Source: Candidatus Edwardsbacteria bacterium
GTDB lineage: Bacteria; Edwardsbacteria; AC1; EtOH8
Direction of reading: 5' to 3'
Assembly: GCA_018821925.1 (NCBI GenBank)
Contig: JAHJLF010000050.1
Span: forward strand, 1 to 44,914
Length of the DNA: 44,914 nucleotides
Within the stretch, counting starts at the first letter, position 1. Every line of letters begins with the position of its first letter. Position numbers and translations under genes: made by a program. The notes under the pieces were generated by a model. That model did not search any database. It saw only the letters and a list, made by a program, of their open reading frames with translations, and was not told the DNA's origin. Below, one piece after another: positions 1-44,914 of this stretch.

Positions 1-312
1 AGGTTTAGAAATATCGTAATAAAACGGGAAGAAATGCCCAGCAATAAAAATTGCCAAACTTAAAACCTGCCAGACAAACATATGTTTGTTTTTGTTTCTC
101 TTGATTAAAAGTACGAGGGAGACAACCATACTGGTTATTGGCGGGAAAAAATAAAGGAGATATGATATTACATTATTTCCGGTGAATAATCTTATATTAA
201 AGAATTCGAATACAAGATAGATGAAAGATACGATCAGTGAATAAATATAAACGCCCTTCTCGAAGGAGGGTGAAAAGAAAGTATCTATGCCGCGGATATT
301 TAACTTTTTCAT
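1..312 (-). CDS. Hypothetical membrane protein, 3' end cut by window edge
   Basis: An uninterrupted reading frame of 104 codons starts with ATG at 310-312 (read on the minus strand) and runs off the left edge. The product begins MKKLNIRGIDTFF and is highly hydrophobic, with about three likely membrane helices near residues 20-42, 48-70 and 80-97, and a basic loop (KRNKNK) between the last two. The start lies three bases after the alr stop codon, so the two genes are probably co-transcribed and translationally coupled. It is more AT-rich than the genes that follow. I do not recognise the family, and the missing C-terminus prevents a better call. Confidence 0.6.
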   Translation of the reverse strand, partial: MKKLNIRGIDTFFSPSFEKGVYIYSLIVSFIYLVFEFFNIRLFTGNNVISYLLYFFPPITSMVVSLVLLIKRNKNKHMFVWQVLSLAIFIAGHFFPFYYDISKP

Positions 313-315
313 ATT

Positions 316-1452
316 CTACACTATTATCCTGGGCAGCAGGGGGTTGATCCTGGTGACCACCTCGTAATTGATGGTGCCGATCCATTGTGCCAGCTGTTCG
401 GCGCTGATTTGCTCCTTGCCCTGCCTGCCCAGCAGTATCACTTCATCCTCCAGCCTAACGCCGGGGATATCGGTGATGTCGGCCAGGCAGAGGTTCATGC
501 AGACCCGGCCCCTGATGGGCGCCCTTTTGCCCTTTATCAGCACATGGGCGGTGTTGGAGAGCTTGCGGTCATATCCGTCGTAATAACCCACCGGCAGGAC
601 CGCCAGCCTGGTCTTTCGGGTGGTGCGGTAGGTGCAGCCGTAGCTGACGAAGGAGCCGGAGGGAACGGTCTTGACCTGGGCCACCCGGGTCTTCCATGAC
701 AGCACCGGTTCCAGCCTGAACCCGGGATCGCGGTCCCGGACGGCCAGCATGGTCTCCCGGGAGGGCCACAGCCCGTAAAGACCGATGCCGATCCGGGCCA
801 GGTTCTTGTGGGTATCGGGGAATATCAGGGCGGCAGCAGTGCAGGCCACATGGTTCACCGGGGCGGAATGCCCCAGCTTTTCCAGCCTGGCGATCATCTT
901 GAGATATCTATCCTTTTGGCTGTCCGGGTAGCTGCGGTCGGTGGTATCTTCGATGTTGGCAAAGTGGGTGGAGTAGCCCTCCAGGAAAAGATGGGGATAT
1001 TTTTTTATCAGGGCCGCCAGGTTTATGGCTTCAGGCAGGTCAATTCCTTGGCGGTTGGTGCCGGTCTCCAGTTTTATATGGAGGCGGATCTTTTTTTGAA
1101 CTTTTATTTTAGCCAGGGCCAGGACGGTCTCTTTGTTGTATACCGTCAGCCGGATGTCGTCCCGGGCCGCTTCGCCCAGGCGGACCAAGGGCACATAGCC
1201 CAGCAGCAACAACGGTTTCCTGATGCCCTGTTTTCTTAAGGCCACCGCCTCATCCAAAGAATTCAGGCCCAGCCAATCCACCAGTTTCGATCTGGCCAGT
1301 ATTGACGCCACTTCCGGCAAGCCGTGGCCGTAGGCGTTGGATTTTATCACCGGCATGAATTTGGCCTGCGGTTCCAGCAGCTTTCGGAAGGCCCGGACAT
1401 TACTGATCAACGCTGGCCGGTCGATCTCGATCCAGTTGATATTTTTATTCAT
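316..1452 (-). CDS. alr: Alanine racemase
   Basis: PLP-dependent interconversion of L- and D-alanine in the cytoplasm, supplying D-Ala for peptidoglycan. The PLP lysine is K37 in the PVIKSNAYGHG motif. The second catalytic site, the C-terminal-domain tyrosine, is in SYGCTYRT, followed by LPVGYYDGY and the RVCMNL segment typical of the family. At 378 residues it has full family length. I chose ATG 1452 rather than the TTG seven codons upstream, because an AGGA sits about nine bases before the ATG and the family fold starts at NWIEIDR. It is divergent from the DUF1844 gene, and the shared 1474-1587 spacer is AT-rich and probably holds promoters for both sides. Confidence 0.96.
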   Translation of the reverse strand: MNKNINWIEIDRPALISNVRAFRKLLEPQAKFMPVIKSNAYGHGLPEVASILARSKLVDWLGLNSLDEAVALRKQGIRKPLLLLGYVPLVRLGEAARDDIRLTVYNKETVLALAKIKVQKKIRLHIKLETGTNRQGIDLPEAINLAALIKKYPHLFLEGYSTHFANIEDTTDRSYPDSQKDRYLKMIARLEKLGHSAPVNHVACTAAALIFPDTHKNLARIGIGLYGLWPSRETMLAVRDRDPGFRLEPVLSWKTRVAQVKTVPSGSFVSYGCTYRTTRKTRLAVLPVGYYDGYDRKLSNTAHVLIKGKRAPIRGRVCMNLCLADITDIPGVRLEDEVILLGRQGKEQISAEQLAQWIGTINYEVVTRINPLLPRIIV

Positions 1453-1587
1453 ATAACCGTATCCTATTGGCAAGTTTATGTTATTCTACTACTAATCGCA
1501 CATGGGTTGCAAGTTTTTTTAAAAAAAATATTGCTTTTTGGGTAAAAATATGGTAAAAGTATAAGTATAGTATAAAGGTAAAGCATT

Positions 1588-1872
1588 ATGGCTGATGAAA
1601 TTAAACAACCGTTGCCGCCGGCCAGCATAGAATCCCTTTTCTATATGCTGGGCACATCGGCGATGGTAAATTTGGGACTGGTGCCAGACCCCACAAATCA
1701 GAAGACCACAACCAACCTGGAGCTGGCCAAGCACAATATCGACACCTTGGGGATAATGCAGAAAAAGACCGCCGGAAACCTTACTTCGGATGAATCCAGG
1801 CTGCTGGACGAGCTGCTGTACGATCTGCGCATGAAGTACGTCCGGGCGACATCCCAGAACGAGAAAAAATAA
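1588..1872 (+). CDS. DUF1844 domain protein
   Basis: A 94-residue soluble protein that matches the DUF1844 pattern: a hydrophobic N-terminal helix (FYMLGTSAMVNLGLVPDP), then LELAKHNIDTLGIMQKKTAGNL and ending LLDELLYDLRMKYV. The family is small, widespread in Deltaproteobacteria, FCB and candidate phyla, and has no established function. It is the first gene of a plus-strand run and is followed after 24 bases by the LysM protein gene. No enzyme motif is visible. Confidence 0.85.
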   Translation: MADEIKQPLPPASIESLFYMLGTSAMVNLGLVPDPTNQKTTTNLELAKHNIDTLGIMQKKTAGNLTSDESRLLDELLYDLRMKYVRATSQNEKK

Positions 1873-1896
1873 ACTTTTTTGGAAAAGGAGCGGAGC

Positions 1897-3015
1897 ATGT
1901 TTAAGAACAGGTCACTGTTGGCGTTGATGGTTATAGCCGGATTTCTTTTCAGCGCGGGGATCATTTCCGCCCAACAGGGCAACGTGGTCCATAAAGTTGT
2001 GGAGGGCGAAACCCTGTGGGAGCTGGCCGGGAGATATATGCAAAATTCCTTCTCCTGGCCCCTGATCTGGGAGGCCAACAAGGAGATCATCGCCGATCCC
2101 CACTGGATCTATCCCGGCCAGGATCTGGTGATCCCTCCCCAGACCCTTTCGGAGCAGGTGACCGCGCCCGACACTGCAGTCGCTCAACCCGAGATGCAAG
2201 CCGAGGTCCCGGTCGAGGAGATGGTCTATGAACCGGAGCCCATGGAGGAGACCCCGGCTGTCTCGGTAAGAAAAACCCAGGCTATGGGATATGTTAAAAG
2301 ACCGACCCCGGTGGTATCGGAGCTGATGGCCTTCGAGGCCGGCTTCATCAGCGATGAACTGGACAAGCCCACCGGCCATATCATCGGCAGCGACCGCAAG
2401 GACATCGAGGCTCTGATGTCAAACGATCCGGTGTATATCAACCTGGGCTCGCGGGACGGCGCCAAGCCGGGCGATAAGCACGCCCTGTACCGGGTGGGCC
2501 AGAAAGTGAAGCATCCCCAGAACGGAAAGAACCTCGGCAGGATCATCAATATAGTAGGCGTTCTGGAGGTAACCGATATCGAGGAGAAAACCTCCCGGGC
2601 CAAACTGATAAAGACCTTTGACGGCATATCCCGCAAGGAGGCCTTCAGGCCTTACGTCCAGATAATAGTCCCCAAGGATGTGTCCCCGCTGCCGGTGCAA
2701 AAATCCAACGAGGGATGTATCGTGGCTTTCAAACAGACCAACACTTCGGCCACCGAGTATAAGACGGTGTATATCGACAAGGGCCTGGCCAACGGGATCA
2801 TGCCGGGCGACGTTTTCGAGATTTACCGCACCGGAACCAAGGCCAGCGATCCCGACCGGGGCGGCAAAAATGTTCTTCCCGAGCTTATAATCGGACGGCT
2901 GCAGGTGTTATCGGCCAGGAACAATACCGCGGCTGCGGTCATCACCAATTCCAAGGTCGAGGATATTGTGGTGGGGGAGAAGATCAGGCTCATCAAACAG
3001 GTCCCCACCAGGTGA
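1897..3015 (+). CDS. Exported LysM-domain protein with duplicated C-terminal domain
   Basis: Probable periplasmic or cell-wall-associated protein that binds peptidoglycan. ATG 1897 is chosen because AAGGAG lies six bases upstream; the frame also contains an upstream TTG without better support. Residues 1-26 form a signal peptide ending ISAQQ. A LysM domain follows at about 32-80 (VVEGETLWELAGRY ... IYPGQDLVIPP), then a Pro/Glu-rich linker to about 125. The C-terminal region contains two related segments: VYINLGSRDGAKPGD...YRVG near residue 175 and VYIDKGLANGIMPGD...YRTG near 290. These look like two copies of one beta-rich domain. A role in envelope or pilus-associated structure is possible but not shown. 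Confidence 0.85.
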   Translation: MFKNRSLLALMVIAGFLFSAGIISAQQGNVVHKVVEGETLWELAGRYMQNSFSWPLIWEANKEIIADPHWIYPGQDLVIPPQTLSEQVTAPDTAVAQPEMQAEVPVEEMVYEPEPMEETPAVSVRKTQAMGYVKRPTPVVSELMAFEAGFISDELDKPTGHIIGSDRKDIEALMSNDPVYINLGSRDGAKPGDKHALYRVGQKVKHPQNGKNLGRIINIVGVLEVTDIEEKTSRAKLIKTFDGISRKEAFRPYVQIIVPKDVSPLPVQKSNEGCIVAFKQTNTSATEYKTVYIDKGLANGIMPGDVFEIYRTGTKASDPDRGGKNVLPELIIGRLQVLSARNNTAAAVITNSKVEDIVVGEKIRLIKQVPTR

Positions 3016-3049
3016 CCATTGTTGAACTGACGCAGGATAGTTGAAGAAA

Positions 3050-3238
3050 ATGGGTCGGAAAAAATTGATCGGAGAAATAATGGTTTCTCTGGGCCATGTC
3101 TCGCTGGAGCAGATCAATCAGGCCAGAAGAAGCCAGATGGACAATTCCGCCAAGCGATTGGGGGAGTGTCTGGTCGATCTGGGGTATATCTCCAACGATG
3201 ATGTCAACCGGGCGCTGGATATCCAGAAGATGGAATGA
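3050..3238 (+). CDS. Small MshEN/GspE-N-terminal-like protein
   Basis: A product of about 62 residues that consists almost entirely of one two-part motif, LIGEIMVSLGHVSLEQINQA followed by RLGECLVDLGYISNDDVNRAL. This is the repeat found in the N-terminal domain of type II secretion and type IV pilus ATPases (GspE/PilB, MshEN fold), which in some members binds c-di-GMP. Here it stands alone with no ATPase attached. ATG 3050 is preceded by AGGA at 3034-3037; a TTG at 3041 in the same frame is the alternative start. The stop overlaps an ATG in the next frame, close to the cyclic-nucleotide-binding gene, which would fit a signalling pair. Confidence 0.75.
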   Translation: MGRKKLIGEIMVSLGHVSLEQINQARRSQMDNSAKRLGECLVDLGYISNDDVNRALDIQKME

Positions 3239-3267
3239 TTTGCCCTGACGGGCGGGAAGGCAGCAAC

Positions 3268-3747
3268 ATGGGAGCATCCAATAAAAACCCCGATCTGCTC
3301 AAAAAAGTTTACCTGTTCAACGATCTGACCCAGCCGGAGCTGGAGAAGATCCTGACTTTGGCCTATGAGAAAACATATGAAAAAGAGACGGCCGTCTTCC
3401 AGGAGGGCGAGATAGGAGACGCCTTCTATATCGTCGACCAGGGTCAGGTTCGGATATCCACCATGGTCCCGGGGGTTGGGGAGGAGGCCCTGAAGATCCT
3501 GCGGCCGGGGGATTATTTCGGGGAGATGGCCCTGATCGACGACTTTCCCCGTTCGGCGGCCGCTATCGCCCACGAGGGCGAAGTCAAGCTGTTGGCCATC
3601 TACAAGCGGGATTTCAAAAAGCTGATGGCCGAGGACAAAGAGATGGCCTACAAGCTGATGGCGGTCTTCATAAAAACCCTCTCCACCCGCCTGCGGGACA
3701 CCAACGACAAACTGAAGAACATCTTTGCCATAGCCAAGTCTTTTTAA
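3268..3747 (+). CDS. Cyclic nucleotide-binding domain protein without DNA-binding domain
   Basis: A single CNB (Crp/Fnr-type beta-roll) domain of about 159 residues. The phosphate-binding cassette is at residues 84-97 (FGEMALIDDFPRSA), with the conserved glutamate E86 and arginine R95 that normally contact cyclic nucleotide ribose and phosphate. Helices fill the C-terminus and there is no helix-turn-helix, so it is more likely a protein-level sensor or regulatory subunit than a transcription factor. I chose ATG 3268 because a GGGAAGG lies about seven bases before it. A frame-compatible ATG at 3235 overlaps the preceding stop and is possible. A strong hairpin terminator follows. Confidence 0.85.
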   Translation: MGASNKNPDLLKKVYLFNDLTQPELEKILTLAYEKTYEKETAVFQEGEIGDAFYIVDQGQVRISTMVPGVGEEALKILRPGDYFGEMALIDDFPRSAAAIAHEGEVKLLAIYKRDFKKLMAEDKEMAYKLMAVFIKTLSTRLRDTNDKLKNIFAIAKSF

Positions 3748-3759
3748 TTGGCCCTGCCG

Positions 3760-3798
3760 GAACGAGGTTGGATATTCCAACCTCGTTCGTCTGTTTTT
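3760..3798 (+). terminator. Rho-independent terminator
   Basis: A perfect 13-bp stem (GAACGAGGTTGGA, loop TAT) at 3760-3788 is followed by a T-rich run at 3794-3798. It lies directly after the cyclic-nucleotide-binding gene and ends that transcription unit. Confidence 0.85.
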
Positions 3799-3832
3799 CG
3801 GAGTGGATCTCAATTTCATTAATCGGGAGAAA

Positions 3833-4276
3833 ATGATGTCTAAAATCACAGGCTTTGTAGCCATCTTGTTCGTGCTATCCGCTGCTTCATGCTGTCACCA
3901 GAAAACTGTTGTTCCGGTGGGAACGTCTCTCAAGATTGAAGTTGAAGTGATTGCCAAAGATCCCGGCAAATTTTCGGATCGGCTGCTGGAAACCGAAGGG
4001 GTCCTGAAAAATGCTGGCGGCAATTATTTCACGGATCTTAGGCTGGTGCTGACTGGAAATAAGGGGGGGGAGATCGAGGTGACTGCCTGGGCTCCTCAGG
4101 GGGTTCCACCGCCCAGGCCGGGCCCCAACCAGCCCCGCCGGCCCAAAGTGATGTCCGATTTTCTGGGGAAGAAAATGAATCTTACCGGGCGGCTGGAGGT
4201 CCAGTCCGGAAAAATAATCCTCCGGGTGGAGAAGGCCGAAGAAGTTATTGACCGGGAGGGGAGGGATAAGAACTAA
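3833..4276 (+). CDS. Probable lipoprotein with OB-fold-like domain
   Basis: A product of about 147 residues with a hydrophobic N-terminal signal ending LSAASCC, so the first cysteine could be lipidated, although the box is not ideal. The mature part has the alternation of an OB-fold: VEVIAKDPGKFSDRLLETEGVL, then LRLVLTGNKGGEIEVTAWAP, a Pro-rich insertion (VPPPRPGPNQPRRP), and GKKMNLTGRLEVQSGKIILRVEKAE. Similar domains occur in periplasmic stress or nucleic-acid-binding-like proteins, but no ligand can be assigned. GGGAGA precedes two adjacent ATGs (3833, 3836), and either may be the start. It is followed by a 220-base stretch with a coding remnant. Confidence 0.65.
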   Translation: MMSKITGFVAILFVLSAASCCHQKTVVPVGTSLKIEVEVIAKDPGKFSDRLLETEGVLKNAGGNYFTDLRLVLTGNKGGEIEVTAWAPQGVPPPRPGPNQPRRPKVMSDFLGKKMNLTGRLEVQSGKIILRVEKAEEVIDREGRDKN

Positions 4277-4312
4277 AATTTGCTTCTGTTTGCTGTTGGC
4301 TCCATGCTGTAG

Positions 4313-4417
4313 GCGGTCAGGAAGATCGACCCCCTGTTCACGGTGGCTGATGTCAACACTTCCGAGGGGCAGTCCGAACTGCTGATGAAGATCGAGAGCC
4401 TGGGGTCAACGATATAA
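4313..4417 (+). pseudogene. Possible coding remnant
   Basis: A 34-codon open stretch with protein-like composition (RKIDPLFTVADVNTSEGQSE) ends in TAA at 4415-4417 and is preceded in frame by TAG at 4310. It has no start codon or ribosome site of its own. It may be the tail of a decayed gene, since the adjoining upstream frame also reads sensibly up to the TAG. I cannot name the family. Confidence 0.3.
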
Positions 4418-4447
4418 CATTGTGGTCTTATCCCCTTGGGTTTTCAA

Positions 4448-4476
4448 TTGACTATGGCGGGCAATTATTGTATCAT
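4448..4476 (+). promoter_or_regulatory. Sigma-70-like promoter for the molybdopterin lipoprotein gene
   Basis: TTGACT at 4448-4453 and TATCAT at 4471-4476 are separated by exactly 17 bases. They lie 20 bases upstream of the ATG at 4497, with a GGAGGG ribosome site at 4487-4492. Confidence 0.6.
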
Positions 4477-4496
4477 AGCTTCTGACGGAGGGCACT

Positions 4497-5162
4497 ATGG
4501 ATATCCGATATTCCGCGGCCATTCTTCTGGGTGTTGTGATGCTGGCCGTCTCCGGTTGCTCTTCATCGGCCGATGATAACAATCGAACGACTTTACGGAA
4601 GGCCAAAGACCTGGGGCGGGTGGAGATAAAAAAATACCAGGGCCAGAGGCTGACCGATTTCGAGAAACTGCGGGACAACTCCATTCAGGGGCCGCAGGAG
4701 GTGGATACCGCTAAATACCGCCTGACCATCGACGGCCTGGTGTCGGTCAAACAGGAATTGAGTTATCGCCAGGTGCTGGGGATGGATCAATATCAAAAAC
4801 TGATTACCCTGCACTGTGTCGAAGGATGGAGCGCCAAGGGGCTTTTCGAGGGGGCGCTGGTGGGGGACATTTTAAAACTGGCGGTTGTCAAGCCGGGGGC
4901 CAATACCCTGATATTCCATGCCGCTGACGGGTACACCTCTTCCCTGCCGCTGAAAGCCGTGCTGGACAAAAAGATCCTGCTGGCCTATAAGGTAAACAAT
5001 AAAACCCTTACCGCCAGGTCGGGCTTTCCCTTTCAGCTGATAGCCGAGGATAAGCTGGGATATAAGTGGGTAAAATGGCTGCGGCGGATAGAGGTCTCCA
5101 GCGATTCCACCTACAGGGGTTTCTGGGAGAGCCGGGGCTACGACAATAAGGCGGATTATTGA
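4497..5162 (+). CDS. Molybdopterin-dependent oxidoreductase (sulfite oxidase-like) lipoprotein
   Basis: A 221-residue protein with a lipoprotein signal (VMLAVSG-C21), so it is probably anchored outside the inner membrane. The mature part matches the oxidoreductase molybdopterin-binding fold of sulfite oxidase and MsrP-type proteins. The likely molybdenum-ligating cysteine is C107 in LHCVEGWS, followed by a DGYTSSLPL segment and a GFPFQLIAEDKLGYKWVKWL segment near the C-terminus. It lacks the long C-terminal dimerisation domain of true sulfite oxidases, so the substrate is unknown. It has its own promoter and is followed 13 bases later by a ferritin-like gene; the two redox proteins may share regulation. 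Confidence 0.85.
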   Translation: MDIRYSAAILLGVVMLAVSGCSSSADDNNRTTLRKAKDLGRVEIKKYQGQRLTDFEKLRDNSIQGPQEVDTAKYRLTIDGLVSVKQELSYRQVLGMDQYQKLITLHCVEGWSAKGLFEGALVGDILKLAVVKPGANTLIFHAADGYTSSLPLKAVLDKKILLAYKVNNKTLTARSGFPFQLIAEDKLGYKWVKWLRRIEVSSDSTYRGFWESRGYDNKADY

Positions 5163-5175
5163 AAAGGAAAAAGAT

Positions 5176-5709
5176 ATGAAAATCACAAAAAAAGCCATGC
5201 CCAAAGCCCTGCAGGCCGCCCTGAAGCTGGAACGCAAGGGCACCGCTTTCTACCTGAAGATGTCGGAGAAGACCGGCAACATTCTGGCCAAGCGGCTGTT
5301 CGACCAGCTGGCCATGCAGGAGGTGGAGCATATCGGCCGGATAAACGAGATCTATTCGGCCATCACCCAGGGGCAGAGCTGGCCCGAACCCAAGGGAAAG
5401 AAGATCGGCTATCTGGAGGCCGAGATGAAGAAGGTCTTCGCCCGGATCAACCACAGCAAGTCCCGGGAGAAACCGGACAATATCTCGGGCATGAAGGTGG
5501 CCATGGATATGGAATGGTACAGTTATAAGATGTACCAGAAATTCTTCGCCGCCGCGGTGGACGGCCCGGAGAAGGAATTCTTCAAGCGGATGCTGGAGGA
5601 GGAGACCAAACATTACGAAGCGCTGTCCAACGTCTATGCCTACCTGACCAGCAGCGGGGACTGGCTGGAGCGCTCCGAGAGCAATACCTGGAACTGGATG
5701 AACTCATAA
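5176..5709 (+). CDS. Ferritin-like (rubrerythrin-family) diiron protein
   Basis: A 177-residue four-helix protein with the expected diiron ligands. E19 (LERKG) and E49xxH52 (QEVEH) form the first half. E113 (MEWYSY) and E143xxH146 (ETKHYE) form the second. It lacks the C-terminal rubredoxin domain of classical rubrerythrin, so it resembles the ferritin-like domain of the erythrin/sulerythrin type. A role in peroxide detoxification or iron handling is known for the family and is inferred here. GGAAAAAG precedes the ATG, and it is closely spaced behind the molybdopterin lipoprotein gene. Confidence 0.85.
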   Translation: MKITKKAMPKALQAALKLERKGTAFYLKMSEKTGNILAKRLFDQLAMQEVEHIGRINEIYSAITQGQSWPEPKGKKIGYLEAEMKKVFARINHSKSREKPDNISGMKVAMDMEWYSYKMYQKFFAAAVDGPEKEFFKRMLEEETKHYEALSNVYAYLTSSGDWLERSESNTWNWMNS

Positions 5710-5729
5710 ATGCAAACGGGGAAGATATA

Positions 5730-6200
5730 ATGCAACATCTGGCAGTGGAGAAAAAACAGGTTACGGTCACCATGCGATGCCGGGATCAGCAGGTGATCAA
5801 AGGTGATCTTTTTTTGAGCCTGATGGCCAAGAACCATATCGGTCAGGAGACGGTGCTGGACTTCATGAACGAGCCGGAGGAATTCTTCGTGCTCAAGGTG
5901 GCCACCGCCCCAGCCATCAACATCATCAACAAGGCCAGGATCATGGAGGTGGCGGTGGCCCTTGAGGTGGAGGCCGCCGATCTGGACCGGGAGGCTATGG
6001 GCATCAAGGAGGAGCCGATGACGGTGGTATTCAACGACAACTTCAAGCTGAGCGGAAAGGCCTATATCGACCTGCCGCCGGAGAAATCCCGGGCCATAGA
6101 TTTTTTAAACCAGAGCGAGAGGTTCTTTTTGCTGGTCACCGATCAAACCGCCCACATAGTCAACCGCAGACACATCAGTTATGTAATACCAGGGAGATAA
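5730..6200 (+). CDS. Uncharacterised protein with two tandem copies of one small domain
   Basis: A 156-residue soluble protein with no signal peptide. Residues about 10-72 (VTVTMRCRDQQVIKGDLFL ... FFVLKVATAPAINIINKARI) and about 97-153 (MTVVFNDNFKLSGKAYIDL ... FFLLVTDQTAHIVNRRHI) have the same layout: a beta hairpin, DFMNEPEEFF versus DFLNQSERFF, then a strand and an IIN/IVN motif. The domain resembles small DUF6812-type beta domains. It lies three bases upstream of the PilT-like gene, so a role with the pilus motor is plausible. Function unknown. Confidence 0.75.
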   Translation: MQHLAVEKKQVTVTMRCRDQQVIKGDLFLSLMAKNHIGQETVLDFMNEPEEFFVLKVATAPAINIINKARIMEVAVALEVEAADLDREAMGIKEEPMTVVFNDNFKLSGKAYIDLPPEKSRAIDFLNQSERFFLLVTDQTAHIVNRRHISYVIPGR

Positions 6201-6202
6201 GA

Positions 6203-7702
6203 ATGGCAAAGATAGACGTATTTTTCAAGGCAATGAACGATTACCGGGCCACCGAATTTTACCTGGCCAGCGAATCGGAGCCGCAGTTCAAAACACCATC
6301 CGGCATCCAGGCCGTCTCCAAGCAGAAGTTTTCCAACCAGGAGGTGATGGGGCTGCTGTCGGAGATCATGTCCCCGGCCGAACGGGAGAAGCTGATGGAC
6401 CAGCCGACGGTGGAATTCACCTATAAGAGCCCGGGGTTGGGAGAATACCAGGGAACGGTCAGCATGCAGGGCCAAAGCATCAAGGCGGTGTTCCTACCGG
6501 CCAGCGCCGCGGCGCCTCATCAGGAGCAGTCCGCCGCAGCGGCCGCTCCGGGGAACCCGGCCCCCTCGGCCACAGCAGACTCCCCGGCTTTCACTGCGGC
6601 CCACAAGGAGGCAGAGATAGACAAACTGCTGAGACTGCTGGTGGAGCGCAAGGGCTCGGATCTGCATCTTTCGGCCGCCGAGAGGCCCTGCTTCCGGATA
6701 GACGGCGAGATCAAGAAACTGATGGAATTCCCGGTGATGTCCCCGGAGGACACCAAAAAAATGCTGAAAGAGATCGCCGGGCCCCGCTACCGCCAGCAGT
6801 TTGAGGAACGTAACGATACCGATTTCGCCTACGAGATACCCGGGTTGGCCCGTTTCCGGGTCAACTTCTTTTCCGATCGCAAGGGGATGGGCGGCGTGTT
6901 CCGGGTGATCCCCACCAAGACAGTGACAGTAGAGGACCTGAAGCTCTCCCCGGCCATCCAGAACCTGTGCTACCTTTCCAAGGGGCTGGTGCTGGTGACC
7001 GGGCCGACCGGGTCCGGCAAATCCACCACCCTGTGCGCCCTGGTGGATCTGATCAACCGCACCCGGTGCGACCATATTATCACCCTGGAGGATCCCATCG
7101 AGTTCGTCCATGAGAACAAAAAGTGCTTAGTCAATCAGCGGGAGATCGGCAGCCACACCGATTCCTTCAAGAACGCCCTGAGGGCGGCCCTGCGCGAGGA
7201 TCCGGACATCGTTCTGGTGGGCGAGATGCGCGACCTGGAGACCATCTCCATCGCCATCGAGACCGCCGAGACCGGGCATCTGGTGTTCGGCACCCTGCAT
7301 ACCTCCACCGCCGCCAGCACGGTGGACCGGGTGATAGAGCAGTTCCCGCCCGATCGCCAGGAACAGATCCGGATGATGCTGTCTGAATCGCTAAAGGGCG
7401 TCCTATCCCAAACCCTGTGCAAGAAGATCGGCGGTGGACGGGTGGCCGCCATGGAGGTGCTGTTTGGGATTCCGGCGGTCTCCAACCTGATCCGGGAGGG
7501 CAAGACCTACCAGCTGCCGTCCATCATCCAGACCAACCGCAAGATGGGGATGGTGATGTTGAACGACGCCCTGATGGAGATCGTCAAAAAGAAAATGGTG
7601 GAGCCCAAGGATGCCTACATAAAATCCATGGACAAGATAGATTTGCTTAATCAGCTGAAGCGCGACGGCTTTGATACATCGTTTATTGATGAGGTAAAAT
7701 AG
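6203..7702 (+). CDS. PilT-like type IV pilus retraction ATPase with extra N-terminal domain
   Basis: A 499-residue secretion/pilus ATPase. Residues about 145-245 form the usual PilT N-terminal domain (KGSDLHLSAAERPCFRIDGE), and the RecA-like domain follows. Walker A is GPTGSGKST at 267-275, the Asp box is near residue 296 (ITLEDPIEF), Walker B is DPDIVLVGEMRD, and the His box is GTLHTSTA. Normal PilT is about 350 residues. The extra 140 residues contain a degenerate second copy of the N-terminal domain (residues 1-100) and an Ala/Pro-rich linker (105-130). In the cell it would hydrolyse ATP to disassemble pilin fibres. No other pilus genes are in the window except the small MshEN-like gene. 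Confidence 0.88.
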   Translation: MAKIDVFFKAMNDYRATEFYLASESEPQFKTPSGIQAVSKQKFSNQEVMGLLSEIMSPAEREKLMDQPTVEFTYKSPGLGEYQGTVSMQGQSIKAVFLPASAAAPHQEQSAAAAAPGNPAPSATADSPAFTAAHKEAEIDKLLRLLVERKGSDLHLSAAERPCFRIDGEIKKLMEFPVMSPEDTKKMLKEIAGPRYRQQFEERNDTDFAYEIPGLARFRVNFFSDRKGMGGVFRVIPTKTVTVEDLKLSPAIQNLCYLSKGLVLVTGPTGSGKSTTLCALVDLINRTRCDHIITLEDPIEFVHENKKCLVNQREIGSHTDSFKNALRAALREDPDIVLVGEMRDLETISIAIETAETGHLVFGTLHTSTAASTVDRVIEQFPPDRQEQIRMMLSESLKGVLSQTLCKKIGGGRVAAMEVLFGIPAVSNLIREGKTYQLPSIIQTNRKMGMVMLNDALMEIVKKKMVEPKDAYIKSMDKIDLLNQLKRDGFDTSFIDEVK

Positions 7703-7720
7703 GGACCTCCCATTATCAGA

Positions 7721-7811
7721 TTGACCTCACCCCACTTCGAAGATTTAGCTTCGGGGCCATTCTCAGTGCATGCTTTGTCCCCTCTCCTGGTAAACCAGGA
7801 GAGGGATTTTT
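7721..7811. repeat. Solo copy of the DUF559-type repeat, ending in a terminator hairpin
   Basis: TTGACCTCACCCCA at 7721-7734 is identical to the 14 bases at 43947-43960 beside the DUF559 gene. The unit ends with a perfect hairpin (CCCTCTCCTGG, loop TAAA) at 7780-7805 followed by ATTTTT, which can also act as the terminator for the PilT-like gene. No nuclease gene is present here, so it looks like a non-autonomous copy. Confidence 0.65.
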
Positions 7812-7866
7812 GTATGCCCGGCGGTCCGACCCCTCCCCGCCATTAGCAAGCAGCCCATATAGGTAG

Positions 7867-7920
7867 GCAGGCCTTAATCCCCCCCCAAAAAAAAAATGGG
7901 AGAGGGATTGTCAGGCCTGC
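7867..7920. repeat. Inverted repeat enclosing C8/A10 homopolymers
   Basis: GCAGGCCT at 7867-7874 pairs with AGGCCTGC at 7913-7920, and the inner TAATCCC/GGGATT can extend the stem. The loop has eight C (7879-7886) then ten A (7887-7896), which is prone to slippage and sequencing error. Confidence 0.5.
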
Positions 7921-8076
7921 ACTTCATTGCATTCAGTATAGACTCCGGCAGGAATTCAGAATTCCCTGCTTTGCCGCATATTATTGGGGCGATTCAGACC
8001 GGCTGACAGCCGAGCTCCCATGATAATTCCGGCCAATACGGCACCGGGGGAACGAACCATTTTCTGATCAACTCTC

Positions 8077-8105
8077 TTGACAACCATCCTCCAATGCTAT
8101 ACAAT
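8077..8105 (+). promoter_or_regulatory. Sigma-70-like promoter for the phasin-like gene
   Basis: TTGACA (8077-8082) and TACAAT (8100-8105) are separated by 17 bases, 38 bases upstream of ATG 8144. A GGGGAGG ribosome site lies between. Confidence 0.65.
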
Positions 8106-8143
8106 AAAATAAATGAAATTAACCTTAACGGGGAGGATCAGCC

Positions 8144-8449
8144 ATGACGGGAACAATAGAAAAAATCATCACCCTGGGTCTGGGCACCATCGCCGTCACC
8201 AAGGGAAAGGCCGAGGAGGTGGTCAAGGAGTTGATGAAAGAGGGCCAGATCAACAAAAAGGATGCCGACCTGATGGTGAAGAAGCTGATGAAAAAGGGCG
8301 AGGCCAGCAAGAAGGAGCTTAATACCATGGTGGAGAATGCCATCCATACCGTGATGAAGAAACTGAACGTGCCCACTCGCTCCGAGATGAACAAACTGCG
8401 GGCCGAGATCGCCCAGCTTAAGAAGGCCAAGCTGGCCAAGCGCAAATAG
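8144..8449 (+). CDS. Phasin-like coiled-coil protein
   Basis: A 101-residue, lysine-rich helical protein. It opens with a short hydrophobic segment (IITLGLGTIAVTKGKAEEVVKELMKEG) and ends with a coiled coil (SEMNKLRAEIAQLKKAKLAKRK). This is the usual architecture of small proteins annotated as phasin or polyhydroxyalkanoate synthesis regulator. No PHA synthase gene is nearby. In bacteria of this type such proteins often neighbour UbiB-like kinases, as here, so a lipid or membrane-surface role is as likely as PHA binding. ATG 8144 has a strong GGGGAGG ribosome site. Confidence 0.75.
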   Translation: MTGTIEKIITLGLGTIAVTKGKAEEVVKELMKEGQINKKDADLMVKKLMKKGEASKKELNTMVENAIHTVMKKLNVPTRSEMNKLRAEIAQLKKAKLAKRK

Positions 8450-8531
8450 GTTTTCGGAAGTGACGACCGGGCCGGAATATCATCGCCGATATCCGGCCTT
8501 TGCGTTCCTTCGATCATGAGAACAAAGCGAC

Positions 8532-10199
8532 ATGAATTATAAGAACATCAAACGCCTGCGCCAGATATTGCGGGTGCTGGCCAAGCACGGCTTCGGCTAT
8601 CTGGTGGACAAGCTGAACGCCGAGCAGAGGGTGCTGGGCCGTCTGCTGACGAGCTTCCAGCCCATCAAGAAACGCCAATTCCTTCATATGGTGGAGCCGG
8701 TGCGATTAAGAACAGCCCTGGAGCAACTGGGTCCGACCTTCATCAAATTCGGCCAGGTGCTGTCCACCAGGCCTGACCTGCTGCCGCCGGAATTCTGCCG
8801 GGAGATGGAAAAGCTTCAGGACAACGTCCCGGCCTGCCATTTCTGCGACATGGAGGGACAGGTGGAGGCCGAGCTGAAGCGCCCGATAGGCGATATTTTC
8901 TCCAGCTTCTCCAGCGGGCCGATGGCCGCGGCCTCGCTGGCCCAGGTGCACCGGGCCAGGCTTAAGGACGGCCGGAGGGCGGTGGTCAAGGTACAGCGTC
9001 CGGGCATTGAGCAGATGGTGGAGAACGATTTGGAGATACTGGCCTTTCTGGCGGCCAAGATCGAGCAGTATGTGGAGGAAAGCCGGGCCTACAATCTGAT
9101 CGGCATGGTGCGGGAGCTAAAAAAGTCCCTGGCCCGGGAGCTGGATTTCAACATCGAGGCGGCCAACGCCCAGAGGTTCAGGGAGATGTTCGCCGACGAC
9201 CCCACGGTCTACATTCCCCAGGTCTTCCTGGAGCAGTCCGGCGCCAGGGTGCTGACCATGGAGGAGATCCAGGGCATTAAGATTACCGACATGGAGGCGT
9301 TGGAGGCGGCGGGACTGGACCGCCCCACCATCGCCGTCAATGGGGCCAACGCCTATCTTAAACAGATATTCGGGAAAGGCTTCTTTCATGCCGACCCCCA
9401 TCCCGGGAACCTGTTCGTTTTGAAAGAGAACAGGGTGGTTTTTCTGGATTTCGGGATGACCGGCCGGCTGCACCCCCACATTAAATCGCAGATCATCAAG
9501 ATCCTGCAGGGCATAATTCATGGCGACATGGCCATGATGAGCGAGGCGGCGGCTGCCCTGGGCACCACCGATGAGCACACCGACTTCCGATCCCTGGAGC
9601 TGGAGCTTTCGGACTTCGTGGACCGCAACTATGTCACCTCGCTGAAGGACGTCAGGGTGGGCGAGAACTTCGCCCAGCTGATGAACATCCTCACCGGGAA
9701 CAAGGTGAAGCTGGCCCCGGAACTGTTTCTGCTGGCCAGGACCCTGATGACCATTGAGGGGGTGGGGAAAAAGTTGGACCCGGATTTCAACCTGATAGAA
9801 CTGCTGGAGCCTTACATCAAGCAGCTTTTAAGGGAGCGGCGCAGCCCCCGCAAGATAGCCCAGGACCTGATGAAGTTCCTGGGCTGGGCTTATAATTTCG
9901 TGATCGCCCTGCCCCGGGACATGCGGGAGATCGTCACCAAGCTCAAGAAGGGGAAGCTGCACATCGAATTCGAGCACAAGGGGCTGGAGGATCTGATAGC
10001 CGAGCTGGACCGGGTGTCCAACCGCATCGCCTTCAGCCTGATCATCGCCGCCCTGATCGTGGGTTCGTCCATCATCATGCACGCCGACAAGGGGGTCAAG
10101 ATTTTGGGCCACCCGGTGCTGGGGGTGCTGGGTTATCTGCTGGCCGGGTTTCTGGGGTTGTGGCTGGCCTGGTCGATATTCCGGTCGGGGAAGCTGTAG
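8532..10199 (+). CDS. AarF/UbiB (ABC1) family atypical protein kinase
   Basis: A 555-residue membrane-anchored protein of the UbiB/ADCK family, which supports isoprenoid quinone biosynthesis or lipid handling. The family KxGQ motif is at residues 72-75 (KFGQ) and the Ala-rich loop is at 132-135 (AAAS). The catalytic lysine is in VVKVQRPG (K153), HADPHPGN lies at 286-293, and the DFG metal motif is at 306-308. Two hydrophobic helices close to the C-terminus (about 508-530 and 535-553) anchor it. No ubiquinone or menaquinone genes are adjacent, so the pathway is not fixed. The ribosome site is weak. Confidence 0.93.
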   Translation: MNYKNIKRLRQILRVLAKHGFGYLVDKLNAEQRVLGRLLTSFQPIKKRQFLHMVEPVRLRTALEQLGPTFIKFGQVLSTRPDLLPPEFCREMEKLQDNVPACHFCDMEGQVEAELKRPIGDIFSSFSSGPMAAASLAQVHRARLKDGRRAVVKVQRPGIEQMVENDLEILAFLAAKIEQYVEESRAYNLIGMVRELKKSLARELDFNIEAANAQRFREMFADDPTVYIPQVFLEQSGARVLTMEEIQGIKITDMEALEAAGLDRPTIAVNGANAYLKQIFGKGFFHADPHPGNLFVLKENRVVFLDFGMTGRLHPHIKSQIIKILQGIIHGDMAMMSEAAAALGTTDEHTDFRSLELELSDFVDRNYVTSLKDVRVGENFAQLMNILTGNKVKLAPELFLLARTLMTIEGVGKKLDPDFNLIELLEPYIKQLLRERRSPRKIAQDLMKFLGWAYNFVIALPRDMREIVTKLKKGKLHIEFEHKGLEDLIAELDRVSNRIAFSLIIAALIVGSSIIMHADKGVKILGHPVLGVLGYLLAGFLGLWLAWSIFRSGKL

Positions 10200-10242
10200 G
10201 GACCTACCGGGACGATCGGCGCATATACGGCATAATATTGCA

Positions 10243-10264
10243 GGGGCACGGCATGTCGTGCCCC
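10243..10264. repeat. GC-rich palindromic repeat
   Basis: GGGGCACG and CGTGCCCC flank the loop GCATGT and form a perfect 8-bp stem. Similar GGCACGGCATG-type palindromes are common interspersed repeats in bacterial genomes. Confidence 0.55.
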
Positions 10265-10284
10265 GACCGCCTCATGCGGGGCGA

Positions 10285-10324
10285 CCCCTCCCAACCTTCC
10301 ACCAAACTGGAGAGGGGTTTTTTT
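10285..10324 (+). terminator. Rho-independent terminator after the UbiB-family gene
   Basis: CCCCTC at 10285-10290 pairs with GAGGGG at 10312-10317 and is followed by seven T. The loop is long, so the hairpin is weaker than the others in the window. The sequence resembles the CCCCTCC repeat family. Confidence 0.6.
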
Positions 10325-10381
10325 ATTGCTAAAATCATCTGTTTGATGTATCATTAATTATATTATACTCATTAATAAGAT

Positions 10382-11173
10382 ATGAAAAATCTGGATATAA
10401 AGTACATCCAAAAGAACCTGAAGACCCGGGAATTCGGCCGGAAGCTTTTCTATTTCGAGCAGCTGGATTCCACCAGCAGCCACCTGGCAGAGCTATCAAA
10501 GGGTTCCGCCGGGCAGGGCACCGTGGTGATCGCCGAACAGCAGACCGCAGGGCGGGGCCGGCAGGGCAACAGCTGGCACTCGCCGCCGGGCCCGGGGCTG
10601 TATTTCTCCCTGCTGCTGAAGCCGGAACTGCCGTCCATCAAACTTTCCGGCCTGACCCTGGCCCTGGGCTGTTCGGCCGCGGAGACCATCGAGGGGATCA
10701 CCAATTGTCCGGTGACGGTTAAATGGCCCAACGACCTGTACTGCAATAATCGCAAGGTGGGGGGCATGCTCACCGAGATGCAGTCCCACGGCGGACTGAT
10801 AGATAACGCGGTCATCGGGATCGGCTTGAACGTCAACAACGAGGCGGTCCCGCTGGAACTATGCGATACGGCCTCCTCGCTTTTTCTAGAGACCGGAAAG
10901 GCCACCTCCCGGGAGGACCTGCTGGTGGGGCTGCTGTCCGGGCTGGAGGACGATTACCGGCTTTTCCGGGAGCAGGGTTTTAAGTCCTTTGCCGGCCGGC
11001 TCACCGCCAGGTTCTTTCTCCAGGGCAAACAGGCCTCGGTCCAGGACGGGCTGGGCATCAGGCTGAGGGGAGTGGTAAGCGGGTTCGACAGCGACGGCTG
11101 CCTGTTGCTGACCGACCAGCAGGGCCGGACCGTAAAATGCTGTTCCGGAACCGTCACGGAGATGGAGCCATGA
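10382..11173 (+). CDS. birA: Biotin--[acetyl-CoA-carboxylase] ligase (biotin protein ligase)
   Basis: Activates biotin with ATP and attaches it to the biotin carboxyl carrier protein. The biotinyl-AMP loop is GRGRQG at residues 57-62, followed by the SWHSPPGPGLYFS segment. The catalytic KWPND motif lies at 114-118, then KVGGMLTE. A small SH3-like C-terminal domain ends the protein at 263 residues. No N-terminal winged-helix domain is present (only about 20 residues precede the catalytic core), so unlike E. coli BirA it should not repress biotin genes. It overlaps coaX by four bases (ATGA), which indicates an operon. Confidence 0.95.
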   Translation: MKNLDIKYIQKNLKTREFGRKLFYFEQLDSTSSHLAELSKGSAGQGTVVIAEQQTAGRGRQGNSWHSPPGPGLYFSLLLKPELPSIKLSGLTLALGCSAAETIEGITNCPVTVKWPNDLYCNNRKVGGMLTEMQSHGGLIDNAVIGIGLNVNNEAVPLELCDTASSLFLETGKATSREDLLVGLLSGLEDDYRLFREQGFKSFAGRLTARFFLQGKQASVQDGLGIRLRGVVSGFDSDGCLLLTDQQGRTVKCCSGTVTEMEP

Positions 11174-11925
11174 ACCTATGCCTGGACATCGGCAACAGCA
11201 AGATCAGGGCCGGAGTATTCTCACAAAAGCGATTGTTGGCTGAGGGGGTCATTTATTATGAGCGGGATATCAGCGCATTAAAGATCAGGGCCTTTATCGG
11301 TAAATTTGCCAGCCGCTATCCCATAGACCAGGCTGGACTGATCTCGGTCTCTCCGCCGCTTACGGCAAGGGTTCGAAAAGCTTTCAAAGAACTGCCGGAT
11401 ATTCGGTTTAAGGTGATCAACTACTCGGATTTCAAAATAATGAATATCCGCTATCGCAATCCTGGGAAGCTGGGGATTGACCGCCTGATCAATGTTTATG
11501 CCGCTTTCAGCATCTATGACGGCCCGGCACTGGTGGTGGACATCGGGACCGCCGTCACCTGGGATGCGGTCACCGCCAAGGGAGAATATATGGGCGGGGC
11601 CATCGCCCCCGGCCCGGGCACCATGGCCGAGGCCCTGCATCAATATACTGCAGCCCTGCCGCTGGTCAAGCTAAAAAGGAAGCCCCGGTTCGTGGGGCGG
11701 GATACAGGGGAATGCATTCAGGCGGGCCTTTACTGGGGGACCGTGGGGATGATCAAAGAACTGATCGGCGGAATATCCCGGGACACCAAGCGCAACCCCC
11801 GGGTGATCTTCACTGGCGGGTTGGGTACGCTCTTCGCCCGGGAATTCAGGGGATGCCTGGCTGATGAACTGCTGACGCTGAAGGGAATCGACCGGCTCCT
11901 AAAGGAAATGAAAAACCAAAAATAA
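11170..11925 (+). CDS. coaX: Type III pantothenate kinase
   Basis: First step of coenzyme A synthesis, using ATP to phosphorylate pantothenate. The 251-residue protein shows the ASKHA-fold motifs of the CoaX family: DIGNSKIRAGVF at 6-17, GIDR at 102-105 and DIGTAVTWD at 124-132, then GGAIAPG. ATG 11170 overlaps the birA stop (ATGA). The longer frame that begins inside birA is not needed. The birA-coaX pair is a common arrangement in bacteria. Confidence 0.95.
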   Translation: MNLCLDIGNSKIRAGVFSQKRLLAEGVIYYERDISALKIRAFIGKFASRYPIDQAGLISVSPPLTARVRKAFKELPDIRFKVINYSDFKIMNIRYRNPGKLGIDRLINVYAAFSIYDGPALVVDIGTAVTWDAVTAKGEYMGGAIAPGPGTMAEALHQYTAALPLVKLKRKPRFVGRDTGECIQAGLYWGTVGMIKELIGGISRDTKRNPRVIFTGGLGTLFAREFRGCLADELLTLKGIDRLLKEMKNQK

Positions 11926-12002
11926 AAAAGCAAAAAACATCGGTTGCTTTCAAACACCATTGAATCCGGCCGATATCAAATTATAAGAAATGGAAGAAAA
12001 TT

Positions 12003-13532
12003 ATGGCAACAGATATTATTATCAACACTACTAGCCACGAAACCAGGATCGCTCTGATGGAGGAGGGCAAACTGGTCGAACTATGGCTGGAGCGCACCGC
12101 CGAACAGCGGATGGTGGGCGACATCTACAAGGGCCGGGTGGAGAAGGTCCTGCCGGGACTGCAGGCGGCCTTCGTGGACATCGGCTTCGGCAAGAGCGGA
12201 TTCCTGGCTTTCTCGGATACCGCTTTCGATCTGGGCGATTTCGAGACGGAGGATGGGCCCAAAGCCAAACCCGCCCGGCGGATCGAGGACGCTTTGAAGA
12301 ACGGCCAGGAGGTGATGGTCCAGGTGTCCAAGGAGCCCATCGGCAGCAAGGGCCCCCGGCTTACCTCCCATGTCTCCTTTGCCGGGCGTTTCTGCGTGCT
12401 GGTGCCCAATGAGGAGAGGGTGGGCGTCTCCCGCCGGGTGGAGGACCGGGCCGAGCGCCGCCGGCTCAAGGAGGAATTCTTGAAACACCTGCCCCAGGGC
12501 TACGGCCTGGTGATCCGAACCGCCGCCGAGGGCGAGGATGAAAAGGGCTTTGGCCGGGATCTTAAAATTTTACTTAAAACCTGGCAGCAGGTCAAGCGTG
12601 ATTACCGTAAGGCCAAGATATCATCCCGGGTTTATTCGGAGCCACCAATGGTTATCAGTTTCCTGAGGGAGCTGGCGGCCATGGAGATCGGCAGCCTGGT
12701 GGTGGACGACAAAAGGACTCATGACCAGATAGCCGAATACGTCAAAAACCTGGACCCGGCCCTTAAGAAGCGCCTGCTGTTGTACCGGGAGGACATTCCG
12801 CTGTTCGAGGCCTATGATATAGAGGCCCAGATCGAGAAAGCCCTGCAGCAGAAGGTATGGCTGAAAAGCGGCGGACGGATAGTGATCGAGCAGACCGAGG
12901 CCCTGGTGACCATAGATGTCAACTCCGGCCGGTACACCGGCAAGCGGGATGCCGAGGGCACCATCACCCGGGTCAATATCGAGGCCGCCCGGGAGGTAGC
13001 CCGCCAGCTGAGACTGCGGGATATCGGGGGCATCATCGTGATAGATTTCATCGACATGGACCGGGAGGCCAACCGCCGCAAGGTGCTGGCCGAGCTGAAG
13101 GAGGCCCTCAAGGACGACCGATCCAAGCCCAAGGTCTACGAGATCTCCCCGTTGGGATTGGTGGAGATGAGCCGCAAACGGGTTCGGCCCAGCCTGTGGC
13201 AGGCCTTCTCCCACAGCTGCCCCACCTGCCATGGCACCGGGCGGGTGCTGTCGCCCGAGACCATGGCCGCCAGGCTGGAGCGTTGGTTCCTGCAGGCCGA
13301 CCGGAATATCCGGAACCGCCGGCTGGAGGTGTCGGCCCACCCCCTGTTCATAGACTACCTGGAGCGGCAGGGCCGGAAGCTTGCCGACGACGTCAAAAAG
13401 CGGTATAAGGTCGACCTCCGCCTGAAGCGGGACAACCTGGATAATGTCTCCCAATTCAAGATAACCGATATCGCCAACGGCCGGGACATCACCCGGGAAT
13501 TTTCTGTTGACAGATGGGTCGATTTAGATTAA
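12003..13532 (+). CDS. rng: Ribonuclease G/E family endoribonuclease
   Basis: A 509-residue RNase G-type enzyme that cuts single-stranded RNA, used in rRNA maturation and mRNA decay. An S1 domain lies near residues 35-125 (GDIYKGRVEKVLPGLQAAFV). The catalytic magnesium-binding aspartates are D305 (TIDVNSGRYTG) and D348 (IVIDFIDMD). The zinc-link cysteines are C406 and C409 (CPTCHGTG). These positions match E. coli RNase E closely (303, 346, 404, 407). It lacks the long disordered C-terminal scaffold of RNase E. GGAAG precedes the start. Confidence 0.96.
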   Translation: MATDIIINTTSHETRIALMEEGKLVELWLERTAEQRMVGDIYKGRVEKVLPGLQAAFVDIGFGKSGFLAFSDTAFDLGDFETEDGPKAKPARRIEDALKNGQEVMVQVSKEPIGSKGPRLTSHVSFAGRFCVLVPNEERVGVSRRVEDRAERRRLKEEFLKHLPQGYGLVIRTAAEGEDEKGFGRDLKILLKTWQQVKRDYRKAKISSRVYSEPPMVISFLRELAAMEIGSLVVDDKRTHDQIAEYVKNLDPALKKRLLLYREDIPLFEAYDIEAQIEKALQQKVWLKSGGRIVIEQTEALVTIDVNSGRYTGKRDAEGTITRVNIEAAREVARQLRLRDIGGIIVIDFIDMDREANRRKVLAELKEALKDDRSKPKVYEISPLGLVEMSRKRVRPSLWQAFSHSCPTCHGTGRVLSPETMAARLERWFLQADRNIRNRRLEVSAHPLFIDYLERQGRKLADDVKKRYKVDLRLKRDNLDNVSQFKITDIANGRDITREFSVDRWVDLD

Positions 13533-13560
13533 AATAACAGCTTGCCGACAAAAGCGGAAC

Positions 13561-13566
13561 TATAAT
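13561..13566 (+). promoter_or_regulatory. -10 element for tRNA-Leu
   Basis: A perfect TATAAT lies 27 bases upstream of the tRNA. No good -35 match is seen at the usual distance, so this is tentative. Confidence 0.35.
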
Positions 13567-13593
13567 CGGCATATTGCCTTAGTCAGCAAAATA

Positions 13594-13678
<85 letters not shown>

Positions 13679-13743
13679 GATAATCAATCTTTTCCTTTCC
13701 CTTCTATCAACCCACGTTTAAAAATCAATAGAGCAGGTGCGGT

Positions 13744-14700
13744 ATGGCTTTTGTCCGGGAGATTTTAGATCAACATTGCCTGAACCAGTTCCTTAAACTG
13801 GCGTTGAAATCATTCAACGAGGGCAATTATCACCAGACCATCGAATCGCTGGAGATGATCCGTCAGCACAACGAAACGGTGGGCCATAAATGCAGCGACG
13901 TGGTCACCTTCTACCTGATCGAGGCCAGGGTGGCCCTGGCCAAGCTCTACTGGAAACAGGGCAACGCCATTGCGGCCATCGAGGAATACCAGGAGGCCAT
14001 CAAGCTAGCCCCCAAATACGCCGATCTCTACCTGTCTCTGGGCCGCATCTATGCCGGGCGGCATGAATACCCGCTGGCCGAAAACTCCTTTAAAAAAGCC
14101 CTGGAGATCAATCCCAATTATATTGAGGCCATTCTTTCCCTGGCTTATCTGGCCGCCGAGCAGAGCCTGCACGAAAAAGCCGTGGAACTTTTCATCGGGC
14201 TATCTGCCAAGACCAATTTTTACAAGCAGGAGCTGTACGACAAAGCCCTGGCCGAGGTCAACAAGGGAAATCTAGGCAAGGCTGTAAAGGATTTCAACCT
14301 GGCTTTCAAAACATCGCCCGACCGGGCCGAGGCTCTGTGCGCCCTGGGACAGGATGCATTGCGGGACAACAGCTGCCAGGAGGCGGTCAAATATTTTCTA
14401 CAGGCTAAAAAATTAAAACCGGGCTATGCCGATATCTACAACCTGCTGGGGGTTTGTTACACCCATGCCGGGGAGTGGAGCAAGGCCGCCAGGTCCCTGA
14501 AGCAGGCGGTAAAGTTGGCCCCCCATTTCACCCGGGCCTGGCTGAACCTGTGCATAGTCAACGAGCAGCTGGGCCGGAATGCCCAGGCGCTGGCCGCCTG
14601 TAAAAAGGCCGCCAAGCTGGAGCCGAAGAATATCCTGGCGGCCGAGACCCTGGAAAGACTTTCCCTGAAAGCCCCCCTAAAAAAAGCAAGGAAGAAATAA
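13744..14700 (+). CDS. TPR repeat protein
   Basis: A 318-residue, probably cytoplasmic scaffold made of tetratricopeptide repeats. At least six units can be read, with canonical spacing such as AIEEYQEAIKLAPKYADLYLSLG near residue 80, AENSFKKALEINPNYIEAILSL near 116, and AARSLKQAVKLAPHFTRAWLNL near 247. The last repeat is followed by a basic tail (KAPLKKARKK). It is followed three bases after its stop by the J-domain/TPR gene, so the two are likely made together. The binding partner is unknown. Confidence 0.88.
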   Translation: MAFVREILDQHCLNQFLKLALKSFNEGNYHQTIESLEMIRQHNETVGHKCSDVVTFYLIEARVALAKLYWKQGNAIAAIEEYQEAIKLAPKYADLYLSLGRIYAGRHEYPLAENSFKKALEINPNYIEAILSLAYLAAEQSLHEKAVELFIGLSAKTNFYKQELYDKALAEVNKGNLGKAVKDFNLAFKTSPDRAEALCALGQDALRDNSCQEAVKYFLQAKKLKPGYADIYNLLGVCYTHAGEWSKAARSLKQAVKLAPHFTRAWLNLCIVNEQLGRNAQALAACKKAAKLEPKNILAAETLERLSLKAPLKKARKK

Positions 14701-14703
14701 AAA

Positions 14704-15360
14704 ATGACCCAACTGAAGGATTATTATTCTATTTTAGGGGTGGACCGCCTGGTCAGCGAGGCCGAGATAAAACAGGCCTACCGGAAGCTGGCCATGCAAC
14801 ACCATCCCGACAAGAATCCCGCAGAATCCAAGGATGGGCTGGCCAATTCCGCCTTTCAGGACATCAACGAGGCCTACCATACATTGATAGATAAGAACCG
14901 GCGGGCCCAGTACAACAAGATGCTGTCCGAAAGGGCTTCCGGGGTCCAGGCCCACTCGGTTCAGGACAATCAGGCGGATATGGCCTACCGCCATGGGGTG
15001 GAGGCCTATAAGGCCAATGAATTCAAACGGGCGGTGGAGTACTTCCGGGCGGCTGCCAAGCTCAAACCCAAGAAGGCCATCTATTACGACCGGCTGGGAA
15101 TAGCCGTTATCAAGGCCGGCGGCCCGCTGGAGGAGGCCAAAATGTACTGCGACAAGGCCATTCAAATGGAGATATACAACGCCGAGCATTACCTGAGCCT
15201 GGGCATAATCTACCAACTGGCCGGAATGGCAGAGAAAGCCAAGGAGCAGTTCAAGGAAGCCCTCAAATGGGACCCCAACAACAGCCAGGCCAAGCAGCGG
15301 TACGCCATCGTGGAAAAGGAGACCAAAAAGGGCCTGTTCGGCAAGCTGTTCAAAAAATAG
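14704..15360 (+). CDS. J-domain (DnaJ-like) protein with TPR repeats
   Basis: A 218-residue co-chaperone. The N-terminal J domain (about 5-75) has the Hsp70-stimulating HPD triad at residues 34-36. There is no Gly/Phe-rich or zinc-finger region, so it is not canonical DnaJ. Residues about 95-205 hold two to three TPR units ([20 protein letters not shown] and [15 protein letters not shown]). The basic C-terminus ends LFGKLFKK. It probably delivers bound proteins to DnaK. It lies upstream of the roadblock and V-ATPase genes. Confidence 0.9.
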
Positions 15361-15411
15361 ATCCGTCTCTTGTCCGGTTCAGTTTAAAAATTTAGGGAGG
15401 GAGAGCAGACC

Positions 15412-15780
15412 ATGACCCAGGGATACGAACAAAGGATAAAGGAGCTGGTGGATAATATCCCGGGGGCCTTGGGCGCCAGCCTTACCGGGACCGACGGCAT
15501 CGGGATAACATTCTATCAGTCCGGGCTGGACCTGGACCCCACCCTGGCCGACGCCGAGTTTGCCACCATGCTGTCCGCCTCCCGGCGGGCGGCCGAGAGC
15601 CTCTCGCTGGGGAGTATCTCCGAGCAGACCATAGCCACCGAGAAACTGACCGTCCTGATCAAGTTGGTGGGGACGGATTTCTATCTGAGCGTGATTATGC
15701 AGCAGGGCGCCGGAAACCTGGGCATGGCCCGGCTGCTGCTGAGAAGGGCCTCCGAAGAATTCAAAAACATTTTATATTAA
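15412..15780 (+). CDS. Roadblock/LC7-like protein
   Basis: A 122-residue protein with the Roadblock/LC7 layout. A first helix (YEQRIKELVDNIPG) leads to a strand pair (ALGASLTGTDGIGITFYQSG), a long central helix (FATMLSASRRAAESLSLG), the second beta pair (LTVLIKLVGTDFYLSVIM) and a terminal helix. Prokaryotic members usually regulate small GTPases or polarity systems. A strong GGGAGGGAG ribosome site precedes the ATG. It lies 13 bases before the ATPase stalk subunit gene, which makes it the first gene of the V/A-ATPase cluster and one of three roadblock-like genes in it. Confidence 0.75.
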   Translation: MTQGYEQRIKELVDNIPGALGASLTGTDGIGITFYQSGLDLDPTLADAEFATMLSASRRAAESLSLGSISEQTIATEKLTVLIKLVGTDFYLSVIMQQGAGNLGMARLLLRRASEEFKNILY

Positions 15781-15793
15781 ACGGGAGCAGATT

Positions 15794-16147
15794 GTGTCAT
15801 CGGAAAAGCATAATGATCACCAGGATCAGGCACAACAGATAATCCGCAGCCTGGCACACAGGGAGCAGGAACTTCAGAAGAAAACGGAAGAAGCCAAAGC
15901 GGAGGCCGATGGGATAATAGAGAAGGCCAAAGCCGAGGCTTTCTCTATTATGGGCGATGCCCGTTCCCGCATAGAGGAGAGAACCCTGGTTGGCAAGAAG
16001 GATATTGCCCAAAAATCCCTCCAGCTGATCGAACAAAAGAAAAAAGAGGCCGTCGCTCAGGCCGGCCAGCTGGAGAAACAGGCCGCGGCCAAACAGGGCC
16101 AGGCCGTGGACCTGATCATCCAAAAGGTTTTTCCGGAGAACCGATAG
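15794..16147 (+). CDS. V/A-type ATPase peripheral stalk subunit G/H-like
   Basis: A 117-residue protein, almost entirely charged coiled coil (AEADGIIEKAKAEAFSIMGDA and KKKEAVAQAGQLEKQAAAKQ). This fits the G/H subunit that pairs with E in the peripheral stalk. It starts with GTG at 15794 after a CGGGAG ribosome site, and its stop is immediately followed by the subunit I start. The assignment rests on coiled-coil composition and position. Confidence 0.8.
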   Translation: MSSEKHNDHQDQAQQIIRSLAHREQELQKKTEEAKAEADGIIEKAKAEAFSIMGDARSRIEERTLVGKKDIAQKSLQLIEQKKKEAVAQAGQLEKQAAAKQGQAVDLIIQKVFPENR

Positions 16148-18088
16148 ATGATCGTTTCCATGAGCCGGGTGCTGATCGTGGGCCCGAAGATAATAAGCGC
16201 CGAGGTTATCCGCTTGCTCCATAAAATGGGCCGGCTGCATATTGCCCCGGTAAAGAATCAGGGGACACTTCATCCTGCCGTGCTGGACAGCGGGGAAGCC
16301 GACGTTAAACACACCATGGAAAGGCTGCAGCAGGAGTTGGACGGCCTGCTGACCATTCTGGAGTTTCACGGCCGCCAGGCCCAGGCGGTCATGCCAGCCG
16401 ATTGGGAAAAGCTGCTGGCCGATCTGTTGGTTCAGCGGGTCGAAATCAACCAGCTGGTCAAACAAAAGCTGGATTTTAGCGACGAGCTGGCGCTGATCGA
16501 GAACTACCGGGCGGCCTTCGAGGCCCTATCCCCGCTGATGTCAAAATTGGAGCCCAGCCGGAGGATCAAGGCCTTTGGTTTTATGGCCAAGATCCAGGAA
16601 TCGGCGGCGGTGGATGCCCTGCAAAAGGAATTGCGAAAACTGACGGAAGGGCGGGTTGAATTCTACCGCCACCAGATCGATGAGAAAAAATTAGCCGTCC
16701 TGGCGGTCTTCCATATAGACGACGAAGAAAAAATAAAAGGCTTCTTTACCAAGGCCGGGGTCAACGAGCTGAAGCTGCCCTCGGCGGTGGCCTCGCTTAA
16801 TATGGCGGAGGCGGTCAGTCAGCTTAAGGGAAAAAGCCGCCAACTGCCGGAGATGATCTCCGAAATAAGCAAAAGAATTTCGGATATCTCGCGTCAGCAG
16901 GGACCGGTGTTGGAGGCCTACCGCCTGATGGTGGGGGACGAGCTGGCCCGGCTGCAGGCCAAGGAGGAACTGCCGGAGGGGCGGTTCACCTTCTATCTTC
17001 AGGGATACCTGCCGGCCGAGGATCTGCCCGGTCTGAAAGAGATGCTGTTTAAAAAATTCGGCGACAAGGTCACGGTCCAGGTTTTAGAAATTGACCACCA
17101 CGACGCTCCCAATGTCCCGGTGATCCTGAAGAACCGCAAAATGATCAGACCCTTCGAATTGGCACTTTCCATTTTCAATCCGCCCCAATACGGCACGGTG
17201 GATCCCACCCCATTCATCGCCTTTTTCTTCCCACTGTTCTTCGGTTTCATCGTGGGCGATATCGGTTATGGTATCGTACTTTTAATCATCAGTATATTGA
17301 TGTTGGTGCAGAAAAGCAGATTTTTCTTATTCAAACCAGTTGAAATACTCTTCAAGGTAAAAGTTACAGACAACCTCGCGAAACAACTGTCAATAATTAT
17401 TTTATACTGTGCGTTCTGGACGTTTCTTTTCGGGGTAATCTACGGCGAGTTGTTCGGCGACCTGGGTGAGCATATGCACTGGATCAAACCGATGTCGGAA
17501 AAACTCAACCGGATGAGCAGCGAATCCATCATGACGCTGTTCAAAATCGCGATAATTTTCGGAGCGGTTCAGGTGTACGTCGGGTTCGGCATCATGCTTC
17601 ACACCGGCATCAAGCACCGCGACCTGCACCATATCCTGGAGCCGGTGGCCTTTGCCCTCGGGGTCCTCGGCGTTTTCGGCATGTTCTTTACCACGATGGT
17701 CAATATGCTGCCAACCTGGCTGATGTGGCCCTCCATAATCCTGACCGGAGCCAGCGCGGTGACCCTGGGGATACTGGCCGGAGTGGCCGGCCCCATCGAG
17801 ATCTTCGGGGCGGTGGGCAATATCCTGTCCTATGCCCGTCTGTTCGCCATCGGGCTGTCGGCGGCCTATCTGGCCTACGCCGCCAACCTGATAGGCCGGA
17901 CCATCGGCGGCCTGCCCGGGCTTCTGGTGGCGGCCCTGATCGTGCACCCGCTGTTCTTTGCCCTGGGCCTGATCAGCCCCATCATGCAGTCCTTCCGTCT
18001 CCAGGTGGTGGAATTTTTCACCAAGTTCAAATATCACGATTATTCCGGTAAAAAATACAAACCATTAAAAACATTAGGAGGTAAGTAA
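16148..18088 (+). CDS. ntpI: V/A-type ATPase subunit I (a-subunit)
   Basis: The membrane stator that forms the ion half-channels against the c-ring. Its 646 residues divide into a cytoplasmic half (about 1-345), with helical arms binding the E/G stalks, and a hydrophobic half with seven to eight helices. The TPFIAFFFPLFFGFIVGDIGYG segment opens the membrane part, and GNILSYARLFAIGLSAAYLAY carries the conserved arginine of the ion path. The start MIVSMSRV is typical of the family. The next gene begins directly after the stop. Confidence 0.95.
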   Translation: MIVSMSRVLIVGPKIISAEVIRLLHKMGRLHIAPVKNQGTLHPAVLDSGEADVKHTMERLQQELDGLLTILEFHGRQAQAVMPADWEKLLADLLVQRVEINQLVKQKLDFSDELALIENYRAAFEALSPLMSKLEPSRRIKAFGFMAKIQESAAVDALQKELRKLTEGRVEFYRHQIDEKKLAVLAVFHIDDEEKIKGFFTKAGVNELKLPSAVASLNMAEAVSQLKGKSRQLPEMISEISKRISDISRQQGPVLEAYRLMVGDELARLQAKEELPEGRFTFYLQGYLPAEDLPGLKEMLFKKFGDKVTVQVLEIDHHDAPNVPVILKNRKMIRPFELALSIFNPPQYGTVDPTPFIAFFFPLFFGFIVGDIGYGIVLLIISILMLVQKSRFFLFKPVEILFKVKVTDNLAKQLSIIILYCAFWTFLFGVIYGELFGDLGEHMHWIKPMSEKLNRMSSESIMTLFKIAIIFGAVQVYVGFGIMLHTGIKHRDLHHILEPVAFALGVLGVFGMFFTTMVNMLPTWLMWPSIILTGASAVTLGILAGVAGPIEIFGAVGNILSYARLFAIGLSAAYLAYAANLIGRTIGGLPGLLVAALIVHPLFFALGLISPIMQSFRLQVVEFFTKFKYHDYSGKKYKPLKTLGGK

Positions 18089-18433
18089 ATGAAAAAACTT
18101 CTGGCTATTGCCCTGTTGACCTTAGTATTGATGCCGTTGGCCACTTTGGCCCTGGCCCAGGACCACGGCGCGGCCGTTCCCGGCGAGACCACCCAGCAGC
18201 CCGCCCCGTTCTCCCAGAACATCGTGATCTGGAAGGCCCTGGGGGCCGCGTTGGCCATCGGCTTTGCCGCCTTCGCCACGGCCTGGGCCCAGAGCAAGAT
18301 CGGCGCGGCCGCGGCCGGAGCCATGGCCGAGAAGCCCGAGGTGGGCGGCTTGATGATCGTGTTGGAGGCCTTGCCCGAGACCATCATCATTCTGGGATTC
18401 GTCATCGCCATCATGATAATCGGCATGAAGTAA
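18089..18433 (+). CDS. ntpK: V/A-type ATPase subunit K (proteolipid c-subunit)
   Basis: The 114-residue proteolipid that builds the rotor ring. Residues 1-23 look like a cleavable signal peptide (LATLALA-QD). A Gln/Pro-rich stretch follows, then one helical hairpin. Helix 1 is about 48-68 and helix 2 about 86-111. The ion-binding glutamate is probably E97 in ALPETIII, a motif shared by V-type rings. It is a single-hairpin subunit, unlike the duplicated four-helix forms of many V-type operons. TTAGGAGGT is the best ribosome site in the cluster, which suits a subunit needed in many copies. Confidence 0.92.
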   Translation: MKKLLAIALLTLVLMPLATLALAQDHGAAVPGETTQQPAPFSQNIVIWKALGAALAIGFAAFATAWAQSKIGAAAAGAMAEKPEVGGLMIVLEALPETIIILGFVIAIMIIGMK

Positions 18434-18446
18434 TAAAAGATTTTAA

Positions 18447-18484
18447 GGCGGGCGGCCCTTCAATTTTTTTAAAGGGCGCCCGCC
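18447..18484 (+). terminator. Hairpin between subunits K and E, possible attenuator
   Basis: A stem of about 13 bp (GGCGGGCG...CCCTT with AAGGGCGCCCGCC, one bulged G) has the loop CAATTTTTTTA. No T-run follows, so it is more likely to stall transcription partly or to protect the upstream mRNA end than to terminate fully. Confidence 0.5.
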
Positions 18485-18551
18485 TCCGGAAACCTTTCCC
18501 TGGTTGGTTTTGTATTCAATGAAACTAAAATTATAAAATATATTCAAAAAA

Positions 18552-19124
18552 ATGAATTCCGAACTGATAAAGGTCATCGAGCGGGAGGCCGAAGCCGAGC
18601 GCCAGAGGATACTGGATGCTTCGCGAAAGAATGCCGGCGAGATAATCGAGCAGGCCAAGGCCCAGGCTGCGGAGCTGGAGCAGAAGTTCCAGGCCGACAG
18701 CCAGTCTTTGGAAAGGACCGAAATGGCCAAGGCCAACAGCGCGGCCAATCTTCAGGCCATGGCCATCCTGCTGGAGGTCAAAAGCCGGATCATAGACGGG
18801 ATATTTCAGGCGGCCTACCAGAAGATCAAAAAAATGCCCCAGGAAAAATACCGGCAGGCCTTAAAGAGCATGTTGCAGGAGGCGGTGGCAGATCTGCCGG
18901 GGGAAACGGTGGTGCTGACCAGCCCGGGCGACCTGAAGATGGTACAGGAAATAGTGAAGGCCGCCAAACTGAAGGCCGAGGTGAAGCCGGACCCCCAGGT
19001 TCAGGAGGGGATCATCATGAGCGATAAAAGCGGCAGCCATTCGGTTCTCAACCGGTTCTCCGACCGGATGGAAAGGGCCCGGCCCTCACTGGTGGCCCAC
19101 ATCTCTGAAACATTGTGGGGATAA
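18552..19124 (+). CDS. ntpE: V/A-type ATPase subunit E
   Basis: A 190-residue peripheral stalk subunit. The N-terminal half is a long charged helix (EREAEAERQRILDASRKNAGE) and the C-terminal half is the globular domain that caps the A/B head (IDGIFQAAYQKI, LTSPGDLKMVQ, GIIMSDKSG). No ribosome site is visible before the ATG, unlike most genes here. Together with the hairpin upstream this would keep its synthesis below that of K. The next gene starts three bases after the stop. Confidence 0.9.
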   Translation: MNSELIKVIEREAEAERQRILDASRKNAGEIIEQAKAQAAELEQKFQADSQSLERTEMAKANSAANLQAMAILLEVKSRIIDGIFQAAYQKIKKMPQEKYRQALKSMLQEAVADLPGETVVLTSPGDLKMVQEIVKAAKLKAEVKPDPQVQEGIIMSDKSGSHSVLNRFSDRMERARPSLVAHISETLWG

Positions 19125-19127
19125 AAG

Positions 19128-20165
19128 ATGCCCAGCGATTACGGATACATCAATGCCAGGCTTAAAGGGCAGCACAGCAGACTGTTGAAACCGGGAGCCT
19201 ATGAGGAGCTGCTCGGCCTGTCCGGTTTTGATGCCTTTGCCAAGTGGCTGGCCGGCAGTTCTTATTCCAAGGAATGGCAGGAGGCCCAAACCCGCTTTGC
19301 CGGGCTGGCTGCGGCCGAGGAGGCCCTGTCGGCCAACTTCAATTCCTCGACCAGGCTGATGCGGAAGATCTCCGACGGCAGCCCCGGTAAATTGATCGGC
19401 CTCATCCTCCGGAGATGGGACCTGGAGAATGTCAAGGCGGTGATCCGGGGCATTCACCACCGCTGGGAGACGGATGAGATCTTTCGGGCGGTGCTGCCGG
19501 CCGGTAATCTGGATAAGATAAAATTGATGGAGCTGTGCCGGAAGTCCGATCTGCGTGAGTTGGCCGATACCCTGGCCACCTGGGGCGAGGAACTGGCGGT
19601 GCCCCTTACCCGGGCCATGCCCGAATACCAGAAGGAACATAAACTGGCCGGTCTGGAGCTGGCCTTGGACCAGTTCTACTATGGTCAGTCTTTGAAGGGC
19701 CTGACCGGCTTGGGCTACAACAAAAGCCTGGTCCGTGACTTTCTGCGCCGTGAGATCGACCTGTTGAATGCCAAAGCGCTACGGCGGCTGATGGCCCGGG
19801 AGAAGATCGACCTGCCGGAGGCGGCCGGGTATTATCTGCCGGGCGGCAAGCTGCTGACCAGGGAAAAATACGCGGCCCTGCTGGATCCCAAGGAATCCAA
19901 AAGAGCCCTGCGCTCCGTCAGGGGAACGCCCCTTTACCGGCTGTTGACCGCCGACGATAGCCAGGGAGGCCGGGAGGAGAAGCGAGACAAGGAGGAATGG
20001 CGGCGGAAGGCCCTGGCCTACCGGGGGGACCCGCTGGGGATCGATGTGGCGCTGGGCTTTTTGTGGCAGAAGTATTTCGAGGTGGTTAATTTGAAACTTA
20101 TCGCCCGGGGAAAGCATTTCGGGCTTCCTGCCGAGGATATCAGATATCAGCTGTTGACGGCTTAG
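19128..20165 (+). CDS. ntpC: V/A-type ATPase subunit C
   Basis: The central-shaft adaptor that links subunit D/F to the c-ring (the V-type C, or Thermus C, homologous to eukaryotic d). The 345-residue helical protein starts MPSDYGYINARLKGQHSRLL, a typical family opening. It carries the recurring IGLILRRWDLENVKAVIRG and LLNAKALRRLMA helices that mark its three-fold internal repeat, and it ends with FEVVNLKLIARGKHFGLP. It is spaced as in a normal operon behind E. Confidence 0.92.
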   Translation: MPSDYGYINARLKGQHSRLLKPGAYEELLGLSGFDAFAKWLAGSSYSKEWQEAQTRFAGLAAAEEALSANFNSSTRLMRKISDGSPGKLIGLILRRWDLENVKAVIRGIHHRWETDEIFRAVLPAGNLDKIKLMELCRKSDLRELADTLATWGEELAVPLTRAMPEYQKEHKLAGLELALDQFYYGQSLKGLTGLGYNKSLVRDFLRREIDLLNAKALRRLMAREKIDLPEAAGYYLPGGKLLTREKYAALLDPKESKRALRSVRGTPLYRLLTADDSQGGREEKRDKEEWRRKALAYRGDPLGIDVALGFLWQKYFEVVNLKLIARGKHFGLPAEDIRYQLLTA

Positions 20166-20212
20166 ATATCCCCGGACAAAATATAAAACGGAAACACAAA
20201 GATAGGTGTCCT

Positions 20213-21385
20213 ATGAAAAAGTTATTCATGGTTCTGACGCTGGCCTGTCTGCTGTCCCCGGCCCGGGCCCTGGAGCCGCCGGTGGATGTCAAGGCGGTGG
20301 ACACTCCCAACGACGAGGGGAGCTCCATCACCGTCAGCTGGGGAAGATCGCCCCGGGACCAGGGGGATGCCACCGTCTTCAAGGGCTACCAGGTCCTGAG
20401 GGCCGAGAATGCCAAAGGGCCCTTTGCCGAGGTGGGTTTTGTCATCTGCGGCAAGAACGATTACCGCGACAATGTGGAGAGCCACAAGAACTACTATTAC
20501 CAGGTCCGAGCGGTCGCCTTCCCGGATTCTTCGGAGGCGGTAACAGTCGGGCCGGCCACCGCCACCGCCCAGTGGTTTGATCGCAGCCGGGGAAATGTGC
20601 TGATACTGACCATCATCATCTGTTTTCTGATTATCTGGTATATCGAGCGGGCCAAGAAGGGCGAAGAACTGTTCATCCGAAAGATCCAGGGGCTGGATGC
20701 CATTGACGAGGCGGTGGGCCGTTCCACCGAACTGGGCAAGCCCATTATGTTCTCCTTCGGGCTGGGCGAGATCAAGGATATCGTGACGGTGGCCGCCCTG
20801 GCCATCCTCCGTCAGGTGGCGGTGCGCTGCGCCCAGCACGGCACCGAACTGCTGGTCCCCAACTGGGACCCGCTGGTGATGGCCGCCGCCCAGGAGACGG
20901 TGCAACAGGCCTATTCCGAGCCGGGCCGGCCCGACCTCTACAAGGAGGGCAATGTCAGCTTTTTGACATCCGACCAGTTCGGCTACGCCGCCGGGGTGGA
21001 CGGGATGATGCTCCGGCAGAAACCGGGGGCGATCTTCTTCATGGGCTATTTCTACGCCGAGGCCCTGCTGATGTCCGAGACCGGCCATTCCATCGGGGCC
21101 ATCCAGATAGCCGGCACCACCGCCATCACCCAGCTGCCGTTCTTCATCGCCTCCTGCGATTACACCCTGATCGGCGAGGAGATGCTGGCGGCCTCCTGTT
21201 ATCTAAAAAAAGATCCCCAGTTGCTGGGCAGCCTCAAGGGAGAGGATTTCGTCAAGGCCTTCCTGATAATCGGGTTTGCCCTGATGGCCGTCTGGGGCAC
21301 GGCGGGATACATCCTGAACAATGCGGGAAACCCCTGGATGATGGATGTCTTCCAGGCCGTCAAAAACTGGTTCATAACCGGTTAG
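20213..21385 (+). CDS. Exported fibronectin type III / DUF6754 membrane protein
   Basis: A 390-residue protein. A signal peptide ends near residue 19 (SPARA-LE). A fibronectin type III domain (about 20-120: VDVKAVDTPNDEG...ITVSWGRS, then YQVRAVAF) is followed by a membrane helix at about 126-145. A long alpha/beta domain (about 150-340) contains KPIMFSFGLGEIKDIVT, RQVAVRCAQHGTELLVP and IQIAGTTAITQLPFF. The final helix is about 345-367. This matches DUF6754, whose function is unknown. It is the first of four consecutive membrane proteins inserted between ATPase subunits C and F. Confidence 0.8.
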   Translation: MKKLFMVLTLACLLSPARALEPPVDVKAVDTPNDEGSSITVSWGRSPRDQGDATVFKGYQVLRAENAKGPFAEVGFVICGKNDYRDNVESHKNYYYQVRAVAFPDSSEAVTVGPATATAQWFDRSRGNVLILTIIICFLIIWYIERAKKGEELFIRKIQGLDAIDEAVGRSTELGKPIMFSFGLGEIKDIVTVAALAILRQVAVRCAQHGTELLVPNWDPLVMAAAQETVQQAYSEPGRPDLYKEGNVSFLTSDQFGYAAGVDGMMLRQKPGAIFFMGYFYAEALLMSETGHSIGAIQIAGTTAITQLPFFIASCDYTLIGEEMLAASCYLKKDPQLLGSLKGEDFVKAFLIIGFALMAVWGTAGYILNNAGNPWMMDVFQAVKNWFITG

Positions 21386-21407
21386 CCGAAAGGGAAGGAG
21401 ATATAAA

Positions 21408-22040
21408 ATGAAAAAAGAGATACCTTTGGCCATAACCTTCATCACCGGGCTGATAATCATCGTCACCTTCTTCATCCCCCATCAGCCGCTGGGAACCATG
21501 CAGCAGAGGCTGTTGTTATGGTATTCCATAGTGCTGGGCTTCACCATGCTGCTGGGGATGGACAGCCTGCTGCGCAGCAACATCCAGAAGATAGTCCGCA
21601 AGGCCCCGGGCTGGCCCTTCGCCTTGGTGCTGATCATCGGTTTTTTGGGGACCATGATCGTCGGCATCTACACCTGGGCCACCAGTGAATCCCTGTTGAG
21701 CCTGGGGTCCTCCTTCATGTACGTCTATACCTATTTCATCATTCCCCTGCAGGCCACCATGTTCTCCCTGCTGGCCTTCTTCATCGCCTCGGCCGCCTAC
21801 CGGGCCTTCCGGGCCAGAACGCTGGAGGCCACGCTGCTGCTGATAACCGCTGCCATCGTGATGCTGGGCCGGGTGCCCATCGGGGCCGAGATTTGGGACA
21901 AGTTTCCGCTGATCCAGGACTGGATCATGGAGGTCCCCCAGATGGCCGCCAAGAGGGGCATCGTCATAGGCGTGGCCCTGGGGACCATAGCCATGTCCCT
22001 CCGGGTCATCCTGGGATTGGAAAGAACCTACCTTACATAA
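21408..22040 (+). CDS. Hypothetical polytopic membrane protein (ATPase-cluster module)
   Basis: A 210-residue protein with about six predicted membrane helices, roughly at 7-26, 36-54, 70-92, 100-128, 138-155 and 183-204. There is no signal peptide. Short polar loops include LRSNIQKIVRKAPG and RAFRARTLE. No catalytic motif is visible and the family is not recognised. A clean AGGGAAGGAGA ribosome site precedes the ATG. It lies 22 bases after the DUF6754 gene and 26 before the next, so it clearly belongs to the same transcript. Confidence 0.75.
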   Translation: MKKEIPLAITFITGLIIIVTFFIPHQPLGTMQQRLLLWYSIVLGFTMLLGMDSLLRSNIQKIVRKAPGWPFALVLIIGFLGTMIVGIYTWATSESLLSLGSSFMYVYTYFIIPLQATMFSLLAFFIASAAYRAFRARTLEATLLLITAAIVMLGRVPIGAEIWDKFPLIQDWIMEVPQMAAKRGIVIGVALGTIAMSLRVILGLERTYLT

Positions 22041-22066
22041 ATTAAGGTAATAAAGGAGATGGTGAA

Positions 22067-22891
22067 ATGAAATTCTTCGAAAAGATAGCCAATATAGACA
22101 GCCGGATCATCTATCTATTGCTGTTCATCGTAGTGCTGATTCCGGTGGTGTTTAAAATGGTCCTGCCGGTAAGGGTTTCCGAGCCCGTTCAGACGGCCTA
22201 TGATTCCATCGAGAAACTGCCGGAGGGTTCGGTGATACTTTTCTCGATCGATTACGACGCCTCCTCGGCGCCGGAAGTTCAACCCATGCTGTTGTCAACC
22301 CTTCGCCATGCATTTACCAAAAAGCATAAGGTGGTAATGATAGGACAATGGGCATTGGGCCTGCCGTTCGGCGAGATCGGCCTCAACGAGATCGCCCCCC
22401 AGTTCGACGCCAAATACGGGGTGGATTACGTCAATCTGGGCTACCGCCCGGGCTACCGGGCCCAGATGGTGGGGATGGGGCGGGAGATCCGCGACTTCTT
22501 CGCCAGCGATTACCGGGGCACTCCGGTCGACGATATCCCCCTGATGAAAGGCATCCATAATTACAACGACATAGACCTGCTGGTGGGCCTGGAGGCCGGG
22601 CAGGCCGGGGATGAGTGGATCCAGTTCGCCGGGGCCAGGTACGGGATTAACATCATCATCGGGGCCACCGGGGTCGTCGCCCCCGACATGTTCCACTATC
22701 TGCAGGCCAAACAGATCAAGGGCCTGATCGGCGGCCTGCAAGGGGCGGCCGAATACGAGACCCTGGTCAAGCACGCCGGGACCGGCATCGCCGGGATGGT
22801 GGCCCAGTCTTACGCCCACCTGCTGCTGTTGGGGTTCATCCTCATAGGCAATGTGGGCTATTTCGTGATCAGAAGGAGGAAACAAGCATGA
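22067..22891 (+). CDS. Hypothetical bitopic membrane protein with alpha/beta domain (ATPase-cluster module)
   Basis: A 274-residue protein. Helix about 14-35 and a second near the C-terminus (about 248-268), followed by RRRKQA, flank a soluble domain. That domain has alternating strands and helices (GSVILFSIDYDASS, HKVVMIGQWALG, INIIIGATGVVAPD, AKQIKGLIGGLQGAAEYE). The layout and some strand signatures resemble the C-terminal part of the DUF6754 protein two genes upstream. The function is unknown. GGAGATGG precedes the ATG, and the stop overlaps the start of the next gene by four bases (ATGA). Confidence 0.75.
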   Translation: MKFFEKIANIDSRIIYLLLFIVVLIPVVFKMVLPVRVSEPVQTAYDSIEKLPEGSVILFSIDYDASSAPEVQPMLLSTLRHAFTKKHKVVMIGQWALGLPFGEIGLNEIAPQFDAKYGVDYVNLGYRPGYRAQMVGMGREIRDFFASDYRGTPVDDIPLMKGIHNYNDIDLLVGLEAGQAGDEWIQFAGARYGINIIIGATGVVAPDMFHYLQAKQIKGLIGGLQGAAEYETLVKHAGTGIAGMVAQSYAHLLLLGFILIGNVGYFVIRRRKQA

Positions 22892-23499
22892 TGCAGATAA
22901 TCGGAACCTGGATAGCGGCCGGGCTGACCCTGGCCATATTCTCATTTCTCTATAAGGACAACCCCTTCTACAAGTTCGCCGAGCACCTCTATGTGGGGAT
23001 CTCGGCCGCCTACGCCATACTGTATGTCTTCTATTTCGACGTCAAGCCGCTGTTGATAGAGAAGTTCATCACCGAGCAGGGGGCCGAGCGCTGGATCTTA
23101 CTGATTCCGGCGGCCTTCGGCCTGATCATGCTGGCCCGCTGGATACCCAAGATCTCCTGGCTGTCCCGCTGGTCCATCGCCCTGACGGTGGGGATTGCCG
23201 CCGGGCTGGGCATTACCGGGCAGATCCAGGGGATCCTGCTGCCCCAGATCCGGGGCACATTGGTTCCGCTGACCTCCATAAATAACGTCATAATGGTGAT
23301 CGGGGTAATAGTCACCCTGATCTACTTCTATTTCTCAATCGCCCACAAAGGCGCCGTCAAGATCGGGTCCAGGCTGGGAATGGTCTTCATCATGGTGGCC
23401 TTCGGGGCTAGTTTTGGCTACACCGTGATGGCCCGCATCTCGCTGCTGATCGGCCGCCTGCATTTTCTGGTCTACGAATGGCTCCATCTGGTGAAGTGA
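22888..23499 (+). CDS. Hypothetical polytopic membrane protein (ATPase-cluster module)
   Basis: A 203-residue protein with about six membrane helices, approximately at 4-22, 30-49, 69-85, 92-111, 132-151 and 161-185. It has the short basic loops expected of an inner-membrane protein. It overlaps the upstream gene by four bases, so its synthesis is probably coupled. It has no recognised family or motif. It is the last of the four membrane proteins; two roadblock-like genes follow at once. Confidence 0.75.
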   Translation: MMQIIGTWIAAGLTLAIFSFLYKDNPFYKFAEHLYVGISAAYAILYVFYFDVKPLLIEKFITEQGAERWILLIPAAFGLIMLARWIPKISWLSRWSIALTVGIAAGLGITGQIQGILLPQIRGTLVPLTSINNVIMVIGVIVTLIYFYFSIAHKGAVKIGSRLGMVFIMVAFGASFGYTVMARISLLIGRLHFLVYEWLHLVK

Positions 23500-23535
23500 T
23501 GTGCCGGATCACGAAATTTTAAGGGGGACAGAACG

Positions 23536-23838
23536 ATGGAAGATCTAACCGGAATAAAAGGGGTGCTGGGCTTTGCGGTCTACGTTAGCGACAGCCAGGT
23601 GTCCGGCTCGGCCAAGGGGAAGCTGGGCGACAAGGCCTCGGAGATAGTGCAATTCTGGGTCAACGCCGCCTCGGTAATATCCAACAATCTGAACCTGGGG
23701 GAGGTCAAAGAAGTGGCGGTCGGCGGGAAGGACCGTCAGGTGCTGATGGTGATGTCCTCCGACAAGACCGTCCTGTGCGAGCTGGATCCCAAGGCCAACT
23801 GGAAGAGCATCTCCGCCGAGGTCAGGAGGAAGATGTGA
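23536..23838 (+). CDS. Roadblock-like small protein (ATPase-cluster module)
   Basis: A 100-residue protein with the strand-helix-strand order of Roadblock/LC7 domains. A strand (GVLGFAVYVSD), a helix (KASEIVQFWVNAASVISNNL), two strands (VKEVAVGG, RQVLMVMSSDKTVLCEL) and a C-terminal helix can be read. The similarity is structural in pattern rather than strong in sequence. AAGGGGGA precedes the ATG. The stop overlaps the start of the next gene by one base. Confidence 0.6.
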   Translation: MEDLTGIKGVLGFAVYVSDSQVSGSAKGKLGDKASEIVQFWVNAASVISNNLNLGEVKEVAVGGKDRQVLMVMSSDKTVLCELDPKANWKSISAEVRRKM

Positions 23839-24386
23839 TGTCGTTAAATGACGCCTTAAAATCAAAAGTGGTTGGACAGAAAGCTGCTTTCGCAATAGAT
23901 CAATCAGGCGCTTGCCAGTATCACGGGGACGAGGGGGGCATAGTACAGAGCGCCCAGTTTGCCAGGCAGATATACGATATCGTCGGGCTGTCGTCGCTGG
24001 ACACCCTGTGGGTCAGCGCCGGGAACGGAACCTTTGTCACCAGGATAACCTCCCAGGGGCAGGCCGGGTTGATACTGGACCAGAATCCGGACATACCATC
24101 GGCCATAAGTTTTTTGGACAAAGCCCTATCCTCACCGACCGACGGGCCGGCCGCCGGGACCGGGGATGTGATGGGAAAGGTGCGGAAGATAGCCACCGAA
24201 TACCTGACCGACTTCGCCGACACCGCCCTGATGATCCAGATCAAGCAGGCCGGGCTGGACGAGAAAAATCCCCAGCCGGACCAGTTAGAGAAATTAGCCG
24301 CCGGGCTGGAGAAGGCGGCCCCGATGATCATCGGCCCAGAGAAGGCCAGGGAGATGGCCGAACAGATAAGGAAAGCAATCAAATAG
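23838..24386 (+). CDS. Roadblock-like protein with helical C-terminal extension
   Basis: A product of about 182 residues. I placed the start at ATG 23838, which overlaps the upstream stop and has AGGAGG at 23824-23829; a longer frame starting inside the upstream gene is not supported. Residues 10-95 have a roadblock-like pattern (AAFAIDQSGACQYHG, AQFARQIYDIVGLSSLDTLWVSAG, TFVTRITSQGQAGLILDQ). Residues 110-182 are helical and acidic/basic (KAREMAEQIRKAIK). It lies four bases before ntpF, so it is made together with ATPase subunits. Function unknown. Confidence 0.6.
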   Translation: MSLNDALKSKVVGQKAAFAIDQSGACQYHGDEGGIVQSAQFARQIYDIVGLSSLDTLWVSAGNGTFVTRITSQGQAGLILDQNPDIPSAISFLDKALSSPTDGPAAGTGDVMGKVRKIATEYLTDFADTALMIQIKQAGLDEKNPQPDQLEKLAAGLEKAAPMIIGPEKAREMAEQIRKAIK

Positions 24387-24389
24387 AAT

Positions 24390-24713
24390 ATGGAAAGATT
24401 AGCCGTAATAACCGACCCCGGAACCGCCACCGGATTCCGGATGGCGGGCATAGAGACCCACGAGGTGGCCGACATCCACGAGATGCGCAGCAAGGTGCTG
24501 GAGCTGATGAAGAGCGACAGCTACGGCATGATAGCGGTCAACGAGGACCTGGGCGGGGACCTGGGGGATGACATCAACCGCCTGATCAAGGGCCGGGCCC
24601 TGCCGGTGATCCTGCCGTTCCCGGTTCCCAAGGGCGGGGTGGTGGAGTCGGGCGAGGCCTATCTTTCAAAATTGGTCAAGCAGGCTATCGGGTTTTACGT
24701 CAAGCTGAAATAA
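24390..24713 (+). CDS. ntpF: V/A-type ATPase subunit F
   Basis: A 107-residue central-shaft subunit that binds D within the A/B head. It has the family alpha/beta fold opening (LAVITDPGTATGFRMAGIE), then YGMIAVNEDLG and LPVILPFP, and a C-terminal helix ending KQAIGFYVKLK. No strong ribosome site is visible, so it may depend on coupling with the gene four bases upstream. After it the cluster is interrupted by AT-rich genes before subunit A. Confidence 0.9.
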   Translation: MERLAVITDPGTATGFRMAGIETHEVADIHEMRSKVLELMKSDSYGMIAVNEDLGGDLGDDINRLIKGRALPVILPFPVPKGGVVESGEAYLSKLVKQAIGFYVKLK

Positions 24714-24740
24714 ACCTTCTTAATTAGATGAGGGAATATT

Positions 24741-25259
24741 ATGCAAGACAGTAAAAGAATTATAATATCTTTGCTGACCTTTATAGTAATGTTATTTATT
24801 ACGAAATTTAGTTTTGCTCAAAGCAATTCATGTTGTACGATGGTTGATACAAATGGTTATATTAAGCACTATCAAGAAAAGACGCTCAAACTGCATTCAG
24901 ATTTTTGGGGTAACTATCAAGTATTATTAAATGACAAACGTTACTCAACTTCAAAAATTCATGATTTAGGATATAAGTTCCCTTCTGTCATGCAAGAATA
25001 TAAAACCTATTGTCAAAAGAAAATTACAAGTTATTGTTTGATTGGTGCTGGTGTTGGGCTTTTTATCGGAGGAGCCAAACTTACACAAGTGACTGATAAA
25101 CCGACATATGCGGATATAGGCTTTTTTACTTGTATGGGTTCAATATTAGCGTCGATATATTACTATAACTCATCGTATAACAATCTCTCTAACTCAGTTT
25201 GGTTGTACAATCAGGAAATAATAAGACCAGATGTTTCAACTTGTGACTCGGTACAATAA
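24741..25259 (+). CDS. AT-rich hypothetical exported or membrane protein
   Basis: A 172-residue product with an N-terminal hydrophobic segment (LLTFIVMLFITKFSFA) that can be a signal peptide, and two further hydrophobic stretches (about 94-110 and 125-140). It contains several cysteines (CC at 32-33, then others). The base composition is much richer in A and T than the genes on both sides, and codon use follows, which suggests recent transfer into the ATPase cluster. GAGGG precedes the ATG. I do not recognise the family. Confidence 0.65.
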   Translation: MQDSKRIIISLLTFIVMLFITKFSFAQSNSCCTMVDTNGYIKHYQEKTLKLHSDFWGNYQVLLNDKRYSTSKIHDLGYKFPSVMQEYKTYCQKKITSYCLIGAGVGLFIGGAKLTQVTDKPTYADIGFFTCMGSILASIYYYNSSYNNLSNSVWLYNQEIIRPDVSTCDSVQ

Positions 25260-25300
25260 CGTTCGTTTTTATTTGTGTTAATACATCGATTTTGTTCAAA

Positions 25301-26176
25301 ATGAAAAGAATATATAGCATTGTTCTTTTAATATTATTTGCCTGTCCCGGTTTTGCCATGGTGGTTCCCGGCCTGGACCTGCTGAAGCGGGTGCTGGACA
25401 GGTTCGAGTTCATGCCGGAATACCATATGGTGGGCGACGTGATGGCCTTCGCCAATCACAAGGATATCGAATACCGCCGGCGATATTTCATCGAGACCAA
25501 TTCCGACCTGGAGTTCGTGTTCTTCTCCTACCGCGGCCTGATTTACTCCGACTGGTTCCTGTACATGAAGACCGGAATGGGGCGCCAGGACGGGGCGGTG
25601 ATCTTTGATCCCCGGGATGTCCGTTACGGCATCACTCCTTCGCTGGAGATCCGGCTGAAACGGGCCAACCTCAGGGCCGGACTGGAGCACTTCTGCTTTC
25701 ACGACATCGACCGGAACGACGGGGTCACCGAATACTGGAACAAGGAGTTCCTGGAGGTATTCTCCAAGAACTACCGCCTGGGGGAATACCGTCGTCGCTT
25801 GATAGGGGAGAACAGCTGGGCCCCAGGCAACCGGTTTTCAAACAACACCCGGCTGGGGTTGTACATCAAAAGGGCTTTCGGGTTGCTGCCGGAGGCGGTG
25901 CTGGGCGGAGGGCATAACTACCGCTGGGAGCTGACCCAGGAGAACCGCTGGGCTTTTTTCCGGAGCCACGACTGGATGGTCAATATTAAAAGCTTGGCCA
26001 ATGCCAATGTGCGGCGGGACGGCCGTGTCCTGCAGACATACGTCCTGGGGCTGGAGGGGCACTTCCGGCGCGGGGCCGGCGGGTCGATGCTGTTCCTTAA
26101 TTACAACCTCCTGGATCAGCTGGAGGTCCGGCCCAAGGATAAGTTGCTGGAGGCCGGGATAAGGTTTTATAATTGA
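25301..26176 (+). CDS. Hypothetical outer-membrane beta-barrel-like protein
   Basis: A product of about 291 residues. The signal peptide (YSIVLLILFACPGFA) is coded by AT-rich DNA, while the rest is GC-rich. The mature part has alternating aromatic and polar residues typical of barrel strands (LEFVFFSYRGLIYSDWFLYMKTG, PSLEIRLKRANLRAGLEHF, SMLFLNYNLLDQLEV) and ends IRFYN, an aromatic-rich end as in outer-membrane proteins. No ribosome site is seen before ATG 25301. It may be a porin-like or DUF-family protein; a function cannot be given. Confidence 0.6.
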   Translation: MKRIYSIVLLILFACPGFAMVVPGLDLLKRVLDRFEFMPEYHMVGDVMAFANHKDIEYRRRYFIETNSDLEFVFFSYRGLIYSDWFLYMKTGMGRQDGAVIFDPRDVRYGITPSLEIRLKRANLRAGLEHFCFHDIDRNDGVTEYWNKEFLEVFSKNYRLGEYRRRLIGENSWAPGNRFSNNTRLGLYIKRAFGLLPEAVLGGGHNYRWELTQENRWAFFRSHDWMVNIKSLANANVRRDGRVLQTYVLGLEGHFRRGAGGSMLFLNYNLLDQLEVRPKDKLLEAGIRFYN

Positions 26177-26237
26177 ACGTCGATCGTCAGGGTTTTTCTG
26201 GAAAAGGTTAGTTTTACTAATTACCAAGGGAGAACAA

Positions 26238-26699
26238 GTGAAAGGAATCAACGCGGTTGTTTTGCCCACGATAACCATTATTTCTTTATGTTTTCTGGGG
26301 TGCAGCAAAAAAACAACCGAACCGGAATTGATCCCGGAAGTTACAATAACTTCTTTGACAGACACGTTGTGCATTTCTTACGGTAGTTGTATGCTAAATT
26401 CTACCCTGATCTATCAGGCGGTTAATTACTCAAGCATTAAATCCGGTTCTGATTCCGATAAGGTGGATATTTTTTTGAGTAGTAATAAGAAACTTTCCAG
26501 TCCGGGCAATGGAGGTGGGTGTAAATCTGTGGAAACTAGTGTTAATACTGCGAAGATAACCACAACTGATACTTGGCTGCCCGATACAATTAGCACAGGT
26601 TTGGAAATATCAGATACATTGTCTGCCATTGACAGTTCTGTTGTGCTGATTTCTTGGTGGTACAATGGCAAACGATATCAAATGGTCAAAAAGTATTAA
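26238..26699 (+). CDS. Hypothetical lipoprotein
   Basis: A 153-residue protein starting with GTG after AAGGGAGA. The signal ends in a good lipobox (CFLGC), followed by SKKTTEPE, so it is an outer- or inner-membrane-anchored lipoprotein. The mature domain is Ser/Thr-rich and beta-like, with several cysteines (CISYGSC, GGGCKS) that could form disulphides. It is moderately AT-rich and lies between unrelated genes within the ATPase cluster. No family recognised. Confidence 0.6.
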   Translation: MKGINAVVLPTITIISLCFLGCSKKTTEPELIPEVTITSLTDTLCISYGSCMLNSTLIYQAVNYSSIKSGSDSDKVDIFLSSNKKLSSPGNGGGCKSVETSVNTAKITTTDTWLPDTISTGLEISDTLSAIDSSVVLISWWYNGKRYQMVKKY

Positions 26700-26784
26700 T
26701 TCGTAAATTGTTTGGAAATAAGCCAGGTGGGTTATATTTAAAGTGAAAAATAACATCTTTATATAAATCGTTCCAGGAGTTTTT

Positions 26785-28527
<1,743 letters not shown>

Positions 28528-28540
28528 ACCCTCTCTCTGA

Positions 28541-28591
28541 ATTGTCACCCTGAGGGGGCAAATATGTCCGGCAGGTTGAACGGGTGACAAT
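28541..28591. repeat. Inverted repeat of the TGTCACCC type
   Basis: ATTGTCACCC (28541-28550) pairs perfectly with GGGTGACAAT (28582-28591). A related TCAGGATGACAGGGTG follows near 28625-28640, so there are two overlapping possible stems. It lies between the subunit A gene and the DHH gene and has no following T-run. Confidence 0.6.
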
Positions 28592-28673
28592 ATCATCCTT
28601 CAACTTGTGTGGCTTCGAAGTTTTCTCAGGATGACAGGGTGTTTATAAAATAATCATTAAATATAGGTGAATT

Positions 28674-29588
28674 ATGCGTCTGGTAACACGTTCCGATTTC
28701 GACGGATTGATCTGCGGCGTCCTGTTAAAGGAGGCCGGCATCATCGACAATATTCTGTTCGTCCATCCCAAGGACGTTCAGGACGGCAAGGTCGAGGTCA
28801 CGGCCGATGACGTGCTGGCCAACGTGCCCTATGCCAAGGGCTGCGGGATGTGGTTCGACCATCACATGTCCGAGCTGGAACGCAAGGCTTTTCCGGCCGA
28901 TTACAAGGGCTGGTCCAGCCCGGAGAAAAGCTGCGCCCGGGTGATCTACAAGCACTACAATGGGGCCGAAAAATTCCCCCGCTTCACCGAGATGATGACC
29001 GCAGTGGACAAGTCCGACTCCGGCGATCTGACCATCGAGGAGGTGGCCGAGCCCCGGGGCTGGCTGCTGCTGGCGGTAGTGATGGATCCCCGCACCGGCC
29101 TGGGCCGCTACAGCGACTACCGCATCAGCAATATGCAGTTGATGCAGGACCTGATGGAATCCTGCCGGACCATGCCCATAGATGAGATCCTGGAGCAGCC
29201 GGACGTCGTAGAACGGGTCAAGCGCTATCACGAATCGGAGTGGATGTACAAGGAGATGATCAAGAGCCACTCCCAGGTGGAGGACAAGGTGCTGGTGGTG
29301 GACCTGCGCCAGATGGAAGAGATCCCCAGCGGCAACCGTTTCGTGGAATACGGCATGTTCCCCAATATCAACATCTCCATTCGGGTGATGTGGGGCCTCA
29401 AGAAGCAGAACGTGGTGTTTGCGGTGGGCCACAGCATCATCAACCGGAGCTCCCAGACCAAGGTGGGCTCGCTGATGCTGAAGTACGGCGGTGGCGGCCA
29501 CGACAAGGTGGGGACCTGCCAGGTGCCGACCGAGAAGGCCGAGGAGGTGCTGGCCGAGCTGGTGAAGCAGATCAAAGCCGACGGGTAA
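28674..29588 (+). CDS. DHH-family phosphoesterase (exopolyphosphatase-like)
   Basis: A 304-residue DHH/DHHA1 enzyme. Metal-binding aspartates are in SDFDG (D8, D10) and the signature FDHH (D62-H64), followed by DKSDSGD (D112, D115, D118). The C-terminal DHHA1 substrate domain has the GGGGHDKVGTC motif. Family members hydrolyse oligoribonucleotides, c-di-nucleotides, pAp or short polyphosphate, and this sequence is close to those annotated as exopolyphosphatase. Which substrate applies cannot be read from sequence. It lies between the ATPase A and B genes; a link to phosphate energy metabolism is possible. Confidence 0.85.
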   Translation: MRLVTRSDFDGLICGVLLKEAGIIDNILFVHPKDVQDGKVEVTADDVLANVPYAKGCGMWFDHHMSELERKAFPADYKGWSSPEKSCARVIYKHYNGAEKFPRFTEMMTAVDKSDSGDLTIEEVAEPRGWLLLAVVMDPRTGLGRYSDYRISNMQLMQDLMESCRTMPIDEILEQPDVVERVKRYHESEWMYKEMIKSHSQVEDKVLVVDLRQMEEIPSGNRFVEYGMFPNINISIRVMWGLKKQNVVFAVGHSIINRSSQTKVGSLMLKYGGGGHDKVGTCQVPTEKAEEVLAELVKQIKADG

Positions 29589-29590
29589 AA

Positions 29591-30436
29591 ATGCCAAGTG
29601 CAACAATCAAAATATTTTTGGTGCATGGAGACGCGAAACGACTCCGTGTTGCCGAAATATCTAATTGGACCGGGAAAGCAATTGCTGCTCCAAGGAGTGA
29701 ATACGACAATTTGCTTTCAAGGGATGAATCTAATAATTCAGGTATATATTTTTTAACGGGCTTTGACATAAATACAGGTAAATCTGCTGTCTATGTTGGG
29801 GAAGCAGAATGTATAAAGGATCGATTACGGGGGCATCTTGATAAAGATTTTTGGAACAATATTATTTTCTTTATAAGTAAGGATGAAAACCTTACCAAAG
29901 CACACATAAGATACCTTGAAGGGCGGCTTATTGCACAAGCTAAAGAGACTGGTAGAGCGTTGTTGATAAATGGCCAAGCAAGCGGATCGAAATTGCCTGA
30001 ATCGGATCGAGAAGATATGGAAATATTCTTGGAACGTATTCATCAATTATTGCCAGTTTTGGGAGCTGATTTTCTTCTCCCTGTCAAGTTTAACAAATCA
30101 GAAAAATCGGAAAGCAAGCTATTATACTGTAAGATTAAAGGTTTAACCGCTACAGGTTCACGTAGCCCTAACGGATTTTTAGTATTTAAAGGCTCGGAGG
30201 CTGTACTAAATGAACGTGAATCTGCACACGAATATCCTTACACAATAGCTTTGCGCGAACGTTTAAAAACAGATGGGACTTTAGAGGTAAAAAAAGATAA
30301 ATTCATCTTCACGAAAGATACGGAGTTCTCCAGTCCTAGTGCTGCAGCGGTTGTCGTCCATGGGGGTTCGGCCAATGGATTAATGGCTTGGAAAAATAAA
30401 GCAGGCAAAGTGCTAAAAGAGATTGAGTCCGACTGA
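29591..30436 (+). CDS. GIY-YIG nuclease-domain protein with C-terminal DUF4357
   Basis: A 281-residue protein. The nuclease core has GIY at 51-53, YVG at 68-70, the conserved arginines in IKDRLRGHL and the metal-binding glutamate in IRYLEGRLI. The C-terminal DUF4357 domain (about 190-275) has the TGSRSPNGFLVFKGSEA and SPSAAAVVVHGGSANGLMAWK signatures. Such proteins are often mobile or linked to restriction systems. The gene starts two bases after the DHH stop, is visibly AT-rich, and splits subunits A and B, which suggests later insertion. Confidence 0.85.
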   Translation: MPSATIKIFLVHGDAKRLRVAEISNWTGKAIAAPRSEYDNLLSRDESNNSGIYFLTGFDINTGKSAVYVGEAECIKDRLRGHLDKDFWNNIIFFISKDENLTKAHIRYLEGRLIAQAKETGRALLINGQASGSKLPESDREDMEIFLERIHQLLPVLGADFLLPVKFNKSEKSESKLLYCKIKGLTATGSRSPNGFLVFKGSEAVLNERESAHEYPYTIALRERLKTDGTLEVKKDKFIFTKDTEFSSPSAAAVVVHGGSANGLMAWKNKAGKVLKEIESD

Positions 30437-30504
30437 GATTAACAAGGCCGCTGGTGCGGCCTGGGGGTGTAGGTTCGATAGAACCTTGAAAACCTCCCCT
30501 TAAT

Positions 30505-30526
30505 CCCCTCCTTGATCAAGGAGGGG
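30505..30526. repeat. CCCCTCC-type palindrome
   Basis: A perfect 22-base palindrome (CCCCTCCTTGA and its complement) lies in the spacer between the GIY-YIG gene and ntpB, with partly pairing ACCTCCCCT and AGGGGTGGT outside it. It belongs to the same pyrimidine-rich repeat class as those at 7780, 10285 and 40293. Confidence 0.6.
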
Positions 30527-30585
30527 ACGAGGGGTGGTCTAAAAGTAAATAAATTCATTTTGATATATTAAATTACGAGGCATTC

Positions 30586-31998
30586 ATGGACTTAACCACC
30601 AAGAAATACCAGAGCATTTCCTACATCTCCGGGCCGTTGCTGTTCGTGGACAACGCCAAGGGGCTGTCATACGGGTCTATCGTGGAGATAGAACTCCCCG
30701 ACGGCAGCAAAAAGGGCGGGCAGACCATCGAGGTCTCGGAGAAATACGCCGTCATCCAGGTGTTCGAGGAGACCCGGGGGCTGGACCTGGCCAAAAGCTC
30801 GGTCAGCTTAAAGGAGGATGTGGCCCGGATCCCGGTGTCGCGCGACATGATCGGCCGGCGCTTCAACGGGCTGGGCGAGCCCATAGACGGCCTGCCGCCC
30901 ATCATCCCCGAGAAACGGCTGGAGATCATCGGACAACCCATGAACCCCACCTCCCGGGCCAAGCCCGAGGAGTTCATCCAGACCGGCATCTCCACCATCG
31001 ACGGCTTTGCCACCCTGGTGCGGGGCCAGAAACTGCCCATCTTCTCCGGAGCCGGACTGCCGGCCAACGAGATCGCCGCCCAGATCGTCAAGCAGGCCAA
31101 GGTGCTGGGGACCACGGAGGAGTTCGCGGTGGTGTTCGCCGCCATGGGCATCACCTCGCGCGAGGCGGCCTTCTTCATCAACGAGTTCGAGGAATCGGGC
31201 GCCCTGGCCAAGACGGTGGTCTTCATGAACAAGGCCGACGACCCCACCATCGAGCGCATTCTGACCCCGCGCTGCGCCCTGACCTGCGCCGAGCATCTGG
31301 CCTACGACCACGGCATGCAGGTGCTGGTCATTTTAACCGACATGACCAACTACTGCGAGGCCCTGCGCGAGGTGGGCACCGCCCGCGAGGAGATCCCCGG
31401 ACGGCGGGGCTATCCGGGATACATGTACACCGACCTGGCCCAGATCTACGAGCGGGCCGGCCGGATCCACGGGCGCAAAGGCTCCATCACCCAGATCCCC
31501 ATTTTGACCATGCCGGACGATGACATCACCCATCCCATCGCCGACCTGACCGGATATATCACCGAGGGCCAGCTGGTGCTGTCCCGCCAGCTGCACCGCA
31601 TCGGCTGTTACCCGCCCATCGATCCCCTGCCCTCGCTGTCCCGCTTGATGAACAACGGCATCGGCGAGGGGCACACCCGCAAGGACCACCGGGAGTGGGC
31701 CAACCAGTTATACGCCGCCTATGCCTCGGGCCGCGACCTGCGCAAGCTGGTGGCCATCATCGGCGAGGAGGCCCTCACCGAGATCGACCGCAAGTACCTC
31801 AAGTTCGCCGAGGGCTTCGAGAAGGTGATGATCAATCAGGGACAGACTGACCGTAGCATCGAAGAGACATTGCAGATCGGCTGGGACCTGATGTCCGATC
31901 TGCCGGCCAAGGAGCTCAAGCGCATCAGCAAGGACCATATCCACAAGTATTACCACGGCGAGACCATGGAGCAGATGTACGGCAAAGAAGAGCGGTAG
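30586..31998 (+). CDS. ntpB: V/A-type ATPase regulatory subunit B
   Basis: The non-catalytic head subunit, 470 residues. It opens [19 protein letters not shown]. The nucleotide-domain P-loop is replaced by the SGAGLPANE segment, as expected for B. It carries [14 protein letters not shown] and the arginine-rich [15 protein letters not shown] segment near the catalytic interface. The C-terminal helical domain ends ...[20 protein letters not shown] precedes the ATG. It lies downstream of the GIY-YIG gene. Confidence 0.97.
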
Positions 31999-32033
31999 AT
32001 AAGTATCAAAGTAATAAGCTGGATCGGAGAGGT

Positions 32034-32906
32034 ATGATAAAGCGGCATTCTTTATACAATCACGCAGGTCTTTATTTCTTTACTATTTTACTACTCAGTA
32101 CTACAGCGCTATGCGAAACCATTGACGTTACCATCAAGGGTCTGGACGACGGCAAAAAAACCAGCCGCCAGCAGGATTACAAGGAGGCGGTGCTGGATGC
32201 CAAGCGCCAGGCCATCGAACAGGCGGGGGTGACGGTGGAATCGAAGTCCACCGTCAGGAACGCAGTGCTCCAGGAGGATTTCATAGAGTCCAATGCCAAG
32301 GCGGTCCTGCTGCCGGGATTCCAGATCATGGACATCGGCTACATGCAGGACGGCACCTATCAGATAGTGCTCACTGGCAAGGTCCAGGTCCAGCCCAAAC
32401 AATCGATGGCCGAAGCCGACAGCGGGGCTTTGCTTCTGCTGATGAACATCTACAGCGTGCCGGTGACCTTCCAGCTGGACGGCAAGCCTCTGGACGCCGC
32501 CGGGAAATTCGCCGCCTTGGTCGCGATGAAGGATAGTTTGGATTTTTCCGTCCTGTCCAATATCAGGGAAGTGAAAAAACGTTACAATAACCTGCCGAAG
32601 TATTTCCTTTATTTGCTGAAGCTTCCGGCCGGCCGGCACAGCATCAGGATCACAGCGCAAGTCATCTCCGGCACCGGCCCCGATAAGAACGGCAATTTCG
32701 TGGACGCCGAGATAATCCCCGGCCAGGCTACTTTCTACGAATACCGGGCCGATCCGGAATACAATTTTATCCTGGCCGACAGCGGGTTTGTGTTTGAAAA
32801 ACTGGCGGCAAATAAAAAGCCGGCCGATACCACAGGCGCATACGGGCGCAAGCTGCGTCTGGACATGATTGCCCAATACCAGAAAATCACCGGCTTTAAA
32901 TTCTAA
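32034..32906 (+). CDS. Exported protein with LPP20/FlgT-N-like domain
   Basis: A 290-residue protein with a signal peptide (FFTILLLSTTALC). Residues about 45-120 (KEAVLDAKRQAIEQAGVTVES, then QIMDIGYMQDGTYQIVLTGKV) have the strand-helix-strand layout of LPP20 or FlgT N-terminal domains, found in envelope proteins. The rest is a beta-rich domain of unknown type, with HSIRITAQVISGTGP near residue 205. GGAGAGGT precedes the ATG. It separates ATPase subunits B and D. Function unknown. Confidence 0.7.
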   Translation: MIKRHSLYNHAGLYFFTILLLSTTALCETIDVTIKGLDDGKKTSRQQDYKEAVLDAKRQAIEQAGVTVESKSTVRNAVLQEDFIESNAKAVLLPGFQIMDIGYMQDGTYQIVLTGKVQVQPKQSMAEADSGALLLLMNIYSVPVTFQLDGKPLDAAGKFAALVAMKDSLDFSVLSNIREVKKRYNNLPKYFLYLLKLPAGRHSIRITAQVISGTGPDKNGNFVDAEIIPGQATFYEYRADPEYNFILADSGFVFEKLAANKKPADTTGAYGRKLRLDMIAQYQKITGFKF

Positions 32907-32950
32907 TGTTACCCAGAGCACATAATTGATTGAAAAAAGCACCAAAGGCA

Positions 32951-33052
32951 AAACAATTTATTTTATAAAGAAACCAGGAATACAGGAATCTATAATGTTT
33001 CCAGTTTTTATTCATGGTTTCATGGATTCCTAATAAAAAATCTTCCTGTCTA
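32951..33052. repeat. Degenerate dispersed-repeat-like spacer sequence
   Basis: AACCAGGAATACAGGAATC near 32970 and GGTTTCATGGATTCCT near 33014 are loosely complementary, in an AT-rich spacer before ntpD. This resembles an old interspersed repeat. No gene or clear promoter is seen. Confidence 0.3.
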
Positions 33053-33087
33053 CAGTCATCGTAATATTATTTAACTATTTTCAATAA

Positions 33088-33711
33088 ATGGAAAACGTAT
33101 CACCAACCAGGATGAACCTGTTGGCCCGCAAGGCCCAGGTATCTTTGGCCAAACAGGGGGTGGACCTGCTGAAGAAGAAACGCGATGCCTTGGTGTCGGA
33201 ATTCTTTGGGGTGGTCCGGAACACCCTGGAATCGCGCAACAAGCTCAATGCGGTGTCCCAGGAGGCCGTCAACCAGCTTAATATTTCGGCCTCCATAGAG
33301 GGCAAGCCCCTGCTGGAATCGGTGGCTTTGGCCGGAAAGCGCCAGGTGATGCTGGAGGTGGCCGAGAAGAACGTCTGGGGCATCAAGATCCCCGAGGTCT
33401 CCACCGCCCGCAGCTTGAAACGGGATCCCTTCGAACGGGGATACAACGCCGCTATCGCTCCGGGCCGGGTGATAAAGACCGCTGATAATTTCGAGGAGAT
33501 GATAGACCTGCTGGTGGAGGTGGCCGGGCGGGAGACCCGCCTTAAAAAACTGGGCCAGGAGATAAAGAAAACCACCCGCCGGGTCAACGCCCTGGAACAG
33601 ATCGTGATTCCCCGGCTGTACCGCCAGATGGCCTACATTAAAAGCGTTCTGGAGCAGAGGGAGAGGGAGGACATATTCCGACTAAAACTGATAAAGAACA
33701 AAGGCGAATGA
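33088..33711 (+). CDS. ntpD: V/A-type ATPase subunit D
   Basis: The central rotor shaft, analogous to F-type gamma. The 207-residue protein has the family opening VSPTRMNLLARKAQVSLAKQ and the C-terminal coiled coil with RRVNALEQIVIPRLYRQMAY. It lacks a visible ribosome site, but its stop overlaps the next start by four bases (ATGA). It is the last ATPase subunit in the window and completes the A-B-C-D-E-F-G-I-K set. Confidence 0.95.
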   Translation: MENVSPTRMNLLARKAQVSLAKQGVDLLKKKRDALVSEFFGVVRNTLESRNKLNAVSQEAVNQLNISASIEGKPLLESVALAGKRQVMLEVAEKNVWGIKIPEVSTARSLKRDPFERGYNAAIAPGRVIKTADNFEEMIDLLVEVAGRETRLKKLGQEIKKTTRRVNALEQIVIPRLYRQMAYIKSVLEQREREDIFRLKLIKNKGE

Positions 33712-34397
33712 ACCGGGTTCGCCTTTGTTCCCATCTGCTGGCAGGCCTTTCCTGCTGGCTTTTTTTATCCGGCTGCATATCGGTGGACATCCAGACCAAG
33801 GCGGGAAGGGACCTCTCCGGCAGCCGGACCTATAGGATAACCCTGGAGCCCATGCTGGCCAGGTTTTACCGGTCGGGGGCCCCGGGCAAAATGTTCGATT
33901 TCCCCGGGCAGGACCTGGAGAAACAAAAAGGCGTCAGCGCCGTCTCCAAGCAGGAGATCGAGGCAAAGGACGGATCGCTGGAGCTGGTGTGGTCCTATAG
34001 ATCTTCGCGCCTGGATAATTTCTCCAGCGAAACCGACACGGTGATCTTCTCCAAGAGGGCCGTCAAATGGTGGATATATTACAGCTATTACGAACGCTAC
34101 CTGCCCCGCCGGGATACCAGCAATATTCCGGCCGCCGGAAGCACCTGGCTTAAGAACAGCCTGACCCTGCCGGGGCAGGTATATTCCAGCAACGGGGACT
34201 CGTTATCAGGCTCCCAAATCGTCTGGCTGCGGTCCATGGATGCTTCGGCCCGGGGCGGGCTGATGATGACCGCCCAGAGCCGGGAGATCAATCCCCTGCT
34301 GCTGGTTTTATTGCCTGTTTTTCTGGGCGTCATATTTTACTTCCTGCTGAAATACCGGATAAAATCAGTTAACCGATCCCCCTCCGCCGGCACTTGA
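33708..34397 (+). CDS. Hypothetical lipoprotein with C-terminal membrane helix
   Basis: A 229-residue protein. The signal ends in LFLSGC, a good lipobox. A beta-rich extracytoplasmic domain (VDIQTKAGRDLSGSRTYRI ... TLPGQVYSSNGDSLSG) follows, then a membrane helix at about 196-214 followed by KYRIKSVNR. This resembles LppM/DUF3153-like lipoproteins with a C-terminal helix, but the match is weak. It overlaps ntpD by four bases, so it is probably expressed with the ATPase. Confidence 0.65.
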   Translation: MNRVRLCSHLLAGLSCWLFLSGCISVDIQTKAGRDLSGSRTYRITLEPMLARFYRSGAPGKMFDFPGQDLEKQKGVSAVSKQEIEAKDGSLELVWSYRSSRLDNFSSETDTVIFSKRAVKWWIYYSYYERYLPRRDTSNIPAAGSTWLKNSLTLPGQVYSSNGDSLSGSQIVWLRSMDASARGGLMMTAQSREINPLLLVLLPVFLGVIFYFLLKYRIKSVNRSPSAGT

Positions 34398-34425
34398 TAA
34401 TATGATCAAAATGGATTAAACTAAA

Positions 34426-35694
34426 ATGATGAGAATAAAAGCCAAACATATAATGGTCCTCCTCGGTTTTTTGATCATAGCTGTTCCATCTGCCAGGGCC
34501 ATGGGCAGCCGGCCGGAGATGATGACCGAGTATACCGAGGCCAGCCAGGGAACCCTGAGATTCTATCTGCAGAAGGTTCTGTTCAGGGACAGCCTGGGCC
34601 GGAGCAATATTGAATTCTCCTATTCGCTGGCCATGGACCAGCTGCAGTTCATAGCCGACGGAAAAAATTACCAAGCGGGATACACCATCGCCATCATCAT
34701 CTATGACCAGGACGGCCGGCAAACGGCCGGCGATAGCTGGGAGCGGACATTTAATATCCCAAATTATCACCATCTACAGAGAGGCGACAGTATTTTGGCC
34801 GACACCCTGGTCCTGCCGCTTCCCCCCGGCGTGTACCGGGCCAAGATAACCTGCCGGGATGAAAATTCGGACCGGGTGGGCCAATTCGACCAGCAGTTGA
34901 CGATCCCGGCCCTTTCCAGCGGAAATTATATCGGCGGGGTGAGGTTTGAACGCGATTACAACGGCAGTCTGATCCCCTGGCCCAACCGGATTTACGGCGA
35001 TGGTGCCGGGCCGATAATCTTCCGGGTGGATCTTTATCTCAAAGGTTCCGACAGCCTGGATTTGAAAGCCAGCCTCAGCGACCCCCGGACCCAGAAGACG
35101 GTATGGGAAAGGTCCCAGGGGATCCAGGAGCGGCCTGGCCGCGAGGCCAGGATGATCATCCCGGTCGACAGCTTTCCGGACGGCAATTACCGGCTGGGCC
35201 TGGTTCTTAACGACCAGAAAAAAAACCTGTTATGGCAGAGCCAATATAAAGTGGTGGTGCAAAACCCGGCATTGCTCACCAGGGGCGATTTCGAGGAAAA
35301 GATCGCCCAGGTGGAATACATTTCCAGGAGGAGCGAATTCGACAGTCTTAAAAAGGCCGGGCCCGAAGAACGGGACAGCCTGTGGAGGGTCTTTTGGAAG
35401 TCCCGCGACCCCACCCCAGACACCGATAAAAACGAATACCGCGATACGCATTATGAGAAAATTAACTACGCCAACAGTAGTTTCGGCTCCAGCATCAGGC
35501 CCGGCTGGAGGACCGACATGGGACGGATCTATATAAAATACGGACAGCCTGACGAGATAGAGAAGCATCCCTTTGAAATTGATTCCCCGCCCTATGAAGT
35601 CTGGTATTTTTATCAGGAGGGGCTGAAGATAATTTTCCTGGACCGGCACGGGTTCGGGGATTACCGGATAGTTTACGCTAACAAGGAGATTTAG
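34426..35694 (+). CDS. GWxTD domain-containing protein
   Basis: A 422-residue exported protein. The signal peptide is about 1-26. Residues 30-250 are beta-rich, and an immunoglobulin-like layout is plausible. The C-terminal GWxTD domain (about 315-420) carries its namesake motif in RPGWRTDMGRIYIKYGQPD. The DPTPDTDKNE stretch before it is typical too. GWxTD proteins are common in the FCB group and related candidate phyla and have no established function. The next gene, a paralogue, starts three bases after the stop. Confidence 0.88.
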   Translation: MMRIKAKHIMVLLGFLIIAVPSARAMGSRPEMMTEYTEASQGTLRFYLQKVLFRDSLGRSNIEFSYSLAMDQLQFIADGKNYQAGYTIAIIIYDQDGRQTAGDSWERTFNIPNYHHLQRGDSILADTLVLPLPPGVYRAKITCRDENSDRVGQFDQQLTIPALSSGNYIGGVRFERDYNGSLIPWPNRIYGDGAGPIIFRVDLYLKGSDSLDLKASLSDPRTQKTVWERSQGIQERPGREARMIIPVDSFPDGNYRLGLVLNDQKKNLLWQSQYKVVVQNPALLTRGDFEEKIAQVEYISRRSEFDSLKKAGPEERDSLWRVFWKSRDPTPDTDKNEYRDTHYEKINYANSSFGSSIRPGWRTDMGRIYIKYGQPDEIEKHPFEIDSPPYEVWYFYQEGLKIIFLDRHGFGDYRIVYANKEI

Positions 35695-35696
35695 AA

Positions 35697-37070
35697 ATGA
35701 GACAAATGAGACGGGCGAATATTCCCGCTTTGGCAGTTGGTATCCTGATTTTCATTTTCGGCCTGGCCGGGGCCTTCCCGCTAAAATCCAAGGGGGCGCT
35801 GGAATTCTGGGTGGACGGGGCGTCCTTCGCCAGCGACAGCGGCCAGGCCTGGCAGGAAATCTACTGGAGCTTAAGGGCCAGCGATTTTACGGCCATGGAC
35901 ACCCTGGGGCGTAAAATGGCGCGGTTCCGGACCGAGATAATGCTTAAAGATCAGAAAGGCACCCTGGTACTGAACGAAGGCTGGAATTCATTATCCCCCA
36001 TGCCCACCGAGCAGATGATGAAGCAAAAGGACATGGTGATGCTGGACCAGATCGAAGCCCGGAGATTAAAGCCCGGCAGTTATCATCTTATAATGACAAT
36101 CAGCGACCTGGCCGGTAAAAAACAAGGCACCATTGACACGACCTTCGATGTGCCAGATTTCAGCATGCTGAGCATCAGCCAAATCGAGCTATCTTCCGGT
36201 ATTTCGGTGGATTCGGCCAAAAGCCGGTTCAGAAAGGGAAGCCTGACGGTTAAACCGTGGCCCGGTAGGGCCTTTGACGATGGATTGTATTATTATTACG
36301 AGATCTATAACCTGGCGGCAGCTGCCGACACACTGAATAAAAGGTATCTTAGGGTTTTATATTTTTCGGAAAAGGACCCTGCCCAGAAGATTATCAGCAA
36401 TAAGGAGATTTCATCGAGCAGCGGACAGCTCTCTGACTATGGAGGGATGAGGACCGACGACCTGCCGGAGGGCAGGTATCGCTTACGGGCTCAACTGATT
36501 GAGGGCTCAAGTGTCCTGGCCAGCAGCTACGCCAATTTTGAGATCACCCACCCCGGAATGGTTATGCTGGCGGAGAAGGAGAAGATTGCCGCGGAGATAG
36601 GACAGATGATGCTGGACGGCGGGGACTATTACTCAAGGATAGAATATATCGGGACCAAGCAGCAGATCGATCTGTTGAATAAGTTTGACGAGAACGGCAA
36701 AAAAGAATTGTTGAGAAGGTTCTGGAAACAAAGGGATCCTGTTCCGGAAACAAAAGAAAATGAGGCGCTGATTGCCCATGCCCAGCGCTGTAGATATGCC
36801 GATCAGAACTTTACCGAGAACTTTGCCGGTGGTCTTAAAGGCAGCCAGTCCGAAAGAGGACGGATCTACATAAAATACGGCCCATGGGACGACCGGGAGA
36901 TCACCACTAATGCGCTCCAAACCAGACCGACGGATATTTGGACATATGATAATGGAAGGCAGTTCATCTTCTTTGATAAGGCGGGAATAGGGAAGTTCGA
37001 CCTGATTTATTCCAAAACCTCCGAGGAAAAGACAGACCCTGGGTACCGGCAATATATCAGTGGCTATTAA
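35697..37070 (+). CDS. Degenerate GWxTD-type protein, paralogue of the preceding gene
   Basis: A 457-residue exported protein, with a signal peptide about 1-29 (LIFIFGLAGAFP). It shares the neighbour's plan: a beta-rich N-terminal half, LLRRFWKQRDPVPETKENE, then RGRIYIKYGPWDDRE and a terminal FIFFDKAGIGKFDLIY. At the place of GWxTD it reads GGLKGSQSERGRI, so the tryptophan and TD are lost. AAGGAG lies ahead of the ATG. A strong terminator follows. Confidence 0.82.
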   Translation: MRQMRRANIPALAVGILIFIFGLAGAFPLKSKGALEFWVDGASFASDSGQAWQEIYWSLRASDFTAMDTLGRKMARFRTEIMLKDQKGTLVLNEGWNSLSPMPTEQMMKQKDMVMLDQIEARRLKPGSYHLIMTISDLAGKKQGTIDTTFDVPDFSMLSISQIELSSGISVDSAKSRFRKGSLTVKPWPGRAFDDGLYYYYEIYNLAAAADTLNKRYLRVLYFSEKDPAQKIISNKEISSSSGQLSDYGGMRTDDLPEGRYRLRAQLIEGSSVLASSYANFEITHPGMVMLAEKEKIAAEIGQMMLDGGDYYSRIEYIGTKQQIDLLNKFDENGKKELLRRFWKQRDPVPETKENEALIAHAQRCRYADQNFTENFAGGLKGSQSERGRIYIKYGPWDDREITTNALQTRPTDIWTYDNGRQFIFFDKAGIGKFDLIYSKTSEEKTDPGYRQYISGY

Positions 37071-37082
37071 TTTGTCTTTCCA

Positions 37083-37113
37083 AAAAGAGCCTCCCGAAGA
37101 GAGGCTCTTTTTT
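37083..37113 (+). terminator. Rho-independent terminator
   Basis: AAAAGAGCCTC and GAGGCTCTTTT form an 11-bp stem around a seven-base loop, followed by T residues. It ends the ATPase/GWxTD transcription unit ahead of the hut promoter. Confidence 0.9.
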
Positions 37114-37115
37114 AT

Positions 37116-37144
37116 TTGACTTCTCTTTGACTTTGGGCTAAAAT
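37116..37144 (+). promoter_or_regulatory. Sigma-70-like promoter for the hut region
   Basis: TTGACT (37116-37121) and TAAAAT (37139-37144) are spaced by exactly 17 bases, 32 bases before the hutH start at 37177 and just after the terminator. Confidence 0.7.
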
Positions 37145-37176
37145 AAACAATTAACTCATATTATTTGAAATGGCTT

Positions 37177-38709
37177 ATGAAATTTAAATTCGTCATCACC
37201 GGCAGCAATCTGAGCCTGGAATTGGTGGAGAAAATTGCCCATAATCCATCAATTATCACCATTGCTTCCCAAGCCTTAAGTCGCATCAAGTCCGGACGGG
37301 CGGTGGTGGAGAAGATCGTAAAACAGAACCGGACGGTATACGGCATCACCACCGGGTTCGGCAGGTTCGCCGAGGTCAGGATATCCCTGAATGAGATCGA
37401 CCAACTGCAGGAGAATTTGATAAAAAGCCACGCCACCGGCGTGGGCCAGGTGTTCCAGCCGCACCAGGTGCGGGCCATCATGCTGCTGCAGACTAACCAG
37501 CTGGCCAAGGGGGCTTCCGGCGTTCGGCCGATCGTGGTCCAGCAACTATTGGGGCTTATAAACAACGATATAATTCCTCTGGTTCCCCGGCAGGGCTCGG
37601 TGGGGGCCTCCGGCGACCTTTCGCCCCTGGCCCATATCGGCTTGGTGATGATCGGCCGGGGGCAGGCTTTTTATAAGGGTAAGATCGTCAGCGGGGCCGC
37701 AGCTCTGAAAAAAGCCGGGATGAAACCATTGATCCTTAAAGCCAAGGAAGGGCTGGCCATCACCAATGGCACCGAGGTGATGACGGCCATCGGAATATTG
37801 AATCTGCTGGAGGCCGAGCGTTTGTGCAAGATGTCCGACATAGCCGGGGCCATGTCCTTAGAAGCTTTAAGGGGAACCAATGTGGCCTTTGACGCGGAGA
37901 TCCAAAAATTGAGGCCGCACCGGGGACAGGGAGGCTCGGCGGACAATCTTCGGCGGCTGATGACGGGCAGCCAGATCCGCCGGTCCCACAAGGAGTGCCT
38001 GAAGGTGCAGGACGCCTATTCTCTCCGCTGCATGCCGCAGGTCCACGGAGCCACCAAGGGAGCCTTGCAGCATATCCGGCAGGTTTTGGAAACGGAGCTT
38101 AATTCCGTAACCGATAATCCGCTGGTGATCGTGAACAAAGGCCAGGTGCTTTCGGGCGGGAATTTCCACGGCCAGCCGGTGGCCTTGGCCATGGACTATC
38201 TGGGCATCGCGACGGCCGAACTGGCCGATATCTCCGAGCGCCGCATCTCCCGGCTGCTGGATGTCTCCCTCTCGGGGCTACCAGGTTTCCTAACCCAGCA
38301 CGGAGGCCTCAATTCGGGCTTGATGATAGTGCAGAATACAGCGGCATCCCTGGTCTCCGAGAACAAGGTGCTGGCCCATCCCTCTTCGGTGGATTCCATC
38401 CCCACCTCGGCCAATCAGGAGGACCATGTCTCCATGGGCACCATCGGGGCTCGCAAGGCCGGACAGATTTGCGACAATGTTCGTTATGTGCTGGCCTGCG
38501 AACTATTATGCGCCTCTCAGGGATTGGAGTTTCATAAACCGTTAAAACCAGGCAAAGGGGTGAATGCGGCCTACCAGGCCATCCGGGCCAGGGTAAAATC
38601 ATTTAAATATGATCGGGAATTTTATCGGGATATCGAGGAAATCAACGATTTGATCGGGGCCAACACCATACTACACGCCGTGGAAAGCAATATAGGAAAA
38701 TTAAAATAA
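37177..38709 (+). CDS. hutH: Histidine ammonia-lyase
   Basis: Deaminates L-histidine to urocanate, the first step of histidine degradation. The MIO-forming tripeptide Ala-Ser-Gly lies at residues 144-146 (GSVGASGDLSPL). Catalytic Y55 (VYGITTGFG), H85 in SHATGVG, and QDAYSLRCMPQ with the substrate arginine all fit HAL. NQEDHVSMG near residue 410 carries the HAL glutamate. I chose ATG 37177 because the frame's earlier TTG is poorer and the family start lies near it. At 510 residues it is full length. It is followed in tandem by a second MIO enzyme. Confidence 0.93.
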   Translation: MKFKFVITGSNLSLELVEKIAHNPSIITIASQALSRIKSGRAVVEKIVKQNRTVYGITTGFGRFAEVRISLNEIDQLQENLIKSHATGVGQVFQPHQVRAIMLLQTNQLAKGASGVRPIVVQQLLGLINNDIIPLVPRQGSVGASGDLSPLAHIGLVMIGRGQAFYKGKIVSGAAALKKAGMKPLILKAKEGLAITNGTEVMTAIGILNLLEAERLCKMSDIAGAMSLEALRGTNVAFDAEIQKLRPHRGQGGSADNLRRLMTGSQIRRSHKECLKVQDAYSLRCMPQVHGATKGALQHIRQVLETELNSVTDNPLVIVNKGQVLSGGNFHGQPVALAMDYLGIATAELADISERRISRLLDVSLSGLPGFLTQHGGLNSGLMIVQNTAASLVSENKVLAHPSSVDSIPTSANQEDHVSMGTIGARKAGQICDNVRYVLACELLCASQGLEFHKPLKPGKGVNAAYQAIRARVKSFKYDREFYRDIEEINDLIGANTILHAVESNIGKLK

Positions 38710-38755
38710 CAAATAAACTATTACGAAATCAATTTACAATTTAAAGGAGCTTGTT

Positions 38756-40279
38756 ATGCCGGTAATACTTAGCGGAGCGGGATTGACCGTTGAAAAATTG
38801 GTGCAGATCGCCCGCCACAATGAAAAAGTCGAGTTGGCCCCGGAAGCCCTGGAGCGCATCAAACAATGCCGGGCAATGCTGGAGGACAAGATCAAGGCCC
38901 GGGAGATCATGTACGGCGTCAACACCGGCATCGGGGAGTTCTCGGAGACGGTGCTTACCGACGACCAGGTGAAGGATTTCCAGAAATACCTGATATACAA
39001 CCATGCCGCCGGCATCGGCGAACCGGTCCCCATCGAGCAGGTGCGGGCCGCCATGGCCGGGCGGATCAACGTCCATGCCCACGGCAACAGCGGCTGCCGG
39101 CCGGAGATAACCCAGACCTATATCGATATGCTGAACAAAGGGGTCACCCCGGTGGTCTGCCAAAAGGGATCGGTGGGAGCCTGCGGCGACCTGGCCCCCA
39201 TGTCGCAGATAGCGCTTCTGTTGATGGGCGAGGGCGAGGCTTTTTATAAAGGCGAGCGCCTGCCGGGCAAGAAGGCCATGGACAAGGCCGGCATCCCCGT
39301 TCCCGGTTTGCAGGCCCGCGACGGTCTGGCTGCCATCAACGGCTCCAACCTGCTTACGGCCATGAGCGCCCTGACCCTGTACGATTTTAACCGCTGGCTC
39401 AAGCAGGCCGAGATCGCCTGCGCCATGAGCTTAGAATCGCTGATGGCCAACCTGAAGCCCTACGACATCCGGCTCCACCAGGTGCGCGGCTTCAAGGGCG
39501 CCCAGCGAAGCTCCAAGGCCATCCTGGCCTGCATCCAGGGCAGCGACCTTCAGACCGGTAAGATCAAGACCAAGGTGCAGGACGCCTACTCCATGCGAAG
39601 CACGCCCCAGGTCATCGGCGCCGCCCATGATGCCATCGCCTATGCCAAATCCCAGGTGGAGATCGAGCTGAACGGGGTGGGCGACAACCCCATCTTCCTG
39701 CCGGAGTTCAAACTGACCCTGACCGGGGCCAATTTTCAGGGCTCGCCGGTCTGCCTGCCCATGGACATGGCCGGTGCCGCCATCACCATGGTTTGCGTTC
39801 TCAGCGAGCGCCGCCTGAACCGCCTTACCAACCCGGCCTTAAGCGTGGGCCTGCCATCATTCCTCACCAAGGGAGCGGGCATGTTCAGCGGGATGATGCT
39901 CAGCCAGTACACCGCCGACATGCTGATCGTGGAGCAGCGCATCCTGTGCATGCCGGCCAGCATCCAGTCCATTCCGGCGGCCGCCGACCAGGAGGACTTC
40001 GTATCCATGGGCATGAATACCGCCCTCAAGAACAACCAGATACTGGACAACGCCTACGGCATATTGGGCATCGAGATGATGGCGGCCGCCCAGGCCCTGG
40101 ATTTCAGGGATTTCAGCTTCGGCCAGGGCGTAAACAAGGCCCGGGAGGTAATCCGCAAACATGTGCTGCATCTGGAGGAGGACCGGCCCCTGTATTCCGA
40201 TCATAATATCATGAAGGATCTGGTGAAATCGGCCGAGGTGCTGGAGGAAGTTGAGAAAGCCATCGGAAGTTTGGAATAA
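38756..40279 (+). CDS. Second MIO-type aromatic amino acid ammonia-lyase (HAL-like, ACG triad)
   Basis: A 507-residue paralogue of HutH with family landmarks: Y53 (MYGVNTGIG), H83 (YNHAAGIG), VQDAYSMRSTPQV and ADQEDFVSMG. The MIO tripeptide at 142-144 is Ala-Cys-Gly (GSVGACGDLAPM), not Ala-Ser-Gly. Engineered Ser-to-Cys bacterial HAL is known to keep the prosthetic group, so it can still be active. The substrate pocket retains the HAL-type histidine at position 83, and RSTPQ replaces RCMPQ, so specificity is uncertain. It may be a second HAL or a lyase or aminomutase for another amino acid. AAAGGAG precedes the start. Confidence 0.88.
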   Translation: MPVILSGAGLTVEKLVQIARHNEKVELAPEALERIKQCRAMLEDKIKAREIMYGVNTGIGEFSETVLTDDQVKDFQKYLIYNHAAGIGEPVPIEQVRAAMAGRINVHAHGNSGCRPEITQTYIDMLNKGVTPVVCQKGSVGACGDLAPMSQIALLLMGEGEAFYKGERLPGKKAMDKAGIPVPGLQARDGLAAINGSNLLTAMSALTLYDFNRWLKQAEIACAMSLESLMANLKPYDIRLHQVRGFKGAQRSSKAILACIQGSDLQTGKIKTKVQDAYSMRSTPQVIGAAHDAIAYAKSQVEIELNGVGDNPIFLPEFKLTLTGANFQGSPVCLPMDMAGAAITMVCVLSERRLNRLTNPALSVGLPSFLTKGAGMFSGMMLSQYTADMLIVEQRILCMPASIQSIPAAADQEDFVSMGMNTALKNNQILDNAYGILGIEMMAAAQALDFRDFSFGQGVNKAREVIRKHVLHLEEDRPLYSDHNIMKDLVKSAEVLEEVEKAIGSLE

Positions 40280-40292
40280 CCCCACCCTATAA

Positions 40293-40316
40293 TTCCCTCC
40301 CCTCGAGGGGAGGGAA
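40293..40316. repeat. CCCTCC-type palindrome
   Basis: A perfect 24-base palindrome (TTCCCTCCCCTC and its complement) lies 13 bases after the second lyase gene. It has no T-run, so it is a repeat or mRNA-end stabiliser, not a classical terminator. Confidence 0.6.
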
Positions 40317-40367
40317 AGGGAAAGGCCATAAAATTATAACAACCAACGTGACAGCGATTATCAAAAT

Positions 40368-41642
40368 ATGATTTTAATAATCGGCATCCTGCTTTTCGGA
40401 TTTATTGTTTCCAGCCTGCTGTCGGGGCTTAATCTGTCGTACCTCCGAGCCAGCATTAAAAAAGGATTGCCCCCGGAGGTCTCGGACCTTTTTGACGAGC
40501 AGAAGATAGCCCAGATCGCCCGCTATACTGCGGACAAGACCAAACTGGGGTATTGGAGCGAGTTTATTTCAACCGCTGTGGTGGTGATCCTCTTTGCGGC
40601 CGGCATCGTGCCACAGATCACGCTGTGGGCCGATGCGCTGAAGGTCGCGCCGCTGCTGCAGGGGCTGGCGGTGATACTCGTTTTATTGCTTATAGGCTAC
40701 TTGTCCGGCATACCGGCCTCGCTGTATTCCGATTTCAAGCTGGAGAAAAAATACGGCTTCTCCACCATCACCCCCAAGACCTGGATAGGCGACCAGATAA
40801 AGAGCCTGCTGGTCTCCGCTCTTTTGATGGGCCTGCTGTTCTCCGGTTTCTATCTTTTCATCAACTGGCTGGAGAGCTGGTGGTGGCTGGCAGCCTGGGG
40901 CCTGGTGGTAATCTTTTCCCTGCTGATGATATTCATCGCCCCGGTGTTGCTGATGCCGCTGTTCAACAAGTTCGTGCCGCTGGAAGATGAAGAACTGAAG
41001 AATAAGATACTGGAAATGGCCAGGAAAGCCGATTTCCCCCTGGCCGGGGTTTTCCAGATGGATGCTTCCAAGCGCAGTACCCACGACAACGCCTTTTTCA
41101 CTGGGATGGGCAAGACCCGCCGCATCGTGTTCTACGACACCATGGTAAAAAACTACAGCCACCAGGAATTGCTGTCAGTAATGGGCCACGAGATCGGTCA
41201 TTGGAAAGAGAAACACGTCTTCAAGCTGATATTCACGGTATCGGTTTTCTCCGGGATATTGCTGTTCCTGGCCTCTCGCATACTGGCCCACCCCTGGATA
41301 TACAATGCCATCGGCCTGGGCGATCTTTTCGGGCGGGCAGGTTTCAGCGGGGCCATAGTCGGCGTGGCCTTGTACGTGGCGGCCATATTGTTCGAACCGC
41401 TGAATCTGCTTCTGTCGCCGTTCATGAACTGGCTGTCCCGAAGATATGAATACCAGTCCGATGCCCACTCGCTGAAGCTCAATCCCTCGGCCGCTGACAT
41501 GAAAGGGGCGCTGATAAAACTGAGCCAGAAGAACCTAAGCAACCTGTTCCCGCACCCGCTGTATGTGATATTTCATTATTCCCATCCGCCTCTGCTGGCC
41601 CGGTTGAAGGCGATAGATGACCAAGTCCGGCGTAACGTATAA
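40368..41642 (+). CDS. M48-family membrane zinc metalloprotease (CAAX prenyl protease 1/Ste24-like)
   Basis: A 424-residue inner-membrane protease. The N-terminal half has several membrane helices with the M48 N-terminal domain pattern (YTADKTKLGYWSEF, SGIPASLYSDFKLEKKYGF). Zinc is bound by HEIGH at 274-278 and E361 (EYQSDAHS). Family members degrade misfolded or prenylated membrane proteins. It has no visible ribosome site. It lies between the lyase genes and the transposase insertion; a role in histidine degradation is unlikely. Confidence 0.92.
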   Translation: MILIIGILLFGFIVSSLLSGLNLSYLRASIKKGLPPEVSDLFDEQKIAQIARYTADKTKLGYWSEFISTAVVVILFAAGIVPQITLWADALKVAPLLQGLAVILVLLLIGYLSGIPASLYSDFKLEKKYGFSTITPKTWIGDQIKSLLVSALLMGLLFSGFYLFINWLESWWWLAAWGLVVIFSLLMIFIAPVLLMPLFNKFVPLEDEELKNKILEMARKADFPLAGVFQMDASKRSTHDNAFFTGMGKTRRIVFYDTMVKNYSHQELLSVMGHEIGHWKEKHVFKLIFTVSVFSGILLFLASRILAHPWIYNAIGLGDLFGRAGFSGAIVGVALYVAAILFEPLNLLLSPFMNWLSRRYEYQSDAHSLKLNPSAADMKGALIKLSQKNLSNLFPHPLYVIFHYSHPPLLARLKAIDDQVRRNV

Positions 41643-41647
41643 CACGT

Positions 41648-41670
41648 AGGCACAAATTCTATTTGTGCCT
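41648..41670. repeat. REP-like palindrome, left copy
   Basis: A 23-base imperfect palindrome starting AGGCACAAATTC and ending TTTGTGCCT, preceded by GT. Its exact reverse complement occurs at 42233-42255 on the other side of the transposase gene. Confidence 0.85.
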
Positions 41671-41707
41671 AAATAATCAACGATGGGTGTTTTGTGAAGA
41701 CGGAAGA

Positions 41708-42220
41708 ATGTTGATGCATCACGTAGAATTAAAAAGGTTTTATTTGCCGGGAGCAATTTATTTTATCACCAGCGTAACGGAAGGCCGCATCCCATTATTT
41801 GTAAATGAGAAAAATCTCATAATATTGGCAAATATCATTGTTACAGAAAAAGAAAGATTGGGCTTTCTTGTTTCTGGTTATGCATTGTTGCCCGATCATA
41901 TTCATCTAATTATAAAACCCGGCGAAAGTGCCAATATCTCAAGAATAATGGCAACGATTAAAGCTCTTTGTGCAAAAGCTATCAATGCTCGGTTGAACAC
42001 GACAGGCAAGGTTTGGCAACACCAGTTCATGGACCATATAATCCGTACATCTAAAGATTACCAACGGCATATTGAATATATTCATCGCAATCCCTTAAAA
42101 CACGGCTTGGTCAATGACATCAAAGAGTACAGATGGTCAAGCTGGCATCAATATCAGGGAACACCGCCGGAAGATATTAAGGTTGATGTATTGGATATTA
42201 AACCCGGTCGGATGTTTTGA
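41708..42220 (+). CDS. REP-associated tyrosine transposase (Y1/TnpA_REP family)
   Basis: A single-strand DNA transposase or nuclease of about 170 residues. The HUH-type metal motif HIH is at 64-66 (PDHIHLIIKP). The catalytic tyrosine is Y124 in HIEYIHRNPLKHGLV, a hallmark of the RAYT family. It opens HHVELKRFYLPGAIYFITS. ATG 41708 follows CGGAAG; ATG 41714 is an alternative. The gene is AT-rich and sits between two mirror-image REP-like palindromes, as known RAYT genes do. It is not part of the histidine pathway. Confidence 0.93.
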   Translation: MLMHHVELKRFYLPGAIYFITSVTEGRIPLFVNEKNLIILANIIVTEKERLGFLVSGYALLPDHIHLIIKPGESANISRIMATIKALCAKAINARLNTTGKVWQHQFMDHIIRTSKDYQRHIEYIHRNPLKHGLVNDIKEYRWSSWHQYQGTPPEDIKVDVLDIKPGRMF

Positions 42221-42232
42221 TTCATTTAGTTA

Positions 42233-42255
42233 AGGCACAAATAGAATTTGTGCCT
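42233..42255. repeat. REP-like palindrome, right copy
   Basis: A 23-base unit (AGGCACAAATAG ... TTTGTGCCT) that is the exact reverse complement of the 41648-41670 copy. The shared identity includes two further bases (TA..GT) outside. Confidence 0.85.
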
Positions 42256-42291
42256 ACAGGGTAAACATACATAAACGAGGTTTATAAATTT

Positions 42292-43938
42292 ATGTCTAAA
42301 ATTATCCATTCCCCCCACGGCACCAAGATCTCCTGCCAGAGCTGGCAGCAGGAAGCCGCCATGCGGATGCTGATGAACAACCTGGACCCGGCGGTGGCCG
42401 AAAGGCCCGATGACCTGATAGTCTACGGTGGCAGCGGGAAGGCGGCCCGTAACTGGGACTGCTACCATGCCATCATCAAGTCGCTTAAAAAATTAAAATG
42501 CGACGAGACCCTTTTGGTGCAGTCCGGCAAGCCGGTGGGCGTTCTGCAGACCCACCCCAACTGCCCCCGGGTGCTGATCGCCAATTCCAACCTGGTGCCC
42601 CATTGGGCCAACTGGGATTATTTCCGCAAGCTGGAGGCCTTAGGCCTGATCATGTACGGCCAGATGACCGCCGGCAGCTGGATCTACATCGGCACCCAGG
42701 GAATCTTACAGGGGACCTACGAGACCTTCGGAGCATTGGCCCAGAAGCATTTCGGGGGCACGTTAAAAGGCAAGTGGGTGCTGACTGGCGGCATGGGCGG
42801 GATGTCCGGGGCTCAGCCCTTGTCGGTCACCATGAACGAGGGCGTCATCCTGGACGTGGAGGTGGACCCGGCCCGCATTCAAAAGCGTTTGGATACCGGC
42901 TACTGCGATATGATGGTGGACGACCTGGACAAGGCCTTAAAGCTGGTCTTTGAGTATGTCAAGAAAGGGGAACCCCTTTCCATCGGATTGGTGGGCAACT
43001 GCGCCGAGGTGCTTCCCGAATTAGTGCTGCGGGGCGTGATCCCCGATGTGGTCACCGACCAGACCTCGGCCCACGACGAGCTGAACGGCTACGTACCGCA
43101 TCGCATGACCCTGGCCCAGGCCAACGAATTACGCCAGAACGATCCCGAAGCGTATAAACAGAAATCCTGCGAATCAATGGCCATACACATGCAGGCCATG
43201 CTGGACATGCAGAAACAGGGCGCCATTGCCTTCGACTACGGCAACAATATTCGGGGGCAGGCGGTAAAGCACGGGATCAAGAACGCCTTCGACGTGCCGG
43301 GCTTCGTGCCGGAATACATCCGCGACCTGTTCTGCGAGGGTAAGGGCCCGTTCCGCTGGGCAGCGCTGTCCGGCGATCCCAAAGATATAGCTGTGACCGA
43401 CGAGGCAGTGTTAAAATTGTTTCCCAAGAATCAGCACCTGGCCCGCTGGATAAAGATGGCCCAGAAGAAGGTCCATTTTCAGGGCCTGCCGGCCCGCATC
43501 TGCTGGCTGGGCTACGGCGAGCGCGACAAGGCCGGTTTGCTGTTCAACGACCTGGTGAAGAAGGGAAAGATAAAAGCTCCCATCGTCATCGGCCGGGATC
43601 ATCTGGACTGCGGCTCGGTGGCCTCACCCAACCGCGAGACCGAAGCCATGAAGGACGGCTCTGACGCCATCGCCGACTGGCCATTGCTGAATGCCATGGT
43701 CAACGTGGCTTCGGGTGCCTCCTGGGTCTCCATTCATCACGGCGGCGGAGTGGGGATAGGTTATTCCATCCACGCCGGGCAGGTGACGGTGGCCGACGGG
43801 ACCAAGGAGATGGCCAAGAGGATCGAGCGGGTGTTGACCAACGACCCGGGGATGGGCATCCTGCGGCATGTGGACGCGGGGTATGATATTGCCAAGCAGG
43901 TGGCGAAGAAGAAGAAGGTCAAGATCCCGATGATGTAG
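42292..43938 (+). CDS. hutU: Urocanate hydratase
   Basis: Converts urocanate to imidazolone propionate using tightly bound NAD as an electrophile, the second step of histidine degradation. The 548-residue protein is full length. Hallmarks are [28 protein letters not shown], the [15 protein letters not shown]-site segment, [12 protein letters not shown] and the C404-containing ARICWLGYG (matching the catalytic cysteine of Pseudomonas urocanase). It ends [10 protein letters not shown]. Its last 24 codons are repeated at 44461-44532, beyond a DUF559 element. hutI and hutG are not in the window. Confidence 0.96.
43867..43938 (+). repeat. hutU 3'-end repeat, proximal copy (in the gene)
   Basis: The last 24 codons of hutU ([10 protein letters not shown] ... 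PMM-stop). They match 44461-44532 at 66 of 72 bases. The six differences are all synonymous third-position changes. Confidence 0.9.
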
Positions 43939-43946
43939 ACCGTTCT

Positions 43947-44004
43947 TTGACCTCACCCCAACCCTCTCCTAAAGCATTAGGAGAGGGAGAAAGGGAGAGG
44001 TCAA
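43947..44004. repeat. Left hairpin end of the DUF559 element
   Basis: TTGACCTCACCCCA leads into a hairpin (CCCTCTCCT, loop AAAGCATT, AGGAGAGGG), and GAGGTCAA at 43997-44004 closes the outer stem. The GACCTCACCCC motif recurs inverted at the right end. Confidence 0.75.
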
Positions 44005-44040
44005 ACGCATTTGGAGAGGGAAGAGTGAAAGTAATAATAT

Positions 44041-44445
44041 ATGAACGTTACTAAAGGCATAGGTGTTAGTACTGGTCGCCGGATAAAGAACGAAAAACTT
44101 GAGTTGGCCAAAAAGATGCGGCGGGAGATGACCTTTGCCGAGAAATGCTTCTGGAATGGGGTCAGGAACCGAAAAATGCACGGGTTAAAATTCCGTAGGC
44201 AGCAGGTGATAGAGGGATTTATAGCAGATTTTTATTGTAATGAGCTTAGACTGATTGTTGAGGTTGACGGCGGTATTCATGAGACCCAGAAGGATTATGA
44301 CAAGCTGCGTGATTGGATAATCAGCCGGAATGATATAACTGTTCTTAGATTTTCCAACGAGGAAGTTGTAAACCAGTTTGATATTGTTGCAAAACGAATT
44401 GGTGAACTCCGGCCTCCCTCGCCAGATTTATCTGGAGAGGGGTAG
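44041..44445 (+). CDS. DUF559 (Vsr-like) endonuclease-domain protein
   Basis: A 134-residue protein of the DUF559 family, related to the very-short-patch-repair endonuclease fold. Core motifs are LKFRRQQVIEGFIADFYC, LIVEVDGGIH (with the acidic active-site residues) and ITVLRFSNEEV. A typical opener is MRREMTFAEKCFWNGVRNR. The last residues (LRPPSPDLSGEG) are encoded by the right repeat end, so the gene and its repeat are one unit. It sits in a roughly 510-base insert between two hutU tails. No clear ribosome site precedes the start. Confidence 0.9.
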   Translation: MNVTKGIGVSTGRRIKNEKLELAKKMRREMTFAEKCFWNGVRNRKMHGLKFRRQQVIEGFIADFYCNELRLIVEVDGGIHETQKDYDKLRDWIISRNDITVLRFSNEEVVNQFDIVAKRIGELRPPSPDLSGEG

Positions 44446-44457
44446 GGGTGAGGTCGG
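44416..44457. repeat. Right hairpin end of the DUF559 element
   Basis: A hairpin CCCTCgCCAGAT / ATCTGGaGAGGGG is followed by TAGGGGTGAGGTC. Its reverse complement, GACCTCACCCCTACCCCTCTCC, matches the left end (GACCTCACCCCAACCCTCTCC). Confidence 0.75.
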
Positions 44458-44460
44458 AAC

Positions 44461-44532
44461 CACGTGGACGCGGGGTATGACATTGCCAAACAGGTGGCTA
44501 AAAAGAAGAAGGTCAAGATTCCGATGATGTAG
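44461..44532 (+). pseudogene. Displaced second copy of the hutU 3' end
   Basis: A 24-codon open stretch translating to the same peptide as the hutU C-terminus ([10 protein letters not shown] ... PMM-stop), with no start codon or ribosome site. It differs from the gene copy only at six synonymous third positions (for example CAT/CAC, GCG/GCT). It is the likely ancestral tail of hutU before the DUF559 element inserted, or an imported one. Confidence 0.85.
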
Positions 44533-44573
44533 GCCGCCTATGGTTACGATAACTATAGAAAATCGGAGGGTAA

Positions 44574-44914
44574 ATGTATATTAAAGGTATTGACGTAAGC
44601 AACTTCAAATGTTTCCAATTTGTGGATGTTGGGAATCGTAATTTGAGGATTGAAGATTTATCTGGTATAAATATATTTATTGGGAAAAACAATGCTGGTA
44701 AATCAACAATTTTACAGGCATTATATTATGCACTTAATGATATACCAAATAAAAACGAATACAATATAAACAATTATAAAAATAATATCGATAAAGATGT
44801 TTGTATTTATATTAAATTTAGATTGTCAACAGAAGATATTGATACCATACCAAGAGAAATTTTACCTAGTTGGGAAGAAATACTTAATATTCTAAAAAAT
44901 AATGATATCTTAAT
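44574..44914 (+). CDS. AAA/RecF-OLD-like ATPase, cut by the right edge
   Basis: An open frame of 113 codons starting ATG 44574, with CGGAGGG just upstream, and reaching the window end without a stop. It begins MYIKGIDVSNFKCFQ, the usual first strand of SMC/RecF/OLD-type ATPases. Walker A is GKNNAGKST at residues 37-45. The gene is strongly AT-rich. Such ATPases often belong to defence systems (OLD/Gabija-like with a Toprim domain), but the C-terminus that would decide is outside the window. Confidence 0.85.
   Translation, partial: MYIKGIDVSNFKCFQFVDVGNRNLRIEDLSGINIFIGKNNAGKSTILQALYYALNDIPNKNEYNINNYKNNIDKDVCIYIKFRLSTEDIDTIPREILPSWEEILNILKNNDIL

Follow-up and report, generated by a model that had tools for sequence, protein, structure and literature searches.

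A four-gene membrane protein cassette of many phyla lies within the V/A-ATPase operon of Candidatus Edwardsbacteria

In eukaryotes Ragulator is linked to the V-ATPase. Ragulator (LAMTOR) is a scaffold of eukaryotic lysosomes (PMC5696360), and MglC and MglB are roadblock/LC7 proteins of the Myxococcus polarity system (PMC7949163). Together with the GlmL/MutL accessory proteins of B12-dependent mutases (NF040745, PF13941), the ExbB/ExbD/TonB and T9SS (GldL/GldM) motors and the Pfam family DUF6754 (PF20539), which is without a described function, these are the described systems closest to the locus considered here. The literature search retrieved no paper mentioning DUF6754 and nothing on the ATPases of Edwardsbacteria.

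The locus lies in a stretch of 44,914 nucleotides from a Candidatus Edwardsbacteria genome, referred to below as the window. The V/A-ATPase operon in it is transcribed from the forward strand and is headed by a gene for an MglC-like roadblock protein, R0 (15412..15780). The genes for subunits G/H (15794..16147; PF16999, E 4e-15), I (16148..18088; by position and by homology with the subunit I of other operons), K (18089..18433; PF00137, E 1e-16), E (18552..19124) and C (19128..20165) follow, the last two assigned by position and homology. Further downstream, on the same strand, are subunits F (24390..24713; PF01990, E 2e-16), A (26785..28527; by homology with the subunit A of other operons), B (30586..31998; PF00006, E 1e-80) and D (33088..33711; PF01813, E 6e-49). 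Subunits C and F flank the slot studied here, which extends from 20213 to 24386 and holds six tightly packed genes of the same strand, A, B, C, D, R1 and R2. Their positions, order and strand agree with those given in an earlier note on this DNA, and the overlaps described there are present as well: genes C and D share ATGA at 22888-22891, and R1 and R2 overlap by one base (TGATG at 23838). The GC content of the block (0.56-0.60) matches that of the upstream ATPase genes (0.54-0.60), as had been claimed for both flanks; past subunit F, at 24.0-27.0 kb, it drops to 0.47-0.51. Since the composition fits the upstream ATPase genes and the block is conserved throughout the readable Edwardsbacteria genomes, a recent insertion is unsupported, in line with the earlier opinion.

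The four membrane proteins announced in that note correspond to A (fibronectin/DUF6754), B and D (polytopic) and C (bitopic). Gene A (20213..21385, + strand) encodes 390 aa with a signal peptide, an FN3 domain, a transmembrane helix (TM), an alpha/beta DUF6754 domain and a C-terminal TM. The match to PF20539 (E 2e-107; 358.5 bits with a cut-off of 27; profile positions 2-243 of 257) covers the whole domain. In the AlphaFold2 model (pLDDT 93) FN3 occupies residues 24-116 and the TMs residues 124-148 and 335-370, with the alpha/beta domain between them; judging from the predicted topology, FN3 would be outside and the alpha/beta domain probably in the cytoplasm. Gene C (22067..22891, + strand; 274 aa) encodes a bitopic protein whose model (pLDDT 95) shows a six-stranded alpha/beta domain flanked by two TMs; this second alpha/beta domain probably faces the periplasm. 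Residues E70, D120, D148, Q216 and E231 of gene C are conserved, as are the intramembrane H251 and N262. Alignment and hydropathy characterize the products of genes B (21408..22040, + strand; 210 aa; conserved R132, R135, R183 and R206) and D (22888..23499, + strand; 203 aa; conserved N25, E32, R84, Q120, K154, R183 and R190) as polytopic membrane proteins, which may form the core of a four-protein inner-membrane complex.

Unlike A, the proteins B, C and D match no Pfam family above its curated cut-off, and their PDB sequence searches returned nothing usable. The NCBIfam scan gave no name for A-D, R1, R2 or the partner protein c0 described below, which likewise fell into no family found and for which the PDB sequence search gave nothing usable. 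The fold searches found no informative match for the alpha/beta domains of A or C: strong matches to A, including those in PDB, ran through the FN3 domain only, and among the matches listed for C none exceeded TM 0.4 on its own length. Matches of A to Nir2 (LNS2; rmsd 27 A) and of C to eIF2B-alpha (rmsd 4.5-4.9 A, TM 0.31) were set aside. Internal duplication was rejected both for A with C, where the order of secondary structure elements is alike but the hhalign probability is 2%, and for B with D (0.3%).

The two remaining genes had been described as roadblock-like, which holds in a weak form for R1 and does not hold for R2. R1 (23536..23838, + strand; 100 aa) matches Robl_LC7 with E 0.014 and 15.5 bits, below the cut-off of 23, and its best solved relative is 7f8m (E 0.0085). 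R2 (23838..24386, + strand; 182 aa) is a soluble protein paired with R1; it has no roadblock among its profile matches to solved proteins and no Pfam family. A much clearer roadblock protein is R0, which was absent from the list of the earlier note and is present in all readable Edwardsbacteria ATPase operons (MglC 7ct3, E 5.3e-18; 22.6 bits in Pfam, cut-off 23). By sequence R0 is clearly related to MglC, and paired roadblock and small-GTPase-like genes are found elsewhere in the same genome. The difference from the Myxococcus system is that R0 belongs to an ATPase operon, while R1 shows weak similarity and R2 none that could be detected. The presence of roadblock-type proteins next to a V-type ATPase also recalls Ragulator, by an analogy only, which extends neither to p18 and the Rag GTPases nor to the rest of Ragulator. 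Homologues of R1, found with phmmer, adjoin DUF4388 and R2-like genes in WOR-3 and in a second locus of the own genome. In WOR-3 the R1/R2 homologues lie downstream of ABCD, among others in L008, where the cassette is closely related to that in the window. R2 homologues were found in L008 (E 2.8e-10), L036 and L016; strong matches beyond Edwardsbacteria are confined to four genomes, all of them cassette-bearing. R1 and R2 are absent from the slot in the genus g4.

Genes A-D form a strict four-gene cassette. Each has more than 110 homologues, the gene set recurs far above chance, and the A-B-C-D order is constant in the best 80 loci, which come from many phyla and commonly contain tandem arrays of two to four cassettes. 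DUF6754 of gene A was found in 83 of the 290 sampled genomes (71 genera), which are not phylogenetically independent and are mostly draft metagenome assemblies. The genome of the window itself carries four cassette copies, and three of the four are not near ATPase genes.

This distribution bears on the proposal of the earlier note that the block is a conserved accessory complex, that is, a complex dedicated to anchoring, regulating or sensing rotary V/A-ATPases. Its presence within the operon of every readable Edwardsbacteria genome and the resemblance to Ragulator are consistent with such a role. Outside the phylum, however, none of the best 80 loci has V-ATPase genes near the cassette, so that in most relatives the block lies away from them. 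In V-ATPase operons of other phyla, including those of cassette-bearing genomes, subunit C adjoins subunit F and the cassette is missing. Nor do the two systems co-occur: V-ATPase is present in 23 of the 73 cassette genomes outside the phylum versus 85 of the 207 others (p = 0.16), leaving 50 of the 73 with no V-ATPase match. Taken with the three own-genome copies elsewhere, these observations argue against a general V/A-ATPase accessory complex, which we regard as very improbable; the linkage as such stands within Edwardsbacteria. ABCD is tied to the rotary ATPase in Edwardsbacteria only and is an independent system elsewhere. Since the cassette occurs in many phyla with the same gene order and no rotary ATPase nearby, it represents a separate, undescribed membrane system.

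A likely partner of this system is a soluble protein, c0. Outside the phylum, 69 of the 73 genomes with a cassette encode it, as against none of the 207 genomes without one (p 2e-61), and in at least 30 non-family genomes its gene is at most about 6 kb from a cassette. Usually it stands beside a gene for a MutL/GlmL-type ATPase, and there are paralogues in which c0-like domains are fused to MutL. The MutL-family protein at the c0 partner locus matches PF13941 with E 3e-125. These features resemble the GlmL/MutL accessory proteins of B12-dependent mutases, with the difference that the c0-locus protein, at 226.6 bits, misses the GlmL equivalog cut-off of 475. We suggest that c0 is a near-obligate partner of the independent ABCD system, its gene being in most cases next to that of a MutL/GlmL-type ASKHA ATPase. 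The four membrane proteins and c0 are inherited in a nearly all-or-none manner by about a quarter of the broad genome sample, and a five-part set without a described function constitutes a sizeable gap in the knowledge of the bacterial cell envelope. The c0/MutL link also provides soluble partners for pull-downs.

Within Edwardsbacteria the slot holds a cassette in all nine readable genomes; G008 was left out of this count, as its operon breaks at a contig end. The c0 site, a second cassette position in this phylum, is in contrast without a cassette in six of the ten genomes. In G006 and G009, which belong to one genus, the slot cassette is of the lineage that in other genera is found at the c0 site (SH-aLRT 100), and the placement of all slot cassettes in one clade was rejected (AU p 2.4e-36). 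A slot that is always filled, even by another cassette lineage, is what is expected from a lineage-specific functional link.

The same data have to be weighed against simple residence. The Edwardsbacteria ancestor might have received a cassette in a permissive operon, where it was then kept by descent, sharing only the promoter and retaining an ordinary, ATPase-independent job. Unrelated non-ATPase genes are lodged at three other sites of the operon (24741-26699, 28674-29588 and 32034-32906), so the operon may simply tolerate passengers. In other lineages cassettes lie in many unrelated neighbourhoods, one own-genome copy being at a redox-enzyme-like locus, and the lack of V-ATPase co-occurrence outside the phylum fits as well. 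On the other hand, the slot was never empty while the c0 site lost its cassette repeatedly, and descent alone would not predict that one genus has a cassette from a different lineage at this junction. We consider simple residence a real possibility, although it is not the explanation we would choose.

The exchange in that genus might also have come about without relocation, if the slot once held both a window-type and a C72-type cassette that were then lost differentially by genus. Arrays of two to four cassettes are common, which speaks for it; yet no genome was seen with both types together in the slot, and in g1 and g2 the C72-type cassette also occupies the c0 site, the most widespread cassette context in other phyla. 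An ancestral tandem is somewhat doubtful. It bears solely on the origin of the swap and is compatible with either a functional link or simple residence.

Beside the features observed directly, namely the cassette, its distribution, the co-occurrence with its partner, the occupancy of the slot and the turnover there, the reading we favour, with modest confidence, is that ABCD with c0/MutL is an undescribed, widespread inner-membrane complex, one paralogue of which was recruited together with R1-R2 to the V/A-ATPase operon of Edwardsbacteria. One cassette with the adaptor-like R1-R2 would have entered the operon at the junction of subunits C and F and been retained since. The slot cassette would then be produced together with the rotary ATPase and might act on or beside it, through the soluble R1, R2 and R0, as a membrane-anchored platform for its positioning, assembly or regulation. 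The operon offers a testable handle, with one cassette in every readable copy despite the change of lineage. A bolder version, in which ABCD, c0 and the MutL-type ASKHA ATPase make up an ATP-linked machine whose Edwardsbacteria copy is docked on the V/A-ATPase via the roadblock adaptors R0 and R1 and via R2 as a counterpart, in logic, of the Ragulator-V-ATPase pair, is an analogy and seems quite unlikely.

Another possible role is suggested by the gene neighbours. ABCD may be the inner-membrane part of a secretion or energy-transduction system of the ExbB/ExbD/TonB or type IX kind, the ATPase copy being a borrowed paralogue. At six WOR-3/Stahlbacteria loci the genes after ABCD encode DUF4388, R1, R2 and two small proteins of the membrane, then ExbB, in most cases two copies of ExbD, TonB and an outer-membrane protein of the plug type. 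This neighbourhood is the likeness to the ExbB/ExbD/TonB and T9SS motors; the difference is that B, C and D matched none of the motor families in the Pfam or PDB scans. Most cassette loci lack ExbB/ExbD/TonB-type neighbours, the 20 kb downstream of the own-genome R1'/R2' locus revealed no ExbB/ExbD genes, and 27 of the 73 cassette genomes have no Por_Secre_tail at the threshold used. We hold this role to be unlikely. Por_Secre_tail is nevertheless commoner in cassette genomes (46/73 vs 60/207, p 6e-7, confounded by phylogeny), a weak lead only because of shared ancestry. The own-genome R1'/R2' locus is itself followed by genes for a Por_Secre_tail protein and a PorV-like protein.

The V/A-ATPase operon of the window lies entirely on the + strand and runs in the order R0 (15412), G, I, K, E and C (end 20165), with subunits A, B and D downstream of F (start 24390). 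The slot between subunit genes C and F (20213–24386) holds four genes for membrane proteins, A, B, C and D, further referred to as the ABCD cassette, followed by R1 and R2. The spacing and overlaps of these six genes agree with the earlier note, which had also taken R1 and R2 for roadblock-like proteins. This assignment is borderline for R1 and unsupported for R2; the secure roadblock protein is R0, a relative of MglC (described in PMC7949163). Ragulator likewise has a roadblock-type protein beside a V-ATPase, which is an analogy and not a sign of membership. The F–A, A–B and B–D intervals hold other non-ATPase genes (24741–26699, 28674–29588 and 32034–32906). Those following F have lower GC, and relatives retain homologues of some such genes of the operon, e.g. 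that of the 25292 protein.

The gene A protein consists of an FN3 domain, a transmembrane segment (TM), DUF6754 and a second TM; that of gene C has two TMs flanking one alpha/beta domain, and those of B and D are polytopic. A of other taxa can have several FN3-like repeats (L137, L187), scored by eye on sequence. In the models, the alpha/beta domain of A and that of C agree in the order of their elements, with no detectable sequence relation between them. By the positive-inside rule, DUF6754 would be cytoplasmic and the C domain periplasmic. ABCD may form a complex in the membrane that exposes an alpha/beta domain on either face. Conserved polar residues occur in the ABCD proteins, some inside membrane segments. 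No system of this composition was described in the families, solved structures and papers searched.

ABCD stands as an independent cassette. Of the four copies in the own genome, one lies in the ATPase operon, two form a tandem pair on contig 77 and the fourth is on contig 72. The tandem pair (L005, 5990–17055) lies within an apparent sarcosine/proline-dehydrogenase-type operon that encodes 2Fe2S, FAD and ferredoxin proteins, a layout common to L019 and L027. A frame break splits gene B (10342–11003) of the contig-72 cassette (L006), which is intact in relatives (L127, L128). A profile search of public genomes yielded at least 523 relatives; the genomes compared here are mostly drafts, and gene calls are ORF-based. 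The best 80 loci came from WOR-3, Stahlbacteria, Zixibacteria, Latescibacterota, Poribacteria, Eisenbacteria, Coatesbacteria, Fermentibacteria, Gemmatimonadetes and others; the A-B-C-D order is constant across loci and tandem arrangement is frequent. V-ATPase genes were found beside none of these 80 within flanks of at most 10 kb, many of them shortened by contig ends. DUF6754 is present in 83 of 290 sampled genomes (71 genera), a broad but non-random sample for which p-values ignore shared ancestry.

Outside the phylum, the soluble protein c0 was found in 69 of 73 cassette genomes vs 0 of 207 others (p = 2e-61), and in at least 30 non-family genomes it lies within ~6 kb of the cassette. It has ~375 aa, a barrel-type N-terminus and weak similarity to RnfC_N and the lipoyl domain. 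A gene for a MutL-type ATPase often precedes c0, and c0 paralogues are fused to MutL in L225, L226, L227 and L228 (~950–1015 aa, N-terminus MutL-family, C-terminus c0-like; L226 has an additional N-terminal HTH domain). Together, c0 and this ATPase would serve the ABCD complex. In WOR-3/Stahlbacteria, homologues of R1 and R2 follow ABCD-DUF4388 upstream of ExbB, ExbD and TonB; in one such locus, L008, the cassette is closely related to that of the window. The order ABCD-DUF4388-R1-R2-S1-S2-ExbB-ExbD-TonB, with a plug-type outer-membrane protein, is conserved in L008, L016, L020, L034, L036 and L066. Strong R2 matches outside the phylum occur only in G039, G111, G186 and G250, all of which carry the cassette, with R2 on contigs other than those of the listed cassettes.

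The earlier note proposed an accessory complex of the V/A-ATPase. ATP-synt_D was found in 23 of 73 cassette genomes vs 85 of 207 others, own family excluded (Fisher p = 0.16). Where a genome has both, the listed places fall on separate contigs or stand further apart than 100 kb; for some genomes (e.g. G067, G226) only part of the cassette places are listed. In V-ATPase operons of other phyla, including those of cassette-bearing G143, G111, G145 and G067, F directly follows C wherever both are recognised, and ABCD, R1, R2 and R0 are absent from all those compared. Since none of the 80 loci adjoins ATPase genes, co-occurrence is lacking and C and F are adjacent elsewhere, the proposal fails as a general claim: in the loci compared outside the phylum the block lies away from ATPase genes, and the cassette is not a general ATPase part.

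Within the phylum the picture is as follows. Among the genomes compared, the group is represented by a single family, made up of the own genome and nine relatives in four genera; close named relatives in the trees are Candidatus Edwardsbacteria (L027, L059). The slot is filled by a cassette in all nine genomes with both flanks readable (in G008 the contig stops where subunit C ends), together with R1 and R2 in G000–G005 and G007 and without them in G006 and G009. The slot cassettes of the latter two are not orthologues of the window cassette and cluster with contig-72-type cassettes of G000, G001, G002 and G004 (SH-aLRT 100); a single clade of slot cassettes was rejected (AU p = 2.4e-36). The contig-72 site (c3-MutL-c0-[ABCD]-TPR-LplA-DUF4388-R1'-R2'-S1-S2) is syntenic in 10 of 10 genomes, except that the TPR gene is missing in some; four of the ten carry the cassette there and six lack it. 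Occupancy and trees thus indicate that this site repeatedly loses its cassette, and that the ATPase slot, never seen empty, has changed cassette lineage. For the origin of the swap, differential loss from an ancestral tandem pair is the leading alternative. The cassette–ATPase link is real and phylum-specific, and selection for some ABCD in the ATPase operon best accounts for the slot pattern. That the cassette is merely a passenger lodged in the operon we consider about one-third probable. Beside the composition, distribution, partner co-occurrence and slot occupancy observed for ABCD, we suggest that in Edwardsbacteria one copy would be made together with the rotary ATPase and, via R1, R2 and R0, may position, assemble or regulate it.

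Subunit K (18089–18433) has ALPET in its final helix and a glutamine in the helix before it, which may point to a sodium-binding rotor ring. Two neighbouring genes at 37165–40279 resemble aromatic amino acid (histidine-type) ammonia-lyases in sequence. V-type ATPase subunit D is encoded a second time, in a more divergent form, on contig C47 of the own genome (28818–29363), which has no DUF6754 copy; hence this genome probably has two V-type ATPases.
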